A stretch of DNA of 64,000 nt from Anaerolineae bacterium (lineage in GTDB: Bacteria > Chloroflexota > Anaerolineae > Anaerolineales > Anaerolineaceae): contig JABUFD010000002.1 of assembly GCA_013314735.1 (NCBI GenBank), forward strand, positions 372,001 to 436,000, read 5' to 3'. The translations under genes and the position numbers were made by a program. This document shows, one piece after another, positions 1 to 64,000 of the stretch. The stretch's first letter is position 1, and each line of letters opens with the position of its first letter. Under the pieces are notes generated by a model. That model saw only the letters and a list, made by a program, of their open reading frames with translations. It searched no databases and had not been told where the DNA came from.

Positions 1-821
1 AAATCTCCCTGCGCGTGGCGGAGTTGCCGCAGGAACGCGCCGAACTGCCGCAGTGGTGGGGACGGGCGGCACACCAGTTGCTGCTGGACCTGGTGCGCGG
101 TGACGATGCCGGACTGGCGGAACAATTGCATGCGGGGGAGCAAACGCAACGCCCATTCACGGTGTCTTCCCTGGTGGGTTGGCAGCCGCGGCGCGGATTA
201 CAGCCGGGCGATACCTACCGCCTGAAATTCACCGCACTCTCGGCGCCGCTGGCGGCATTGCTGCAGCGGTTGACCGCGCCGGGCGGACGCCTGGCACAGG
301 GCGCGGCGGTGGAGCTGGACCACGTGCCCTTCACCGTGGCAGCGGCCCCGGTGGTGGCGGAGGCCAGTTACCGTGATTGGATTGAGCGTTACCTGCTGCC
401 CGGGCGGTATGTGGCGCCCGTGGCGCGGCTGCAGCTGCTGAGTCCGACCGGGTTCAAGAAGGACGGGGTGATGCAGCAGTTGTTTCCCGAAGCGGCGCTG
501 GTGTTCGGCAGCCTGCTGCGGCGCTGGAATGAATTCGCGCCGCTGGCGCTGCCGGAGGAATTGCAGCGCTACGCGCGCGAGTGCCTGGTGGTGCAGGCAT
601 TTTCCCTTTCCACGCGCCAGGTGCAGCTGACGCCGCAGATGCGCGTGACCGGGGCGGCGGGTTGGGTTACCTACCGCGCGGCACATTTTGACCGCTACTG
701 GATGAGCCTGGTGGAAACGATGACCGCCTTCAGCGCCTTCAGCGGGATTGGGGCCAAGGTGACCATGGGCCTGGGGCAGGCCTGCGTCGTGGCAGGGCCA
801 GGCGGGGCGCAGACCGACTGA
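1..821 (+). CDS. cas6: CRISPR-associated endoribonuclease Cas6 (5' end outside window)
   Basis: Cas6 cuts the long CRISPR transcript within each repeat to release crRNAs. The C-terminus carries the Gly-rich loop typical of the family (GIGAKVTMGLGQ, about 20 residues before the end), and the body has the expected two-ferredoxin-fold size of about 270 residues. The reading frame is open to the window edge: the codons before the GTG at 15 read I-S-L-R, so the true start probably lies a few residues upstream and the gene is partial here. It lies directly upstream of the CRISPR leader and array and is followed by a strong hairpin with a T-run. Motif identification is good; the subtype (I or III) cannot be set because no effector gene is visible. 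Confidence 0.85.
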   Translation, partial: ISLRVAELPQERAELPQWWGRAAHQLLLDLVRGDDAGLAEQLHAGEQTQRPFTVSSLVGWQPRRGLQPGDTYRLKFTALSAPLAALLQRLTAPGGRLAQGAAVELDHVPFTVAAAPVVAEASYRDWIERYLLPGRYVAPVARLQLLSPTGFKKDGVMQQLFPEAALVFGSLLRRWNEFAPLALPEELQRYARECLVVQAFSLSTRQVQLTPQMRVTGAAGWVTYRAAHFDRYWMSLVETMTAFSAFSGIGAKVTMGLGQACVVAGPGGAQTD

Positions 822-909
822 CGCACCCGGTTGACAGCAGGCAGCACCTTAACAATTGAATACCATTAATTTAAGAAACAGGCCGGGAAGCGGGTTTTGC
901 ATACACCTC

Positions 910-940
910 AAAAAAAGGGGCGTTTTTTTACCCTTTTTTT
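910..940 (+). terminator. Rho-independent terminator after cas6
   Basis: A perfect 10-bp stem, AAAAAAAGGG pairing with CCCTTTTTTT, encloses an 11-base loop; the T-run forms the 3' arm. The A-rich 5' arm would let it act in both directions. It separates cas6 transcription from that of the array. Confidence 0.7.
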
Positions 941-1060
941 CAAGGTGGATGCAGGAACCTTAAAGAAGGGGAAAACCCGCTCCCTGGGCGGATTTTTCCA
1001 CCACTTTGCAGGCAAAATCTGGACAAAATGGCATATATAGTGGGAATATCGTTGAAAATG

Positions 1061-1069
1061 TGGTATGAT
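1061..1069 (+). promoter_or_regulatory. Candidate extended -10 promoter of the CRISPR array
   Basis: TGGTATGAT matches the extended -10 form TGnTATAAT with one mismatch, 21 bp before the first repeat. No convincing -35 box is seen, as is common for extended -10 promoters. It would start pre-crRNA synthesis just before repeat 1. Confidence 0.4.
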
Positions 1070-1089
1070 GATGGGAGAGTGAAAGAGCA

Positions 1090-2882
1090 GTCTAAAACAA
1101 TAAACCCCCGTTTAGGGGATTAAGACAATCATTATATAGGCAATGCTTAGATGATAGGCATTTGTCTAAAACAATAAACCCCCGTTTAGGGGATTAAGAC
1201 GAATTAATTCTCATTAATTTCATATTGCTTACATTTATTTGTCTAAAACAATAAACCCCCGTTTAGGGGATTAAGACCCCCCAACAAATCTTGAGGGTAT
1301 CCACTCCGCTTTAACGTCTAAAACAATAAACCCCCGTTTAGGGGATTAAGACGCTGTAACGTAAATGAATTTATCGTCATCCCAGAATCTTATGGGTCTA
1401 AAACAATAAACCCCCGTTTAGGGGATTAAGACCTCCAGTTAGCAGGCTGATATTGCCGCAGCTGCCGCCTCTCGTCTAAAACAATAAACCCCCGTTTAGG
1501 GGATTAAGACGCTGATTGCAACTTGCGCGTCCATTCCAACGTTATCGACCAGTCTAAAACAATAAACCCCCGTTTAGGGGATTAAGACCCGCCTTAATAT
1601 CTGCGGAGTTAACCGCAGTTATTTTTGTCTAAAACAATAAACCCCCGTTTAGGGGATTAAGACCAAAAATACGTAGCCGGTCATACTATCTTCTTTCTGG
1701 TCTAAAACAATAAACCCCCGTTTAGGGGATTAAGACACGGCCGGCCATCGTTGAGATAGAATACTTCCGAATCCCTCGTCTAAAACAATAAACCCCCGTT
1801 TAGGGGATTAAGACGGGAATATACCTTTATATTTATTTTCACCTTTATTGTTGTCTAAAACAATAAACCCCCGTTTAGGGGATTAAGACTAGAAAATAAC
1901 CGATTATAAAATAGTGTTTTTTCTGTGAGTCTAAAACAATAAACCCCCGTTTAGGGGATTAAGACATAACTGTTATACCATTTTACAACTCCAATAATTG
2001 TTTGTCTAAAACAATAAACCCCCGTTTAGGGGATTAAGACTTGGTTCAGGTTCGGCGGTTCGTGCAAATTATTGTCATAGTCTAAAACAATAAACCCCCG
2101 TTTAGGGGATTAAGACCATAACACAAAGTACGGCATCCTCAATCTCTGAGATTGAGTCTAAAACAATAAACCCCCGTTTAGGGGATTAAGACATATCCAA
2201 TAGAATTTAAGCCAAAATACGATATACTACGTCTAAAACAATAAACCCCCGTTTAGGGGATTAAGACGTACAGGGAATTAATGCACCTGTTACACACTCT
2301 TTATTAGTCTAAAACAATAAACCCCCGTTTAGGGGATTAAGACCAATCGGTTTAATCTCTGCAATCGGTTTAACGGTTTTTTGTCTAAAACAATAAACCC
2401 CCGTTTAGGGGATTAAGACTCCTCCCGTCCAATAGGATTCTTCGGTATCGTCAATTTTGGTCTAAAACAATAAACCCCCGTTTAGGGGATTAAGACCGGC
2501 ATCAGTCAGGGCATGGTGCTCCAGGCGGGTGATATACCAATCGCGTCTAAAACAATAAACCCCCGTTTAGGGGATTAAGACCTCCCTTAAGTTGAAAGCG
2601 GGATACGCCTATGGCAACCGGTCTAAAACAATAAACCCCCGTTTAGGGGATTAAGACAGGAGTTCGGTTTCCTCCGTCCGGGTGATGATTCCGCATTGGT
2701 CTAAAACAATAAACCCCTGTTTAGGGGATTAAGACCCGTCAATAACTAACCCATTCTTACCGCCGATATATGTCTAAAACAATAAACCCCCGTTTAGGGG
2801 ATTAAGACGGAATGTTACATGAGTTTCAGGCCAGTACCGAAGTTGGTCTAAAACAATAAACCCCCGTTAAGGGGATTCCATC
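1090..2882 (+). CRISPR. CRISPR array, 24 repeats of 37 bp and 23 spacers
   Basis: Repeats begin at 1090, 1164, 1241, 1316, 1396, 1474, 1552, 1627, 1700, 1778, 1853, 1929, 2004, 2080, 2156, 2231, 2307, 2383, 2460, 2545, 2621, 2699, 2772 and 2846. Each starts GTCTAAAAC, has a CCCC/GGGG hairpin around GTTTA, and ends ATTAAGAC. Repeat 22 has one C-to-T change; repeat 24 has lost its 3' end (GTTAAGGGGATTCCATC). Spacers are 36-43 nt except one of 48 nt (2497-2544). Transcription on the plus strand is favoured because cutting at the 3' base of the stem would leave an 8-nt AUUAAGAC tag, the usual Cas6 product, and because the degenerate repeat is at the right end. The variable spacer length fits type III or several type I systems. 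Confidence 0.98.
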
Positions 2883-2936
2883 ATGACGCCTGAGGCTATA
2901 CCCGCAGGATATACAGATTAGGAGGGAGAACAAAGG

Positions 2937-3056
2937 ATGCTGTTGGATCCACTTGCAAATACTTATTGTTCATTGTTCATGGTGATTTGCGTGGGCGCGT
3001 TGATCTACTGGATCAAGATCAAGATCCGTGAACACCGGAACAAACCCAAAAAATAA
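2937..3056 (+). CDS. Small single-pass membrane protein (39 aa) between CRISPR array and cas1
   Basis: A 39-residue ORF with a strong Shine-Dalgarno AGGAGGG about 10 bases before its ATG. It begins MLLDPLANTYC, has one predicted membrane helix at about residues 12-30 (SLFMVICVGALIYWIKI) and ends in a basic tail (KIREHRNKPKK), so the tail would sit in the cytoplasm. No family is recognised. It is the first gene after the array and lies on the same strand as cas1-cas2, so it may be cotranscribed with them. The clear ribosome-binding site and membrane-protein pattern argue that it is real. Confidence 0.5.
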   Translation: MLLDPLANTYCSLFMVICVGALIYWIKIKIREHRNKPKK

Positions 3057-3087
3057 TCTCATGGGCGCCGCCTGTTCTACAGCGGGT

Positions 3088-3150
3088 AAATGGCTGGCAG
3101 ATACCAGCAAATGGCTGGCAGATACCAGCAAATGGCTGGCAGATACCAGC
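3088..3150 (+). repeat. Three perfect tandem 21-bp repeats, each able to form a hairpin
   Basis: Units run 3088-3108, 3109-3129 and 3130-3150 with no mismatch. Each contains GCTGG and CCAGC separated by six bases, so the transcript could fold into three successive 5-bp hairpins. The block lies between two small membrane-protein genes upstream of cas1. In one frame it would encode KWLADTS three times, but no ribosome-binding site supports translation. Confidence 0.9.
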
Positions 3151-3220
3151 TGCCGCGCTGCCATCAAAACGGGGGGAAGATCAAAGGAATGTTTTTTTTT
3201 ATTCATCAGGAGGGATAACA

Positions 3221-3400
3221 ATGGATGAAGCTTATCGTGTCGATGAAAGCCTGGGCGGCTGCCTGCTGCTGCCGTTCCAGCTGGCCTGGACCGTTCTGGT
3301 GATCACCGTTCAACTGGCATGGCTGCTGCTCAGCCTGGTGTTCGCTTCCGGGTTGGGTCTGCTGGCGCTGGTCGTGATCTTGTTCGCATTGGCAGGCTGA
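3221..3400 (+). CDS. Small hydrophobic membrane protein (59 aa) immediately upstream of cas1
   Basis: A 59-residue ORF beginning MDEAYRVDESLGG, with CAGGAGGG about 7 bases before the ATG. About residues 14-59 are almost wholly hydrophobic and form two likely membrane helices (LLLPFQLAWTVLVITVQLAW and LLSLVFASGLGLLALVVILF). It ends 13 bases before the preferred cas1 start, and its stop codon abuts the cas1 ribosome-binding site, so translation is probably coupled to cas1. No family is recognised. Its position suggests a role near CRISPR adaptation or membrane sensing, but that is only guilt by association. Confidence 0.55.
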   Translation: MDEAYRVDESLGGCLLLPFQLAWTVLVITVQLAWLLLSLVFASGLGLLALVVILFALAG

Positions 3401-3413
3401 GAGGAGGATGCCC

Positions 3414-4442
3414 ATGCCGCCAATCTACATCGTACAACAAGGCAGCAAAGTGCGCGTCAGCAACCGGCGCCTGCTGGTCAACCTGGAGCTTGAAGGCGAA
3501 AAACCGGAAACCCTGGTTTCGATGCCGATCAACCAGGTTTCGCAGGTGGTGCTGTTTGGCAACATCGGCATCACCACCCCTGCGATCGGCATCCTGCTGG
3601 ATGAGGGGATCGACGTTGCCTTCCTCACCCGTGACGGCCATTTCCGCGGTCACCTGACCAGCGGACTGACCCCGCATGTGCGCCTGCGCCGCGCGCAATA
3701 TCAGCGCATCGGGGATGAAGCCTTCCAGCTGCGCCTGGCAAAGGCGATTGTGAAGGCCAAATTGACCAACCAGAAATACTTCCTCAGCCGCAATGGCAGC
3801 CGCGAACGCCAGCCTGGCCTGGCGGCGATCATCGAGCGCATCGGGCTGGCTGTCGATGAGGTGGAACGCAAAACACTGCTAACCAGCCTGCGCGGCGTGG
3901 AAGGCAGCGGGGCGGCTGCGTATTTCCTCGGCTTTCACAGCTGCTTTGAGCCGGAGTGGAAGTTCGAAACCCGCAAGCGCCGTCCGCCCACAGACCCGGT
4001 CAACGCGATGCTGTCCTTCGGGTACACCTTGCTGGCACAGGCTGCCACCAGCGCGGTACAGGCGGCAGGATTCGACCCCTATGCGGGGTTCCTGCACGAG
4101 GTGGTCTACAACCGTCCCGCGCTGGGGCTGGACTTAATGGAGGAATTTCGCACCGTGGTGGATGGGATCGTGCTGCGGGCGGTCAACACCCGCGCGGTGA
4201 CGCCGCAGGATTTCGACACTGTCCACCCAGAGGGTAGTTCTGGCGCCGAGTATGCCATTTACCTGTCGGATGCCGCCAAACGCAAATTCATCCAGATGTA
4301 TGAAAACCGGATGAACAAAACCATGCTGCACCCCGAGCGCAACCAGCAGCTCAGCCTGCGCCAGTGCATCAGCGAACAGGCGCGCCAGCTGGCGCGTGGC
4401 GTGGAGCAGGACGTGGAATACAGCGGGTTATTGTTCCGCTAG
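3414..4442 (+). CDS. cas1: CRISPR-associated integrase Cas1
   Basis: Cas1 is the metal-dependent integrase that, with Cas2, inserts new spacers at the leader end. The N-terminal beta domain (PPIYIVQQGSKVRVSNRRL) and the C-terminal helical domain are both present. The metal-binding residues are visible as the Glu in LRGVEGSGAAAYF, the His in GFLHEVVYNRP and the acidic residues in LDLMEEFR. GAGGAGG (3401-3407) abuts the first ATG (3408) but is six bases from the second (3414), so 3414 is preferred, giving 342 aa. cas2 starts 11 bases downstream of the stop. Confidence 0.95.
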   Translation: MPPIYIVQQGSKVRVSNRRLLVNLELEGEKPETLVSMPINQVSQVVLFGNIGITTPAIGILLDEGIDVAFLTRDGHFRGHLTSGLTPHVRLRRAQYQRIGDEAFQLRLAKAIVKAKLTNQKYFLSRNGSRERQPGLAAIIERIGLAVDEVERKTLLTSLRGVEGSGAAAYFLGFHSCFEPEWKFETRKRRPPTDPVNAMLSFGYTLLAQAATSAVQAAGFDPYAGFLHEVVYNRPALGLDLMEEFRTVVDGIVLRAVNTRAVTPQDFDTVHPEGSSGAEYAIYLSDAAKRKFIQMYENRMNKTMLHPERNQQLSLRQCISEQARQLARGVEQDVEYSGLLFR

Positions 4443-4453
4443 GGTGGGGGCGG

Positions 4454-4741
4454 ATGGAAGAACGCGGTTTTTACCTGGTGGCGTATGACATCAGCCATAA
4501 CAAGCGCCGGACCAAGGTGGCCAGGGTGATGGAATCGGTCGGCGCGCGGGTACAGGGCAGCGTGTTTGAGGTGTGGCTGAATTCGAGGGAATTGGAAGAT
4601 ATGCAGCAGCGGCTTAAAAAAGTGCTGGCGGACAAAGAAGACAGCATTCGCATTTATTTCCTGTGCAATGCCTGCCAGAAAAAGGTGATGATCCTGGGGC
4701 AGGGCAAAAAGAACGCTGCGCCGGAGCTGGTGATTGTGTAA
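4454..4741 (+). CDS. cas2: CRISPR-associated protein Cas2
   Basis: A 95-aa protein beginning MEERGFYLVAYDIS; the YDIS strand holds the conserved Asp of the ferredoxin-like Cas2 fold, followed by RRTKVARVMESVGARVQGSVFEVWL, which matches the family pattern. Cas2 dimers bridge two Cas1 dimers in the spacer-integration complex. The start at 4454 follows GGTGGGGGC, 11 bases after the cas1 stop. It ends the cas operon; nothing on the plus strand follows before the convergent IclR gene. Confidence 0.95.
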   Translation: MEERGFYLVAYDISHNKRRTKVARVMESVGARVQGSVFEVWLNSRELEDMQQRLKKVLADKEDSIRIYFLCNACQKKVMILGQGKKNAAPELVIV

Positions 4742-4791
4742 CAGGTTTCATTCGCGGTGGTTATCCATCTTAACCCGGTGAAGTGTGAAGG

Positions 4792-5529
4792 TCACGCCCG
4801 TACAAATGAATCCATTACCGCGTTGCCAACCTGCACCACTTTTTCTGTCAGGCGGGGCAGGACATCGAATGTCATCCGGGTGATGGGCCCGGCGATCCCG
4901 ATTGCCGCCACCACCCGGCCGTGGTGGTCAATCACCGGTACGGCAATCCCGCGCACGCCGAGGGCGAACTCTTCGTCATCATGCGCATAGCCGTTATGAC
5001 GAACTTGCTCCAGGTGCTGCTGCAACGGCTGGCGGTCTGTGATCGTGTTCAGGGTGAACTGGGCCAGTCTTCCCGGCACTCCCAGGCAGCCATGGGCCAG
5101 CAGTACCTTTCCGGCCGCCGTGGTATGCGGCGGAGCGAGCAGGCCCAGGAAAGTTTCCACCTTAAGTATAAAGCGCGACTCCACCTGGTCGACATAGAGC
5201 ACCATTCCCTGGGCGGGCAGGGCTAGGTGGGCGGATTCGCCGGTTTGTTCCATCAAACGCCGCAGGTAGGGGCGGATCGTCTCTCGCAAGGGCATGCGGC
5301 TGAACATACTGCGGCTGAGCTGGATCACCTCTGCGCCCAGGTGGTAACGATGCGTGGTCTCGTCACGCCGGGCAAAGCCGTGCTGTACCAGTGTATACAG
5401 CAGGCGCGAAGCGCTGCTTTTGTCAATTGCCAATTGCGCGGCAACCTCGCTGATCGTCGCCCCGTCCCGGGTTTTCCCCAGGATGGCGAGAATATCCAGA
5501 CCACGGGCAAGCGATTGAATCTCATTCAT
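4792..5529 (-). CDS. IclR-family transcriptional regulator
   Basis: 245 aa with the two-domain IclR layout: an N-terminal winged helix (residues about 5-60: SLARGLDILAILG, ISEVAAQLAIDKSSASRLLYTL) and a C-terminal effector domain (about 70-240, with GVLAPPHTTAAGKVLLA-like and GVRGIAVPVIDHHGRVVAAIGIAGP segments). Such proteins bind small organic acids or aromatics. An in-frame TTG at 5544 exists upstream, but the -10 box TATAAT ends seven bases before the ATG at 5529, so the longer start would overlap the promoter; 5529 is chosen. It is divergent from the type VII-like operon and may control it, but no target is shown by the sequence. Confidence 0.9.
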   Translation of the reverse strand: MNEIQSLARGLDILAILGKTRDGATISEVAAQLAIDKSSASRLLYTLVQHGFARRDETTHRYHLGAEVIQLSRSMFSRMPLRETIRPYLRRLMEQTGESAHLALPAQGMVLYVDQVESRFILKVETFLGLLAPPHTTAAGKVLLAHGCLGVPGRLAQFTLNTITDRQPLQQHLEQVRHNGYAHDDEEFALGVRGIAVPVIDHHGRVVAAIGIAGPITRMTFDVLPRLTEKVVQVGNAVMDSFVRA

Positions 5530-5535
5530 ATGCAG

Positions 5536-5541
5536 ATTATA
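5536..5541 (-). promoter_or_regulatory. -10 box of the iclR-type gene, likely leaderless transcript
   Basis: On the reverse strand TATAAT lies so that the usual start point, seven bases on, falls on the A of the ATG at 5529. There is no Shine-Dalgarno sequence. Upstream (5564-5569 and 5572-5577) TTAGAA occurs twice, a possible regulator site. Confidence 0.5.
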
Positions 5542-5613
5542 CAACGTCTGTGCGCATTATGCATTAGAACCTTAGAATAACCGTGATAATTAATAGAAAA
5601 ATGCTAAAAAATA

Positions 5614-5642
5614 TTGCAATCGGAAGTGGAATCCTGTACTAT
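5614..5642 (+). promoter_or_regulatory. Promoter of the type VII-like operon
   Basis: TTGCAA (5614-5619) and TACTAT (5637-5642) are separated by exactly 17 bases, and the -10 box is preceded by TG. It would start transcription near 5649, about 50 bases before the first gene of the operon. Confidence 0.6.
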
Positions 5643-5697
5643 CAAATCAGGGGATGGGTAACAAATACGAACCAATCAGTAATTGAGGATGTGCTTT

Positions 5698-7977
5698 GTG
5701 AAACGATCATTTCGACAAACAATCCGATGGCTGATCAGTATCATCAGCCTGCTGGCGATCACGACCGGGGTGTTGGCTCAATCCCAGGGACAGATTCGGA
5801 TCGACCTGGTCTCCACCGTGGAAAACGCGGAATCGATGGAATTGAAGGTCTACTTCAACCTCTATGATCCGGCAAGCGGCCTGCCGCTGACGGCCTCTTC
5901 GCCAGCCAGTGCTGAAATTTCTTTGCTGACCACCGACCTGACCACACCGGCTGTGATCGCCAAACCTGATCTGCCGATCTACATCACACTCGTGTTGGAC
6001 GCGAGCGGGAGTATGGCTGGCAATGCGCAAAAGCTGCGGGATGCAGCCAAGATGGCGCTCTCCAACCCGCCGGATGATGCCTATTTCGGAGTGGTACAGT
6101 TTGATGAAGGCACACTCCTGCTGCAGGATTTTACAGAGAACCTTCAACTGGTAAACTACGCCATCGACCAGTACAAGACCTCGAACAAGGCCACCTGCCT
6201 GTACGATGCCGCCTACGCGGCGGTGGAAGCCCAGGCGCAGGCACCCGTGGGCCGACGGGCGGTGATTGTTTTTACCGATGGCAAGGATGAAGGACAGGAC
6301 GGAAAACCCTGTTCGCAGAAATCGCTGACGGAACTGACCGCCAAGGCGATCGAATTGAAGGTGCCCCTGCATACGATCGGGTTGTTGAGCACTTCCGGTA
6401 ATATCAACGAAACCGAACTGCGCAATATGGCCGGCACCACCGGCGGTTACAGCGCCATGTCCAATGTCGATGAACTCCCGGCGGCGTTTTCCCGCATCAT
6501 GGAGGCGCTTAAGACCCAGATGGTATTGATCTCGACCATTTACCCGGTTAAAGGGCAGAACCAGGCAGTGATGACGGTCACGCTCCAGGACAAAACCATC
6601 CTAAACGCCGCATTCTTCCTCAATTCTGAAACTGATTACCCCGGACCGCCCAGCCCGGTCTCGATGCGCTTCGATGGGTTGCGCCTGGTGGCGGAAACCC
6701 AGACGTATGACCTGCAGCTGGCTTTGACCTCGCCGGACCTGGTCGGTTACATCAAAGTGGCGTTGTGGGATATGGATTCCGGGTCCAAGGTCAATGACTA
6801 CCAGTTTAATGATCCTGGCGATTTCAACACCTTTTCCCTGCCCACCGACCAGATGACAGCGGATCGCAAGTACGAGTTACGTATTTCTGCCATCAGCCGG
6901 GAAGACAATACGGCTTTCGTGATTGCTACCAGCGATCGGGGTGAACAAACCACTGAACTGGTTCATGAATTCAGCTTTGACCCCTCCAGCATTTACCCCG
7001 GTGCAGTAATTGACTCTGTTTCACAGGAAGGCACCGACCTGGTGCTGGCGGTATCACTGACCAATCCCAACCAGATCAGTAGTTTCGACGGTTGGCTGGT
7101 GGATGAGGAAACTAAGACCCAGGTCAAAAATTCCAACTTCTCGATCCCCTTCAGCGCTGCCAGCAGCGGCAGGCTGGTGCTGGAAACAAGGGACAGCCGC
7201 CTGCCCAGCGGGAAATACGCCGTGGTCCTGCGCCTGTTGAACGCTGAAAACGAGGTCATGTCCAGTACCCAATATGACGGTGTCGTTTTCCGCGCGCCAG
7301 GGCTGATACAGCGCATTGTGGCTGCCGTCACAGCCAAGCCGATCTTCCTCGTGATCATCGCCGCGATCGTGCTGTTGTTGGTGGTGTTCCTGATGATCTC
7401 TTCGGCACGCCAGAAATCGGTCAGTGCAACGCCTGTGATGCAGGGTCAACTGGGAAAAAAGATGAAAGGCAAGAATACGCCAGACGGTTACCAGGCGATT
7501 GCCAGCGATGAAGCCGTGCTGGCCAAACTTGACAACCCAGTGGTGCCCGTCCCGGGTGAATATTCCATGCCGGCTGCAGCGCCAAAACCGCCAGCCAAAC
7601 CCGCAGTGGATGCGACAGTGATGATGAACCAGGCAGGGACACCTGCACCCACCGTTACCGCGCCAACGCCAGCTGCACCACAAAAGGCCTTCTTAACCGC
7701 CACGCGTGGAATGAGCGGCTCATGGACGGTTGACCAGCTGCCGTATGTCATTGGGAGAACCGAAGGCAACCTGGTGCTGGATGAAAAAAGTATCTCGCGC
7801 CGCCATGTCCAGATTCAGCGAGATGCGGCTGGGCGCGAGACGATCACCGATCTGAACAGTTCCAATGGCACCCGCCTCAATGGGGTTCGGCTGGTGCCTG
7901 GTCAGGCAACTGCACTCCCGGTAGGCGCCCTGATCGACCTGGGTCCGAATGTAACCCTGCGCTTTGAGAAACGGTAG
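5698..7977 (+). CDS. Secreted VWA domain, TM helix and cytoplasmic FHA domain protein
   Basis: 759 aa from a GTG at 5698, with TTGAGG nine bases upstream; an ATG at 5689 is the alternative. Order of parts: signal peptide (KRSFRQTIRWLISIISLLAITTGVLAQ), von Willebrand A domain with a complete MIDAS start (D101-A-S103-G-S105) and the later FTDGKDE Asp, a beta-rich linker, one membrane helix at about 549-570, a Pro/Ala-rich stretch, and a C-terminal FHA domain (IGRTEGN, SISRRHVQI, LNSSNGTRLNG). The topology would place the metal-binding adhesion domain outside and the phosphothreonine-reading FHA domain inside. It is the first gene of the operon, eight bases before the first WXG100 gene, so a structural or sensing role in secretion is inferred. 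VWA-FHA pairings also occur in unrelated signalling contexts. Confidence 0.85.
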   Translation: MKRSFRQTIRWLISIISLLAITTGVLAQSQGQIRIDLVSTVENAESMELKVYFNLYDPASGLPLTASSPASAEISLLTTDLTTPAVIAKPDLPIYITLVLDASGSMAGNAQKLRDAAKMALSNPPDDAYFGVVQFDEGTLLLQDFTENLQLVNYAIDQYKTSNKATCLYDAAYAAVEAQAQAPVGRRAVIVFTDGKDEGQDGKPCSQKSLTELTAKAIELKVPLHTIGLLSTSGNINETELRNMAGTTGGYSAMSNVDELPAAFSRIMEALKTQMVLISTIYPVKGQNQAVMTVTLQDKTILNAAFFLNSETDYPGPPSPVSMRFDGLRLVAETQTYDLQLALTSPDLVGYIKVALWDMDSGSKVNDYQFNDPGDFNTFSLPTDQMTADRKYELRISAISREDNTAFVIATSDRGEQTTELVHEFSFDPSSIYPGAVIDSVSQEGTDLVLAVSLTNPNQISSFDGWLVDEETKTQVKNSNFSIPFSAASSGRLVLETRDSRLPSGKYAVVLRLLNAENEVMSSTQYDGVVFRAPGLIQRIVAAVTAKPIFLVIIAAIVLLLVVFLMISSARQKSVSATPVMQGQLGKKMKGKNTPDGYQAIASDEAVLAKLDNPVVPVPGEYSMPAAAPKPPAKPAVDATVMMNQAGTPAPTVTAPTPAAPQKAFLTATRGMSGSWTVDQLPYVIGRTEGNLVLDEKSISRRHVQIQRDAAGRETITDLNSSNGTRLNGVRLVPGQATALPVGALIDLGPNVTLRFEKR

Positions 7978-7985
7978 GTATCCTG

Positions 7986-8873
7986 ATGGCAGACCAGACG
8001 ATTGTCAATTATGACCTGTTGAGCCAGTTTGAGAAGGTGTTTGACACCCAGCAAGAAGAGACCAGCCGCGATATCAGTGAACTCCGCCAGAAGGCGCAGG
8101 CACTCGAGAGCGAGTGGATCGGTCAGGCAGCTGATAAATTCTTTGATGAGTTTTATGAAGAACTGATGCCCGGAATGGATCGGCTGCGCCATGCCTTCCA
8201 GATCACGGCCGAGGTGTTAAAAAAGATCGCCAGGGTCTTCGATGAAGCCGAGAACGAAGGCGCCCAATACTTCCGCGAGGACAGCCTGGAGGGTGGCGAC
8301 GGCGGGATTGATGTCACCGGCCTGGATTTTAATACCTTTGGCGGTATCGGTGGTACCACACCAGAAAGCGGCGGGATTGATGCCACCCGGATCGATTTTA
8401 ACGCGTTTGATGGGATTGAAACCGGCGGTTCGGGGGGCGGTGGTGGGCAATCCGGTGGTGAGCAGGGGACATCCGGCCAGGGACAGGTCTTTGACAATCC
8501 ACAGGACCAGCCGTCTGAATTCGGGGATCAAAGTCAATCGGGTGGGATGGCTGGCGGAGGCGGCGGTGGCTCGCAGGGCGGTGGAAATGACCAACTGCGG
8601 ATGGGAGTGGGCACTGGCAACCAGGTGGGCACAGCCGGGCAAGAAACCGGAGGCGGTTCGGGCAGCCAGATGGAGGACCATATCTATGAATCCGGTGGTG
8701 GCGGTGGCGGTGGTCAGCAAAGCCAGAATCAGGCCGCACAGGGGGCCGGGCAGGAGGGGACGGGTGACCAACAAGGTGGAAGCGTATTAGGCGCAGCCGG
8801 GGCCGTAGGGGGGATGGCGGCAGCGGCCGGAAGCATACGAAACGCTGGAAAACGCAAGAAAGAAGATGAGTAA
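7986..8873 (+). CDS. WXG100-type protein with long Gly-rich C-terminal tail
   Basis: 295 aa. Residues 1-100 form the WXG100 helical hairpin with W44-I-G46 at the turn, and Y95-F-R-E-D99 fits the YxxxD/E secretion signal of type VII substrates. Instead of stopping near residue 100, the protein continues into a 195-residue low-complexity tail. The tail begins with two copies of a GGID(V/A)TxxDFNxF unit, 23 residues apart (about 107 and 130), then Gly/Gln/Ser-rich sequence, and ends with an Ala/Gly hydrophobic stretch and a basic KRKKEDE end. It may be a secreted substrate or a structural tip protein. Antisense and shifted ORFs over the tail are by-products of its GGN codons. Confidence 0.85.
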   Translation: MADQTIVNYDLLSQFEKVFDTQQEETSRDISELRQKAQALESEWIGQAADKFFDEFYEELMPGMDRLRHAFQITAEVLKKIARVFDEAENEGAQYFREDSLEGGDGGIDVTGLDFNTFGGIGGTTPESGGIDATRIDFNAFDGIETGGSGGGGGQSGGEQGTSGQGQVFDNPQDQPSEFGDQSQSGGMAGGGGGGSQGGGNDQLRMGVGTGNQVGTAGQETGGGSGSQMEDHIYESGGGGGGGQQSQNQAAQGAGQEGTGDQQGGSVLGAAGAVGGMAAAAGSIRNAGKRKKEDE

Positions 8874-8994
8874 CACTGGAAAGGAGGTTTCTATCGATCC
8901 AACACAGGCTCATTCACAAAACTTCAACGATATAACGAGAACGAATTCTCAAACTCTCACCAAATTACAAGAAAGGATCAGGACCTATGGCTGA
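8866..8994 (+). CDS. Candidate 42-aa protein overlapping both flanking WXG100 genes
   Basis: The ATG at 8866 overlaps the end of the preceding gene (stop 8871-8873), and its TGA at 8992-8994 overlaps the next gene's start (ATG 8987), so the ORF fills the gap exactly in the manner of translational coupling. The product is hydrophilic and helix-prone (SQNFNDITRTNSQTLTKLQ, then ERIRTYG), much like one arm of a WXG100 hairpin. The upstream AAGAAAG is only a moderate ribosome-binding site, and an internal AAGGAGG is not near a start codon. It may be a real small partner or chance. Confidence 0.35.
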   Translation: MSNTGKEVSIDPTQAHSQNFNDITRTNSQTLTKLQERIRTYG

Positions 8995-9295
8995 TAATAC
9001 GCAGGTCAATTACGATATCCTGGAAGGCATTGAGAAACGATTCGAAAATGCCTCCAGCGAAACGACCGCCAATATTTCCCAGTTTCGCCAGAAGGTGGAG
9101 GAACTGCATGGTAATGGATGGGTCGGACAGGCAGCGGATAAGTTTTATGCCGAGATGAATGATGAAATCCTGCCCGCTGTCCAGCGGTTGGCCGAAGCTT
9201 ACGGCACGGCAGCCGAAGTGTTGAAGAAAATCCGTGAAACGTTCAGCAGCGCTGAAGAAGAAACCCAGGGTTACTTCAATGCGCTGGGTGAATAA
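8987..9295 (+). CDS. WXG100-family protein (EsxA-like)
   Basis: 102 aa, the standard WXG100 size, with W45-V-G47 between two helices. The N-terminus (MADNTQVNYDILEGIEKRF) and the stretch GQAADKFYAEMNDEI closely follow the preceding Gly-tailed protein, so the two are paralogues. Such proteins form helical-bundle dimers that are exported by, and activate, the FtsK/SpoIIIE motor. AGGATCAGG precedes the start. No YxxxD/E signal is seen at the C-terminus, which ends YFNALGE. Confidence 0.9.
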   Translation: MADNTQVNYDILEGIEKRFENASSETTANISQFRQKVEELHGNGWVGQAADKFYAEMNDEILPAVQRLAEAYGTAAEVLKKIRETFSSAEEETQGYFNALGE

Positions 9296-9306
9296 GGAGG
9301 TACCGA

Positions 9307-9600
9307 ATGGCTGAAAAAATTCGCGTCAATTACGAAGCACTGGAAGAAATGGCGAACATCTGCATGAAAAACTATGAGAACCTGGAACAGGTTCTGACCA
9401 ACATCCGGCAGATTGCCAACCAGCTCACCAGTGAAGCCCTGGTGGGGGATGTCGGGCAGGCATTCAGTGATGCCCTCACCGGTCCGTTCTCCAACTCAGT
9501 TAAAAAACTGGGCGAGAAATTCAAGGAAGTCTCGGATGATATTCACGGCGCCATCAACGATATGAAGTCGGCTGACAGTACCGCTGGCGGAAATTTTTAG
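9307..9600 (+). CDS. WXG100-like protein lacking the Trp
   Basis: 97 aa of two helices with a short central turn. The turn reads L45-V-G47 in place of W-x-G, followed by DVGQAFSDAL, which aligns with GQAADKF in its neighbours. An AAGGAGG lies seven bases before the ATG. Loss of the Trp is known in the partner subunit of some heterodimeric pairs, so it could pair with one of the neighbouring WXG proteins. Confidence 0.75.
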   Translation: MAEKIRVNYEALEEMANICMKNYENLEQVLTNIRQIANQLTSEALVGDVGQAFSDALTGPFSNSVKKLGEKFKEVSDDIHGAINDMKSADSTAGGNF

Positions 9601-9610
9601 GAGGTAAAGC

Positions 9611-9943
9611 ATGATCGGAAGAATTATTCGAATTGCCCGTTCCATTGTACGGGGGATCATCAACCAGATCAAACAGCAGGTGAACATGATCCAGAACATG
9701 GTGACATCTCCGTTGCGCACCATTGTCAGCGAAGTCACGGGCGGCATCTGGAAGGGGGATGGTGCTGACCGCTTTGTGAACGAGATGACGTCCGAAGTGA
9801 TTCCCGCCCTGACCAACATTGCCAACGTCAACATGAGCTTCGGGAACCAGATCGAAAAGGCACTGGACCGGATGGATCAGGCTGAGCAAACCGCCAAGAA
9901 CCTGGTCAATCCGCTGCATGACCTGTTCAGCAAAATCTTCTAG
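9611..9943 (+). CDS. WXG100-like protein with basic N-terminal helix
   Basis: 110 aa. W47-K-G49 followed by DGADRFVNEM marks the WXG turn, and helices lie on both sides. It differs from its neighbours in a strongly amphipathic, basic first helix (MIGRIIRIARSIVRGIINQI) that could lie on a membrane. AGGAGG precedes the ATG by six bases, and the gap to the previous gene is ten bases, so it is cotranscribed. Confidence 0.75.
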   Translation: MIGRIIRIARSIVRGIINQIKQQVNMIQNMVTSPLRTIVSEVTGGIWKGDGADRFVNEMTSEVIPALTNIANVNMSFGNQIEKALDRMDQAEQTAKNLVNPLHDLFSKIF

Positions 9944-9958
9944 TAGGAGTGAATCATT

Positions 9959-10255
9959 ATGGCTGATGAAGTATATATGGATATTCCCCAGGTTGAACGA
10001 ATGGCCAAATCATTCGATACCTTCGGCGATACACTCGAAATGGTCTCGAAAGTGCTGCAAGGGATCAGTATTACCCTGAAAGTCAGCGCATTTCTGACCC
10101 TGGGTGGTTCCGCTGCCGCGGCGGCGATGATCGACCGCATCCAACCCCGCTTGAAGAAGCTGGGTGAGAAAATGGTGGAACTGTCCGGCGATATCACCAG
10201 TGCGGTGAAAGCGTACCGGGACGGTGACCTGTCTGGTTCACGTCGATTTGTTTGA
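9959..10255 (+). CDS. Small helical protein, divergent WXG100-like
   Basis: 98 aa beginning MADEVYMDIPQVERMAKSFDTFG. The size and two-helix layout match WXG100 proteins, but there is no Trp-x-Gly; the middle holds a hydrophobic Gly/Ala stretch (SAFLTLGGSAAAAAMIDRI). The C-terminal helix is GEKMVELSGDITSAVKAYRDGD. It ends the run of small genes, and a 150-bp structured gap follows before the machine genes. It is similar to WXG/LXG-accessory proteins of Gram-positive type VII loci, but the assignment is by context. Confidence 0.6.
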   Translation: MADEVYMDIPQVERMAKSFDTFGDTLEMVSKVLQGISITLKVSAFLTLGGSAAAAAMIDRIQPRLKKLGEKMVELSGDITSAVKAYRDGDLSGSRRFV

Positions 10256-10271
10256 TTTAAAATTCAGGAGA

Positions 10272-10346
10272 AGGACTGGCATCCCCGTGGTGTCTGGACC
10301 GTTTTTTTCGCAATGCGCGAGCAAAGCAACAGGATATGCCAGTCCT
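10272..10346 (+). other. Long-range inverted repeat between substrate and machine genes
   Basis: AGGACTGGCAT (10272-10282) pairs perfectly with ATGCCAGTCCT (10336-10346) across a 53-base loop. The loop itself contains a seven-T run and a smaller TCGC/GCGA hairpin. The outer flanks (GAGAA and TTCTC) could extend the stem after a bulge. It may attenuate transcription between the abundant small proteins and the motor genes, or protect the 3' end of the upstream mRNA. Confidence 0.6.
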
Positions 10347-10408
10347 GTTCTTCTCTTATTGACAGTATGATTCCAACCTTGACCGGTTCCCAGGGAAAGC
10401 GATAGCCC

Positions 10409-11479
10409 ATGAAGCGAATATGCCAGAAATGTAATGTCATCTCCCATGACCTGAACTTATGGTGCCAGGAAAAAGATTGTCCCGCAGAGGATGCCACGGA
10501 AATATTTGACAATGGTGAGTGGTTTGGGCCGATGGAGATTGTGCAGCCGATCGCGATCAACCGGTCTGCCATCATCTACCAGGCCCGCAGGGGCGAGGAA
10601 CTGGTCTTGCTCAAGGTCGCCAACGTTGGGTGTGAACAAAAGTTAAAAAGCGAGGCGAAAGCGTTCCTTGAACTGGCAAAAGTCGGGCAGCACCCTTGCC
10701 TGCCAGTACTGCTGGCAGCGCATCCCAACGGTGACCTGGCGCAGCATCCGTATGGTTGGACCGTGATCAATGGCCGGGTCAAGTTTTACATGGTCTTTGC
10801 CTATGCGGAAGGCGCGTTGCTTTCAAATCTGCTGCTGAAAAACCCGCAGCCATGGTACCAGCACGCAGCATGGATTGTCTTGAGCATTGCTGATGCAGTC
10901 CTGTACTTGCACAAGGCCAATAAATTGCACCTGTGCCTGAAGCCGGATATGGTCCTGGTACGCTATGACAAGCAAGGTTACCCGCGGCCGTTGTTGCTGG
11001 ATTTGGGGGTCAGTGATCCTGGCCCGGCGATACCCGCCTTCTGGGATGAAAGTTATAACCTCCCGGCATATACCGCCCCGGAAATCCTGAATGGGCGCGG
11101 CCCGGTCAGCGCGGCCACAGATGTCTATGGGCTGGGTTTGCTGCTGTACGAGATGCTCGCCGGCCATCCCGCTTTCGAGTACCATTTGAAACGGGAAAAA
11201 TTGGTGATCCACCATGTGCAGCAGGGAAAACATGCACCCAGCGGCAGGATCGATCTGACACATATCCCGGATGTGGTCGAAAAAGCGATCCAGATGGAGC
11301 CAGGCCTGCGGTATAGCGATGTAGGCGCTCTCTTCGCTGCACTCAGCCCCGTGTTGCCCAAACTGCCGGCAGAGCAAAAACCCAAGAAAATGAATTGGCG
11401 GGTGCTGTTCATTATCCTGGGTACGTTGCTGGCGATCTCGCTCCTGTTGGGATTGGCGATCGCCATGGTACCGGTATAA
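10409..11479 (+). CDS. Membrane-anchored pseudokinase with N-terminal zinc ribbon (EssB-like role)
   Basis: 356 aa. A four-Cys zinc ribbon (C5, C8, C19, C24) is followed by a protein-kinase fold (about 40-300) and a C-terminal membrane helix (about 331-351). The kinase Lys is kept (LLKV, K69), as are the APE (223-225) and the subdomain IX Asp (D238-V-Y-G). But HRDLKPEN reads HLCLKPDM, replacing the catalytic Asp with Cys176 and the Mg-binding Asn with Met181, and DFG reads DLG. It should not phosphorylate. Firmicutes type VII systems contain EssB/YukC, a single-pass membrane pseudokinase; the same combination here, just upstream of the motor gene, suggests the same role, though EssB has a domain beyond the helix that is missing here. 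Confidence 0.8.
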   Translation: MKRICQKCNVISHDLNLWCQEKDCPAEDATEIFDNGEWFGPMEIVQPIAINRSAIIYQARRGEELVLLKVANVGCEQKLKSEAKAFLELAKVGQHPCLPVLLAAHPNGDLAQHPYGWTVINGRVKFYMVFAYAEGALLSNLLLKNPQPWYQHAAWIVLSIADAVLYLHKANKLHLCLKPDMVLVRYDKQGYPRPLLLDLGVSDPGPAIPAFWDESYNLPAYTAPEILNGRGPVSAATDVYGLGLLLYEMLAGHPAFEYHLKREKLVIHHVQQGKHAPSGRIDLTHIPDVVEKAIQMEPGLRYSDVGALFAALSPVLPKLPAEQKPKKMNWRVLFIILGTLLAISLLLGLAIAMVPV

Positions 11480-11532
11480 ACAGGCTGCCGCCCGTTTTTC
11501 TTATCTCGTGAATAACCAGGAACAGGTGTCCC

Positions 11533-14500
11533 GTGACAGATAAATTCTTCATTGACCGCCCCCCTCGTGTTGAGCCAGAGCTTCCCTCCGGCATTTACTC
11601 CATTCCCAACCCGCCGGATATTGAAGATGACCCGCGCCAGGTGATATCCCAGGCGATGCTGCCCATGATCATGATCCTCGGCTACGTGCTGGTATCCTTG
11701 TTTGGGCAGGGCCGGAATATGCTGATGATGATCCCGATGATGCTGTCGGTGATCGCCTCGGTGGCACTGGCGTTCTATACGATTGCACAAACCCGCAAGA
11801 AAAAAGAGGAGATGGAAGGGGCTTACAAGCGGCGCATCAGTGAACTGCGGCGCAAGATGGAAAGTGAACACGAACAGCAGCGAATTTATTACTTTCATAA
11901 TTACCCTGAACCAGAAAAAAACCTGCAGATGGCGGCGGACATCAATCGCGCGGTGGAAGAGCGCATTGAGGATATCCGTTCCGGCACGCGGTTATGGGAA
12001 CGGCGCCCAACAGACCACGATTTCCTGTACCTGCGCCTGGGATTGAGCAGCCGGGCATCGAGTGTAACTTACAAAATTTCTGAAAACGAAAAGACTGATA
12101 GCTCCCTGATGTTGGAAGCGATCCGCCTGGCTGAAGATTCACGGATGTTGTTTGATGTGCCGGTAACGATCCCGCTCTTCGCTCAGGTGGATGAGTCCGA
12201 ACAAAAGAAAGTGGAGTCAAAAACTGAGGATGTGGGTGGGGCGAAATCCGATGTGCAATCCCAGGAAAGCAAAGGAATCACGGTGCGGCATGCGCTCGGG
12301 ATCACCGGTTCTTCCAAAGAAAAGCTGTATGCCTACCTGCAGACTCTGCTGATCGATTACACCGCTCACCACAGCCCGCAAGATGCGATGCTGTACGTTG
12401 CAGGGACGAATGAATCCCGGATGAACTGGCGTTGGGCATATGCCCTGCCGCACTGCAAAGAGGCCGACCAGACTTCAACCTTGTGTTTTGAGGAAGAGGA
12501 ATTGCCGGATGAGAACGAAGTTGATCGCATGCGCTTGTTCTGGCGCAACCTGCGTACCGTGTTGGAACGACGGCGGATGCGGCTGCAGGACCGTGAAAGC
12601 GGTGCTGATGTGCGCCTCCCGTTCTTGCTGGTCGTGGTCGATGTGCAAACTGCAACGCCGGGGTGGTCGGCGCTGCATGATCTGGAAGGGGAGGCAACGA
12701 TCTCGACCATCCTGATGGATGGTCAGTTGCTGGGGGCAGGGATCATTTTCCTGGTGCCGGAACGCGCCAAAGTGCCCAGCCGCTGTAACGCGGTAATTGA
12801 GGTGGATGAAGGCAGTGATCCTTATTCTGCCGTATTCCGCTACGCTGAAACGGGTTTTAACACGCTGCGTTACGTGGGAAACACCAACCTGGTGCCCAGC
12901 CAGGAAATGGCAAGGAATTTCTCCCGCCACCTGGAACCACTCGACATTCGGCGTGGGTATGGTTCTTCTCTGGCTTCTACGGTGACACTCCTCGAAATGT
13001 TGAATGTAACCACGATTGAAGAATTGTTGACAATGGCCCGAGAGAACTGGCAGCGCAGTATGCAGCCCAACGTGGCGGATTGGCTGTACACCGCAGTTGG
13101 TTTGCTGTCGGGCAATGAACCACGCGTACTCAAGTTTTCTGCCAAGGCTGATGGTGTGCATGGTGTGATCGCCGGTTCGACGGGTTCGGGGAAGTCTGAA
13201 CTGCTGATGACTCTGATCATCGGCCTGGCATTGAATTTCAACCCGGATGTGTTGAACTTCGTCCTGATCGACTACAAAGGTGGTGCAGCCTTTGAACCCT
13301 TTAAGCGCCTGCCGCACAAGGTTGATATTGTGACCAACCTGGATTCCTCGGCAGTGGCACGCGTCTTCGCCTCGATCATCGCCGAACTCGACCGCCGCCA
13401 AAAATTGAATACATATACCAACTCCAAGGATATTGTGCATTACCGCAAAAAGGGGCTCAACCTGGATCCCAAGCGCCCGCCATACCCGCACCTGTTCATC
13501 ATTATCGATGAGTTCGCGGAAATGATTGCTGGTAATGCTGAATACAAGGCGCAGTTGGAGTCGATCACCCGCCTGGGGCGTGCCCTGGGTGTGACCCTGA
13601 TCCTCGCCGCCCAGCGTCCAGCTGGCATCACCGACCAGATGAGAGCCAATATCAAGTTCCGCATCTGCCTGCGGGTGGAAACCCCTGATGACAGCCGTGA
13701 GGTGCTGAGGCGCGCTGATGCCGCCTTCCTCCCCCCTGGGATTCCCGGTCGCGGTTATTTACAGATCGGGAACGAGAACATTGAGTTGATCCAGACTGCC
13801 TACACGGGGGGTGATTATAAAGGACCGCAGGAGGAAAATGTATCACCGAACGTGATCTGGCTCGATCGTGCGCGTAAATCTGAGGCGCAAAAAGCGGCTG
13901 AACCCCCCAAGCTGTATGACGTGGTGGTGGAGATGCTCAACAACCTTGCCGAGCAGGAATCGCGCCCCCAGTGGCGGCCATGGCCGGAGTTTCTGCCCAA
14001 CCAGAGTGGCAATACTGTACTCACACTGAGTACTCCGGTCGACACAGCTTACATGAATGATGACGATGTCGACCTCCTGCGCGGTGGTGAAACCGAACAA
14101 ACTGGGCGGCCGATGCTCAACCCGCGCTCCACGGTGATCTGGGAGGATGATTTTGATTGGCACGGCATTGGCTGGGGCAAGACTGCGATGCGGCCGCTGA
14201 TCGGGCTGATAGACAACCCCTACCAGGCCAGCCAGAAACCTTTGCTGATCAATTTCACTGCCGGTCATGCGGTCATTTTTGGCGCTTCCGGGCGTGGCAA
14301 GACCACCTTCTTGCGTACCATCATTACCAGCCTGGCCCTGACACATTCGCCGGATGAGCTCCATATTTATATATTCGATTTTGGCGGCCGGGCACTCACT
14401 TTCCTGGTCGATTTGCCGCATGTGGGGGCGGTGATCACGGCAGAAGAAGAAGAACGCGTGTTGCGTGGCCTGCGAAAGGTGAATGAGATTGTAGAGCAGC

Positions 14501-16059
14501 GCCAGGTGTTGTTCAGCGAGGCACGGGTTAACAGCCTGGATTCGTATAACCTGGCTCATCCTGACAGCCCCTTACCAGCGGTACTGGTGGTGCTGGACAA
14601 CTTTGCAGAATTCAAGGAATATTATGAAAACCTGATGGGACCGCTGACCTCGATCATCCGCGAAGGGCGCGCGTACGGGGTGCACTTCCTGATCTCGGCT
14701 GACATGCCAAATGCGCTCTCAAGCAAGCTCTTCAACCTGATTACCGAACGCTATACGCTGAAATTGTCGGATCCGACCGAGTACAGTACCATTGTCGGGC
14801 GCGGAGTTCCTGCGGACCTCAGCCCGGTGCCGGGGCGCGGTTATGTGCGCGTGGGGAACCAACCGCTGGAATTCCAGACCGCTCTGACCTTCCCAACCAC
14901 AGAAAATGATCCGGATGGGATGGCGGAGATAGGACGGATGTGCAAGCGGATGAGCGCGATATGGGCTGAACGCTGGCAGGGCGAAAAGCCGTCCACGATC
15001 GAAACCCTGATGGTCCGCCTTTCGTTGGATAACCTGTTGCTGCAGGCGGAGATTCCCGCTACCCGTCGCCTGAACGCGATCATCGGCATTGATGACCGCT
15101 CCCTCGAACCCGCGGTGATCGACATCGAACGCCAGGGTCCGCATATGATGGTGATCGGGCAGCCTTTCTCCGGAAAAACGACGACCCTGCGTACTCTGAT
15201 CCTATCCCTCACCTACCATTATTCCCCGGATGATGTGATGATGGTTCTGATCGATTATTCACGCAAGTTATGGAAAGGCGGGGAAACCTCGCTGGCAGAC
15301 CTGCCGCATGTGGTGCAGACTGTGGAAGAATTGGACCAGCTCGATCTCTTGCTGGCCAACCTTCAATACGAATGTGCCGATTTTGATGCGCACCCCAAAC
15401 GGCGTAAGGTTATGATCTTTATCGATAATTATGACGCCTTTACCGATGAATCCAGCCGCAAGAAAAGTGCCTTCTTTGAATCCACCGCTGCGCTGGTGCG
15501 CAAATACCAGACGGCAGGTGTGTACATGGTGGTGGCCGGGTCTGTTTCCATCACCGGTTCCTCTGATGATTTGCGGAAGGTTTTTGCGGCCCCCAACTTC
15601 GGGATCGCACTGAAGAGTGCCGATGCCGTCAACCGACTGTATGGGAAGTTCCCGCGTAGCCTGGCTGACAGCGAATTGCCCCAGGGACGCGGCTTCACCG
15701 TACAATCCGGGATTACCAAGATGCTGCAAATCGCCACCCCCTACGCCAATGATGAAGATGTCGAGGGTTCGATGGACAGCTGGGTGCGCAAGATCCAGAA
15801 ACGCCATCCTGTTGACAGGGCGCAATGGATGCGGCCGGCAGAAGAGATACCAGGCGAAACCAGCGGTGAAGAAAAACCGGCGGTAGCTGTGTTGACCTCG
15901 AGTCGCAATATGGCCAAATATGATCTGCCGGCAATTAAGAAAGCTTTGCTCGAAAACGGTTTTCCGGAAGAGATGCTGGCGATCCTTTCAGATAGTGATA
16001 TCGTGGAGACAGCAATCGGGATGGGCCTGGCAGCGGATGACACTGCCCCCACCCAATAA
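11533..16059 (+). CDS. Type VII secretion motor, EccC/EssC-like FtsK/SpoIIIE ATPase
   Basis: 1508 aa from a GTG. Two membrane helices (about 41-58 and 63-84) are followed by three FtsK-type ATPase domains. Walker A motifs are GSTGSGKS (548-555), GASGRGKT (917-924) and GQPFSGKT (1209-1216); the matching Walker B Asp residues are at about 659 (IIIDEFAEM), 1022 (VVLDNFAEF) and 1298 (FIDNYDAF). This three-motor layout is diagnostic of EccC/EssC, the hexameric engine that recognises WXG100 substrates and drives export. Unlike Firmicutes EssC it has no N-terminal FHA pair; FHA domains are instead found on two separate proteins of this operon. Only the first domain keeps the full DE Walker B pair. 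Confidence 0.95.
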   Translation: MTDKFFIDRPPRVEPELPSGIYSIPNPPDIEDDPRQVISQAMLPMIMILGYVLVSLFGQGRNMLMMIPMMLSVIASVALAFYTIAQTRKKKEEMEGAYKRRISELRRKMESEHEQQRIYYFHNYPEPEKNLQMAADINRAVEERIEDIRSGTRLWERRPTDHDFLYLRLGLSSRASSVTYKISENEKTDSSLMLEAIRLAEDSRMLFDVPVTIPLFAQVDESEQKKVESKTEDVGGAKSDVQSQESKGITVRHALGITGSSKEKLYAYLQTLLIDYTAHHSPQDAMLYVAGTNESRMNWRWAYALPHCKEADQTSTLCFEEEELPDENEVDRMRLFWRNLRTVLERRRMRLQDRESGADVRLPFLLVVVDVQTATPGWSALHDLEGEATISTILMDGQLLGAGIIFLVPERAKVPSRCNAVIEVDEGSDPYSAVFRYAETGFNTLRYVGNTNLVPSQEMARNFSRHLEPLDIRRGYGSSLASTVTLLEMLNVTTIEELLTMARENWQRSMQPNVADWLYTAVGLLSGNEPRVLKFSAKADGVHGVIAGSTGSGKSELLMTLIIGLALNFNPDVLNFVLIDYKGGAAFEPFKRLPHKVDIVTNLDSSAVARVFASIIAELDRRQKLNTYTNSKDIVHYRKKGLNLDPKRPPYPHLFIIIDEFAEMIAGNAEYKAQLESITRLGRALGVTLILAAQRPAGITDQMRANIKFRICLRVETPDDSREVLRRADAAFLPPGIPGRGYLQIGNENIELIQTAYTGGDYKGPQEENVSPNVIWLDRARKSEAQKAAEPPKLYDVVVEMLNNLAEQESRPQWRPWPEFLPNQSGNTVLTLSTPVDTAYMNDDDVDLLRGGETEQTGRPMLNPRSTVIWEDDFDWHGIGWGKTAMRPLIGLIDNPYQASQKPLLINFTAGHAVIFGASGRGKTTFLRTIITSLALTHSPDELHIYIFDFGGRALTFLVDLPHVGAVITAEEEERVLRGLRKVNEIVEQRQVLFSEARVNSLDSYNLAHPDSPLPAVLVVLDNFAEFKEYYENLMGPLTSIIREGRAYGVHFLISADMPNALSSKLFNLITERYTLKLSDPTEYSTIVGRGVPADLSPVPGRGYVRVGNQPLEFQTALTFPTTENDPDGMAEIGRMCKRMSAIWAERWQGEKPSTIETLMVRLSLDNLLLQAEIPATRRLNAIIGIDDRSLEPAVIDIERQGPHMMVIGQPFSGKTTTLRTLILSLTYHYSPDDVMMVLIDYSRKLWKGGETSLADLPHVVQTVEELDQLDLLLANLQYECADFDAHPKRRKVMIFIDNYDAFTDESSRKKSAFFESTAALVRKYQTAGVYMVVAGSVSITGSSDDLRKVFAAPNFGIALKSADAVNRLYGKFPRSLADSELPQGRGFTVQSGITKMLQIATPYANDEDVEGSMDSWVRKIQKRHPVDRAQWMRPAEEIPGETSGEEKPAVAVLTSSRNMAKYDLPAIKKALLENGFPEEMLAILSDSDIVETAIGMGLAADDTAPTQ

Positions 16060-16074
16060 GGCAGGATGTGAGAC

Positions 16075-17151
16075 ATGGCAAACGAAGAATATATCGATGT
16101 GGAATTTGACATATTTGAGTACACCGGCCAACGGGCGCGAGTGAAGCGAAACCTGTCCGTTAAACTGCTGATTGATGAAATCCTGCGGGAATTTGATGAT
16201 ATTCCTTCCGATCCCGCCAACCGCTACGTGCTTTACCTCAAAGGATTGGACAAACCGCTGGACAATGACAAAACGTTGACAGATCTCGATATCCAGCCGC
16301 AGGATGAACTGGTGTTTGACCGTTATCGCACCTTGCTGCGGCAGGAATTGCCGGAGGATGTGAGTGCGTATTTTGTAGAGGAAAAGAGCGCGGAGGTGTT
16401 TGATGTGCATTGGCAACCAGCCATCATCGGGCGTTCCAGCACCGATATGGATCACAATTTCTCACTGGCTGTCAACCTGCAATATCTGCCTGAAGGAAAA
16501 ACCATCTCCCGGCGCCACGCGGTGGTGACCTATGCCAATCATCATTTCTGGCTCGAACCCCAGGCGGAGAATAACCCGGTCTACCTGAACGCCAAGGAAA
16601 TGCCGTTCGGGAAACGATTTGAAATTAAGGACGGTGATAAGGTTCAACTGGGTTTCAACCACGTTACCCTGACCTTCAAACAACGCAAAATCAATGTCAG
16701 CCAGCAAAGCTCAACAGAACCGGTGGTAGCACCGAAACCCGTTGTCAGCCAGACAGTGGTGGAAATGCCGGCGCAGGTCCCATCTGATTCGGCGACCCAC
16801 ATGATGAATGAGGAGGGTGGTACTGCATTGATTGATTTCAACAGTTCTCCGGAGCTGGTGATCGAAACAGCAGTTAACCCCCAGGTGGTTGGGCAGGCGA
16901 TCCCCCTATCCGCTTTTCCGATGGTGATTGGCAGAAACCATCCATTGCTGGTCTATGAACGGGATATCTCGCGGCAGCACCTGGAATTCATGTTCGATCC
17001 CCGGGCCAACAAGTATTATATCCGTGACATGAACAGCACCAATGGGGTGTGGTTGAATGAGGTGGAAATTGCACCGAATATCGCCCACGAAGTGGAGCCC
17101 GGCAGCCGCATTCGGCTGGGGAAGGTGGCGACATTCCTGTTCCGGGTGTGA
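16075..17151 (+). CDS. YukD/EsaB ubiquitin-like domain fused to two FHA domains
   Basis: 358 aa. Residues 1-85 read as the ubiquitin-like YukD/EsaB fold (VEFDIFEYTGQRARVKRNLSV, then LTDLDIQPQDELVF). FHA1 spans about 110-205 (AIIGRSS, TISRRHAVV) and FHA2 about 265-358 (MVIGRNH, DISRQHLEF, DMNSTNGVWLNE). No membrane helix is present. In Firmicutes YukD/EsaB is a separate small cytoplasmic regulator, and the FHA pair sits on EssC; here the two are joined in one soluble adaptor. It follows the motor gene by 15 bases and ends the operon. Confidence 0.88.
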   Translation: MANEEYIDVEFDIFEYTGQRARVKRNLSVKLLIDEILREFDDIPSDPANRYVLYLKGLDKPLDNDKTLTDLDIQPQDELVFDRYRTLLRQELPEDVSAYFVEEKSAEVFDVHWQPAIIGRSSTDMDHNFSLAVNLQYLPEGKTISRRHAVVTYANHHFWLEPQAENNPVYLNAKEMPFGKRFEIKDGDKVQLGFNHVTLTFKQRKINVSQQSSTEPVVAPKPVVSQTVVEMPAQVPSDSATHMMNEEGGTALIDFNSSPELVIETAVNPQVVGQAIPLSAFPMVIGRNHPLLVYERDISRQHLEFMFDPRANKYYIRDMNSTNGVWLNEVEIAPNIAHEVEPGSRIRLGKVATFLFRV

Positions 17152-17501
17152 TTGATTCGCAATGACTTCCTGAGTATAGAATCTGCGGCAGTAACCCTTG
17201 ACAACATGGAGGTGCAAGTGGTGTTTTAATCTGCGCATGCCTGGCTGCTGTTGAGGCAGTCCGGTTCTATCTCATCTGCCATGGATGGGTGAGTTCCCAT
17301 AAACCCGATGTATCCCGGAACTGTCCGGAAATCCGGCTCCCGGTATCTTTTAGAAGTACTGGTAGTCTGTGGGTATTTCCTGACAATGTGGATATAGCTG
17401 CCATACCTTTGCTGTATGTATTGATCCGAATATGGCGAACTCTGGTTATAATAATGCAGTTTTTGTGTGTATTCTCCTCATAATGGGATCAGTTTAGGTG
17501 A
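17152..17501 (+). promoter_or_regulatory. Intergenic stretch with candidate promoter for the LCP gene
   Basis: No convincing gene is seen in these 350 bases; small ORFs are unsupported by ribosome-binding sites. TATAAT at 17447-17452 (context TGGTTATAAT) is a candidate -10 box about 50 bases before the LCP start, with TTGATC 20 bases further up as a weak -35. No clear terminator for the type VII-like operon was found. Confidence 0.35.
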
Positions 17502-18563
17502 ATGTTCGTGATGAACCAGAATTTCCGAAATTTTTTAAGTCATAACCGAAAGGTGATCATTTACGGCACAGGTGTGATTTTCGCAGGTCTTTTTTTGGGT
17601 TGTATTGCTGTATTTACCTATTTTGGTATGCGACTGTTGTTGCCGGGTGGTGATGCATTGGATTGGGGTACGCAGGACAAGCCTTTACCGCAAGAAGCCA
17701 GCGAACTGCGGGAAGCCTTTTATGGGGAGAATGATGGCAGGACCGTATGCGGTGATCAACGGGAAATGTATTTTGTCGCTGCAGCGATCGATTACCGGGG
17801 AGATGATTATCTCTATGGCCTGGCAGATGTGGTACGCCTGGTACGGGTGGATTTCACCGTCCCCCAGGCGAATGTGATTACGCTGCCGCGCTCCTTGTTG
17901 GTCAATGTCCCAACCGATCGCATCCGCGCTGAAAATCCTGTCCTGCTCAATCAATCCTACTTTTTTGGTACGCCCGGGATGCAGTATTATTCCGGTAGCG
18001 GTTACGGTGCGGGTTCACTGGCAGAAACCATCCATTACAACTTTGGCATTCCTGCTGACCATTACCTGGTGGTCGACTTCCAGGGATTTATGCAGCTCGT
18101 GGATGCGTTGGGCGGGATTGAGGTTGATCTGCCTGAAGCCGTTGACGATATGCCGCGTTCATTTTTCCCGGCAGGGAAGCAGGTATTAAATGGCGAACAG
18201 GCCCTGCAGCTGGCACGCATCCGCCAGAAGTACTCAGATACGGACAGGATGAATAACCAGACGATCATATTGCGAGGAATCTTTAACAAATTGCGGGATC
18301 CGGCCATTGTGCTGCAGCTCCCCCAATTGGTATCCACGCTTCAAGATTCCGTGGTGACCGATGTGAGTGTGAATGAGATTCAGAGCCTGTTGTGTGTTTT
18401 CCAGAAAATGGATCAGGAACAGGTATACTATGCCATGCCACCGCAGGACGTGATAACGACCGATTGGGTCTTTATCCCGAGCCTGCAACAGGAAATGGAA
18501 GTCTTACAGTGGGGGGAACCCTTTAAAACCTGGTTGTACCAATCATTGTGGTCACGGGAGTGA
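17502..18563 (+). CDS. LytR-CpsA-Psr (LCP) family cell-envelope ligase
   Basis: 353 aa with one N-terminal membrane helix (about 19-44) and an extracellular LCP domain: DVVRLVRVDF, NVITLPRSLLVNVP, VVDFQGFMQLVDALGGIEVDLPEAV, and the Arg-rich AGKQVLNGEQALQLARIRQKYSDTDRMNNQ signature. LCP enzymes move polyprenyl-linked glycans onto peptidoglycan or other envelope acceptors. Its place before a polysaccharide exporter and sulfotransferases suggests it attaches that glycan. TAGGTGA abuts the ATG at 17502; a second ATG at 17511 is nine bases on and possible. Confidence 0.9.
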   Translation: MFVMNQNFRNFLSHNRKVIIYGTGVIFAGLFLGCIAVFTYFGMRLLLPGGDALDWGTQDKPLPQEASELREAFYGENDGRTVCGDQREMYFVAAAIDYRGDDYLYGLADVVRLVRVDFTVPQANVITLPRSLLVNVPTDRIRAENPVLLNQSYFFGTPGMQYYSGSGYGAGSLAETIHYNFGIPADHYLVVDFQGFMQLVDALGGIEVDLPEAVDDMPRSFFPAGKQVLNGEQALQLARIRQKYSDTDRMNNQTIILRGIFNKLRDPAIVLQLPQLVSTLQDSVVTDVSVNEIQSLLCVFQKMDQEQVYYAMPPQDVITTDWVFIPSLQQEMEVLQWGEPFKTWLYQSLWSRE

Positions 18564-18679
18564 TCCCTGAATTGGAATTCCTGATCTGCTAACATCGGCA
18601 AAGTGTTGACCGCTACAGTAAGCGTTGTGTTGGCACAAATTCATGACCAGCTGGGGAGGTTGTCAGGGATCATTTCGGG

Positions 18680-18706
18680 GTGGCATATCAATGTCTTATA
18701 TGCCAC
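18680..18706 (+). other. Inverted repeat in the gap after the LCP gene
   Basis: GTGGCATAT pairs with ATATGCCAC around a nine-base loop. No T-run follows, so it is more like a protein-binding dyad or an RNA hairpin than a terminator. The rest of the 212-base gap shows nothing recognisable. Confidence 0.4.
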
Positions 18707-18775
18707 ACAATGCACAGCACAAAATCAAGGTAAAATTAGCTGCATGGCAAGCTGCACCAAACAATGGGTTCCGGT

Positions 18776-21298
18776 ATGAAGCGAAAACACCTCCATGCTT
18801 TCATGGTTCTGGCAGGGCTGGAGGCGTTCGCGGCTAGTGTCTGGTTGTTTTTAATTCCCAGCGATGGTAAGAATGCTGTGATGTGGGGGTTTTCATGGCA
18901 GCGGTTGTTGCTGATTGGTATCGGGATTTTTTTGGGGGTGGCTTGCCTTACAGGATGGTACCTGTCGAATCATAGGAATCGCTTTTTAGAGCAAGTGACC
19001 AATATGATGCAGTGCAAAGCGGTAAGAACGGTTGTACTGATCGCATGTGGGTTGTTAGTAATGGTTTTATTGATACCCCAGGTGAGTTGGGGACAACGGT
19101 ACGCTGTCATCGTCCGTCTGCGGCCGCTGCTGGTATGGTGGGCCCTGATCAATCTGGAATGGTACCTGGCAACCGGTAATGATCTTTCCACACAATGGGC
19201 GCAGGTGAAAAAGGGAATCAGTTCCTTGGGGAGCAAATCCGGCCTGGGAATAATCTTCGGTCTGGTCGCATTGGTTGTCCTCTATATTGCTTCATTAAAT
19301 TTCTATCCATTGGGAGTTCGGGAAGATTATTGGTATGAAACTGGTGTGCCGATCCTCCTGTGGCAGGTTCTTATCTGCCTGTGCGCTGCAGGATTGTTTG
19401 ACCGATGGGTAACACGCTTCAGGGTATCGTTTCATAATAGGAAAACTGACCATTTCCTATTTGTCGGGCTGTTTCTGTTTTTCGGGCTGTTGTGGGGATT
19501 TGCCAACAATCAACCAGGATACTTCAATCCCCATCCGCCCTTGCCCAACGATGAGATGATTCCCAACAGCGATGCTTCGTTATTTGACCTGCAGGGGCAA
19601 AGTGCCCTGGTAGGACTCGGGCTGGATGCCGGCACACCGTTGGACCGGCCATTTTACCCCACGTTCCTGGCGATGCTACATGCTGTGATCGGGCAGAATT
19701 ATGGCAGGATCATGGCTGCGCAAGCATTTCTGTTTGCCACCTTGCCGGCGGTGCTGTATTTGATTTTTGCCGAATTGGATATCCGCAAAGTTGGGGTGTT
19801 TTCAGCTGCCATGGTTGGTCTCTGGGGGATAAATGTGATCACAGCCAACCATCTTATCAGCACATCAACACCCAAACTGATGATGACGGAATTTCCCCTG
19901 GCGGTCACGATCGTCTGGGTTTTATACATCGGATTGCGCTGGCTGAACAGTCAATCGCACCGGCCCCAATGGAGCCTGGTACTGGGTGCTTGCCTCGCGT
20001 TGGCTGCCTACATCCGGTACAGTGCTCTCCTGTTGTTGCCGGTGTGGGTACTTGGGGGTCTGATCAAATTCCAATTCCGCTGGAAGCCTTCTACCCGAAC
20101 GATCGGTTTGATGATGGCTGGTTTTTTGTTATTCACGGCTCCCTGGTACCTGCGCAATATCAGCGCAGGACAACGGGTAACTCTCCCATTCAGTGGGAAA
20201 GTCAGTTTTGTGCTTCGCACCCGTTATGAGCCTTCAGAGGCACAGGAAAAACCATCATCAAGCTGGCAGGATAACCAATCAATGGTGGACGAAGCTGCTA
20301 CTGGTAGAGAAGCCGGTGAAGAAGAAGATGATGAATGGAAAGACGAGAGCGCCATTCCCTTCACTTTATGGTTTCCGACCCACCTGATTCACAACCTGAT
20401 GAGTTCATTGTTGGTTCTGCCCACTTCGCTCGAAAATGCCAACCTGGAAACCACTATCAACCTCGGTGGTGAAATCTGGAACATCTTCTGGGTAGGCGAG
20501 TTACCCTGGCTGCGCCTGTTCCTGTTCCTGTTCCAGGGATTACTCGTCCTGATTGGCGTTTTCCATCTCTACCGGATCCATCCCGCATTTTCCGTGGTAA
20601 TGGTCCTTTCCTTTGGGGCGATATTAACCGCCAATGCGTTTGGCAGATCGTCTGGCGGCCGTTATCTTGTCCCTGTGAACTGGCTGGTATTGATCCTGTA
20701 TGGTATCGGATTGGTTTCACTGGTCTGGCGGTTGCCGGTTCGACACCCCTCGCCAACAGCTGCACCGAAGCACCACGCCATACATTGGCGGGAACTGCTG
20801 GCAACAGCAGTTGTGTTGACTGTGATGGGTACATCACCGGTCCTGTTTGAGGTTCTGACCCGCTCGATGATACGGGATCCGTTGCAGGAGGCTTCCTTGG
20901 AAACTGTATCGGATTATCTGATACCAGAGCAGGCAGAGGCGGTGGAGGCTTTTATGACACAGAAAAAAGCTGGATCTATTGGCGGCTTTGCTTTTCACAT
21001 GAACCAGACCGATGATTTATCCGATCTGGATCGAATTCCCAAGCAATACCGGGCAAAACAATCCTATCCCTACCTGTATTTCAACCTGGTCACGAGTGAG
21101 GGATTTTCGGTGGTGTTGTTCCCCTATTCCGGTGCGATTAATATAAACAACCAGGACCGGGTTGTTGTTCTTGGCTGCAAGATGCCTGGCGGGGTGATGG
21201 CGCATGATTTGTGGGTAATCGGTGAAAATGGAGCTGAACAGTACCTGGCAGAACCAGGTTTTGAGACTTGCGATGCCCTAGTTCCGGAAGATTGGTGA
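18776..21298 (+). CDS. Large polytopic membrane protein, GT-C glycosyltransferase-like
   Basis: 840 aa from the ATG at 18776 (MKRKHLHAF); an ATG at 18764 is also in frame. About a dozen membrane helices are visible. The central part resembles the GT39/ArnT/PMT type of polyprenyl-phosphate-sugar transferases: a large first outer loop with acidic residues (PLPNDEMIPNSDASLFDLQ), then RPFYPTFLAMLHAVIG, and a C-terminal soluble domain. An acidic loop (EAGEEEDDEWKDE) interrupts the second half. Enzymes of this group add sugars on the outer face of the membrane. No ribosome-binding site is clear. Activity is inferred from topology, not from a specific motif. Confidence 0.6.
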   Translation: MKRKHLHAFMVLAGLEAFAASVWLFLIPSDGKNAVMWGFSWQRLLLIGIGIFLGVACLTGWYLSNHRNRFLEQVTNMMQCKAVRTVVLIACGLLVMVLLIPQVSWGQRYAVIVRLRPLLVWWALINLEWYLATGNDLSTQWAQVKKGISSLGSKSGLGIIFGLVALVVLYIASLNFYPLGVREDYWYETGVPILLWQVLICLCAAGLFDRWVTRFRVSFHNRKTDHFLFVGLFLFFGLLWGFANNQPGYFNPHPPLPNDEMIPNSDASLFDLQGQSALVGLGLDAGTPLDRPFYPTFLAMLHAVIGQNYGRIMAAQAFLFATLPAVLYLIFAELDIRKVGVFSAAMVGLWGINVITANHLISTSTPKLMMTEFPLAVTIVWVLYIGLRWLNSQSHRPQWSLVLGACLALAAYIRYSALLLLPVWVLGGLIKFQFRWKPSTRTIGLMMAGFLLFTAPWYLRNISAGQRVTLPFSGKVSFVLRTRYEPSEAQEKPSSSWQDNQSMVDEAATGREAGEEEDDEWKDESAIPFTLWFPTHLIHNLMSSLLVLPTSLENANLETTINLGGEIWNIFWVGELPWLRLFLFLFQGLLVLIGVFHLYRIHPAFSVVMVLSFGAILTANAFGRSSGGRYLVPVNWLVLILYGIGLVSLVWRLPVRHPSPTAAPKHHAIHWRELLATAVVLTVMGTSPVLFEVLTRSMIRDPLQEASLETVSDYLIPEQAEAVEAFMTQKKAGSIGGFAFHMNQTDDLSDLDRIPKQYRAKQSYPYLYFNLVTSEGFSVVLFPYSGAININNQDRVVVLGCKMPGGVMAHDLWVIGENGAEQYLAEPGFETCDALVPEDW

Positions 21299-21337
21299 TG
21301 TTCGCATGGATGTTCAATCCTGATACATGATTCAGGT

Positions 21338-21343
21338 TATAAT
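21338..21343 (+). promoter_or_regulatory. Candidate -10 box before the glycan exporter operon
   Basis: GGTTATAATG contains a perfect TATAAT 35 bases before the permease start. No good -35 hexamer at 17 bases is seen, so support is moderate. The genes from 21379 to 26008 overlap or nearly touch and would share this start. Confidence 0.35.
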
Positions 21344-21378
21344 GTACCCAGTTAAACCAAGAAAATGAAGAGTTCCAT

Positions 21379-22218
21379 ATGAGTTCAAGCCCGGGCCGCA
21401 AAGCAGAAATCGTCATCCAACCTCTGGCTGGATTATTTCATCTTCGCCTGGGCGAATTGTGGGAATACCGTGAACTTTTGTTTTTCTTAGTCTGGCGGGA
21501 TGTTACCGTTCGCTATAAGCAGACTATCCTTGGCGCAGCCTGGGCGATCCTCCAGCCGGTGCTGACGATGGTCATCTTCAGCCTCATCTTCGGGCGGTTG
21601 GCACAATTGCCGTCTGATGGGCTGCCGTATCCAATCTTTACCTACACCGCTCTCCTGCCCTGGCAATTGTTTGCGCGTGGGGTGAGTGATGCCAGCAACA
21701 GCCTGATATCCAATCACAACATGATTACCAAGACCTATTTTCCGCGAATCATTCTCCCCATTTCATCTGTTCTGAGCGGATTGGTGGATTTTTCATTTTC
21801 CTTCCTGGTTTTACTGGGGCTGATGATTTTCTACCAGGTGCCAGTTACATGGCGTGTGGTGACGCTGCCGTTATTCCTGTTACTGGTGCTGCTGACTGCC
21901 CTGGCCGCCGGGTTGTGGTTGGGCGTAATGAATGTCCAGTTTCGCGATATAAAATATGTGACCCCCTTTTTAATGGAATTCTGGAAATACGCGACGCCAG
22001 TGGCGTATTCTTTGAGCCTCATTCCTGAAAACTGGTGGGTATTTTATGGCCTCAATCCAATGACAGGGGTGGTGACAGGATTCCGCTGGGCGATGTTGGG
22101 AGAAACTTTCCCGATTGCCCCGTCCTTGCTTCCGTCGATCGTTGTTGTCTTGTTGATGTTTTTTTGGGGATTGGTCTATTTCCAGAACATGGAAAAAACG
22201 TTCGCGGACAGGATCTGA
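21379..22218 (+). CDS. ABC-2 type polysaccharide export permease (Wzm/TagG-like)
   Basis: 279 aa with six predicted membrane helices and the family signature WRDVTVRYKQTILGAAWAIL followed by QPVLTMVIFSLIFGR. Such permeases carry lipid-linked O-antigen, teichoic acid or capsule glycans across the cytoplasmic membrane. The ATPase gene begins two bases after its stop, so the two form a transporter. Location after the LCP and GT-C genes fits export of an envelope glycan. Confidence 0.92.
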   Translation: MSSSPGRKAEIVIQPLAGLFHLRLGELWEYRELLFFLVWRDVTVRYKQTILGAAWAILQPVLTMVIFSLIFGRLAQLPSDGLPYPIFTYTALLPWQLFARGVSDASNSLISNHNMITKTYFPRIILPISSVLSGLVDFSFSFLVLLGLMIFYQVPVTWRVVTLPLFLLLVLLTALAAGLWLGVMNVQFRDIKYVTPFLMEFWKYATPVAYSLSLIPENWWVFYGLNPMTGVVTGFRWAMLGETFPIAPSLLPSIVVVLLMFFWGLVYFQNMEKTFADRI

Positions 22219-22219
22219 T

Positions 22220-23533
22220 ATGAGTGATTACGTGATACGGGTTGAGGATATCGGCAAAATGTACCGCATTGCCCGCAAAGGACGGCGGCGCAACCGGATG
22301 CTGCGCGATGTGATTCAGGGCACCACGGCATCCATCCTTCCCGGAAGCCGACAGGAAAGCAAGCGGCCCAAATGGCACCAACGCGCCGAGGATTTTTGGG
22401 CACTCCAGGACATTTCCTTTGAGGTGGGAGAGGGAACATCGTTGGGGATCATCGGACGAAACGGGGCCGGGAAGAGCACATTGTTAAAAATTATCTCCCG
22501 CATTACCTGGCCGACAACCGGGACTGTGCGTATCCGGGGGCGGGTTGGCTCGCTGTTGGAGGTCGGAACTGGTTTTCACCAGGAGCTGACAGGCCGCGAA
22601 AATGTATTCCTGAACGGTGCCATCCTGGGAATGCGGCGTACAGAGATTCAAGCCAAATTTGATGAAATCGTCGCGTTTTCAGAGGTGGAAGAATTCATTG
22701 ATACGCAGGTGAAGTTTTATTCGAGCGGGATGAAAATGCGGCTGGCTTTTTCAGTCGCGGCTCACCTGGATCCGGAGATTATGTTGGTGGATGAAGTTCT
22801 TGCGGTGGGCGATATCGCCTTTCAGCGTAAATCCTTAAGCAAAATGAGCGATGTCATCAGTGACGGGCGGACCGTTCTGTTTGTCAGTCATAACATCGCG
22901 GCGGTGCGGGCGTTATGCCAGAAAGCTGTTTTACTGGAGCAGGGGCGTATCCAGGCATACGGCGATGTCGATCTCGTGGCTCAGCAGTACCTGGATTCGA
23001 AAGCACTGCACGTGGATGAACATCGATTTACCGAAATTGACCCTGGCAAACGCATTCAGATCCTGTCTGCTGCCTTGCAGGATCACCGCGGTACTTCAGG
23101 AAACGTATTTGCTCATGATGAACCGTTTTCTGTCCGCCTGAAACTTGCCATTCATGGCGATATCAACCAGACCTTTTTGACCATGACGATCTTCAACCAG
23201 GAGTTGGAAACGGTCCTGACCAGCCACGATTTTGAACAGGATGTAACACGACTGGAGAAACGGGATGGCGGTTACTACGAAGTAATCATTCCGATTACCG
23301 CGCCTTTATTGCCACCGGGAAAGTATTTTCTGGGTTTTACGATTACACAGCAACGTGCCAGGCGCAAGGTGATTCTGCAAAAAGAAGAGCATGCTGTGGC
23401 GTTTGATATTTATGACAACGGCAGTCTGATGGCAGTGACCAATGTTCCATGGAAAGGGTCCGTACACCTGCCGTTGGCATGGCAGTACACCCGCATTTCA
23501 GAGAACGGCCTAACGGGTGAGGATGCTGCATGA
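22220..23533 (+). CDS. ABC export ATPase with C-terminal glycan-recognition domain (Wzt/TagH-like)
   Basis: 437 aa. The ATPase domain carries Walker A GRNGAGKS (79-86), the signature YSSGMKMRLAFSVAA and Walker B IMLVDEVLAVGD. After residue about 250 a beta-sandwich extension (HRFTEIDPGKRIQILSAAL, FSVRLKLAIHGDIN) matches the Wzt C-terminal domain, which in O-antigen exporters reads the terminal modification of the glycan chain. Here that modification might be a sulfate, given the three sulfotransferase genes that follow, but this is inference. The next gene overlaps by four bases. Confidence 0.92.
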   Translation: MSDYVIRVEDIGKMYRIARKGRRRNRMLRDVIQGTTASILPGSRQESKRPKWHQRAEDFWALQDISFEVGEGTSLGIIGRNGAGKSTLLKIISRITWPTTGTVRIRGRVGSLLEVGTGFHQELTGRENVFLNGAILGMRRTEIQAKFDEIVAFSEVEEFIDTQVKFYSSGMKMRLAFSVAAHLDPEIMLVDEVLAVGDIAFQRKSLSKMSDVISDGRTVLFVSHNIAAVRALCQKAVLLEQGRIQAYGDVDLVAQQYLDSKALHVDEHRFTEIDPGKRIQILSAALQDHRGTSGNVFAHDEPFSVRLKLAIHGDINQTFLTMTIFNQELETVLTSHDFEQDVTRLEKRDGGYYEVIIPITAPLLPPGKYFLGFTITQQRARRKVILQKEEHAVAFDIYDNGSLMAVTNVPWKGSVHLPLAWQYTRISENGLTGEDAA

Positions 23534-24456
23534 TCAACTTCGACCTGTTGCCAAATTTCTTCATCCTGGGCGCTGCCAAAAGCGGAACCACCTCTTTGTT
23601 CGACAGCCTGGCTTTGCATCCTGGTATCTACCCGGCCGGCAAAAAAGAGACCCGCTTCTTCAGTAATGATGCGTTCTATGAACGCGGGGTGGAATGGTAC
23701 CAGGCGGAATATTTCTCAAAAGCGGCAGGTTATCCGGTGCGGATGGAAGCCACCCCGGCATATCTCAATTGGAGCAATAAGACAGCACCCCGTATCCACC
23801 AGTTGTATGGGAATCATCCCCTTCGTTTTGCTGTGATTTTCCGTGACCCGGTCGCACGCGCATATTCTCATTACTGGCATCGCGTACGGCAGGGAGATGA
23901 AGACCCGCAGCAGGTTTCATTTGCGGAGGCGATCCACACCGAAATGGAACGAATCGCACGGGAAAGTGATCGGCTGGAGCGGGAAGGCAATGGCCTGTAT
24001 GGCTATTTCCGGGCAGGATGTTACACATCCCGGTTGATGCCCTACCTGGAACGCTTCGATCGGAACCAATTTTTCTTCCTGTTACAGGAGGACCTGGTTG
24101 CAGATTTTGATGCATCTCTACTCGGTCTGGTCTCCTTCTTGGGGCTGCAACCTGCCGGCCTTCGCCCGATTGTCAGTAATGAATCCGCCATTCACCGCAG
24201 CCCGGGGGTGCGTTCTTTCACTAACGCATTGAAACACACCGCCCTGCGTCCACTGATTAAGCTGATCCTCCCACCCTCCATTCGCCGGTGGATCAAGCAT
24301 CGTGCGATGATGAAACCATTCCACTACCCCCCGATGGACGAAGCAATCCGGCGGGAACTTTATGCGGCATATGCGGAGGAAATTCAGGCATTGGCACAAA
24401 TCATTCATCGGGATCTGTCCCATTGGCGTTATCAAGAGCAGGAACCTGCCGGATGA
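23530..24456 (+). CDS. Sulfotransferase (carbohydrate type)
   Basis: 308 aa. The 5'-phosphosulfate-binding loop is FILGAAKSGTTSLFD (Lys17, Thr20-21) and the 3'-phosphate motif is FRDPVARAYSHYWH, both hallmarks of PAPS-dependent sulfotransferases; PTYPGKKETRFFS-like sequence after the loop is typical of glycan-acting members. It overlaps the exporter ATPase by four bases (ATGA). It would sulfate the glycan being made at this locus, in the cytoplasm, before export. Confidence 0.88.
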   Translation: MINFDLLPNFFILGAAKSGTTSLFDSLALHPGIYPAGKKETRFFSNDAFYERGVEWYQAEYFSKAAGYPVRMEATPAYLNWSNKTAPRIHQLYGNHPLRFAVIFRDPVARAYSHYWHRVRQGDEDPQQVSFAEAIHTEMERIARESDRLEREGNGLYGYFRAGCYTSRLMPYLERFDRNQFFFLLQEDLVADFDASLLGLVSFLGLQPAGLRPIVSNESAIHRSPGVRSFTNALKHTALRPLIKLILPPSIRRWIKHRAMMKPFHYPPMDEAIRRELYAAYAEEIQALAQIIHRDLSHWRYQEQEPAG

Positions 24457-25151
24457 TTATTTCCCACCGCCACCGATTTATCTTTGTGCGGGTTCCCAAG
24501 ACAGCCAGCACCAGTGTGCAGATCGCATTTGGGGCATTTTGCGGCGAGGATGATATCGTGACACCGCTCAGTACGCGCAATGATCATGAAATCACTGACG
24601 CAGATCTGCCTGCAGCCCAAAACACAACCGTGTCGCGTTGGCGGTATGCGCCGGGTGACTGGGTTCGCCTCCTGTTGGCCGGACAGGCCGCGGAGTATGA
24701 CCAGCACATCACAGCCAGGCGTATCCGCCAATACCTGGGCAGAAAGTCCTGGAATGCGTACTTCAAATTCTGCGTGGTTAGGAATCCCTTTGACCGGGCC
24801 GTCAGCCTGTACCGATGGCAGGAACGGAAATCCACCACACAGGCGGTTTTGAATGATTACATCCTGCAACTCCCAGACGAGAAATTATCCAGCTGGCATC
24901 GCTATACAATCCGGAATCGGATTGTGATGGATCACATCTGCCGGTATGAACAGCTACAACACGAATTGGACGATGTGGCAAAGCGCCTGGGGATTCAGTT
25001 GCTGTCCGTACCACATGCCAAAGCGGGCACATATGACCACACGCAATCCTACCAGTTGCTGATCAATCCAGCTGCCCGTCAGCGGATTGAGCAAATTTGC
25101 CGGCGCGAGCTGGATGCGTTTGGTTACTCCTGGGAGGGGGCTCAGGAGTAA
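24453..25151 (+). CDS. Sulfotransferase family 2-like protein
   Basis: 232 aa from the ATG at 24453, which overlaps the previous stop as ATGA; a longer in-frame ORF reaches back to 24288 but would overlap heavily. The N-terminus FIFVRVPKTASTSVQIAF is the phosphate-binding loop of the second sulfotransferase group (Lys16, Thr17), and KFCVVRNPFDRAVSLYRWQ is its 3'-phosphate motif. This group includes chondroitin- and heparan-type enzymes, different from the flanking sulfotransferases, so the locus may place sulfate at distinct positions. Confidence 0.85.
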   Translation: MIISHRHRFIFVRVPKTASTSVQIAFGAFCGEDDIVTPLSTRNDHEITDADLPAAQNTTVSRWRYAPGDWVRLLLAGQAAEYDQHITARRIRQYLGRKSWNAYFKFCVVRNPFDRAVSLYRWQERKSTTQAVLNDYILQLPDEKLSSWHRYTIRNRIVMDHICRYEQLQHELDDVAKRLGIQLLSVPHAKAGTYDHTQSYQLLINPAARQRIEQICRRELDAFGYSWEGAQE

Positions 25152-26008
25152 TGCACTTTCCACCCCGCAGCCTGGTCAAATTCTGGCGCCGGAACAGCCT
25201 GTACTGGCGCAGACTCCAGTGGCAAAGCCGGGCGCTGCCAGATTGCATCATCCTGGGCGCCCAGAAATGCGGCACTTCCAGTTTGCACTGGTATCTCTCG
25301 CAGCACCCACAACTTTTCACTTCCCCGGTACGAAACGAGATTCATTTTTTTGATGTCACCGGACACGCCGGTGGGGTAAAAGATCGTTTTCCGCAGGGAG
25401 AATCCTGGTATCGGGCGCACTTTCCTTTACGGCAACAGCTGCCACCGGGCGCTAAGGTGTTCGAATCCACCCCGATGTACCTGTTTCATCCGTTGGCGCC
25501 GGAACGGATGCACCTTCTGTTGCCGGAAGCAAAGCTGGTTGCGATCCTGCGCAACCCGGTTGATCGCGCCATATCACATTACCAGATGAGTTTGAGCAAA
25601 GGACAGGAAACATTGCCAATGTTGGAAGCCCTCATGGCAGAAGAGGACCGACTTGCCCCGATCCAGGCTGGGCAACAGTATGGTCATCCTTCGTTTACAG
25701 AACACACCTACAAAAGTCGCGGGCGGTACGCTGAGCAGTTGGAGCGGTATCTGCAGTGGTATTCACAGGACCAGTTGTTGGTTCTCCGCAGTGAAGACCT
25801 GTTCGTGAATCCGCACACAGTGCTTCGCCGGGTGTTTGCATTTCTCGGCGTGAATACCGAATTTTCTGTGCCTGACCTGCGTATCCGCAATCGTTCGCGC
25901 CAATCAATTCCAGTTCCACCTGCGGTTCGCAGCTACCTGGAGGGTTACTTTCGTCCTCACAACCAATTGTTGGCTGAGTTAGTCGGCCCAGAATTTTTGT
26001 GGCAGTAG
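25151..26008 (+). CDS. Sulfotransferase (carbohydrate type)
   Basis: 285 aa. The start at 25151 shares one base with the previous stop (TAATG) and has CAGGAG just before it. The binding loop reads IILGAQKCGTSSLHWYL and the 3'-phosphate motif LVAILRNPVDRAISHYQMS. It is the third consecutive sulfotransferase gene and is nearest in pattern to the first. It ends this half of the glycan locus; the next gene lies beyond a 273-base regulatory gap. Confidence 0.88.
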   Translation: MHFPPRSLVKFWRRNSLYWRRLQWQSRALPDCIILGAQKCGTSSLHWYLSQHPQLFTSPVRNEIHFFDVTGHAGGVKDRFPQGESWYRAHFPLRQQLPPGAKVFESTPMYLFHPLAPERMHLLLPEAKLVAILRNPVDRAISHYQMSLSKGQETLPMLEALMAEEDRLAPIQAGQQYGHPSFTEHTYKSRGRYAEQLERYLQWYSQDQLLVLRSEDLFVNPHTVLRRVFAFLGVNTEFSVPDLRIRNRSRQSIPVPPAVRSYLEGYFRPHNQLLAELVGPEFLWQ

Positions 26009-26186
26009 AATCACAGTCAATTCCGTAGTACCCTGGACCAAGGAAAACTGTAATAGTAGGGGATGAATAACGTATTAACCATATAGGAGCGCCGGTTGGT
26101 ATGGTGAATATGGACTCAGGAGAGGCACGGTGGTGTCTTCTACCGCTCTGCTGAGCACCTGGGACGACCCAAAATCATCAATCTAA

Positions 26187-26244
26187 GCACAAATGTGCAT
26201 TAATCCGTAAAAATATTGTAGAATGCGCACAAATGTTGTACTAT
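26187..26244 (+). promoter_or_regulatory. Promoter and paired operators of the ascorbate operon
   Basis: TTGTAG (26216-26221) and TACTAT (26239-26244) with 17 bases between form the promoter. GCACAAATGTGC at 26187-26198 is a perfect dyad; a second, imperfect copy (GCACAAATGTTG, 26227-26238) fills the end of the spacer. The two are 40 bases apart, close to four helical turns, as expected for a looping SorC-type regulator acting on its own operon. The 26009-26186 part of the gap shows nothing else. Confidence 0.6.
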
Positions 26245-26281
26245 CGTCAAAGATTCACAATTCCCGTTGGGTTACGGAGAA

Positions 26282-27280
26282 ATGAACACCAATAACGAAA
26301 ATAAACACCTCAGGCATATGGAAATGCTGGCGGAGATTGCTTCGATGTATTACGAGCAGCAATTAACGCAATCCGAAATTGCAGACCGGCTGTATATTTC
26401 ACGTTCACGCATCTCGCGGTTGCTGCAGGAAGCACAGCAGAAAGGGATCGTAGAGATCACGGTTAACCATGTCGGCGATCGCAGTTACGAAATGGAAGAG
26501 ATGTTAAAACGTTGTTTCAATCTTAAGGAAGCAATAGTTTTAAACAACCTTGGCCTCGATTATGAGCAGATCCTGGTTCAGATGGGCAAATTGGCAGCTG
26601 GATACCTGGATGAGAAAATTCGCAACGCCAATCGGATTGGTATTTCGTGGGGACGTTCTATCGCAGCCACGATAGACAATCTGGAAGGATTTCACCATAA
26701 GCACCTGGAAATTGTGCAGGTGATTGGCGGAACGTTGGTGCAGAACCCGGTGATTGATATCGCCGGCTTAACCCAGAAGATTGTCAACAAGTTCAATGCT
26801 ACCGGCATTTATTTGAACGCCCCGCTGTACATGGAAGATGTGTATGGCGCGGAGAGTTTAAGACGCCAATCGGTCATCGCTTTTGCCCTGGACAAGGCCC
26901 GAAGCGCCGACATTGTCATCTCCGGTATCGGCTCGATGGGGAGCGATAACATCGCCTACATGTGGAATGGCTACCACAATGAAGCGGAACTGGATCGGCT
27001 GTTGGCGAATGGAGCGGCGGGTTTTATGTGCGCCCAGGCTTTTGATATCAATGGTGTTCCGATCAAGACTGGTTTTAATGAGCGCGTGATCGGGATTTCG
27101 CTGAGCGAATTGAAAAAGGTGGATACTGTGGTTGGCATCTCCGGTGGGCAGCAAAAGGCGGCTGCGGTACTGGGTGCCCTGCGCGGTGGATACTGCAATG
27201 TACTGGTCACAGACCGCACCTGTATTAATGAGATCGCCAGGATGGACCGTGACTTTCTGAAACCCCAGGTTAACAATTGA
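26282..27280 (+). CDS. SorC/DeoR-type sugar-binding transcriptional regulator
   Basis: 332 aa. The N-terminal HTH (MLAEIASMYYEQQLTQSEIADRL, ISRSRISRLLQEAQ) is followed by the SorC sugar-phosphate sensor domain (GISWGRSIAATI, VVGISGGQQKAAAVLGALRGG). Members of this family sense phosphorylated sugars and control their uptake operon. GGAGAA precedes the ATG at 26282; an upstream TTG at 26267 is possible but worse. It is the first gene of the ascorbate operon and is likely autoregulated through the GCACAAATGTGC sites. In enterobacteria the ula regulator is the DeoR-type UlaR, so this is a different regulator family for the same pathway. Confidence 0.9.
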   Translation: MNTNNENKHLRHMEMLAEIASMYYEQQLTQSEIADRLYISRSRISRLLQEAQQKGIVEITVNHVGDRSYEMEEMLKRCFNLKEAIVLNNLGLDYEQILVQMGKLAAGYLDEKIRNANRIGISWGRSIAATIDNLEGFHHKHLEIVQVIGGTLVQNPVIDIAGLTQKIVNKFNATGIYLNAPLYMEDVYGAESLRRQSVIAFALDKARSADIVISGIGSMGSDNIAYMWNGYHNEAELDRLLANGAAGFMCAQAFDINGVPIKTGFNERVIGISLSELKKVDTVVGISGGQQKAAAVLGALRGGYCNVLVTDRTCINEIARMDRDFLKPQVNN

Positions 27281-27334
27281 TCATCCAGATCATCCCCCGA
27301 AAAAAAACCAAAATAAACCAATAGGAGTGAACAC

Positions 27335-28399
27335 ATGAGTAAAATTGATGAAATCACCCGCGAATCATGGATTATGAGCACCTTCCCGGAATGGGGAACA
27401 TGGCTCAACGAAGAAATCGAAGAAGAAGTAGTCCAACCGGGAACCGTGGCCATGTGGTGGCTGGGCTGCACCGGCCTGTGGGTGAAAACCCCGGGTGATG
27501 CCAATATCAGCATTGATTTCTGGCTGGGCAACGGAAAGCGCACCAGGAAGACCAAGAACATGGTGGCCGGGCACCAGATGGCCAATATGAGCGGCTGTCG
27601 TTTACTGCAACCCAACCTGCGCGCCAGCCCATTCGTGATGGACCCGTTTGCAGTGAAGAAGGTGGACGCCGTGCTTTCCACCCACTACCACAACGACCAT
27701 ATTGACGCTAATTATGCAGCGGCAATTTTGAAGAATGTTACCGAACCGGTACCTTTCATTGGCCCCTGGAAGTCAGTGGAAAAGTGGATGGAATGGGGCG
27801 TACCGGAGGATCGCTGCCGGGTGGTAAAACCCGGTGATTCGATTCAGATCAAGGATCTGGAAATTATTGCCGTGGATAGCTTTGACCGAACATGCCTGGT
27901 GACGACGGATGGGTACCAGGATATCCGGGGAGTGTGCCCGACCGATATGGATGATAAGGCTGTCAATTACATCATCAAGACCCCCGGCGGGAATATCTAC
28001 CACAGTGGTGATTCCCATTATTCGATCTATTTCGCCAAACATGGCAAGGATTATGACATTGATGTCGCTTTTGGCTCTTATGGTGAGAACCCGGTTGGCA
28101 TTGCGGATAAGATGACCTCAATCGATATTCTGCGCATGGCGGAAGCGCTGCGCTGCAAGGTGGTGATTCCGATCCATTATGACGTGTGGACCAATTTTAT
28201 GGCTGATACCAATGAAATCCTTGCGTTGTACGACATGCGCAAGTACCGCTTGCAGTACCAGTTCGAACCCTTTATCTGGGAAGTGGGTGGCAAGTATGTT
28301 TATCCCAATGACCTGGGTAAGCGTCAATACCATCACCCACGCGGGTTCACAGATGCGTTCGATTATGAACCGAACACACCTTTCCGCTCGATGCTATAA
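27335..28399 (+). CDS. ulaG: L-ascorbate-6-phosphate lactonase UlaG
   Basis: 354 aa, the family's usual length. UlaG is a metallo-beta-lactamase-fold hydrolase that opens the lactone ring of ascorbate 6-phosphate to 3-keto-L-gulonate 6-phosphate. The metal motif [10 protein letters not shown] (H117, H119, D121, H122) is intact, and the start [22 protein letters not shown] is the characteristic UlaG N-terminus. TAGGAGTG precedes the ATG. It is the first enzyme gene of the operon, 54 bases after the regulator. Confidence 0.95.
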
Positions 28400-28410
28400 G
28401 GAGAAACCCG

Positions 28411-28866
28411 GTGTTATTAAAAACCTTTGTTGAAAAAAAGCATTACCTGTTTGCGGAGAGCGCGCCAGATTGGCGGGAATCGATCCGCATGAGCTGCAAG
28501 CCACTGGAAGCTGACGGGACCCTCGACCCGGTTTATGCCGATCAGGTAATCGCCTGCGTCGAGAAGCACGGTCCGTATATTGTCATTATCCCGGGAATCG
28601 CCATTCCGCATTCGATGGAGGGCGCCAAAGGTGTCAACCGCACCGCGATCGGGTTCATGAAGCTTGCAAATCCGGTTTCCTTCGATGACGGGGACCCGGA
28701 GAAGAGTGCCTCAGTCTTTTTTACCCTCGCAGCCGAGAATCATGATGCACACCTGGCGAACATGCAGCAGTTATTCACGATGCTCTCGGATGATGACCTG
28801 ATCGAGGCATTAATGGAGGTCACAGGACCTGAAGATCTGCTCAGGTTGGATGAACAGTTTTCTTAG
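28411..28866 (+). CDS. ulaC: Ascorbate-specific PTS enzyme IIA (UlaC)
   Basis: 151 aa of the mannitol/fructose-type IIA fold. His67 in the stretch PGIAIPHSMEG is the phosphorylated residue that passes phosphate from HPr to UlaB. The GTG start at 28411 has AAGGAG at a good distance, and the gene begins 11 bases after ulaG. Confidence 0.92.
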   Translation: MLLKTFVEKKHYLFAESAPDWRESIRMSCKPLEADGTLDPVYADQVIACVEKHGPYIVIIPGIAIPHSMEGAKGVNRTAIGFMKLANPVSFDDGDPEKSASVFFTLAAENHDAHLANMQQLFTMLSDDDLIEALMEVTGPEDLLRLDEQFS

Positions 28867-28925
28867 GAATTGTTGGTGTCAATTCAAACGCTAGATTCAA
28901 TATCGCAAAATAAGGAGATCATCAA

Positions 28926-30401
28926 ATGGAAGTATTAAACACAATCTGGACATTTATCGTTAGCAATATTATCACCCAGCCGGCTTACTTCATTGGCTTG
29001 ATTGTACTGATCGGGTACATTCTGCTGAGGAAACCATGGTACGATGTGCTGGCTGGTACGATCAAAGCAGTAGTGGGCTATTTGATCTTGATCGTGGGTT
29101 CCGGCGGACTGGTATCGAACTTCCGCCCGATCCTGGTTGGTTTGAAAGACCGCTTCGGCCTGGACGCCATGGTGATTGACCCCTACTTCGGGCAAAATGC
29201 AGTCACCGCGGGGGTGGAGGAAGTGTTTGGCCGCACCTTCGGGCAGGTGATGGTGCTGGTGTTGATTGCCTTCATCTTCAATATTCTCCTGGTTGCCCTC
29301 AAGAAGTGGACCAAGTTCCGCGCAATTTTCACCACCGGCCATGTGCAGGTGCAGCAGGCTTCGACCGCGTTCTGGCTGATCCTGTTTGCCTTCCCCGCGC
29401 TGGGTGAAACCCCGACCCTCCTGATTATGGCGTTGATCCTCGGCCTGTATTGGGCAGTGGGCACCAACATGACGGTCGAAATCACCCAGGATCTGACCGA
29501 CGGTGCAGGCTTCAGCATTGCGCACCAGCAGATGTTCGCCCTGAAACTGTTTTCCTGGCTCTCAGAAAAGATGAACAAGGGCGCCAAGAAAGTCAGCAAA
29601 CGCCTGGAAGATATGGAATTCCCCGGTTTTCTCTCGATTTTCAATGAGAATATGGTCGCGACCTCGATCCTGATGACCCTGTTCTTCGGTACCATCCTGC
29701 TCGTTTTGGGCAAGGATTACCTGACCACCGCGGGTTTCCTGGGTGCTGGCAAGTCTTTCTTCTTCTACATTCTTACCACCAGCCTCAACTTTGCCGTGTA
29801 CCTTTCCATCCTGCAGCTGGGTGTCCGCACTTTCGTGGCTGAATTGAGTCAGTCATTCCATGGTATTTCTTCCCGGCTGCTGCCTGGTGCTGTACCTGGT
29901 GTGGACTGCGCGGTTTCCTATGGTTTTGGCTCACCCAATGCTGTGACGATCGGCTTCCTGTTTGGCGCACTGGGTCAATTCCTGGCGATCCTGGTTTTGA
30001 TCCTGCTGCAGAGCCCGGTGCTGGTGATCGCTGGCTTCGTTCCGGTCTTCTTTGACAACGCGACCATTGCCGTCTTTGCCAATAACAAAGGTGGTATCAA
30101 AGCTGCCATGCTGTGGCCATTTATCGCAGGTTTGTGCCAGGTATTCGGATCGGCGATCATCGCCGGCTGGGTTGGCATGGCTGCCTACGGCGGTTACCTG
30201 GGCATGTGGGACTGGGCAGTTGTCTGGCCGGTGTTCACCGTCCTGATGAAGTACCTGAGTTATGCAGGTGTGGCGATCATTGCCGTGGCGCTCTTCCTGG
30301 TACCGCAGCTGCAGTACCGCAATAACAAAGAAACCTACTTCCTCGTGACCGAAGATTATGAAGCCTACAAGGCGAAAAAGGCTGAGAAAGCAGGTGCGTA
30401 A
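28926..30401 (+). CDS. ulaA: Ascorbate PTS permease enzyme IIC (UlaA)
   Basis: 491 aa with 10-12 membrane helices and the UlaA signatures RPILVGLKDRFGLDAMVIDPYFGQNA and GVDCAVSYGFGSPNAVTIGFLFGA. It imports L-ascorbate with phosphorylation at C6. AAGGAG lies before the ATG. The C-terminus carries a charged tail (KAKKAEKAGA). Confidence 0.95.
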   Translation: MEVLNTIWTFIVSNIITQPAYFIGLIVLIGYILLRKPWYDVLAGTIKAVVGYLILIVGSGGLVSNFRPILVGLKDRFGLDAMVIDPYFGQNAVTAGVEEVFGRTFGQVMVLVLIAFIFNILLVALKKWTKFRAIFTTGHVQVQQASTAFWLILFAFPALGETPTLLIMALILGLYWAVGTNMTVEITQDLTDGAGFSIAHQQMFALKLFSWLSEKMNKGAKKVSKRLEDMEFPGFLSIFNENMVATSILMTLFFGTILLVLGKDYLTTAGFLGAGKSFFFYILTTSLNFAVYLSILQLGVRTFVAELSQSFHGISSRLLPGAVPGVDCAVSYGFGSPNAVTIGFLFGALGQFLAILVLILLQSPVLVIAGFVPVFFDNATIAVFANNKGGIKAAMLWPFIAGLCQVFGSAIIAGWVGMAAYGGYLGMWDWAVVWPVFTVLMKYLSYAGVAIIAVALFLVPQLQYRNNKETYFLVTEDYEAYKAKKAEKAGA

Positions 30402-30452
30402 AAGCTGGCGGTTTTGTTTGATGATTGACACCAATTAAGCAGGACCCCAAGT

Positions 30453-30496
30453 GCAGGGGTGGATGATTTCCGCACATTTCACCCCTGCAATTTTTT
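30453..30496 (+). terminator. Terminator-like hairpin between ulaA and ulaB
   Basis: GCAGGGGTG (30453-30461) pairs with CACCCCTGC (30480-30488) across an 18-base loop, followed by AATTTTTT. The shape is that of an intrinsic terminator, but the operon continues 27 bases on with ulaB. It probably acts as partial attenuation or as a 3'-end stabiliser that changes the UlaA:UlaB ratio. Confidence 0.6.
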
Positions 30497-30522
30497 CAAC
30501 ATATATGATGGAGGAAAATTAA

Positions 30523-30828
30523 ATGGCTACAATATTGGCGACATGTGCAAATGGTGCAGGCTCGAGCCTGTTGATGAAAATGGCAGTGGAAAAGGTGGTG
30601 AAGGAACTCAACATGAATGTTACCCGTGTCCACCACTGTGCCATCGCCGAGGGGAAAAGCACAGCGAAAAACTTCGATATTGTGTTTTGTCCATTGAACT
30701 TCAAATCCATGTTCGATGATGCCGTGAAAAGCGGTGTGACCGTGATTGGGTTGAAGAACGTGATGTCAGCGGACGAAATCAAGAAAAATGTGCTGGAACT
30801 AGGCCTGGATCAGAAATTTAAAAAGTAA
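30523..30828 (+). CDS. ulaB: Ascorbate-specific PTS enzyme IIB (UlaB)
   Basis: 101 aa. Cys8 in the N-terminal loop ATCANGAGSS is the phosphocysteine of lactose/ascorbate-type IIB proteins; it takes phosphate from UlaC and gives it to ascorbate bound in UlaA. GATGGAGG precedes the ATG. It lies after ulaA, separated by the hairpin at 30453. Confidence 0.93.
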   Translation: MATILATCANGAGSSLLMKMAVEKVVKELNMNVTRVHHCAIAEGKSTAKNFDIVFCPLNFKSMFDDAVKSGVTVIGLKNVMSADEIKKNVLELGLDQKFKK

Positions 30829-30876
30829 GCAACCCCAGCGGTTTGACTGCAACGATGATGTGGATGAAAGGCGCCA

Positions 30877-31725
30877 GTGGACCTTCAGGCACTTAAAGCA
30901 ATTGGGCAGAAGATCAGGGTCATTGTCTGCGACCTCGATCAAACCTTGCTCAATTCACACAAGCACATTTCGCCTGCCAATCTCGAAGCCATTCGGGCAG
31001 CGCAGGCACAGGGGATTTTCGTCACCCTCTGTAGCGGGCGTATTTTCACCATGCTGGAAACCTATGCGCGGGAGCTGGCAATCGATGGGCCGGTGATCTC
31101 GACCAATGGCGCGGCAATTGTCAATGCCCGGGATAACATCCTGCTGGCAGCGCACCCAATGGCGCGGGACGTTGCCCTGTCCATCCTGGATCAGGCGTTG
31201 AACAGAGGGTATGATACCGCGGCATTGACGGAAGAGGCCTGCTATTTTTCTGCCAACAGTATCCGGGTGGAGCGGTTCCAGCAGTATAACGGGATCGCTG
31301 GCGAGCAGGGATTGAAGGAGATACCCATTCTGCCGATGGCCGATAGCCGGGAGGCAGTTTCCTCCTCAGTGCTGAAAATCTTGATTCAGGAATTACAACC
31401 CGGTGACCTGGCCCATGCTGCCCAAATGCTGCAGTCGATTGATGGGATTTCCATCACCAGTTCCGAGCCCGGCTTGCTTGATGTGATGAAAGTCGGGGTT
31501 GACAAAGGCAGCGGGGTGGCTGAATTACGGGCGATTCTCGCTGTCGAACGGGAGCAGGTGTGCGTGTTTGGCGATTATTTGAATGATTTGCCAATGTTCG
31601 CCGAGGCTGGATTCCCGATTGCAATGGGCAATGCGCATGCAGAACTGAAAGCCAGGGCGCTGGCGGTCACCGACGGTTATGAGGAGGATGGAATTGCGCG
31701 TGCGTTGTACGAGTACATTTTATAA
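30877..31725 (+). CDS. HAD-superfamily (Cof-type) phosphatase
   Basis: 282 aa from a GTG, with GAAAGG upstream. The HAD nucleophile motif VCDLDQTLL (D19, D21), the TLCSGR motif and the C-terminal GDYLNDLPMFAEAG are all present with a type IIb cap, so it should be an active phosphatase on sugar phosphates. Known ula operons do not include one; here it occupies the place where ulaD would be expected, yet it cannot catalyse decarboxylation. It may remove phosphate from an inhibitory pathway intermediate. Confidence 0.85.
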   Translation: MDLQALKAIGQKIRVIVCDLDQTLLNSHKHISPANLEAIRAAQAQGIFVTLCSGRIFTMLETYARELAIDGPVISTNGAAIVNARDNILLAAHPMARDVALSILDQALNRGYDTAALTEEACYFSANSIRVERFQQYNGIAGEQGLKEIPILPMADSREAVSSSVLKILIQELQPGDLAHAAQMLQSIDGISITSSEPGLLDVMKVGVDKGSGVAELRAILAVEREQVCVFGDYLNDLPMFAEAGFPIAMGNAHAELKARALAVTDGYEEDGIARALYEYIL

Positions 31726-31764
31726 TGAAAGAATGATTCCCATGCTAACAGAAAGGATAGGTTC

Positions 31765-32460
31765 ATGCTGGAACGATTAAAACAGGATGTTTTGGAAGCG
31801 AATTTGTTGCTGCCGAAGTATGGTCTGGTCACCTTTACCTGGGGCAATGTTTCCGGCATTGACCGCCAACATGGCCTGGTAGTGATCAAACCCTCCGGGG
31901 TCGAGTATGACCAGATGACGGTCGCTGACCTGGTCGTGGTGGATCTCAATGGGAAGGTTGTTGAGGGGCATTTGAAGCCTTCTTCGGATACACCTACTCA
32001 TGTCGAGTTATACCGCGCATTTTCGGGGATTGGCGGGATCGTACATACGCATTCGCGTTGGGCAACGATTTTTGCCCAATCCGGGCGGGAGATTCCTGCG
32101 CTGGGCACCACCCATGCCGATTACTTTTATGGTGAAATCCCCTGCACACGACCGATGTCAGCGGAGGAAATTGCTGGTGATTATGAAAAAGAAACCGGTG
32201 TGGTGATTGTCGAGCGCTTCAACGGGCTGCATGCGGATCAAATCCCGGGGGTTGTTGTCTACAGCCACGGGCCCTTTGCCTGGGGAACGAGTGCGCATGA
32301 AGCCGTTCACAACGCGGTGGTGATGGAAGAAGTGGCAATGATGGCCTGGCATAACCTGGTCCTTTCCGGTAGTCAACTGCCGGTGCTGCAACAGGCGCTA
32401 CTCGACAAACATTACCTGCGCAAGCACGGTGCCAATGCCTACTACGGCCAGAAGGGTTGA
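31765..32460 (+). CDS. ulaF: L-ribulose-5-phosphate 4-epimerase (UlaF/AraD)
   Basis: 231 aa of the class II aldolase fold. The zinc ligands [10 protein letters not shown] (H94, H96) and a later His in [11 protein letters not shown] are present, and the phosphate-binding [10 protein letters not shown] and SSDTPTH stretches match AraD/UlaF. It turns L-ribulose 5-phosphate into D-xylulose 5-phosphate, the last step of ascorbate breakdown. GAAAGGATAGG precedes the ATG; the ulaE start overlaps its stop. Confidence 0.92.
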
Positions 32461-33317
32461 TGGTTATGGCTGAATACTCTCTCGGGCTGTATGAAAAGGC
32501 GATGCCGGCTGGAATAGGTTTCCCGGCGATGCTGGAACTGACTGCCCGCTGCGGATTTGACCGGTTGGAGATCAGCATCGACGAATCCGATGGACGCCTC
32601 GACCGCCTGGATTGGGAACCACGCCAGGTGGAAGCGCTGCGTTCATTGAGTGTGGGTGTGGGGGTGCCGATCCGGACGATGTGCCTGAGCGGCCACCGGC
32701 GTTTCCCAATGGGATCGCATGATCCCCAGGTTCGTGTCCGATCAATTGAGATCATGCAGAAAGCGATCCGATTTTCTGCCCATCTGGGCGTATCCATCAT
32801 CCAGCTGGCCGGTTATGACGTGTATTATGAACCAGGTGATGCACAAACTCGGGCATACTTCGCCGAGAATCTGGCTGCGGCGGTGGCGTACGCTGCCCAG
32901 CATGGGGTGGTGCTTGCTTTTGAAACGATGGAAACCTCTTTCATGGATACGGTTGCCAAATCGATGGTGTATGTGAAGCAAATTGATTCGCCCTGGTTGG
33001 GGGTTTATCCGGATATCGGCAATTTGCAAAATGCGGCAGTCGTATATGGCAGCAACGTGATGGACGATATTGCCAGTGGGGCAGGACATCTGTTTGCGGC
33101 GCACCTGAAGGAAACCGTCCCGGGTGTGTACCGCGACTTGGCATTTGGTACCGGGCACACCCCGTATCAGGAAGCCATCCGCGCCTTGTGGCGGCAGGGC
33201 GTACGCATGTATACCGGCGAGTTCTGGTATAACGGCGAAGATGATGTAGCAGACAATATTACCCGTTCCGCGCAGTTCCTGCGCCAACGGATTGAGGAAG
33301 CAGCCCTCGCTGCTTAA
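32460..33317 (+). CDS. ulaE: L-ribulose/xylulose-5-phosphate 3-epimerase (UlaE)
   Basis: 285 aa TIM-barrel of the UlaE/SgaU family: LGLYEKAMP at the N-terminus, FDRLEISIDESDGRLDRLDW, MCLSGHRRFPMGS, and the metal-binding Glu/Asp/His residues in AFETMETSFMDT, YPDIGNL and AHLKET. It converts L-xylulose 5-phosphate to L-ribulose 5-phosphate. The start ATG at 32460 shares its A with the previous stop (TGATG); an ATG at 32466 is an alternative. Confidence 0.92.
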   Translation: MVMAEYSLGLYEKAMPAGIGFPAMLELTARCGFDRLEISIDESDGRLDRLDWEPRQVEALRSLSVGVGVPIRTMCLSGHRRFPMGSHDPQVRVRSIEIMQKAIRFSAHLGVSIIQLAGYDVYYEPGDAQTRAYFAENLAAAVAYAAQHGVVLAFETMETSFMDTVAKSMVYVKQIDSPWLGVYPDIGNLQNAAVVYGSNVMDDIASGAGHLFAAHLKETVPGVYRDLAFGTGHTPYQEAIRALWRQGVRMYTGEFWYNGEDDVADNITRSAQFLRQRIEEAALAA

Positions 33318-33337
33318 AAAGGAATAGGAGTTATCTC

Positions 33338-33616
33338 ATGTATGCGAAGCAAACCGTGTTGAAGAATGTATCCGGCCTACACGCCCGTCCGGCTTCGGAT
33401 TTTGTGGCGTTGGCAAAGACCTTTGAGTCGAAGGTGACAGTGCAGCGCCTTGATGAAGAGGATGCCGTTGTTACCAATGCCAAGTCAATCATCAAGGTGC
33501 TGGCTCAGGGACTTTCGGTCAATACGCCGATTGAAATTGCGGCGGATGGACCGGATGAGCAGGAGGCCGTCGACCAATTGGTGGCATTGGTGGATTCCAA
33601 ATTTGGCGAAGAGTAA
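33338..33616 (+). CDS. ptsH: Phosphocarrier protein HPr
   Basis: 92 aa. His15 in GLHARPAS is the phosphorylation site. Ser50 in NAKSIIKVL corresponds to the regulatory Ser46 of Gram-positive HPr; the four-residue shift comes from a small insertion (DEED) before it. The Ser suggests control by HPr kinase. AATAGGAG precedes the ATG, 20 bases after ulaE. Encoding of HPr within an ascorbate operon implies that this PTS is dedicated or the only one in the cell. Confidence 0.95.
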   Translation: MYAKQTVLKNVSGLHARPASDFVALAKTFESKVTVQRLDEEDAVVTNAKSIIKVLAQGLSVNTPIEIAADGPDEQEAVDQLVALVDSKFGEE

Positions 33617-33659
33617 CCTGTTGTTTTAATCAATCCCGGTGTGTGGGGAAGGAGGCGCG

Positions 33660-35378
33660 ATGCGTATCTTAAAAGGGAACCCTGTTTCGCGGGGGATTGC
33701 CCTGGGTAATGTGTTTGTGTATAAAGCGTTTACCGCTGACGTGCATGAATCTTATTTTGAGGAGGGCCATGCGCAGGAGCAGTTGCAAAAATTCCGTGAC
33801 GCCGCCCGTATGGCGGAATCAGAACTCGATCGGGTAATTGAAAAGTTCTCTTCGGTTTCTGAGGAAAAAGCAAAAATTTTCGCCGCTCATAAAGAAATTC
33901 TGAATGATGAAGAAGTGGTGGAGGGGATTGAAGGGATGATCCTCGATGACCATGCCATGCCGGATTATGCCGTTGATATGGTTTTTACGGAATTCGCGAT
34001 CCTGCTTTCGAAAGCAAAAGATCCCCTGATCGCTGCCCGAGCTGCGGATTTACGAGATGTCCGCAACCGTGTACTCAGGATCCTGAAGGGTGAGAAGGAA
34101 ATGAACCTGGCGCATCTCACCGAGCAGGTGGTGGTGGTAGCGCATGACTTGCTGCCCAGTGATACAGCCACACTTGACCGCGAAAAAGTACTGGGCATCA
34201 TCACAGAGGTTGGCGGGGCGACTTCGCATACCGCGATTATTGCGCGTAGTTATTCTATACCGGCGGTGCTGGGTGTACCGGAAGCGACCGAAATTTTGGC
34301 CTCTGTCGGTCATGTGGTCTTGGACGCGTTGGCTGGCAAGGTATTGATCGAACCAGATCAGCAAACGATCCTGGAATACCAGGTGAAACTGGCAGAATAC
34401 CAAAAAGAGGAATGTGAAACCCGTGAATACCTGACCAAGATTCCATTAACCGCCAGCGGTGAGAAGGTCAGTATCGGGTTGAATATCGGCTCGACCGAAC
34501 CGGATGAGGGGTTCAAGTACAGCGATTTTGTCGGGTTGTTCCGGACAGAGTTCCTGTACATGGAAAGCGAACATATGCCCACCGAAGAAGAACAAGTGGC
34601 TGCGTACCGGAAAGTGTTGGCGAACGCGATGGGAAACCCGGTAACCCTGCGCACACTCGATATCGGTGGTGATAAATCGCTACGGTATTTGGCCCTGCCC
34701 AAGGAAGAGAATCCATTTCTTGGCAACCGTGCCCTGCGGTTATGCCTGAGCCTGCCAGACCTGTTTCGGACCCAGCTACGGGCAGCGCTGCGGGCATCGG
34801 CGTTTGGCGAATTGTGGTTGATGTTCCCGATGGTCGGGACGATTGATGATGTGCGCAATGCCCGTGCCCGGGTCGAGTCGGTGAAAGCGGAACTTCGTAC
34901 AGAGGGGATTGCCTTTGATGAAAATATTAAAGTTGGTATCATGATCGAGATCCCATCAATAGCGGTGATTGCGGACCTGGCAGCCAAAGAGGTAGACTTC
35001 GCCAGTGTGGGTACCAATGACCTGACGCAGTACCTGCATGCCGTCGATCGGATGAATGCCGCTATCGTTGATTACTACCAGAGCATGTCGCCTTCGATGT
35101 TCCGAATGCTGGGGATGATCTTCTCCGAGTTCAACAAAGCCGGGAAGCCGATTTCTGTGTGCGGTGAATTGGCGGGTGATCCCTTGGCTGCGATCCCCCT
35201 GGTTGGACTGGGGCTGCGTAAGTTGAGTATGAATGCTTCCAACATCGCCCGGGTAAAGTGGATGCTATCAAAATTCACCCTGACCGAGATGAAGGAGATT
35301 GCTGAGAGGGTGCAGCTTATGGCGACCCAGGCAGATGTGAACCAGTTGTTAAAGGAAGAGGCGGCGAAGCGCGCTTGA
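33660..35378 (+). CDS. ptsI: PTS enzyme I
   Basis: 572 aa, the family length. The N-terminal half has the phosphohistidine GGATSHTAIIARSY (His190), and the C-terminal PEP-binding barrel has LRTLDIGGDKSLRYL, GNRALRLCL, MIEIPS and the active-site VCGELAGDP. It takes phosphate from PEP and gives it to HPr. AAGGAGG sits right before the ATG at 33660; a longer frame from 33639 is less likely. Confidence 0.96.
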   Translation: MRILKGNPVSRGIALGNVFVYKAFTADVHESYFEEGHAQEQLQKFRDAARMAESELDRVIEKFSSVSEEKAKIFAAHKEILNDEEVVEGIEGMILDDHAMPDYAVDMVFTEFAILLSKAKDPLIAARAADLRDVRNRVLRILKGEKEMNLAHLTEQVVVVAHDLLPSDTATLDREKVLGIITEVGGATSHTAIIARSYSIPAVLGVPEATEILASVGHVVLDALAGKVLIEPDQQTILEYQVKLAEYQKEECETREYLTKIPLTASGEKVSIGLNIGSTEPDEGFKYSDFVGLFRTEFLYMESEHMPTEEEQVAAYRKVLANAMGNPVTLRTLDIGGDKSLRYLALPKEENPFLGNRALRLCLSLPDLFRTQLRAALRASAFGELWLMFPMVGTIDDVRNARARVESVKAELRTEGIAFDENIKVGIMIEIPSIAVIADLAAKEVDFASVGTNDLTQYLHAVDRMNAAIVDYYQSMSPSMFRMLGMIFSEFNKAGKPISVCGELAGDPLAAIPLVGLGLRKLSMNASNIARVKWMLSKFTLTEMKEIAERVQLMATQADVNQLLKEEAAKRA

Positions 35379-35430
35379 AGCGTATGCATATCCTGCCAGA
35401 ATCAGTCGTTCCGAGAGGAGACACTAATTA

Positions 35431-36483
35431 ATGGAACCTTTGCGATTCACGAAACATGTGGTGGCATCGATTGAAAAATGTTATGCGGTGTGCCCGATGA
35501 CGATCCATGGGACGCCAGGTTTTCTACTGGCTACTGAAAAAGCCGGCGGATGTTTCTTTTTTGACCTGCAAGGTCAACAGGTGGAAACGATCTGGGATGA
35601 TGTGGGTGGCGTGATGTCATTGGTCTCGTTGTCTTCCCAACCGGATGCTTTTTTATCAACGCAGGAATTTTTTTCCCCCAATGATTCCGCCAAAGCGCGG
35701 ATTGTCCTCGCCCGGTGGGGTAACGGGCAATGGTTGGTGCGGACAGTAGCCGAATTGCCGTTTGTACATCGATTTGATGTCTTTTCTACCCCGCACCAGC
35801 ATTACCTGGTGGCGTGTACATTGAAATCGGGCCATGACTACAAAGAAGACTGGAGCCACCCCGGAAAGGTGTTGGTGTGCCCGTTGCCCGAAGACCTTGC
35901 CGGACTCATCACCAGCCTGGAGTGGACGGTTCTGCTGGACAATCTGACGAAAAACCATGGGTATTACCGTATCCACAAACCAGGCGGTAATCCTTTCTCT
36001 TTGATCTCGAGTGACAACGGGGTCTATAAAATCACACCGCCTGATGGGCCAGATGCTGCCTGGGGGGTGGAGCAGCTGCTGGCCGAACCTGCCAGTGATG
36101 CAACACTGGCAGACCTGGATCAGGATGGGGTACCGGAACTGATAACCTTTTCCCCCTTCCACGGCGACACCCTTTCGATATTCCATTATGAACAAGGCAC
36201 ATACCGGTTGGCGATGCGATGGCCGAAACCGGTGGAATTTCTGCACGCATTGTGGAGCGGTTCCATCCATGGGACACCGACGGTGATTATCGGGCATCGA
36301 AAGGGAAGCATGGATTTATTCGCCTTGCGGTTTGATACTGTTGCGGGTACTTATATTTGCGAAGTGATTGATGAACACTGCGGGTCGGCGAATGTGGCAT
36401 GGATCAACCATCCTGAATTTACCGGGATTGTGGCTGCCAACCGTGAAACCAATCAAGTAGCAATGTACAGGCTGGACGACTAA
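35431..36483 (+). CDS. Predicted beta-propeller (VCBS/FG-GAP-like) cytoplasmic protein of unknown function
   Basis: 350 aa with no signal peptide or membrane helix. Repeated beta-strand blades are suggested throughout, and TLADLDQDGVPELITF is a calcium-binding FG-GAP/VCBS-type blade. It lies at the end of the ascorbate-PTS operon, 52 bases after ptsI, with GAGAGGAGA before the ATG, so it is probably cotranscribed. It could be a lactonase-like enzyme or a scaffold, but no catalytic motif was recognised. Confidence 0.65.
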   Translation: MEPLRFTKHVVASIEKCYAVCPMTIHGTPGFLLATEKAGGCFFFDLQGQQVETIWDDVGGVMSLVSLSSQPDAFLSTQEFFSPNDSAKARIVLARWGNGQWLVRTVAELPFVHRFDVFSTPHQHYLVACTLKSGHDYKEDWSHPGKVLVCPLPEDLAGLITSLEWTVLLDNLTKNHGYYRIHKPGGNPFSLISSDNGVYKITPPDGPDAAWGVEQLLAEPASDATLADLDQDGVPELITFSPFHGDTLSIFHYEQGTYRLAMRWPKPVEFLHALWSGSIHGTPTVIIGHRKGSMDLFALRFDTVAGTYICEVIDEHCGSANVAWINHPEFTGIVAANRETNQVAMYRLDD

Positions 36484-36829
36484 TCGTTTGGGCTTTGTTC
36501 CTTTCGGAAAAAAGTTAATTTCAAAAATTTGGTTGGGCTGTGTTTCCGTTCCTGGTTGATGTCAATTATAAAACATCATCCAGGAACGTAATTTTGTGGT
36601 GGTCATCCAGTAAGGTAATGAAAGATCAGTACATACGCCGGTTGGTTTGGAGATAGTTGTGTGCAGAAAATGGGCGGCGCAACACCCGTCCTCCTGGTTT
36701 TCTTGAGATTTAATGTCGTATAATGAACGCAGTTTCTCATTGATCTGCATGTGATAACAACATCCTGCTTTACCGGTTGCGTGCAAGCATACGAAAATCA
36801 TTCATCCGCCCAGAAGAAATTATAATAAT
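36484..36829 (+). terminator. Intergenic stretch with a strong hairpin ending the ascorbate operon
   Basis: CGTTCCTGG(T)TGATGT (36547-36562) pairs with ACATCATCCAGGAACG (about 36573-36588), a stem of about 15 bp with one imperfection and a short AT-rich loop. It is followed by TAATTTTGT, a weak T-run, so it may terminate from either side. The remaining 240 bases hold no supported gene; TATAAT at 36719-36724 is a possible -10 box for the next operon. Confidence 0.5.
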
Positions 36830-37567
36830 ATGACACAGGGTATCTTATACATCGCTGCCGGAGAGAAGTACATAAAGGCGGCTATCGAATCTGCGATAAG
36901 CGTCCGAAGGCATTGCCCGGGATTGGCTATCCATTTATTTGCCGATTCGCAAAAATATGCGTCCACCGATTTTTCCAGAGATCCCTACCCGTTCACCTCG
37001 GTCGAGCAGATCAACAACCCACATCGCCGCTCGAAGGTAGATTATCTCCCACGCACGCCTTTTGATCATACTCTGTACCTGGACACGGACACGCGCCTCA
37101 ATACTGATATCCGTCCGATGTTTGTTCTCCTGGAGCGGTTTGATATCGCCCTGAACCATGCCCACCGACGGAACGACCCTACCCGCCTGGGTACATGGCG
37201 GTTGCAGCTGCCAGGGGCATTTCCGCAGCATAACGGCGGGGTGATCCTGTACCGTAAAACAACCGAGGTGATCGATTTCCTGGAACAGTGGCGTGACGCT
37301 TTCCACAGTGCGGGCTTTCAACAGGATCAAATGACGCTGCGCGAGCTGTTATGGCTGAGCAATCTGCGCATGGCGGTGCTGCCACCGGAATTCAATGTGC
37401 GCTACATCAAGTACCGAACCTGGTGGACGAAAGCGGAAGCACTTCCCCAAATTTATCATCTCCAACGCCTGCACATTGGCTGGTTGGGTTGGCTGGTGAA
37501 GCCCTGGTATCGGCGCGGTTTAAAATTACTGGCAAAATTCGGGATTCATTGTGAGAAAAGGTTGTAG
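36830..37567 (+). CDS. Putative glycosyltransferase with DxD motif (copy 1)
   Basis: 245 aa of the GT-A fold. The N-terminus GILYIAAGEKYIKAAIESAIS is the nucleotide-sugar strand pattern of GT8/GT77-like enzymes, and LYLDTDTRL holds the metal-binding DxD. HNGGVILYRKT and DQMTLRELLWLS are acceptor-side segments. No signal peptide is seen, so it acts in the cytoplasm. The downstream gene is a clear duplicate. No good ribosome-binding site precedes the ATG. Confidence 0.75.
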   Translation: MTQGILYIAAGEKYIKAAIESAISVRRHCPGLAIHLFADSQKYASTDFSRDPYPFTSVEQINNPHRRSKVDYLPRTPFDHTLYLDTDTRLNTDIRPMFVLLERFDIALNHAHRRNDPTRLGTWRLQLPGAFPQHNGGVILYRKTTEVIDFLEQWRDAFHSAGFQQDQMTLRELLWLSNLRMAVLPPEFNVRYIKYRTWWTKAEALPQIYHLQRLHIGWLGWLVKPWYRRGLKLLAKFGIHCEKRL

Positions 37568-37571
37568 GAAT

Positions 37572-38327
37572 ATGGCGCCAACACAGGGTATCGTTTATGT
37601 GGCAACCGGGAAGAAGTACATTGATGCGGCGGCAAAATCAGCAGTCAGCGTGCGGAAACACATGTCAGGTATTCCTATCCACCTCTTTGCTGATTGGCGG
37701 CAGCAAGGTTTTCGCTTTGACGAATCACCCCATCCTTTCACCACAGTAGGTGAGATCATTGATCCTCATCCGCGTTCCAAAGTAGATTACCTGGCACAGA
37801 CACCGTTTGACTGGACACTCTACCTGGATTCGGATACCGCCTTGAATGCTGACATTTCCGAGATGTTTCGCCTGTTGGAGCGGTTTGACCTGGCCATGGC
37901 TCATGCCCACCGGCGAAACTCCGCGGTACGACAGCGTACCTGGCGCATCGAATTGCCGTATGCATTTCCCCAATTTAATTCCGGGGTCTTCCTGTACCGG
38001 AAAACACCCGATATGCTCCATTTCCTTGAAAGCTGGGGCGAAGCCTTTCAACAGGCTGGTTTTCCGCAGGACCAGATCACCCTGCGTGAGCTATTGTGGT
38101 TGAGCGATTTACGGATTGCCACACTTCCACCGGAATACAATGTGCGCTTTCTGAAATATCTTTTGATCTGGCGCCGAACCGAAGCCCGGCCGATGATCTA
38201 TCACCTGCAATATTTCCATGATGGCCCGTTGTGGTTTGTGAAGGGTGCCTTGAAGCAATCCGGTCGGCGAATGTTGAAAGTGTTGGGCCTGGAACCAGCC
38301 CGGGTGAGGCGGATGCTAAAAAAATGA
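37572..38327 (+). CDS. Putative glycosyltransferase with DxD motif (copy 2)
   Basis: 251 aa, about half identical by eye to the preceding gene over its whole length: GIVYVATGKKYIDAAAKSAVS, LYLDSDTAL (DxD), HAHRRNSAVRQRTWR, FNSGVFLYRKT and DQITLRELLWLSDLR. The two arose by tandem duplication. The ATG at 37572 has TGTAGGAAT before it, and the gap is four bases; an upstream in-frame GTG at 37551 would overlap. The next gene overlaps as ATGA. Confidence 0.75.
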   Translation: MAPTQGIVYVATGKKYIDAAAKSAVSVRKHMSGIPIHLFADWRQQGFRFDESPHPFTTVGEIIDPHPRSKVDYLAQTPFDWTLYLDSDTALNADISEMFRLLERFDLAMAHAHRRNSAVRQRTWRIELPYAFPQFNSGVFLYRKTPDMLHFLESWGEAFQQAGFPQDQITLRELLWLSDLRIATLPPEYNVRFLKYLLIWRRTEARPMIYHLQYFHDGPLWFVKGALKQSGRRMLKVLGLEPARVRRMLKK

Positions 38328-39232
38328 AGCGACCGATCGCCAAACCCAATTTGTTCGTGGTCGGTGCTGCAAAAGCCGGTACGACCACGTTATATGAGCT
38401 GTTGCGTCAGCATCCGCAGGTGTATTTCCCCATGGTCAAGGAACCTGCTTTTTTCTGTGATGATACGTATTTTGCCCGTGGAGACGATTGGTACCTGGAC
38501 CAATTTTTCCGACGGGCTGAAAATCAACCCTGGCGTGGTGATGCCAGTTCGCGTTACCTCTATTTTGCTGAAAAGACCGCACCGCGCATCGCAGCCTTCA
38601 CTGCACCGGATATACCTCGGGTGGTCATGATTTTTCGTGAGCCAGCGCAACTGGTGTACTCGATGTATTGGAACAGTGTCCGAGAAGGCAAGGAATCGCT
38701 GCCGTTCAACGAGGCCCTGGCCGCAGAGACGCAGCGGATGGAGTTGATGAGGGTGGATCTAGAGAAATCCGGTCAGATTTTATATGCTTATTCCCGCCTG
38801 GCGGCCTATGCCAGCCAGGTCTCTGTTTTTCTCCGTCATTTCCCAAGAGAATCCTTCCTATTTCTGCTGACCGAAGATCTGGCTGATACGAACGGGTTGG
38901 TACATCTCCTGCAGTCGTTCCTCGAACTCGATGATTATGCTTCATTGATCCGGCCGGTGAAAAAAAATGCTGCTGCCCTGCCGCACAGCACGGGTCTGCA
39001 TCGTTGGCTGCGAAATCGCTCTATGGTAAAGGAAGGACTGAAGAAGCTGCTGCCTTTCCAATTGCGGTATCGGTTGAAAAATGCGGCGATCGAAATGAAC
39101 TTAAAATCATTCACGCCACCTTCAATGGAGCAAACCATCGCAGCACAACTGCGGCGTGACTACCGTGATGAAGTGCTGCGTTTGCAGGACTTGATTTCAC
39201 GTGATTTATCTGGATGGTTGGGTGAAGGATGA
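38324..39232 (+). CDS. Sulfotransferase (carbohydrate type)
   Basis: 302 aa. The ATG at 38324 overlaps the previous stop (ATGA), so the long upstream extension of the frame is rejected. The PAPS-binding loop LFVVGAAKAGTTTLYELL and the 3'-phosphate motif VVMIFREPAQLVYSMYW are intact. It resembles the sulfotransferase at 23530 (LGAAKSGTT and shared C-terminal RRWIKHRAMMK-like pattern). It is the fourth sulfotransferase of the window. Confidence 0.88.
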   Translation: MKRPIAKPNLFVVGAAKAGTTTLYELLRQHPQVYFPMVKEPAFFCDDTYFARGDDWYLDQFFRRAENQPWRGDASSRYLYFAEKTAPRIAAFTAPDIPRVVMIFREPAQLVYSMYWNSVREGKESLPFNEALAAETQRMELMRVDLEKSGQILYAYSRLAAYASQVSVFLRHFPRESFLFLLTEDLADTNGLVHLLQSFLELDDYASLIRPVKKNAAALPHSTGLHRWLRNRSMVKEGLKKLLPFQLRYRLKNAAIEMNLKSFTPPSMEQTIAAQLRRDYRDEVLRLQDLISRDLSGWLGEG

Positions 39233-40359
39233 GGGAACGCGGAAACCGCCGTATTGTTCTTTTCTTCTCGAACCTTTCCGGTGGAGGGATTCAACGCGTC
39301 ATGCTGAGCCTGGCTGAGGGCATGCTTCAGGCTGGCTGGCAGGTGGATTTGTTGGTGCTGGACGGAACCGGCCCGTTGGCAGAACAAATCCCTCCAGGAT
39401 GCCGTCTTCTGGATTTTTCGTTACCACATGTATACCAGGCACTCCCGAATGTTGTGAGCTACCTGCGCAGCTCACAGCCAGAAGTTCTGTTCACCGCCCA
39501 GACGCATTACAACCTGGCAGCAATGCTCTCGCGGGTACTCTCAGGTTGGAAGGGAAGGTTGATCCTCTCTGAGCACATTAATCTCAGTAAACAAACTGCG
39601 CATAGCAAGAATATGATGGAACAGCTCTACCCCACCCTGGCGCGCTGGTTCTACCCATTTGCAGATAAGGTTGTTGTGGTTTCCCAGGATGCCGCAGATG
39701 ACCTGGTGCGCCGATGCCGCCTACCAGCTTCCCGGGTGACTGTGATCCACAATCCGGTCTTGACCCGGCCTGTTGAGACCTTGATGAAACCGGAGCCCGA
39801 GCCGCCCTGGCCACATTCTCCATCTGCACCGCTTTTCCTTGCCGCCGGGCGGTTGACACCCCAGAAAAATTTCCCCCTTTTATTGCAGGCTTTTACGAAG
39901 GTGTTGGAACAGGAACCTGCTGCACACCTGGTGATCCTGGGAGAAGGTGAGGATCGGTTGGCATTGTCTGCGCTGGCCGTGAACCTGGGAATTCATGGAT
40001 CGGTTTGGTTGCCTGGTTTTGTACCCAACCCCTATCCCTGGATGGCACGGTGTTCTGTTTTTGTCCTATCTTCCAGTTGGGAAGGCTTTGGGAATGTATT
40101 GGTGGAGGCGATGGCCTGTGGGACACCGGTGGTTGCCACTGATTGCCCCAGCGGTCCCGCGGAAATCCTGGAGAAGGGGCGCCTGGGACGCCTGGTGCCC
40201 CCGGAGGATGCAGCTGCGCTGGCTGCAGCGATGTTGGCAGAATGGCGATCGCCACATCAGCCGCACGTGTTAAAACAACGGGCTGCGGATTTTACATTGG
40301 ACGCCATTCTCCCTAAGTACCTTGCACTCTTTGACCCGCAAGCGGAGCAGGAGCAATGA
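39229..40359 (+). CDS. GT4-family glycosyltransferase
   Basis: 376 aa of the GT-B fold. LSGGGIQRVMLSLAEGM is the N-terminal acceptor side; LFLAAGRLTPQKNFPLLLQAF begins the nucleotide-sugar domain; and SSSWEGFGNVLVEAMACGTPVVATDCPSGPAEIL carries the EX7E donor motif. It overlaps both neighbours as ATGA. It would extend the sulfated glycan in the cytoplasm. Confidence 0.9.
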   Translation: MRERGNRRIVLFFSNLSGGGIQRVMLSLAEGMLQAGWQVDLLVLDGTGPLAEQIPPGCRLLDFSLPHVYQALPNVVSYLRSSQPEVLFTAQTHYNLAAMLSRVLSGWKGRLILSEHINLSKQTAHSKNMMEQLYPTLARWFYPFADKVVVVSQDAADDLVRRCRLPASRVTVIHNPVLTRPVETLMKPEPEPPWPHSPSAPLFLAAGRLTPQKNFPLLLQAFTKVLEQEPAAHLVILGEGEDRLALSALAVNLGIHGSVWLPGFVPNPYPWMARCSVFVLSSSWEGFGNVLVEAMACGTPVVATDCPSGPAEILEKGRLGRLVPPEDAAALAAAMLAEWRSPHQPHVLKQRAADFTLDAILPKYLALFDPQAEQEQ

Positions 40360-41486
40360 GGGTTGCTCATGTCATAACCACGCTGGAAACGGGCGGGGCG
40401 CAGTGGGTGTTGGTGAACCTGGCGCGCCAGTTGCAGGCTGCTGGCCATCAGCAGATGGTTGTGTGCCTGAAACCCGGCGGCGACCTGGCATCGAATCTAC
40501 AAGGTTTGGGGATCGAAGTGCAGGAGACAGATACTAAACCGGCCTTCTTTGGGAGAGCTTTGCGGCAAATCCAAGTGTATCTGGATGCTTACAAACCCGA
40601 TGTGATCCAGAGTTGGATGTACCATGCGGACTTTGTGACCAATTTTCTCCACCAAAGGCATCCTGTGCCGATAGTTTGGGGGATTCACCACACCTACGAG
40701 GGCGACAGGTATTCCCGCCTAAAACAGATGACAAAATTCATCGTCAGAGCAAACAGTTTGTTTGCTGGTAGAACACCCGCAGCGGTTGTGTGTTGTTCGG
40801 AATCGGCCCGGGCCTCACACGCTCGGATCGGGTATGCCTTAGATAAGCTGCATGTGATTGAAAACGGAATTGACATAGCGCAGTTTGTGCCAGACCCAGA
40901 GGCGGGAAAACAATTACGCCAACACCTGGGAATTCCACTCTCCTCGCCTTTGGTAGGCCTGATCGCCCGGTTGCATCCACAAAAAGATCATGGGACATTT
41001 TTCCAGGCAGCGAATCACCTGCTGCAGTTACAGCCCGATGTCCATTTCATCCTGGCCGGGGAAGGAATCACAAGGGAAAATGCGGCGTTGCTTGGGATGC
41101 TCCCTTCACCGGCATTGTACAAGCAGGTGCATTTGCTGGGGAAACGCGAGGACATCGCACAGATCACCGCTGGATTGGATATTGCTGTACTTTCTGCATC
41201 CGGTGATGAGGCATTCCCGTTGACCCTGTTGGAGGCGATGGCGTGTGCGGTACCGGTGGTCAGCACGGCAGTAGGGGATGTTGGCCGCATCGTTGGCGAA
41301 GGCGCTGGGAGGGTGGTTCCCCCGCGCAATCCGCTTCAACTCGCCGAAGCCATTGACAGCCTGTTACGGCTGGCACCGGTACAACGGGCGGCGATGGGAA
41401 CGGTTGGTCGACAGAGGGTATTGGGGCACTTCAGCGTCCAACGCATGGCTGAGAGATACTTTCAGTTGTACAAGGAGTTGATCTGA
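40356..41486 (+). CDS. GT4-family glycosyltransferase
   Basis: 376 aa. THVITTLETGGAQW-like N-terminus (ITTLETGGAQWVLVNLARQL), LVGLIARLHPQKDHGTFFQAA, and SGDEAFPLTLLEAMACAVPVVSTAVGDVGRIVG with the donor-binding Glu pair. The pattern resembles sugar transferases of capsule loci. Its start overlaps the previous stop as ATGA and its stop shares a base with the next start. Confidence 0.9.
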   Translation: MRVAHVITTLETGGAQWVLVNLARQLQAAGHQQMVVCLKPGGDLASNLQGLGIEVQETDTKPAFFGRALRQIQVYLDAYKPDVIQSWMYHADFVTNFLHQRHPVPIVWGIHHTYEGDRYSRLKQMTKFIVRANSLFAGRTPAAVVCCSESARASHARIGYALDKLHVIENGIDIAQFVPDPEAGKQLRQHLGIPLSSPLVGLIARLHPQKDHGTFFQAANHLLQLQPDVHFILAGEGITRENAALLGMLPSPALYKQVHLLGKREDIAQITAGLDIAVLSASGDEAFPLTLLEAMACAVPVVSTAVGDVGRIVGEGAGRVVPPRNPLQLAEAIDSLLRLAPVQRAAMGTVGRQRVLGHFSVQRMAERYFQLYKELI

Positions 41487-42889
41487 TGATTCACAAATGG
41501 CTGCGCTTCCTTCGTTCTGCTGCTGAGAAACATCCTAACCGGTTGGTCTTTACAACTGCTTTCCTGTTTGTCGTGTTTTCCGGTATGCTGGTGCAATTTG
41601 TGATCCTGCCCAATTTCCTGCCGTACGCCCATCGAGGGGATGGCTTGCTTTCCGGATATGACAGTGGTAAATATCATCGCATCGCGGTAGCCGCGGCAGA
41701 AAAGATTGAGCAGGAAGGATGGAGTGCCTGGCAATTGTACCCTGAGTACCAAATTGTGTCCGGGGTCACCTCATTTTTTTATGCATTAACGGTTCCCAAA
41801 CCATGGGTCTTGCTGCCAGTGAATGGTCTGCTGCACGGGGTTGCATCGGTATGCCTTTACCAGGTTCTGGTGATGCTGGTGGGAAGACGGAAGTTAACAT
41901 TATTGTCGGTGACGCCATTCATGTTTTTGCCATCATCGTTGTTATGGCACACCCAGATTCATAATGAAAATTATGTTATCCCAGCCCTGATGATGTTCGT
42001 ATACGGCTGGATGAGTATGTTAACTTCCTCCTCTGAGAAGAAACTTTCGACAATCTGGCTGCCAATGATAGCCATGATGATAGGGAGCCTGGTAGTGTGG
42101 CTGTTTCGAGACAAGGTGATGGTTATTGTCTATCTGATTGCACTGGGTTATGTATTACTGCAATACCTGGTGAAAACGGTCACCTGGGTCCGATCGAAAA
42201 GCAGGACAAAGTTGCAGTTACGTTGGGAGCAGATAACCCTGGTACTCACCCTGGTGATTGCCAGCAACCCAATCCTATTCCAGTGGGTCGATAACCTGGA
42301 TAGCGTACGCTGGCAGGCTGACACAGACTTCAGCGCTGCGGTTCAGAACACGATCGATACTCCGGATGAATGGAATCCTCGTGTCAGGTGGGAACGATCA
42401 AGATGGTTGCCCTTGGTCCTGGATCAGCAGCTGCGCTCGATTGCTTACACTCGTGCCCGTTTCGTGCGTTCCTGGGAATACGCCGGCAGCCAGATTGATA
42501 CCAATCGCGACTTTCACAAGGCCTGGGATATGATCACCTATCTGCCCAGGGCGGTGCAAGTCGGTTTTCTCGCGCCGTTTCCCCATGATTGGTTCCAGTC
42601 CGGCTACAAGAAGGCAGCTGAGGTTTCCCGTTGGGCCGCAGGGGTTGAAATGATATTCATCTACTGTTGCCTGCCGGGATTGGTATGGTGTTGGTGGAAC
42701 TTTCGGCGCAAACTGGCATTCTGGGGTTTTCTGTTCCTCAATACAGCCATGATCCTGGTATACACAATCGCGATACCCAACGTGGGTTCGTTGTATCGTT
42801 TTCGTTTTCCATTTTTACTGGCACTGGTTTGTTGTGGATTTTGGGGTGTGTTATATTTGTACCATCAATTTCGCAACAACAAGCGATGA
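41486..42889 (+). CDS. Polytopic membrane protein, GT-C-like
   Basis: 467 aa with about ten membrane helices. After the first helix comes an outer loop HRGDGLLSGYDSGKYHRIA with acidic residues, the place where GT-C transferases keep their catalytic Asp. Helices and loops of similar layout occur in the larger membrane protein at 18776, but no close relation is claimed. Overlaps of one and four bases tie it to the flanking GT4 genes. It could be a polyprenyl-sugar transferase or a polymerase-like protein. Confidence 0.6.
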   Translation: MIHKWLRFLRSAAEKHPNRLVFTTAFLFVVFSGMLVQFVILPNFLPYAHRGDGLLSGYDSGKYHRIAVAAAEKIEQEGWSAWQLYPEYQIVSGVTSFFYALTVPKPWVLLPVNGLLHGVASVCLYQVLVMLVGRRKLTLLSVTPFMFLPSSLLWHTQIHNENYVIPALMMFVYGWMSMLTSSSEKKLSTIWLPMIAMMIGSLVVWLFRDKVMVIVYLIALGYVLLQYLVKTVTWVRSKSRTKLQLRWEQITLVLTLVIASNPILFQWVDNLDSVRWQADTDFSAAVQNTIDTPDEWNPRVRWERSRWLPLVLDQQLRSIAYTRARFVRSWEYAGSQIDTNRDFHKAWDMITYLPRAVQVGFLAPFPHDWFQSGYKKAAEVSRWAAGVEMIFIYCCLPGLVWCWWNFRRKLAFWGFLFLNTAMILVYTIAIPNVGSLYRFRFPFLLALVCCGFWGVLYLYHQFRNNKR

Positions 42890-44073
42890 ACCGGTGGCCG
42901 CCATTGAAAATTCTGTTATTCGCCAATGCGAGCTGGAATATCTATAATTACCGCATGAACCTGGCGCGAAGTCTTAACGCTGCGGGTCACCAGGTTCATT
43001 TTTTTTCTCCACATGATGAATATTCCACCCTGATCGACACACCGGAATTTCAATGGCACCCAATCCGCCTTGACCGGAAAGGCATCAATCCGGTCCGGGA
43101 ATGGGCATCCATCCGTACCATACGCCGTGTGTACCGCGATATTCAACCAGATATTGTGTTCCATTTTACGCCGAAGTGTGTCTTATATGGTTCCCAGGCT
43201 GCCAAACAACTGGGGATTCCGCACATCATTAATACCATCACCGGGTTGGGGTACCTGTTTTCAGACCGGATGATGCATCATCCAATGTACTCCAGTCTCC
43301 TAAAATTTTTGTATCGCCGTGCACTGAGAGGGACGCGAGTGGTGTTTCAAAATCCAGAAGATATGGCTGCGTTTCAACGATGGCAGATTGTCCAGGAACC
43401 GCAAGCCCACCTGGTGCGGGGCTCGGGTGTGGATCTGGATCGATTTTTGATTACCGCAGAAACCAGTCAACCGCCCATCGTGGTATGTCCGGCGCGGTTG
43501 ATACGGGAAAAAGGCATTGATGAATTTGTCGCAGCAGCTCGTCTGTTACAGGAGCGCAAGGTGCAAGCCCGGTTCGTGCTGGTTGGAAGAGTAGACCAGG
43601 GAAACCCATCTGCCATATCCTCACAGGTAATTCAACGTTGGGTTCGCGAAGGGGTAATTGAGTGGTGGGGATGGCGTAATGATATGGAGAAGGTATACCA
43701 GGATAGCAGTATCGTTTGTCTACCCACCTACTATAATGAAGGAACGCCAAAGACATTGATTGAGGCTGCTGCCAGCGGCAGGCCAATCGTCACCTGTGAT
43801 ATCGCCGGATGCCGTGACATCGTTGAGGATGGGAAGAACGGGTACCTGGTTCCGATCCGGAATGCACGGGCGGTGGCTGATGCGTTACAACGGCTGTTGG
43901 AGAATCCTGAGATGCGGGTACAGATGGGCATCCACGGCCGTCAGCTGGTTAAAAACGGTTACCGTCATCAGATCATTAATGCACTGATGATGGAAATTGC
44001 GGGGATTGCCCCGACACCACACGATACAAAATTGACCGATGCCACCAATGAACCCCCCACTCGTGATCGCTGA
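42886..44073 (+). CDS. GT4-family glycosyltransferase (initiating-type pattern)
   Basis: 395 aa from the ATG at 42886 overlapping the previous stop (ATGA). KILLFANASWNIYNYRMNLARSL, PDIVFHFTPKCVLYGSQAAKQLGIPHIINTITGLG and NEGTPKTLIEAAASGRPIVTCDIAGCRDIVEDG match the GT4 group that includes GalNAc/FucNAc transferases acting on undecaprenyl-PP-linked sugars (PglA/WbnH type). It is the last gene of the glycan block; an extended -10 promoter for the next operon follows. Confidence 0.88.
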   Translation: MNRWPPLKILLFANASWNIYNYRMNLARSLNAAGHQVHFFSPHDEYSTLIDTPEFQWHPIRLDRKGINPVREWASIRTIRRVYRDIQPDIVFHFTPKCVLYGSQAAKQLGIPHIINTITGLGYLFSDRMMHHPMYSSLLKFLYRRALRGTRVVFQNPEDMAAFQRWQIVQEPQAHLVRGSGVDLDRFLITAETSQPPIVVCPARLIREKGIDEFVAAARLLQERKVQARFVLVGRVDQGNPSAISSQVIQRWVREGVIEWWGWRNDMEKVYQDSSIVCLPTYYNEGTPKTLIEAAASGRPIVTCDIAGCRDIVEDGKNGYLVPIRNARAVADALQRLLENPEMRVQMGIHGRQLVKNGYRHQIINALMMEIAGIAPTPHDTKLTDATNEPPTRDR

Positions 44074-44102
44074 ACGGGGCAGTTTGGCCTAACAATACTG
44101 TA

Positions 44103-44111
44103 TGTTATAAT
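44103..44111 (+). promoter_or_regulatory. Extended -10 promoter of the sulfonate-type transporter operon
   Basis: TGTTATAAT is a perfect match to the extended -10 form TGnTATAAT, 39 bases before the first gene. A -35 box is not clear (TTTGGC at 44083). It marks 44150 as the start of a new transcription unit. Confidence 0.55.
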
Positions 44112-44149
44112 CCAATCCAGAATTAATTCAGCCATCGGAAAAGGTTTGT

Positions 44150-44923
44150 ATGATTTTTGAGTGCGTCAACCTGTCATTAACGTTTTCGTCCCAGCGCCCC
44201 GTTGAAGCCCTCGAAGCGGTGAATTTTTCCGTGGATGCCGGGGAGTTTGTATGCATTGTCGGTCCCAGCGGTTGTGGAAAAACCACACTGGTAAAACTGA
44301 TTGCTCGCTTGTTAACACCAAGCCAGGGGAACATCCATTTTCACCAACCACCTGATAATGAACGATTGCAAACTGCAATGGTCTTTCAACATCAGGGTTT
44401 GTTTCCCTGGATGACTGTCCTGGAGAATGTAGCCTTTGGTTTGGAAGTGCGCGGTTTGTCACGTGAGGACCGTCACCAACGGGCGATGGCATTTATTGCA
44501 CGGGTGGGATTGGCTGAATTTGCCAATTCGTACCCCCATCAGCTATCCGGCGGGATGCGACAACGTGCAGCAATCATGCGTGCGTTCCTGGCCGATCCGG
44601 AAGTGCTTTTGATGGATGAACCTTTCGCTTCGTTGGATGCCCAGACCCGGATCATCATGCGTGAAGAGCTATTGGATACATGGCGGGAAAATCCGAAGAC
44701 TGTGATCTACATTACCCATGACATCGAAGAAGCTATCCTGCTGGGTGATCGTATCCTGGTGATGAGTGGCCGCCCGGGGACCATCCGGGCGGATATCGCG
44801 GTGACACTGCCGCGGCCGCGCTCATTTTCACTCCGCCAGTTGCCCGCGTTTGATGCGATCCACCAGCAGGTCTGGCATTTGATTGAAAATGAAGTCCGGC
44901 AAAGTTTGCGAGTGACCACATGA
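44150..44923 (+). CDS. ABC importer ATPase, sulfonate/taurine/nitrate type (SsuB/TauB-like)
   Basis: 257 aa. Walker A is GPSGCGKTTL (about 39-48), the Q-loop FQHQGLFPWMTVLENVAFGLE, the signature LSGGMRQR and Walker B VLLMDEPFASLDAQTR. The Q-loop wording and ITHDIEEAILLGDRI are typical of the SsuB/TauB/NrtD group. It powers import through the permease of the next gene, which overlaps as ATGA. Confidence 0.92.
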   Translation: MIFECVNLSLTFSSQRPVEALEAVNFSVDAGEFVCIVGPSGCGKTTLVKLIARLLTPSQGNIHFHQPPDNERLQTAMVFQHQGLFPWMTVLENVAFGLEVRGLSREDRHQRAMAFIARVGLAEFANSYPHQLSGGMRQRAAIMRAFLADPEVLLMDEPFASLDAQTRIIMREELLDTWRENPKTVIYITHDIEEAILLGDRILVMSGRPGTIRADIAVTLPRPRSFSLRQLPAFDAIHQQVWHLIENEVRQSLRVTT

Positions 44924-45714
44924 AACGTCTTCTACAAATCCGGATTACCCGTCATTTCTCTGTCCGCGCCCTGGTGTTTGCTGTGGTGCTGTTGCTGGTT
45001 TGGGAGGCGGCCTCAGCCACGGGCTTTATTTCCAGGTTGTTTTTTCCGCCTCCATCCGCCATTGTGCAGACACTGATCACAATGACCCTGGATGGCCGGC
45101 TGCCAACCCATACAGCAGCAACAGTGATCCGCATCTCCCTGGGTGTAATGATGGGGATCGTGCCAGGCACAATCTTTGGCATCCTGATGGGATGGTCACG
45201 GCGCTTACGTGAGATTTTCGATCCGATCATCGCCGCCACACACCCCATTCCAAAAATCGCAATCTTCCCGCTGGTACTGATCATCTTTGGGATAGGTGAA
45301 CTCTCAAAGGTGGTGGTGGTGGCCATTTCAGCTTTTTTCCCGGCGCTGATCAATACCATGACGGGTGTGTTCCAATTGGATCCGGTATACTTTGAGGTCG
45401 CTCATAATTATGGGGCAGGGAGGTGGAAAACCTTCACGCGGGTACTCCTGCCTGGCAGCTTGCCGCATATTCTGAGCGGTACCCGTTTGGGTCTGAATAC
45501 CGGCTTGATGGTCGCCATTGCTGTGGAACTTATCTCTGCAAAAACAGGGCTGGGCGTACTGGTATGGTTCTCCTGGCAGACGTTGCGGGTGGAAGAATTG
45601 TACGCGACATTGGTGGTTGTTTCAGTGATGGGAATGGCGATCAATGTTGGTCTGCGATGGTTGTTTGCCAGGCTGGCACCCTGGAGCAATGAAAACAGCC
45701 CGAAAACTGTATAA
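44920..45714 (+). CDS. ABC importer permease, sulfonate/taurine type (SsuC/TauC-like)
   Basis: 264 aa with six membrane helices and the BPD loop ESAHNYGAGRWKTFTRVLLPGSLPHILSGTRLGL (starting EVAHNYG here), which contacts the ATPase. LSKVVVVAISAFFPALINT is the group signature. It is followed by 38 bases and then the adenylation-acyltransferase gene rather than by the binding protein. Confidence 0.92.
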   Translation: MKRLLQIRITRHFSVRALVFAVVLLLVWEAASATGFISRLFFPPPSAIVQTLITMTLDGRLPTHTAATVIRISLGVMMGIVPGTIFGILMGWSRRLREIFDPIIAATHPIPKIAIFPLVLIIFGIGELSKVVVVAISAFFPALINTMTGVFQLDPVYFEVAHNYGAGRWKTFTRVLLPGSLPHILSGTRLGLNTGLMVAIAVELISAKTGLGVLVWFSWQTLRVEELYATLVVVSVMGMAINVGLRWLFARLAPWSNENSPKTV

Positions 45715-45752
45715 AAACCTGATCAATCACAACCTGTCCTGGAGATTCTCTC

Positions 45753-48644
45753 ATGACATCAAAGGCGAACCTACTGATACCAATGACTTCCAATGACCTG
45801 GGGGGCAGTGTCGCACAGCGGCTGGAGACTGTAGTTGCCTGTTTGCCAGAGGATCATCTGGCGTATGTTGACGCGGTAGACTCCTTAACCTATCCCGCTC
45901 TCTACCAGGCAGCAATCCGCCTTGCCAGCGCGCTCAACCAGGTGGATGCACCGCCCGATGCGAAGACGACTTCATTGGTGGCTGTCGTGACAGCGCCTAC
46001 GATGAATGAACTGGTTGGTATGTTGGGCGTGGCGCTGTCTGGCCACACTTTTATGATGTTGGATAGCAATCAGGGTGATGCTCGATTGCTGGATGTTCTG
46101 GCGACATTTCCTTTTCAGGCATTCATCACGACCTCGGATCGATCTTCCATGTTACAGGGAATAGGCAAGCCGGTCGTGTGCATTGATTCTGAAGAGCATT
46201 CCATGTGTAATTTCCAGATACCATGGCGGACATTCAGCTCACCTCTGGGGGTGTATTTTACCTCGGGCTCGACTGGAAACCCACAGGGTGTGGTTCGTAC
46301 CCATGGTGGGGCGTTGCATGCAGCTTATGATTACGCCATCGCCAGCATGATGTGCCCGGACGACCGTATCACCCTGACATCCTCACTCTCTTTGGGGATG
46401 GCGTACCCGACCGTAATGGGAGCGCTGTTAAACGGTGCCACACTTTACCGTCGGTTGGATGCACTCGCTTCCCCGGCAGCCTTTTACCAATGGCTGAAGG
46501 AAGACCAGATCACGATTGCGCGCGCCTCAGCCGGTGTGATCCGTTCCATGGTTCCATTGTCCGGGAAGATGGAACCATTAATTGATTTACGGATGTTGGA
46601 TACAGGTGGGGAGTCTTTCACCCGGGAGGAAATTGACCAACTGTTGCGCCTGTTGATGAAGGAAGGCGTATTTCAGGTTCGCCTGTCTGCCAACGAAGCG
46701 GGGAACTACGCCATGTTCCGGGTACGGGCGGGGGAGGCATGGGAAGGGGAGCGCAACCCGGCCGGCTATCCACCGGCATACACGAAAGTGAGTGTGGTGG
46801 ATGAAGAGCGGCAGGAACTGCCAGCAGGGGAGGAAGGCGAACTGGCGGTAACGAGCCGTTACCTGGCAGCCGGATACCTGAACGACGAGGAACAAACCGC
46901 GGCGAAATTCGTTGGGGAAGCGGGAGGAGAACGGACATACTTCACCGGGGACATGGGACGGATGCGGGAAGACGGGCAGATCGAATTTGTAGGTCGGCGG
47001 GATTTCCGGGTGAAGATCCGGGGGTACACGATCGAACTGGAAGCGGTGGATGAAGCGCTGCGGAGGCTGCCATGGGTGGAAGAAGGGGTGACAGTGGTAC
47101 AGGAACTGCCAAGCGGGAACAAGCGGTTGGTGGGATACATTGTGGAGAGAGCGGGGGAGGAACGGACGATCAGTGAAACGCGGGAGGCGTTGGGTGAACG
47201 GATCCCTGGGCACATGATCCCGGCGGTGATCGTGAAGCAAGGGGGATTACCGAAGACCGCGACGGGGAAAGTGGACCGGAAAGCATTGGCACTGCCGGGG
47301 CTGGAACGGCCGGTGCTGCGGACGGTGTACGTGGGGGCGGAGAGTGAAGAAGAACGGGAGATCGTGGGGGTATGGGAACGGCTGCTGGATGTGAAGCCGG
47401 TGGGGGTGGAGGACAACTTTTTTGAGTTGGGGGGTGATTCGCTGATGAGCATGCAGATGATATTGGAGGTGGAGCAGCAGATGGGGGTGGAAGTGCCGAA
47501 TGCATTCTTCCAGAATGCCACCATCCGCAACCTGATCTTGCTCGTTGAAGGAAAGTATAATCGGGCCAACGCCAACAGTCCGGAAGCTTCTCCATGGCAG
47601 GTAACAACCAATCGATCCAGGTCAAACTGGCAGCATCGGAAAACCCGGGGCACACGAAGCATGCTGCTTGCTGGCTTTAAAAAAAGGTTAGGCGCCTGGT
47701 TGCTGTATCAAATAACGCGGCAATCGTATAGCACAGGAATGAAAGTGCTTCAGTTCTGGTTGAAACAACCCTGGCTTCAATCAATATTCTTCAAAAGGCA
47801 CCTGAAAATTTTCACGCACTTTTTGAAATCAACCGTTGGTACGACTGAGGATTGTTCCACCGCATTTTCCCTGGCACTGATGTCTAACTTTCTGGGCAGA
47901 CGGGTGGGTAAATTGATCCAACAAAAACCTTCTCAACTGCCAAGGTTCTGGTGTGATTTTTTTTCACAGTGTCATTCACTGAATCCAATCACAGGGAGCG
48001 AAATTTTTCAGGTAACCGGTTATGCGGATTTACGGGCGGCCTATGAGATGGGGAAAGGCGTTATTCTGATCTCGTATCATGGTAACCTGGTGAACAAACT
48101 GCTGCCGACCTGGATCAGGACCTGGTTCCCGAACAATGATTTTCCCGTACTAAGTCCTCGGATCGGCATTCGCAATGCACAGCCATCCAATGAGAAGGAT
48201 ATGATTGCGGAGAACGCGTTATTGCAGCATCCAGTCGGACAGGGGCTGTTTGGTGGTACTGTCATTATGGATGGGTATCGAACACTCACCAGTGGCGGCA
48301 TGGTTCAGGCGTATGTTGATAACAGTGTGACCTCGCAGGGTGATTGGCCCATTGATGTCGCAGGAAAGGCATATGGCATCCGTAGAGGTTGGGCAGACCT
48401 GGGGGTTGAAACAGGTGCCTGCGTGATTCCGGTAGTTATCCACCTGGGTGTACATGGCCAGGTTCATATTCGGTTTGGCAAGGCGTTTAACTTGGGACTG
48501 GATACCATGCCATATGAGGACAGGGTGGGTGGTCTGGCGTCACAATTTGCTGAATTTCTCTCGGATTCGTTTCGGACTCATCCGGAATCATTAAAATGGA
48601 AAACCATGCAACGGCATGTAAAACAACCAGAGGTAGGAAAATAA
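45753..48644 (+). CDS. Adenylation-carrier-acyltransferase fusion (NRPS-like)
   Basis: 963 aa. Residues about 20-520 are an AMP-forming adenylation domain: A3 YFTSGSTGNPQGVV (about 166-180), A7 YFTGDMGRMREDGQIEFVGRRD, A8 VKIRGYTIELEAVDEAL and A10 LPKTATGKVDRKAL. Next comes a carrier domain with the phosphopantetheine Ser563 in ELGGDSLMSM. The last 310 residues resemble LpxL/HtrB-type acyltransferases: GVILISYHGN (H776), GGMVQAYVDN and a VIPVVIHLGV strand. The acidic residue expected five positions after the His is Asn781, so activity is uncertain. There is no condensation or release domain. It sits between the permease and binding-protein genes of a sulfonate-type importer. GGAG precedes the ATG. 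The middle third has different codon choice. Confidence 0.8.
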   Translation: MTSKANLLIPMTSNDLGGSVAQRLETVVACLPEDHLAYVDAVDSLTYPALYQAAIRLASALNQVDAPPDAKTTSLVAVVTAPTMNELVGMLGVALSGHTFMMLDSNQGDARLLDVLATFPFQAFITTSDRSSMLQGIGKPVVCIDSEEHSMCNFQIPWRTFSSPLGVYFTSGSTGNPQGVVRTHGGALHAAYDYAIASMMCPDDRITLTSSLSLGMAYPTVMGALLNGATLYRRLDALASPAAFYQWLKEDQITIARASAGVIRSMVPLSGKMEPLIDLRMLDTGGESFTREEIDQLLRLLMKEGVFQVRLSANEAGNYAMFRVRAGEAWEGERNPAGYPPAYTKVSVVDEERQELPAGEEGELAVTSRYLAAGYLNDEEQTAAKFVGEAGGERTYFTGDMGRMREDGQIEFVGRRDFRVKIRGYTIELEAVDEALRRLPWVEEGVTVVQELPSGNKRLVGYIVERAGEERTISETREALGERIPGHMIPAVIVKQGGLPKTATGKVDRKALALPGLERPVLRTVYVGAESEEEREIVGVWERLLDVKPVGVEDNFFELGGDSLMSMQMILEVEQQMGVEVPNAFFQNATIRNLILLVEGKYNRANANSPEASPWQVTTNRSRSNWQHRKTRGTRSMLLAGFKKRLGAWLLYQITRQSYSTGMKVLQFWLKQPWLQSIFFKRHLKIFTHFLKSTVGTTEDCSTAFSLALMSNFLGRRVGKLIQQKPSQLPRFWCDFFSQCHSLNPITGSEIFQVTGYADLRAAYEMGKGVILISYHGNLVNKLLPTWIRTWFPNNDFPVLSPRIGIRNAQPSNEKDMIAENALLQHPVGQGLFGGTVIMDGYRTLTSGGMVQAYVDNSVTSQGDWPIDVAGKAYGIRRGWADLGVETGACVIPVVIHLGVHGQVHIRFGKAFNLGLDTMPYEDRVGGLASQFAEFLSDSFRTHPESLKWKTMQRHVKQPEVGK

Positions 48645-49684
48645 TGAAAAAGTATTTACTATTTTTTATGATCGCTGTTTTATTTCTCACCAGCTGTGGT
48701 GGAATTTCAAACGCAGACGATTCAATGGCGGAAGGGAGTCTGACGAAAGAACCGGTGAGTCTGGTGATTGGAATTTCTCCTTATATTTCCAATACAGTTT
48801 TCTGGATCGCTGAGGCAGAAGGATATTTTGAGGAGCAAGGTCTGGATGTCGAATTTCTCACCCTTAAAAATACCAGTGAGATCATGCCTTTGTTGCTGGA
48901 CGGCGAAATCGATCTCGCTGCGCCGGGATTGAGCGCTGCCTTTTTTAACGCGGTCGCGCGTGATGGGGATGTTCGGATCATCTTGCCGTTGACCGATTTC
49001 ACCGTCAAGGAATGTCCAACAATTGCCTTCCTGGCAAGGACAGAAGATATCGATGCGGATCGTTATGCGGATGCTGCATCCTGGCTGGATGCGAAGATGG
49101 TAATTTCAGTTAATGGGTTGACCACCACCCCGGGCTTTATCCTGGCGAATGTTCTTGCCCCGGCAGGGATCAGTGTAGATGAGGTGTCCATTGAGAACGT
49201 GGACTTGCCCGCACAGGAAGAAGCCTTACGAAGCGGTCAGGTCGATATTGTCTACGCGATTGAGCCATGGATCACCCGCATGACAGCAGCTGGTGATATC
49301 GGGGTCCTGACCCCGGCAGAACAATATGCCCCTGATCTGACCAGCAGTGTGGTGGTTGCCGGTGCAAAGGTACTTGACAATCCAGAGATTGGGGAGCGTT
49401 TCGCGATTGCCTACCTGAAGGCTGTCCGGCAGTACATGGAGGGACCAACCGACCGCAATGTGGCCCTGGCGGTTGAGTTGACTGGTCTGGATGAAGGTTT
49501 GGTTCGTTCGCTTTGCTGGTCATCGGCTTCGCCTGATGGTCTGATGAATATGGATTCGGTGATGACGTACCAACAATGGTTAATGGACCGTGGCCTGCTT
49601 GATGAGGTGCTGGATGCGGAGGACTTCTATGAACCTGCCTTTGTGGAAGCAGCATTGAAAGCGTTGGGAGAAGTAAGGCCGTAA
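48644..49684 (+). CDS. ABC importer binding lipoprotein, sulfonate/taurine/nitrate type (SsuA/NMT1-like)
   Basis: 346 aa from the ATG at 48644, which shares a base with the previous stop (TAATG), preceded by AGGTAGG. A lipobox LFLTSCGG gives Cys18 as the lipid anchor. The fold is type II periplasmic binding: ISNTVFWIAEAEGYFEEQGLDVEFL, GEIDLAAPGLSAAFFNAVA, and AIEPWITRMTAAGD. It would deliver substrate to the permease at 44920. A hairpin terminator follows. Confidence 0.9.
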   Translation: MKKYLLFFMIAVLFLTSCGGISNADDSMAEGSLTKEPVSLVIGISPYISNTVFWIAEAEGYFEEQGLDVEFLTLKNTSEIMPLLLDGEIDLAAPGLSAAFFNAVARDGDVRIILPLTDFTVKECPTIAFLARTEDIDADRYADAASWLDAKMVISVNGLTTTPGFILANVLAPAGISVDEVSIENVDLPAQEEALRSGQVDIVYAIEPWITRMTAAGDIGVLTPAEQYAPDLTSSVVVAGAKVLDNPEIGERFAIAYLKAVRQYMEGPTDRNVALAVELTGLDEGLVRSLCWSSASPDGLMNMDSVMTYQQWLMDRGLLDEVLDAEDFYEPAFVEAALKALGEVRP

Positions 49685-49746
49685 TGTTGTTGTAGCTGCA
49701 TCTGTTTCCGAATGGGAAAATATCTGAAACATTCCTGGAAAAAACG

Positions 49747-49786
49747 AACCGGGTCATCTTGCTATCGATGATCCGGTTTCCTTTCT
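49747..49786 (+). terminator. Terminator after the ssu-like operon
   Basis: AACCGGGTCATC pairs with GATGATCCGGTT (49767-49778), 12 bp with one G-U pair and an eight-base loop, followed by TCCTTTCT. It ends the importer operon. Confidence 0.65.
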
Positions 49787-49837
49787 GACCTGATGATAGG
49801 GAGTGCTGCCTGGTATTACTGATGGCGGGGTTGCTGC

Positions 49838-49883
49838 TTGACTTTGGCATCCGGGATTTGTATACTGTATGTAAGCGTTTACA
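49838..49883 (+). promoter_or_regulatory. Promoter and overlapping LacI-type operator
   Basis: TTGACT (49838-49843) and TATACT (49861-49866) are exactly 17 bases apart. TGTAAGCGTTTACA (49870-49883) is a near-perfect dyad of the LacI/GalR type with the central CG, covering the expected start point (about 49873). Binding there would block transcription, so the regulator probably represses its own operon. The leader is only about 17 bases and has no ribosome-binding site. Confidence 0.7.
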
Positions 49884-49889
49884 TTCACC

Positions 49890-50906
49890 ATGGAACACAA
49901 AAAACACACCCCGACGATCAAAGATGTCGCCCGGATGGCGGGTGTATCCATCGCTACTGTCAGCCGGACGATCAATGGGATAGATGTGGTCAATGAAGAG
50001 ACAGTTCAGCGTGTGCGTGCTGCCATTTCTGAATTGAATTACATCCCCAGTTCTGCCGCGCGCATGCTCGCCAGCCGGAAAACAAGTACGATTGGCTTGT
50101 TGGTGCCTGAGATCAGCGGTGCATTTTTCCAATCGATGCTGCGAGGGATCGAGCGTGGCACCAGCCTGGCGGACTATGATTTGTTGATCTATACCACCCA
50201 ACATATCCTTGCCAACAGCGATCGGCGAAGTCCGTTGGCGGAGAACAACACCGACGGCCTCCTGGTCTTTGCGGGCAGCCTGCCACAGGCAGAACTGTTG
50301 CGCCTGAGCCGCAGCCAATTCCCGGTGGTGTTGCTGCACCAGACAGCGGTGGAAGGTGTACAGTTACCGGCGGTCACGGTTGAGAACCGTCAAGGTGCCC
50401 GGAGTTTGGTAGATCACCTGATCGAGGTGCATGGCTGCCGGCGGATTGTTTACCTGGAGGGACCACACGAACATGAGGATTCCATGTGGCGTGAGCAAGG
50501 TTACCGGGCATCCCTGGATGCGCATGGAATTCCGTTTGATCCTGCACTGATAGGCCATGGGGGGTTCAACCGCCACCTGGCCCAGGCAGCGATCGAGAAA
50601 CTGTTAGCTGATAACATAGCGTTTGATGCAGTTTTTGCAGGAGATGACGATGCTTCGATCGGCGTTCTCGTGGCACTCCGCGAAGCGGGGATCGCTGTAC
50701 CACAGGATGTCGCTGTGGTCGGTTTTGATGATCAGGATTTTACCGCTGCGCTCTTGCCTTCGTTGACGACAGTACGTGCGCCAACCGAACAGGTCGGTTA
50801 CCTGGCAGTGCGCCAGTTACTGAGGCGGATTCAAGGTGAAACGGTGGAAATGAAGTTGGTACTGCCAACAGCACTGGCCATCCGTCAATCTTGCGGATGT
50901 GGATGA
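49890..50906 (+). CDS. LacI/GalR-family transcriptional regulator
   Basis: 338 aa. The HTH with hinge helix is textbook: TIKDVARMAGVSIATVSRTING, then AARMLASRKTSTIGLLVPEIS. The C-terminal periplasmic-binding-like sensor ends in ALAIRQSCGCG. It lies six bases after the operator, and the transport genes follow, so it is expected to control the whole cluster up to the window end in response to a sugar ligand. Confidence 0.93.
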   Translation: MEHKKHTPTIKDVARMAGVSIATVSRTINGIDVVNEETVQRVRAAISELNYIPSSAARMLASRKTSTIGLLVPEISGAFFQSMLRGIERGTSLADYDLLIYTTQHILANSDRRSPLAENNTDGLLVFAGSLPQAELLRLSRSQFPVVLLHQTAVEGVQLPAVTVENRQGARSLVDHLIEVHGCRRIVYLEGPHEHEDSMWREQGYRASLDAHGIPFDPALIGHGGFNRHLAQAAIEKLLADNIAFDAVFAGDDDASIGVLVALREAGIAVPQDVAVVGFDDQDFTAALLPSLTTVRAPTEQVGYLAVRQLLRRIQGETVEMKLVLPTALAIRQSCGCG

Positions 50907-50975
50907 TGGTTATGGAAGGAGGTGAAGATACAGGCCTTCTCTTCAATCGGATTGATTTGTGTGTTGGAGGAAATC

Positions 50976-52268
50976 ATGAAAGCACGAAAATTCTTATTGG
51001 TTGTGAGTCTTGTGTTGTTAATGGCGATCACATTCACTGCCTGCGGTGCCAAACCGGAAGAGGATGTGCTCAATGTATGGATCACCTGGGGTGACAACCC
51101 GGCCCAACTCCAGGCGTTATTTGACCGATATGGGGAAGCCAACGGTGTGAAAGTGGTTGTCAGCGCCCCTGTGGAAGAAGATCAGATCCTGCCAGCGCTG
51201 ACGGGTTCGGCGCCGCCAGATGTGTTGATCCTCTCTGGCGGTGATCTGGTGAAATCATATGCCCAGGAAGGATTGGTGGTCGAGTTATCAGAGGCGATTG
51301 ATACAGGTGGAATTGACCTGGCCGATATTTATGATGCTCCCCTGGCGCAGTGTAAACAGGGGGATGACATCTGGTGTTTGCCCTGGGGGGCAGACATTTA
51401 TGCGCTATTCTGGAACAAGGACGCCTTTGAGGCTGCCGGATTGGACCCGGAATCTCCACCGACCACGATGGAAGAACTGGAGGCATATGCCGAACAATTG
51501 ACCGTGGTTGGTGACGACGGCACGATTGAGCAAATTGGGTTCATTCCTGACCAGGCCTGGAGCCACAGCGACCTGTATGTGCGCTTGTTTGGGGGTTTCT
51601 GGTACAGCGATGATGGGACCCAGTTGGCTGTCAACAGCCAGCCAATGATCGATATGTTATTGTGGCAGCAGCAATTCTATGACAAGTATGGCTATGATGA
51701 GGTGCTGGCCTTCTCAACCGGGTTTGGCGATCAATACATGTCGCCGGATTACCCCTTCTATACCGGGAAACTGGCCATGTATGTCGATGGTGAATGGCAG
51801 ACCGGGCCCAATTTCATCAGCGCTTTGAAACCCGAATTGAACTACGGCGTGGCGCCTTTCCCCTATCCCGCTGACCATCCCGAACGCGCCAACACGGGCG
51901 TGGTTCAGGGCACAGTTGCCGTGATTCCGGCCAATGTGAAAGATCCAGAAGCTTCCGCAAAACTGCTGGCGTGGATCATGAGCCCGGAGGTGGTTGCAGA
52001 AGAAATGTGTGTCAATGCCAACTTGCCGACCAGTAAAAAGGCCGCCCAGGATCCTTGCTTCATGGAGAATCCGAAGTTCAAGGTCTTTGTTGACTTGATG
52101 GGCAGCCCCAATGCCAGTTACATCATCACCACGCCGCTTTCATTGGAATTGAATGATGCCTACGGCCTGGTGGAGGAACAGGTTCTGCACACCGGTGCCG
52201 ATCCAGTACCGCTGCTTAACCAACTGCAAGAAGAATTTGCGCCAAAGTTGGCAGAAGCCCTGAAGTAG
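50976..52268 (+). CDS. ABC sugar-type solute-binding lipoprotein
   Basis: 430 aa from the ATG at 50976, with TTGGAGG at a good distance. The lipobox ITFTAC makes Cys23 the lipid anchor. It is a cluster-B binding protein (LNVWITWGDNPAQLQALFDRY; WCLPWGADIYALFWNKDAFEAAGLD), the type that binds oligosaccharides or glycerol-phosphodiesters. Two permease genes follow after a hairpin. Confidence 0.9.
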   Translation: MKARKFLLVVSLVLLMAITFTACGAKPEEDVLNVWITWGDNPAQLQALFDRYGEANGVKVVVSAPVEEDQILPALTGSAPPDVLILSGGDLVKSYAQEGLVVELSEAIDTGGIDLADIYDAPLAQCKQGDDIWCLPWGADIYALFWNKDAFEAAGLDPESPPTTMEELEAYAEQLTVVGDDGTIEQIGFIPDQAWSHSDLYVRLFGGFWYSDDGTQLAVNSQPMIDMLLWQQQFYDKYGYDEVLAFSTGFGDQYMSPDYPFYTGKLAMYVDGEWQTGPNFISALKPELNYGVAPFPYPADHPERANTGVVQGTVAVIPANVKDPEASAKLLAWIMSPEVVAEEMCVNANLPTSKKAAQDPCFMENPKFKVFVDLMGSPNASYIITTPLSLELNDAYGLVEEQVLHTGADPVPLLNQLQEEFAPKLAEALK

Positions 52269-52281
52269 ACTGGTTCATCGT

Positions 52282-52308
52282 CCCGGCAGGGGGTGATCCC
52301 CTGCCGGG
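52282..52308 (+). other. GC-rich mRNA hairpin between binding protein and permease genes
   Basis: CCCGGCAGGGG pairs perfectly with CCCCTGCCGGG around a five-base loop (GTGAT), 14 bases after the stop. No T-run follows. Such stems after binding-protein genes stabilise the upstream mRNA and give more binding protein than permease. Confidence 0.7.
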
Positions 52309-52360
52309 GTTCCTGCCCAAATACGCAAGCTGGTTCCATTTTAAAAATGAGGTGCCAAAC

Positions 52361-53305
52361 ATGCGGTTGTCTTCCTTATATTCCCGAATCAATCACAATC
52401 ACAGCGCTCCGGTATGGGGGAGGAGCAGGTACCGCAGCCTGCGATTGGGGTTATTATTCATTGCTCCGTGGTTGGCAGGTTTTCTGCTCTTTACGCTGTA
52501 TCCGATGGGAATGTCGCTGGTATACAGCCTGACAGAATACCATACCCGCGGCCCATTGGAATGGAACCAGTTCCAGAATTTTATCAATATGTTCTCTGAC
52601 GACCTGTTCTGGACCGCTTTGAAGAATACATTGTATATGGTTGTATTTGGTGTGCCAATCACCCTGATTACCTCCTTCGCCTGTGCGATTTTGCTGAATC
52701 TGAAGGTCAAGGGGCAGTCCATTTACCGGGTAATCTACTTCCTGCCGTCAATTGTCCCGGCGGTTGCCAGTACGCTACTCTGGTTATGGATCCTTAACCC
52801 CCAGGCGGGGGTGATGAATACACTGCTCGGGTATATTGGGATCAAAGGCCCTAACTGGCTGAACAATCCGGCCTGGTCGAAACCATCCCTGATCCTGCTG
52901 GGGATGTGGGGGATGGGGGGAACCATCGTGATCTATCTTTCCGGGCTGCAGGATGTGTCCAAAAACCTGCTGGAAGCAGCAGAATTGGATGGCGCCTCCT
53001 GGTTCCAACGCCTGCGGCATATTACCATTCCCATGGTATCCCCGATCACGTTGTTCAACCTGATCACAGGCATGATCGGGATGTTCCAATACTTCACCCA
53101 GGCGTATATCTTCAGGGGGACCGGCGGGCTGGGTTCCCCTTTGAGTTCAACATTGTTTTATAGTGTCTACCTGTACCAGCAGGGATTTCAATACCTGGAC
53201 TTTGGCTACGCCTCGGCGATGGCCTGGGTCTTGTTCTTCATCATCCTCGGTTGCACAGTCTTGATTTTGAAGATCAGCAACCGGTATACCTATTATGCAG
53301 GTTGA
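52361..53305 (+). CDS. ABC sugar permease, MalF/UgpA type
   Basis: 314 aa from the ATG at 52361, with TGAGG eight bases upstream; the in-frame GTG at 52352 is less likely. Six membrane helices and the EAA loop EAAELDGASWFQRLRHITIPMVSP are present. It pairs with the next gene to form the importer channel. The next gene's frame begins near or inside its end. Confidence 0.92.
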   Translation: MRLSSLYSRINHNHSAPVWGRSRYRSLRLGLLFIAPWLAGFLLFTLYPMGMSLVYSLTEYHTRGPLEWNQFQNFINMFSDDLFWTALKNTLYMVVFGVPITLITSFACAILLNLKVKGQSIYRVIYFLPSIVPAVASTLLWLWILNPQAGVMNTLLGYIGIKGPNWLNNPAWSKPSLILLGMWGMGGTIVIYLSGLQDVSKNLLEAAELDGASWFQRLRHITIPMVSPITLFNLITGMIGMFQYFTQAYIFRGTGGLGSPLSSTLFYSVYLYQQGFQYLDFGYASAMAWVLFFIILGCTVLILKISNRYTYYAG

Positions 53306-53309
53306 TCCC

Positions 53310-54434
53310 ATGCAAACGAATCCCACACATCCCCCCCTGTATACTGATGATGAGGCGGAACGTCAACGAAGGTTGCGGTCGAAGCGCATCCGCGGTTGGC
53401 TGAAGGCATCGGCCAGCCATGCGGTGATCAATTTTGTTGGATTGTTTTTTGTTATCCCCTTTGTGTGGATGGTTGTTACTGCTTTCAAATCGAATCAGGA
53501 TGTTTTCCATACCCCCCCGCGCTGGCTTCCCTACGATTACGTGTATGCCGCGATTGATGGCCAAAGATACCCGTTATACCGCGTGCAGACAGCCGATGGT
53601 GAAAAGGAATTGGCTGCATTAAAGATTGACTCTGGGGTGGGTATCTTCGCTGACCCAGCCAATCCATCTGAACTGTACGAGGTTAAAATCCAGGAAGGCG
53701 GATTGGTGATGGCGGAGGCAATCATGCATGTCAGTTTCCGTTGGCAGAACTTCCCGGACGCCATGCAGCGGGGCTCGCGACCGGGCGTGGGGGCGAATTT
53801 CTGGGTGTACTTCAAAAATTCCCTGATCATTGCCGGTTTCACGATCATTGGCACGCTTCTGGCCAATACCCCGGTTGCCTACGCCTTTGCCCGGATAAAA
53901 TTCCCCGGGCGGGATGTGCTGTTCATCCTGGTGCTGGCAACGATGATGCTGCCCTACCAGGTCACGATGATCCCAATGTATAAATTGTTTAATGAAATAC
54001 TGGGGTGGGGCAACACCTTTTTGCCGTTGATCATCCCCAGCTTTTTTGCCAATGCCTACGATGTTTTCCTCTTGCGGCAATTTTTCCGCACCATTCCTGA
54101 AGAGATGTGCGATGCCGCGAGGGTGGACGGCGCCTCGGAGTGGCAGATCTTCACCCGGATTGTTCTGCCGCTCTCGGTGCCGGTGCTGGCCACAGTCACT
54201 GTTTTCACTTTTTTATGGGCATGGAATGATTTTACCGGTCCGTTGTTATTTCTGAACAGCCCGGATAAATTTACGATGGCGTTGGGTCTGAGGGATTTCC
54301 AGGGACAGCGCACCATGGTGTGGAACCAGTTGATGGCGGCTTCGATCATGTTTACTGTTCCGATCATTATCGCATTTTTCTTTGCCCAAAAAACCTTCAT
54401 TCAGGGCATAAAACTGACGGGATCGAAAGAATGA
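53310..54434 (+). CDS. ABC sugar permease, MalG/UgpE type, with large outer insertion
   Basis: 374 aa from the ATG at 53310 (CAGG nine bases before); an ATG at 53295 would overlap the previous gene by 11 bases. The EAA loop reads DAARVDGASEWQIFTRIVLPLSVP. Relatives are usually near 280 aa; the extra length is an insertion of roughly 90 residues between helices 1 and 2, which should lie outside (DGQRYPLYRVQ, then ADPANPSELYEVKIQEGG). No ATPase gene of the MalK/UgpC type is present in the window after this, so a shared ATPase from elsewhere is expected. Confidence 0.88.
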   Translation: MQTNPTHPPLYTDDEAERQRRLRSKRIRGWLKASASHAVINFVGLFFVIPFVWMVVTAFKSNQDVFHTPPRWLPYDYVYAAIDGQRYPLYRVQTADGEKELAALKIDSGVGIFADPANPSELYEVKIQEGGLVMAEAIMHVSFRWQNFPDAMQRGSRPGVGANFWVYFKNSLIIAGFTIIGTLLANTPVAYAFARIKFPGRDVLFILVLATMMLPYQVTMIPMYKLFNEILGWGNTFLPLIIPSFFANAYDVFLLRQFFRTIPEEMCDAARVDGASEWQIFTRIVLPLSVPVLATVTVFTFLWAWNDFTGPLLFLNSPDKFTMALGLRDFQGQRTMVWNQLMAASIMFTVPIIIAFFFAQKTFIQGIKLTGSKE

Positions 54435-54522
54435 AACAGTGGGCAATTGGCAAGCGTATGGGAGATTCAGAGATGAGACATCTCAACTCATTCTTGAGGC
54501 TTTTGTGTGACGGAGGGTTGGC

Positions 54523-55509
54523 ATGACTGGCTCACAAATACAACATATTCATCCCCTTCCTGTTACGACGATAATGCCATTGCTTGATGTCGATGAAGAC
54601 CTGCCAATTTTGTTGGTCACCTCGTCGCCGGCCTGGCACGCGGTGCGGGATTTGCTGCGAGGAGTCAAACGAATCACCACAATCCTGGCGATGCAAACGG
54701 CCATTCAGTCCGATTGGGATTCGTTGCTGGCGGGTATCGAAGGGGAGCGACTGGAGGCGGTGTATGCCGTAGGCGGCGGATTGACCGCGGATGCCGGGAA
54801 ATATTTTGCTGCCAAAATGGGTCTCCCTCTCACTGTTATACCGACTGCGCTGTCCGTCGATGCCTTCCTGACGGCAGCCTCGGGCATTCGCCAAAATGGT
54901 TGCGTTCAATACATAGACACAAAGGTACCAGACACGTTGATCCTCGACCCGGCGGTGATAGCCGCTGCGCCGCCGCAGGTACGGGCGGCTGGGGTCACGG
55001 ATGTCTTGTCGATCGCCACCGGTTGTTGGGATTGGGCGTATGCCGAACAGCATAGGAAAAATCCCCCCGGGATGACCCTGCAGGATTGGGTCTACGATAA
55101 TGCACAGACCATCCTGCATGGAGCAATGGATTGTGCGGACGCGGCCGGGCAGGGAGACCGGGAAGGTCTGAAAACCCTGTATGATTGCCTGGCGATGGAA
55201 GTTCAGTTATGCAACCAGGTGGGGCATGCCCGTCCGGAAGAGGGCAGTGAACATTACTTTGCCTACTGCGCAGAGAATTTTACCGGCCCGGGCTGGCCGC
55301 ATGGTGATCTGGTGGGCCCGGGGATTGTCCTGATGGCACAATGCCAGGGGCAGGAGACCGCCCGGTTGGAGGCAGCGCTGCGTGCCTGCGCGATCCCCCT
55401 GGACCGCATCCCGCAGCCGGTGATCCAACAGGTGCTTGCTGTTCTGCCTGGATATTGTGAAACCCATCATCTGCCATTCGGGATTGCCCATACCCTGCAA
55501 TTCGCCTGA
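54523..55509 (+). CDS. Glycerol-1-phosphate-dehydrogenase-like (AraM/EgsA family) oxidoreductase
   Basis: 328 aa of the iron/zinc alcohol-dehydrogenase fold. YAVGGGLTADAGKYFAAKMG (GGG at 84-86, Lys93) is the NAD-binding signature; VIPTALSVDAFLT and the later RPEEGSEHYFAY (metal His) are hallmarks of the sn-glycerol-1-phosphate dehydrogenase subfamily. Such enzymes make or use G1P, in archaeal lipids or in Bacillus heptaprenylglyceryl phosphate. In a sugar-catabolic cluster it may act instead on another polyol phosphate. ACGGAGG precedes the ATG. Confidence 0.8.
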   Translation: MTGSQIQHIHPLPVTTIMPLLDVDEDLPILLVTSSPAWHAVRDLLRGVKRITTILAMQTAIQSDWDSLLAGIEGERLEAVYAVGGGLTADAGKYFAAKMGLPLTVIPTALSVDAFLTAASGIRQNGCVQYIDTKVPDTLILDPAVIAAAPPQVRAAGVTDVLSIATGCWDWAYAEQHRKNPPGMTLQDWVYDNAQTILHGAMDCADAAGQGDREGLKTLYDCLAMEVQLCNQVGHARPEEGSEHYFAYCAENFTGPGWPHGDLVGPGIVLMAQCQGQETARLEAALRACAIPLDRIPQPVIQQVLAVLPGYCETHHLPFGIAHTLQFA

Positions 55510-55569
55510 TGTCCTCAGGCAGCTATGATGTCTCTGTCCAACTAATATTTGGTAAACAAGGAGTGTGTG

Positions 55570-56568
55570 ATGAAAATTGCGATAGCGGGTGCCGGATACA
55601 TAGCAGCGATCCATGCGACGGCGATTCAGCACGCCGGTGCAGAGGTGGCGGCAGTAGTTGAGAAGTATCCTGACAAGGCGGAGGAGTTTGCGCGTCGTTT
55701 TGGGATTCCCCAACAGTATCGCACGGTCGAAGAACTGGTTGAGGCCGGCGGTGTGGATGCCCTGGTGATTGGGACACCCAACTTTCTGCACGCGCCGCAG
55801 GCGATCTGCGCCCTCACGGCTGGCCTGCCCGTGATGGTCGAAAAGCCAATGGCGATGGATGCGGCTGAAGGCCAGCGCATGGCAGATGCCAGCACCGAAA
55901 GCGGGGCAATATTGATGGTCGCTCATTGCTGGCGATTTGATGCGGATGTGCTGTGGCTGAAACAACACGCACATCAGCTGGGTACCATTCACCGCACGAA
56001 AGGGTACGGGGTGCATACCCACTGGGGACCGGCAGGTTGGTTCACCCGGAAGGACCTGGCAGGCGGCGGGGCGCTGGCAGATATGGGAATTCATGCTCTC
56101 GATACTGCCCGGTTTCTCCTTGGCGATCCCCAACCAGTCAGTGTATATGCCCGGATTGCCACCCATTATGGCAGCTATGATGTTGATGACACCGGTATCC
56201 TGGTTGTCAATTGGGACAACGCCGCGGTATCGTATATCGAATCCGGCTGGTGGCAGCCGCACAGCGATGGGCCCGAAGCAGCAACGCAGTTATACGGCGA
56301 TCAAGGGTTCGGACAATGTTTCCCGACCCTGTTGGAGCTGCCGGATAGGGTGCGTGAAACGGTCGACACCCTTCGTGCACCCTACCCATTCCCGCGCGAG
56401 GAACATTGTCCACAGGCGATGTATGATGCACAGATGAACTATTTCATCGGTTGCGTGGAACACGGTGACACACCCATTCCCGGATGGCGTGAAGGATTGG
56501 TCAATATGAAAATTGTCGATGCGGCTTATGAATCCAGCCGCAGCGGGAATGTGGCGGTGATCCAATGA
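55570..56568 (+). CDS. Gfo/Idh/MocA-family oxidoreductase
   Basis: 332 aa from the ATG at 55570, with AAGGAG upstream. The Rossmann loop GAGYIAAIHATAI, the catalytic MVEKPMAMDAAEG and the C-terminal GGGALADMGIHALDTARFLLG are typical. Members oxidise or reduce sugars and inositols or take part in NAD-dependent glycoside cleavage. It overlaps the deacetylase gene as ATGA. Confidence 0.92.
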   Translation: MKIAIAGAGYIAAIHATAIQHAGAEVAAVVEKYPDKAEEFARRFGIPQQYRTVEELVEAGGVDALVIGTPNFLHAPQAICALTAGLPVMVEKPMAMDAAEGQRMADASTESGAILMVAHCWRFDADVLWLKQHAHQLGTIHRTKGYGVHTHWGPAGWFTRKDLAGGGALADMGIHALDTARFLLGDPQPVSVYARIATHYGSYDVDDTGILVVNWDNAAVSYIESGWWQPHSDGPEAATQLYGDQGFGQCFPTLLELPDRVRETVDTLRAPYPFPREEHCPQAMYDAQMNYFIGCVEHGDTPIPGWREGLVNMKIVDAAYESSRSGNVAVIQ

Positions 56569-57311
56569 TTCTTGATACCATCCTTCCCATTCCTGACCTG
56601 GCATACGCCCGGCGGGTGCTTAGCATCCAACCGCATTATGATGACAACGATATTGGCGCAGGAGGTACCCTGGCGCAGCTGGCGCAAGCCGGGGCGGAGA
56701 TCCTGTACCTGACGGTGACCGATGACCTGATGGGGATCATCGACACCACCCTGACTGACGAAGCTGCACGGCGGATACTGATCCAGGACCAGGAACAGGC
56801 AGCGGCCAGGATCGGGGTGCGTCAGCAATACTGGTTAAATTTTCCGGATGCCGGCGATTATTCCACCACAGCCTTGCGGCGTGATTTGTTGAAAATGCTC
56901 AGGCAACTTCGACCCGATTGGGTGTTTGCGCCAGACCCCTGGCTGGCCTATGAAGCCCACCATGACCATATCCAGACCGGCCTGGCGGCAGCAGAAGCGG
57001 TGATCCAGGTGGATTTAACCAAAATCTCATCATCGGATCCCGCGGTGGATGAGGCTTATACCCCGCATGAAATCCGTGGTATGGCATTCTACTACACCCG
57101 TGAACCCAACCATATCCAGCCGATTGATGATACCTGGGAGGCGAAACTGGAGGCGGTGCGTTGTTATGTATCCCAATTCACTCCGCCGGCAATGGCACAA
57201 TTGATTGGCGCGCTGGATGCCAAGTCACGCCAGGCAGCGGCCGGCCGGGACTTCACGCATGGGGAACCGCTCAAAGTACTGCATCCGCAGTCTCTGCATT
57301 GCGGCATTTAA
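56565..57311 (+). CDS. PIG-L/LmbE-family deacetylase
   Basis: 248 aa. The zinc site is complete in outline: QPHYDDNDIGAGGTL (His24, Asp26, Asp27; PHPDD in most members) and the later YEAHHDHIQTG. The family removes N-acetyl from GlcNAc-type glycolipids and glycosides. No signal peptide, so it acts inside the cell. Coupled by ATGA to the oxidoreductase before it. Confidence 0.9.
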   Translation: MILDTILPIPDLAYARRVLSIQPHYDDNDIGAGGTLAQLAQAGAEILYLTVTDDLMGIIDTTLTDEAARRILIQDQEQAAARIGVRQQYWLNFPDAGDYSTTALRRDLLKMLRQLRPDWVFAPDPWLAYEAHHDHIQTGLAAAEAVIQVDLTKISSSDPAVDEAYTPHEIRGMAFYYTREPNHIQPIDDTWEAKLEAVRCYVSQFTPPAMAQLIGALDAKSRQAAAGRDFTHGEPLKVLHPQSLHCGI

Positions 57312-57332
57312 TGTGGAAGGAACGATCAACAG

Positions 57333-58658
57333 ATGAAGAATAATCAATTGCCTTTGTGGCGAGTTCTGCTCTATTCAACCGCTTCAGCCGGTTTGAATAT
57401 CCTCGGGATCACGGTCAGCACCTGGTTGTTGTATTTCTATGCCCCGCCGCCTGATTCCGGACGGGTGACGTATATTCCCGCGGTGGCAATGGGGATTCTT
57501 TTAATGGTTGCCACATTCTGGGACGCGGTGATTGATCCATTCATCGGGCATGCTTCGGATACCATGCGATCACGTTTTGGCCGCCGCAAACCGTTCCTGA
57601 TGTTTGCCTCTCCCTTTATCCTGCTGGGGGCGATCCTGTTGTGGACACCGCCCAGCCAGACCAATATCACCCTCAATATCTTTTATTTCCTGGTGATCAT
57701 CCTGATCTACCATACCAGTTACAGCCTGGTGGGTATCCCATACGATGCCACCATGCCGGAAATGGCCCCAGAAACCCATCCGCGCCTGCGTTTGAGTTAT
57801 TGGAAAAGCTTTTTCGGGATCGCGGGGGTGCTGGTGGGTTCACTGGTTGCCGCGCCGTTGTTTGGGACGATCGGCCCGGTGGCGATGGGCGTGGTGGTGG
57901 GGGTAGTGGGGGTTGTGACGATTTACCTCTCACTGCTGGGCATCCAGGAGACGAAACGTCCAGTGGGCGAGACCATGACAGCGATGGAGAGCCTGCGTGC
58001 AACCTTTCAGAATCGGCAGTTCCTGATCCTGTTTTTCTCCACGCTGTTGGTCCATATCGCCTACCAGATGATCTTGGCCAACTTTCCGTACTTTGTGACC
58101 CTGGTGCTGCGACAGACCGAAGGGGATGTGGGGATCTACCAGGGGGTACTGATCCTGTGCATTGCCCTGACCGGCCCCTTTTGGACGTGGTTGAACCGCA
58201 AATACTCCCAAAAAATTTTACTGAACGCGAGTGTCCTCCTGCTGGCACTGATCATGGGGCTGGGCTTTTTTGTGGGTGTGGTGCCTGGCATAACCCCGGC
58301 GCTGCAGGCATATCTCTTCGTGGCACTGGTTGGGGCGGCGTTAGGGGGATACCTGATCCTGATCTATGCCATGATGGGTAACGTGGTTGATTATGATGAG
58401 ATGCTGACCCACCGCCGGCGGGAAGCGATGTATTACGGTACCTTCTCCTTCGCAATTGGGCTGGGCACAGCGGTGGGTACGTTGGTACTGCCGCTGTTGT
58501 TGGAACGTTTCGGCTATACCCAGGCGAATCCGTTGGGGGTGCGGTTGGCATTCCCGGTGATGGCGGTGTTTGTCGCAGCCGGGTTGTTGGTGTTCCAGCG
58601 TTACCGCGTGGGAGATACCCCGGAGGAAACCCGCCGCAACCTGGGGATGGAACCATGA
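57333..58658 (+). CDS. GPH-type sugar/cation symporter (MFS) 1
   Basis: 441 aa with 12 membrane helices. DAVIDPFIGHASDTMRSRFGRRKPFLM is the MelB/GPH signature loop between helices 2 and 3, and VGIPYDATMPEMAP follows helix 4. It would import a glycoside or uronide with a cation. A second, different member of the family is encoded at 61314. AAGGAACG lies before the ATG. Confidence 0.92.
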   Translation: MKNNQLPLWRVLLYSTASAGLNILGITVSTWLLYFYAPPPDSGRVTYIPAVAMGILLMVATFWDAVIDPFIGHASDTMRSRFGRRKPFLMFASPFILLGAILLWTPPSQTNITLNIFYFLVIILIYHTSYSLVGIPYDATMPEMAPETHPRLRLSYWKSFFGIAGVLVGSLVAAPLFGTIGPVAMGVVVGVVGVVTIYLSLLGIQETKRPVGETMTAMESLRATFQNRQFLILFFSTLLVHIAYQMILANFPYFVTLVLRQTEGDVGIYQGVLILCIALTGPFWTWLNRKYSQKILLNASVLLLALIMGLGFFVGVVPGITPALQAYLFVALVGAALGGYLILIYAMMGNVVDYDEMLTHRRREAMYYGTFSFAIGLGTAVGTLVLPLLLERFGYTQANPLGVRLAFPVMAVFVAAGLLVFQRYRVGDTPEETRRNLGMEP

Positions 58659-60001
58659 ACCGGTCATTTCCAGAAGCACATGCCGGGGTGGCACGCACCC
58701 TGATCACCCCTCCCAGGGGCGTCTACCTGATCGGTTATGGTGACCGTACGGTTGGTAATCGCGGTGTGCATGATGATCTGACCGCAACAGCGCTTGTTTT
58801 TGCGATTGGGGATCAGCAGACAGCCCTGGTGGCATTGGACGTGTTGACAATCAATGAATTCACCGTCGATCGCATCCGACAGGCACTGGCTCCGCTGCCG
58901 ATCATTCTGTGTTGTTCACATACCCATTCCGGGCCAATCACCTATGCCGATGCTAAATCATCCCACCGTAACCAGGATTATGTAAGTTTCCTGGTTGCAC
59001 AAGTGTGCAACGCGGTACGCCAGGCCCAGACCAACTTGCTGCCGGTACGCTTTGAATACAGCCGGGGGGAGTGTGATGTGGGGATCAATCGACGGGAGCG
59101 GATGGCGGACGGGCATATGGAAATTGGACGCAACCCGAAAGGGGTACGTGACGCCTCCCTGCAGGTGGTCAGCATCTGGCGCAATGATGGTTCCAACGAG
59201 CGCCTGGCCACCCTGGTGAATTACGCCTGCCATGGGACTGTGTTGGGGCCGGACAACTTACTGGTGAGTGCTGATTGGATCGGTGCCATGCGGCAGGATC
59301 TCGAACGCCGCATGGGTGGGCTGGTGTTGTTCCTGCAGGGGGCAGCAGCCAATATCAACCCGGATATGTATTGGGATGATGCGAATGCCTTTGGCGAGGT
59401 GGAAGCGCAAGGTCTGCGCGTAGCCGAAAGTGTTGCTGCCGCCATCGGCCATTCATCAATTCCCCTCGATCCGAATCCGTTGTCCCTGATGCGCGAGACG
59501 GTCTGGTTGCCAACGGAAACCGCTGTCCGGGGTTCTCGTCCCCCCAGGCATTATGGAAGGGAATTACTGCGCCTGGCCAACATGCCGGTGTTTCTCCTGC
59601 TGCTTGCGGACCTGCTGCTGAAGCGCCGTTACCCATGGAAGCCGGTGATTGCGGCGCATGATGGATATTGGTCAGTACCGATGCGGATCAATGTGCTGCG
59701 TTTGGGAGAGGCTGTGGTTGTTACCTATGCTGCAGAAACTTTTACAGAGATTGGGTTGCGAGTGAAGGCGGCATCGCCTGCCCGGTACACCCTGTTTGCC
59801 AGTGTCACAGATGGTTGTATCAGTTACCTCCCGACCAGCGCAGCCCATGATGAGGGGGGGTATGAGGTCGATACAGCGCCGCTGGCATACCGCTACCCGG
59901 GCCGGTTACAGGCGGCTTGTGAAGAAATCGCTTTACAGGCTACAATTCAATGTATAGACCAGGTTTTTGGTGTACAACACGAAAAGGAGTCAAATATATG
60001 A
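58655..60001 (+). CDS. Neutral/alkaline ceramidase-like protein 1
   Basis: 448 aa covering the neutral-ceramidase N-terminal domain: AGVARTLITPPRGVYLIGYGDR, GVHDDLTATALVF and the zinc His pair in CCSHTHSGP (H89, H91). The C-terminal Ig-like domain of true ceramidases is absent and there is no signal peptide, so it is probably a cytoplasmic amidase or esterase. Bacterial members of this kind often lie in sugar clusters and have no defined substrate. It overlaps both neighbours as ATGA. Confidence 0.85.
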   Translation: MNRSFPEAHAGVARTLITPPRGVYLIGYGDRTVGNRGVHDDLTATALVFAIGDQQTALVALDVLTINEFTVDRIRQALAPLPIILCCSHTHSGPITYADAKSSHRNQDYVSFLVAQVCNAVRQAQTNLLPVRFEYSRGECDVGINRRERMADGHMEIGRNPKGVRDASLQVVSIWRNDGSNERLATLVNYACHGTVLGPDNLLVSADWIGAMRQDLERRMGGLVLFLQGAAANINPDMYWDDANAFGEVEAQGLRVAESVAAAIGHSSIPLDPNPLSLMRETVWLPTETAVRGSRPPRHYGRELLRLANMPVFLLLLADLLLKRRYPWKPVIAAHDGYWSVPMRINVLRLGEAVVVTYAAETFTEIGLRVKAASPARYTLFASVTDGCISYLPTSAAHDEGGYEVDTAPLAYRYPGRLQAACEEIALQATIQCIDQVFGVQHEKESNI

Positions 60002-61290
60002 AAATCGCAGTCATAGGCGGGGGGTCTACCTATACCCCTGAATTGGTGAATGGTTTCCTGGCGTGTGCGGATCGGTTACCGCTGCGCGAATTGTGGCTGA
60101 TGGACATTGACCCAGCACGGCTTTCCGTTGTCGGTGGTTTTGCCCAACGCATGGTTGCAGCCCGTGGGAACCCATTTCGGGTAGTCCTGTCCACGGACCA
60201 GCGTGAGAGCATCCGCGGCACGTCTTATGTGGTGACCCAACTGCGTGTCGGTCAGATGGCGGCGCGCGTGGCGGATGAATACCTCGGTCGGCGGCATGGC
60301 TTGATTGGTCAAGAAACAACCGGAATAGGCGGGATGGCCAAGGCACTGCGGACCATCCCGGTGGCATTGGGAATCGCCCGTGATGTGGCGAAAACAGCCC
60401 CCGGTGCATGGATGTTGAATTTTACCAATCCCTCTGGTTTGATCACTGAAGCGCTGTTCCGCTACGGCGGTGACATTCCGGTGGTTGGCGTGTGCAATGT
60501 CGGGATCACGACCAAGATGGAAATTCTTGAGAAGATGCGATCCCGCACCGGTGAAACGATTGCCCCGGAACGGGCAGTGCTGAAGACGCTTGGGCTCAAC
60601 CATCTTACCTGGCACAGCGGTTTCACGGTGGATGGGATTGACCGTTGGGGTGACCTGTTTCCGGGTTTCCTGGATGAATTGCAGCAAGAGAACGAGCCGG
60701 AGTGGGACCTGGAAACGGTGAAATCGCTGCGGAGGATCCCGAATGGGTACCTCCAGTATTATTACTATCCCACCCGCAAACTGCATAAACAAGAGCAATG
60801 GCCTCCCAGTCGGGGGGAGGAGGTGATGTCGATCGAAAGCGATTTGTTACAGCAATATGCTGATCCCACCCTGTCTGAACCACCAGCAGATTTGATGAAG
60901 CGCGGCGGGGCGTATTATTCCACCCTCGCCACCCAATTGATTGACTCCCATTACAATGACCTGGGTTTGGTGGAAGTGGTGAATGTGCGTAATAACGGCA
61001 CCATAAAAAGCTATCCTGATGATTGGGTGTTGGAAATGAGCTGCAAAATGGATCGCAACGGGATCCACCCACAACCGGTTGAACCACTGCCGTTGGTCTG
61101 TTACGGTTTGATGGCGCATGTTAAGGCTTATGAACTGCTGACGGTCGAAGCGGCGGTGCATGGCGACCGTAATGCGGCTTACCAGGCACTCCTGGCCCAT
61201 CCGTTAGGCCCTGAAGCGGACCAGGTCCAGGCCGTGCTGGACGATATGTTGGAAACCAACAAAACCTATCTGCCGCAATTCTGGCAATAA
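59998..61290 (+). CDS. GH4-family 6-phospho-glycosidase
   Basis: 430 aa from the ATG at 59998, with AAAAGGAG before it. The NAD-binding [14 protein letters not shown], the stretch [21 protein letters not shown], the metal-site Cys in [10 protein letters not shown] and His in LNHLTWHSG are all family hallmarks. GH4 enzymes cleave glycosides by transient NAD-dependent oxidation at C3; the wording fits 6-phospho-beta-glucosidases best. With a kinase rather than a PTS nearby, the true substrate could be unphosphorylated or phosphorylated after entry. Confidence 0.9.
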
Positions 61291-61313
61291 TCCAGCCAGG
61301 AAAGGAGCTGCTG

Positions 61314-62681
61314 ATGACGACGACAACGACAAACGAGACAGCGGTGAAAGAATTCCGAACCTCGTTCAAAACGAGGGTACTGTATTCGCTTTCCAGCCTG
61401 GGGGTGGCAACCCCGGTGGAAGCAGTCAGTGGGATCATCGCCTTTTACATCGTGGATGTGATGAACCTGCCAGCGACCTGGTTTGCGGTGTTCTGGTTTT
61501 TCTATACCATTTACAATGCGATCAACAATCCGCTGCTTGGGTTCCTGTCAGACCGAACCCGGAGCCGATGGGGCAGGCGTCTTCCTTACATCCTGTTTGG
61601 TGGACTCCCATACGGGGTTGCCTTTGCCTTGTTGTTTACCGCCCCTTTTGATGGTCGCGAGAACCCTGTTGGTTTGCTGGTCTATTTTGGTCTGGCAATT
61701 GTGGCCTGGGAGGGAATTTATACTGCCATCGCCACCGGGTATTATGGACTGCTGCCTGAAATGTTCCCGGGATATCGGGAGCGGACGGATGTTGCCGCGA
61801 AGATGAATATCTTCCAGACGATCGCATTGGTCCTGGGTGCCGCCTTGCCCCCGATGCTGGCAAGTTTGCTGGGCTGGGCGGGCATGGCGACGGTTTTGGC
61901 GGTAATCTCGGTAATCGCGATCTATGTCGGTTACCCGGCGATGTTCGAGCAGCCGGCGCTGAAAACAGATACAGGTTTTCCGTTCGGGACTGCGTTGAAA
62001 GCGACCTTCCTCAACCGCAGTTACCTGACGGCAGCCGGGGCGCAGGCGATGCGTTTTTTCGCCACCGGTATGCTCCAGACCGGGATTTTATTCTATCTCA
62101 AATACAGCCTGAAGGTGGATGAAGGCCTGGCGACCGTGATCCTGGGGATCGCTTTTGTGGTGGCGATGCTCTCGCTCTATCCATGGCGCAATTGGGTGGC
62201 GAACAGATTGGACAGCCGCAGGACATTGATGATCGCCAACGCGGTCATGATCCTGGGGATTGTGCCGATGGGCTTTTCGCCCAACATCATTTTCACCTAC
62301 ATCACCGCGGTGGTTGTGGGGATCGGCCTGGGGGGATTGGTCCTGATCGGTGATGTGATCATCACTGAAGTGGTGGATGAAGATGAGGTCAAGACCGGGC
62401 ACCAACGAGCGGGGATGTATTTTGGGATGAGCGGCTTCCTGATCACCCTCAGCGGTTTGCTGGTTTCCTCGGTGTTTGGGTTGATGATGCCGGCATTTGG
62501 GTATGACACGATGCTGGAGGTGCAGCCTGCCACAGTAGAGCTTGGCTTCCGCCTGTTCCTGACCGTACCCACCTCTCTGGGTTTTCTCCTGGCGATCTTT
62601 CTTTTGTGGCTATACCCGCTGCATGGAGAACGGTTGGCGCACATCCAGGCCGCTCTGAAAGTGAAACGGGGTGAACAATGA
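61314..62681 (+). CDS. GPH-type sugar/cation symporter (MFS) 2
   Basis: 455 aa with 12 membrane helices. The loop NAINNPLLGFLSDRTRSRWGRRLPYIL is the GPH signature, and the end of the first half reads YYGLLPEMFPGYRERTDVAA. It differs well from the symporter at 57333, so the two are not recent duplicates. GGAAAGGAG precedes the ATG. Confidence 0.92.
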   Translation: MTTTTTNETAVKEFRTSFKTRVLYSLSSLGVATPVEAVSGIIAFYIVDVMNLPATWFAVFWFFYTIYNAINNPLLGFLSDRTRSRWGRRLPYILFGGLPYGVAFALLFTAPFDGRENPVGLLVYFGLAIVAWEGIYTAIATGYYGLLPEMFPGYRERTDVAAKMNIFQTIALVLGAALPPMLASLLGWAGMATVLAVISVIAIYVGYPAMFEQPALKTDTGFPFGTALKATFLNRSYLTAAGAQAMRFFATGMLQTGILFYLKYSLKVDEGLATVILGIAFVVAMLSLYPWRNWVANRLDSRRTLMIANAVMILGIVPMGFSPNIIFTYITAVVVGIGLGGLVLIGDVIITEVVDEDEVKTGHQRAGMYFGMSGFLITLSGLLVSSVFGLMMPAFGYDTMLEVQPATVELGFRLFLTVPTSLGFLLAIFLLWLYPLHGERLAHIQAALKVKRGEQ

Positions 62682-63673
62682 CACAATTTTACCTGGGTGT
62701 TGATGTCGGTGGAACAAAAACACATGCGCTGGTGGCCGATGAAACCGGCCAGGTGAGGGGAGGAGCGCAGGGTGGTACCGGCAGTTGGGAGGCGATCGGG
62801 TATGACGGCCTGACCCGGGTGTTAAGTGATGTGATCCAGCGTGCCTGTCAGATGGCCGGCATACTCCCCGGTCAGTTGGCGGGGTCGGGGCTGGGATTGG
62901 CAGGCTATGATTGGCCGAGTCAGACGGAAGCCCACCGGAAAGCGTGTTGGGATGCCGGGCTGAATGAGCCGATCCGTGTCGTGAACGACGCAGTCCTGGG
63001 CATCCTGGCAGGCGCGGAGGAGGGCTGGGGCATATCAATAGTTTCCGGAACCGGGTGCAATTGCCGGGGATGGAACCGTGACCATTCCCATGAAGGACGT
63101 GTGGTTGGCGGTTGGGGAGAATGGAGCGGGGAGGCTGCTGGTGGGTTTGACATCCTGGCACGCGCGATGCGTGCTGTGGTGTTCGAGTGGAACCAACGAG
63201 GACCGGCGACGCAGTTATCGCAGGCGTTCCTTCGGCACACCGGGGCCATTGACCTGGATGACCTGGTGGAAGGATTATACCTGCGCCGCTACCATTTTGA
63301 TCCAGCGATGGTGATGCTCGTGTTCGAGATCGCCCATGCCGGTGATGTACAGGCGGTGGAGGTGATGCGTTGGGCCGGTGAGCAGTTGGGGGGAATGGCA
63401 CTGGGGGTGGTCAATCAACTCCGTCTCCGTGACCAGAGTTTTGATGTGGTCCTGATCGGCAGTATCTATGACGGCCATCCACTGATCCAATCTGCACTGG
63501 AGGAAACGATCCAACGCGAAGCCCCCGGCGCTCGTTTGGTACGCCTGGCAGTGCCCCCGGTGGTGGGGGGTGTACTGCTGGGGATGGAGGCTGCAGGGCA
63601 GGAATTCATTCCCAGGCGTTCAAGGCTGGTTGAAAGCACCCGGGCGTTTTTCGCGAAGGAGGTGGATCGATGA
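62678..63673 (+). CDS. BadF/BadG-type sugar (GlcNAc-like) kinase
   Basis: 331 aa of the ASKHA fold: GVDVGGTKTHALVADETGQV (phosphate-1 loop), VVNDAVLGILAGA, and SIVSGTGCNCRGW (phosphate-2 loop). Its closest named relatives are N-acetylglucosamine and N-acetylmuramic acid kinases. In this cluster it would phosphorylate the free sugar after deacetylation or hydrolysis. Overlaps both neighbours as ATGA. Confidence 0.88.
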   Translation: MTQFYLGVDVGGTKTHALVADETGQVRGGAQGGTGSWEAIGYDGLTRVLSDVIQRACQMAGILPGQLAGSGLGLAGYDWPSQTEAHRKACWDAGLNEPIRVVNDAVLGILAGAEEGWGISIVSGTGCNCRGWNRDHSHEGRVVGGWGEWSGEAAGGFDILARAMRAVVFEWNQRGPATQLSQAFLRHTGAIDLDDLVEGLYLRRYHFDPAMVMLVFEIAHAGDVQAVEVMRWAGEQLGGMALGVVNQLRLRDQSFDVVLIGSIYDGHPLIQSALEETIQREAPGARLVRLAVPPVVGGVLLGMEAAGQEFIPRRSRLVESTRAFFAKEVDR

Positions 63674-64000
63674 TTCAGGTTGGTTATAGCCAGGCCGTGA
63701 TTACCCCGGCGTTGGAACCACCCGTCTTCATGGCGGGGTTTGAACAAAACCGGATCGCCTTGTCGGTGCATGATGACCTGTATGCCCGTTTTCTGGCCTT
63801 GCAGACTGATTCGGACAGGATTCTGGTACTGGGTTCGCTCGACCTTATTGGTCTGTTCCGTCCGGACGTGGAGGAGGTCATAGCTCGGATTAACGGTCTG
63901 GACCGCTTCCAGGGCGGCATTCCAGCGCCTGACATCATTCTTTCGTGCGCTCACCCTCACCATGGACCCGATACGATGGGATTATGGGGGCCGGATATGA
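63670..64000 (+). CDS. Neutral/alkaline ceramidase-like protein 2 (cut by window end)
   Basis: The first 110 residues are visible. GYSQAVITPALEPPVFMAGF, VHDDLYARFLAL and the zinc His motif in SCAHPHHGPDTMGLWGPD match the N-terminal part of the ceramidase-like protein at 58655. The first His-x-His reads HPH instead of HTH. It starts as ATGA on the kinase stop and is open at the window edge. Confidence 0.85.
   Translation, partial: MIQVGYSQAVITPALEPPVFMAGFEQNRIALSVHDDLYARFLALQTDSDRILVLGSLDLIGLFRPDVEEVIARINGLDRFQGGIPAPDIILSCAHPHHGPDTMGLWGPDM

What the first reader, a model, noticed from the sequence alone, without database searches (positions are those of the whole stretch)
5614..17151. Rearranged type VII-like secretion locus with FHA and VWA parts
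Seen: one operon with a VWA-TM-FHA protein, five WXG100-type proteins, a TM pseudokinase, a three-ATPase EccC/EssC-like motor and a YukD-FHA-FHA fusion. Known: Firmicutes type VII systems use EsxA, YukD/EsaB, EssB (pseudokinase), EssC (FHA pair on the motor), EssA and EsaA; actinobacterial ones use EccB/C/D/E and MycP. Here the EssC FHA pair has moved to YukD, EssA/EsaA and EccB/D/E are missing, and a VWA receptor is added. Inference: a distinct subtype, possibly with the VWA protein as outer part of the channel.
Basis: partly seen in the sequence, partly recalled or inferred. Interest (0 to 1): 0.78.

Follow-up and report, generated by a model that had tools for sequence, protein, structure and literature searches.

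The report
Chloroflexota type VII secretion subtype
The locus encodes a complete-looking protein-export machine, a new branch of the type VII secretion family in the bacterial phylum Chloroflexota, built around a dead kinase, phosphate-reading domains and a surface receptor, and many of its relatives have fused three copies of the motor into one giant protein.

Summary
Nine same-strand genes (5689-17151) encode a VWA-TM-FHA protein, five WXG100-type proteins, a TM pseudokinase, a three-ATPase EccC/EssC motor without FHA domains, and YukD-FHA-FHA. The order recurs in 14 of 14 adequately flanked loci of the window's clade; flanking genes are shared by at most 5 of 15. In 121 related genomes the clade motor and YukD-FHA occur in the same 10, never alone. 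A motor scan gave 79 loci (capped list), all but two titled Chloroflexota. EssA, EssB, EsaA, EccB and EccD are not detected in the genome, with ringing controls. The motors form one clade apart from the T7SSa, T7SSb and other Chloroflexota motors compared. Best reading: a phylum-specific T7SS subtype, nearest in parts to T7SSc/T7SSh, not seen in the papers searched. Corrections: the EssC FHA pair did not move (YukD with one FHA is the common form), and the VWA protein looks like a receptor, not a channel. Unexpected: 29 of 71 uncut motor frames are (D1-D2)x3-D3. Secretion itself is inferred.

The parts
5689..7977 (+). VWA-TM-FHA protein: hydrophobic N-terminal signal, extracellular VWA domain with intact MIDAS (DASGS at residue 106, TTG-start numbering) and beta domains, one TM (~554), disordered linker, cytoplasmic FHA with GR/SRRH/N motif
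7986..8873 (+). W1: WXG100 domain with long Gly/Ser/Gln-rich tail ending in an Ala/Gly stretch plus a charged tail; candidate substrate or surface component
8987..9295 (+). W2: WXG100 protein (WVG turn); WxG kept in 52 of 56 aligned
9307..9600 (+). W3: WXG100-like protein without W in the turn (0 of 55 aligned have WxG)
9611..9943 (+). W4: WXG100 protein (WKG turn); WxG in 54 of 54 aligned
9959..10255 (+). W5: WXG100-like protein without WxG (0 of 55 aligned); weak Pfam score, called by conservation and position
10409..11479 (+). Pseudokinase: N-terminal four-Cys motif, PknB-like fold, catalytic HRD Asp replaced (HLC), VAIK Lys and DFG-type Asp kept, C-terminal TM and almost no ectodomain
11533..16059 (+). 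EccC/EssC-type motor: two TM segments at about 37 and 63 with no room for FHA domains before them, three FtsK-like ATPase domains (Walker A at 548, 917, 1209)
16075..17151 (+). YukD-FHA-FHA: ubiquitin-like domain fused to two FHA domains with pThr-binding motifs

Best explanation
The locus is one operon for a phylum-specific type VII secretion subtype. SHOWN: its parts, their conserved order, co-occurrence of motor and YukD-FHA, a motor clade of its own, loss of the kinase's catalytic Asp with retention of the ATP-binding Lys and DFG Asp, intact MIDAS and pThr motifs. INFERRED: the FtsK-like motor forms a ring at the cytoplasmic membrane and exports WXG100 proteins as two pairs (W2 with W3 and W4 with W5, each a WxG member with a non-WxG member) plus the long-tailed W1. 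The YukD domain docks on the motor as EccD's ubiquitin-like domain does on EccC, and its FHA part takes over the motor-to-pseudokinase link that EssC's own FHAs make with EssB. The pseudokinase is a membrane scaffold, possibly ATP-sensing. The VWA-FHA protein is a surface receptor whose cytoplasmic FHA joins the same phospho-threonine network, so that outside binding and a separate Ser/Thr kinase gate the motor.
For: 79 motor-anchored loci, the best of 133 relatives. Of 48 with at least 6 kb upstream and 3 kb downstream: YukD-FHA 48, pseudokinase 47, W2/W3/W4/W5 43 each, VWA 35 (33 with FHA), long WXG 33. Gene order in 14 of 14 such two-FHA loci, one with extra WXG genes, against flank sharing of at most 5 of 15 loci. 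Motor and YukD-FHA in the same 10 of 121 genomes, neither alone. HRD Asp replaced in 66 of 66 (C25, G24, A9, N8; one further row gapped), VAIK Lys in 63 of 63 (four gapped), DFG Asp in 66 of 66. FHA GR and SR invariant in 33 of 33 YukD-FHA proteins; VWA MIDAS D106, S108, T171, D199 and FHA G691, R692, S705, H708 invariant in 29. WxG alternation W2 52/56, W3 0/55, W4 54/54, W5 0/55. Kinase fold: pLDDT 89.7, PknB Z 27.9. Active-looking kinases in 15 and PP2C in 13 of the 79 loci. FHA-pseudokinase contact in T7SSb: PMC9600267 passages. EccD ubiquitin-like domain on EccC: PMC11217815 Discussion.
Against: No secretion, complex or expression data. A full VWA protein is not found within reach in 13 of 48 loci (two of these, L129 and L158, keep a relative matching only the stalk and FHA parts) and its position varies. 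In 7 of 48 loci at least one of W2-W5 is not found at the thresholds used (L111, L123, L142 and L150 lack all four; L093, L115 and L155 lack one or two). Neither an active kinase nor a PP2C is detected in the 64 kb window, so the phospho-switch must be served from elsewhere. YukD did not bind the YukB ATPase by two-hybrid in B. subtilis (PMC9600267), so docking by the ubiquitin-like domain may not carry over. YukD itself is a weak sequence call. No complex was modelled.
Confidence: 0.7

Rival explanations
1. It is a Chloroflexota member of a subtype already named in Bacillota, T7SSc (vWA, kinase, PPM phosphatase, FHA-less motor) or T7SSh (kinase-like TshM with C-terminal TM, FHA-less motor).
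For: Shared parts: FHA-less motor, YukD-like protein, vWA, kinase-like membrane protein (PMC11217815). TshM topology matches the pseudokinase here. PP2C and active kinases occur in some sister loci.
Against: Kinase dead in 66 of 66 whereas TscD keeps its active site; the VWA protein has a signal, a TM and an FHA whereas TscE is cytosolic; four conserved WXG100 proteins instead of one; YukD fused to FHA; no PPM found in the window. T7SSc-j are reported only from Bacillota and Actinomycetota in that paper. No T7SSc/h sequences could be fetched, so no direct tree test.
Confidence: 0.17
2. The export core is W2-W5, pseudokinase, motor and YukD-FHA; the VWA-FHA protein is a neighbouring adhesion or signalling protein, not part of the machine.
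For: VWA found in 35 of 48 loci against 47-48 for pseudokinase and YukD-FHA; its place and strand vary in sister loci, and in G077 it lies on another contig.
Against: In the window's sub-clade it is first in the operon in 14 of 14, 8 bases from W1, and it carries an FHA like its partner.
Confidence: 0.3
3. A DNA-translocation or anti-phage module built on an FtsK/HerA-like ATPase, with WXG100 proteins incidental.
For: PADLOC models mad8 (187 bits) and SspH (171 bits) match the motor and mad6/PD-T4-6 match the kinase.
Against: The best stretches of those hits lie in single ATPase domains (e.g. motor 540-726) or the kinase domain; the matches spanning the motor are to EssC/EccC, and W2-W5 accompany it in 43 of 48 loci each.
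Confidence: 0.03

Closest known systems
T7SSc (TscA-TscG; Garrett et al. 2024, PMC11217815)
   Same: FHA-less EccC/EssC motor, WXG100, ubiquitin-like protein, vWA protein, kinase-like membrane protein
   Different: Here the kinase is catalytically dead; VWA has a signal, a TM and an FHA; YukD is fused to FHA; four to five WXG100 proteins; no PPM phosphatase found in the window; different phylum
T7SSh (TshA, B, C, G, M; PMC11217815)
   Same: FHA-less motor; kinase-like protein with a single C-terminal TM and no ectodomain
   Different: No VWA or FHA component is described there; Tad pilus neighbourhood and EspG-like TshG in T7SSh
T7SSb (Ess/Yuk)
   Same: Motor family, WXG100, ubiquitin-like protein, membrane pseudokinase, FHA domains
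   Different: No EssA, EssB or EsaA family match; FHA sits on YukD, not on the motor; FHA pThr residues kept; pseudokinase keeps VAIK Lys and DFG Asp, whereas YukC cannot bind ATP (PMC9600267)
T7SSa (ESX)
   Same: FHA-less EccC-type motor and paired WXG100 proteins
   Different: No EccB or EccD; no MycP over the cut-off; kinase, FHA and VWA parts instead
TerY-P triad (VWA, kinase, PP2C; recalled, from no call)
   Same: VWA, kinase and PP2C together, as in some sister loci
   Different: No secretion motor or WXG100 proteins (recalled)

Membership tests
T7SS (general) | EccC/EssC FtsK/SpoIIIE ATPase plus WXG100 protein(s) (definition in PMC4010439) | tested here: met
   W2-W5 each in 43 of 48 loci
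T7SS (general) | Secretion of the WXG100 proteins | not testable with these tools
   No experiment possible
T7SSb | EssB/YukC (PF10140) | tested here: not met
   0 of 16 genomes; control B. subtilis rings
T7SSb | EsaA (TIGR03929) | tested here: not met
   0 of 16 genomes; control B. subtilis rings
T7SSb | EssA (PF10661) | tested here: not met
   0 of 3 Chloroflexota genomes; control B. subtilis rings, but the L. fermentum T7SSb plasmid put in as a second control did not
T7SSb | FHA pair on the motor N-terminus | tested here: not met
   First TM at about residue 37 leaves no room; no FHA among the 25 best Pfam families of the motor
T7SSa | EccB (PF05108) | tested here: not met
   0 of 16 (nothing rang) and 0 of 3 with the control plasmid ringing at 2.9e-154
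T7SSa | EccD (TIGR03920) | tested here: not met
   0 of 16 (nothing rang) and 0 of 3 with the control plasmid ringing at 1.6e-62
T7SSa | MycP (TIGR03921) | tested here: inconclusive
   Only matches under the cut-off (best in own genome 136.8 bits against 278.75); the control plasmid's own match, 275.2 bits, is also under it; none of the matches lies on the locus
T7SSa | EccE | not tested
T7SSc | FHA-less motor | tested here: met
T7SSc | Kinase with conserved active site (TscD) | tested here: not met
   Catalytic Asp replaced in 66 of 66
T7SSc | Cytosolic vWA without signal peptide or TM (TscE) | tested here: not met
   Hydrophobic N-terminal segment (~14) and TM at ~554
T7SSc | PPM phosphatase (TscF) in the cluster | tested here: not met
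   No hit in the window with a single-sequence PP2C query (limited sensitivity); the same query finds 13 of 79 sister loci
T7SSc | EspG-like chaperone (TscG) | tested here: inconclusive
   A ~264-aa partner family resembling EspG (recalled) is found in sister loci but not in the window; no EspG among PDB sequence matches
T7SSh | TshM orthology | not testable with these tools
   No T7SSh sequence was obtained
T7SSh | Tad pilus genes next door | not tested
   Immediate neighbours are IclR, CRISPR-Cas and LCP genes; Tad was not searched for

The most novel reading that the evidence does not exclude
Chloroflexota carry their own T7SS subtype in which a surface VWA receptor, a YukD-FHA adaptor and a dead kinase form a phospho-threonine switch on the motor, and in which evolution has fixed motor stoichiometry by fusion: 29 of 71 uncut motor frames (including Herpetosiphon aurantiacus DSM 785) are single chains of (D1-D2)x3-D3, so that two chains would supply the six catalytic D1 domains of a T7SS hexamer with only two D3 domains. 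If so, D3 need not be six-fold and the working motor is a hexamer of D1-D2 modules.
Probability: 0.35. Interest if true: 0.82.

Novelty: new variant of a known kind. Interest (0 to 1): 0.63.

Why it matters
T7SS work rests on Actinomycetota and Bacillota. In the passages I read, Chloroflexota are credited with some WXG100 sequences or predicted ESX systems and nothing more (PMC3935865, PMC4010439, PMC10765036). A well-delimited subtype in a third phylum, with relatives in cultured Herpetosiphon, shows which parts of a T7SS can be absent (EssA/EsaA, EccB/EccD) and which may be kept in another form (pseudokinase plus FHA plus ubiquitin-like domain). The fused seven-ATPase motors of its sisters give a natural test of the assembled motor's symmetry and of the role of D3.

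Tried and rejected
Pure chance or annotation noise: rejected by order conservation in 14 of 14 loci against at most 5 of 15 for flanking genes.

A second, normal T7SS elsewhere in the genome: not found.

FHA pair moved en bloc from EssC: rejected; one-FHA forms are the majority.

Pseudokinase as an EssB orthologue: no PF10140 match. EssB does not appear among the 50 rows shown of the structural comparison, which is no evidence either way because other kinases fill the list.

EspG identity of the ~264-aa partner in sister loci: not confirmed. It was not found in the window.

Plasmid carriage: 42 plasmid records match the motor at E<=1e-40, all at under 40% identity and none counted as covering 80% of it in one place.

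PADLOC hits rest on single ATPase domains or the kinase domain. Promoter and terminator scans were within about one standard deviation of shuffles.

One origin of the giant motors: grouping copy 1 of all 12 tested giants is rejected (p-AU 1e-82), but grouping all 36 copies as one clade is not (p-AU 0.398). Two independent triplications are favoured, but one origin followed by gene conversion remains possible. Trees were 'quick' searches; the motor tree (built, shown) used LG+G4 without mixture, and the tool warned of long branches meeting, among them the outgroup row next to the 77-motor clade, and of odd letter make-up in 12 rows.

Rows dropped: 12 motor frames at contig ends were left out of the architecture census, leaving 71 of 83. 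31 of the 79 loci had too little flank for the co-occurrence count. Of the 71, 9 gave other domain strings (extra weak D1/D2/D3 hits, or broken frames). The locus list itself was capped at the best 80 of 133 relatives.
Full report
WHAT IS THERE. The window is G000:C11:372001-436000 of a 4.09 Mb genome in 13 contigs. Nine + strand genes with gaps of 8-153 bases encode, in order, VWA-TM-FHA, W1, W2, W3, W4, W5, a pseudokinase, the motor and YukD-FHA-FHA. Domain calls are from Pfam and NCBIfam. The two weakest, W5 (17.7 bits) and YukD (24.7 bits against a cut-off of 27), are supported by conservation. The gene before is an IclR regulator on the other strand, and the gene after, 350 bases on, is a LytR-CpsA-Psr protein.

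IS IT ONE UNIT. A motor-only query of the named genome collection found 133 relatives and kept the best, 79 loci. All bear Chloroflexota names but for two MAG titles (Bacteroidetes L149, Melainabacteria L158), which nest among Chloroflexota motors and are probably misbinned. Partners were not used in that query. In six frames, of the 48 loci with at least 6 kb upstream and 3 kb downstream, 48 have YukD-FHA, 47 the pseudokinase, 43 each W2, W3, W4 and W5, 35 a VWA (33 with FHA), and 33 a long WXG protein. Of the 13 without a VWA, two keep a relative that matches only the stalk and FHA parts, and the genome of one (L107, the same contig as G077:C546) has a VWA-FHA protein on another contig. In the window's sub-clade (two FHA domains) 14 of 14 such loci keep the order VWA-W1-W2-W3-W4-W5-pseudokinase-motor-YukD; one of them (L113) has extra WXG genes. 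As a control, 134 flanking ORFs (120 aa or more) of the same loci plus the window fall into 108 clusters, the broadest in 5 of 15 loci. In 121 related genomes, 75 hit the YukD-FHA query at E<=0.001, nearly all through FHA domains alone, but only 10 match over 55 bits to its YukD-FHA1 half; the same 10 hold the clade motor (827 bits or more), and nine more genomes hold only distant motors (240 bits or less). In four of the ten the match covers mainly FHA1; there the short protein sits next to the motor (L071-L074; in L072 and L074 next to motor fragments at contig ends).

WHAT IS MISSING. EssB 0 of 16 genomes (control rings) and EsaA 0 of 16 (control rings). EccB and EccD 0 of 16 without any control ringing, then 0 of 3 with the M. 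vanbaalenii plasmid ringing. EssA 0 of 3 with B. subtilis ringing, though a T7SSb plasmid added as a second control did not ring. MycP: only matches under the cut-off, as in generic subtilase genomes. EccE not tested.

THE PARTS. Pseudokinase: the HRD Asp is C, G, A or N in 66 of 66 aligned sequences, the VAIK Lys is kept in 63 of 63 and the DFG Asp in 66 of 66; gapped rows set aside. Four Cys at the N-terminus are invariant in 41 sequences. The model (pLDDT 89.7) matches PknB at Z 27.9, rmsd 2.8, 251 aligned. This differs from YukC, in which these motifs are partly missing and which cannot bind ATP (PMC9600267, passages). YukD-FHA: GR and SR of the first FHA are invariant in 33, unlike the T7SSb FHAs. 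By length, two-FHA forms are 18 of 66. VWA: P98, D106, S108, T171, D199 and the FHA residues G691, R692, S705, H708 are invariant in 29 sequences, S110 in at least 90%; the model has mean pLDDT 83.1 but pTM 0.50, with a helix at 553-580 and a low-confidence linker 581-663, and its VWA matches 4fx5 at Z 24.7, rmsd 2.1, 176 aligned. WXG set: WxG in the turn for W2 52 of 56, W3 0 of 55, W4 54 of 54, W5 0 of 55, which suggests two WxG/non-WxG pairs. W1 ends in an Ala/Gly stretch and a charged tail that recurs in its relatives.

THE MOTOR AND ITS RELATIVES. The window motor has three Walker A sites; in the 33 plain three-domain motors D1 has Walker B DE in 33, while D2 and D3 show DN in 28 and 27. 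In a tree of 96 motors, the 77 of this kind separate from 19 others (four plasmid T7SSa- and T7SSb-type motors and 15 other Chloroflexota motors) at SH-aLRT 100, with a long-branch warning. Of 71 motor frames not cut by a contig end, 33 are D1-D2-D3 and 29 are (D1-D2)x3-D3, 2,871-3,060 aa but for one of 2,177, among them four Herpetosiphon species; 9 gave other strings. None showed exactly two or four D1-D2 modules before D3. The three D1 copies keep DE in 28, 29 and 28 of 29. Copies 1, 2 and 3 are each a clade across ten giants, while two giants (L071, L073) group their own copies. A shared copy-1 clade is rejected, but one clade of all copies is not. ESX-5 carries six EccC (PMC8131196, passages), so a dimer of giants would supply six D1; this is inference.

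HOW IT PROBABLY WORKS. See Best explanation. Candidate cargo in sister loci includes a WXG100 protein with a weak cutinase/lipase-like C-terminus, under Pfam's cut-off (L107:11616-12704). Active-looking kinases occur in 15 and PP2C in 13 of 79 loci, which could supply the phosphorylation that the conserved pThr-reading FHAs need; neither was found in the window.

COMPARED WITH PRINT. Garrett et al. 2024 (PMC11217815; abstract, Methods, Results parts 1 and 2 of 3, and Discussion read, passages) describe T7SSc-j in Bacillota and Actinomycetota only, and the main text holds no word beginning 'Chlorofle'. T7SSc and T7SSh are the nearest in parts. Chloroflexota are mentioned as having some WXG100 sequences or predicted ESX systems (passages of PMC3935865, PMC4010439, PMC10765036). 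Searches for 'type VII secretion' with Chloroflexota gave 2 papers and with Herpetosiphon 0; the other searches were seen as listings, mostly capped. No paper on this cluster or on fused seven-ATPase motors was seen, in an open-access library without subscription papers or preprints.

VERDICT. Observation confirmed; interpretation partly supported; new variant of a known kind.

Noticed in passing
L118, L126 (Herpetosiphon aurantiacus DSM 785), L119, L071, L073 and others: Giant T7SS motors of about 2,870-3,060 aa (one frame 2,177 aa) with seven ATPase domains, (D1-D2)x3-D3, in 29 of 71 uncut motor frames; possibly evolved twice.
   Followed up: yes
L143:20708-21499, L134:23146-23937, L119:21261-22052, L126:21169-21984: A ~264-aa family encoded after long WXG proteins in sister loci; the sequence resembles EspG chaperones (recalled), unconfirmed by Pfam or PDB sequence search; not in the window.
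   Followed up: partly
L107:11616-12704: WXG100 domain fused to a weak cutinase/lipase-like domain, directly downstream of YukD-FHA: a candidate effector.
   Followed up: partly
L143:22662-24059 and neighbours; L134, L155: Sister loci with VWA and active-looking PknB-like kinases, and in L143 and L155 also PP2C, next to the motor operon: a possible phospho-regulatory set.
   Followed up: partly
L165-L176, L079-L081: Other, distant T7SS-type motors (about 28-38% identity) in Chloroflexota whose neighbourhoods do not show the pseudokinase/W3-W5/YukD-FHA set (L167 and L168 have distant FHA relatives), so the phylum seems to hold more than one T7SS kind.
   Followed up: partly
window 15-4741: CRISPR locus just upstream: Cas6 (15-821), a 24-repeat array (1070-2882, 37-nt repeat unit), Cas1 (3408-4442), an ORF with Cas2 (4364-4741).
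   Followed up: partly
W1-type C-termini, window 8740-8870 and L082-L100, L119, L128, L143, L146: Long WXG proteins share a C-terminal hydrophobic Ala/Gly (or AASPFxALLGK) stretch followed by a charged tail, like a sorting or docking signal.
   Followed up: no
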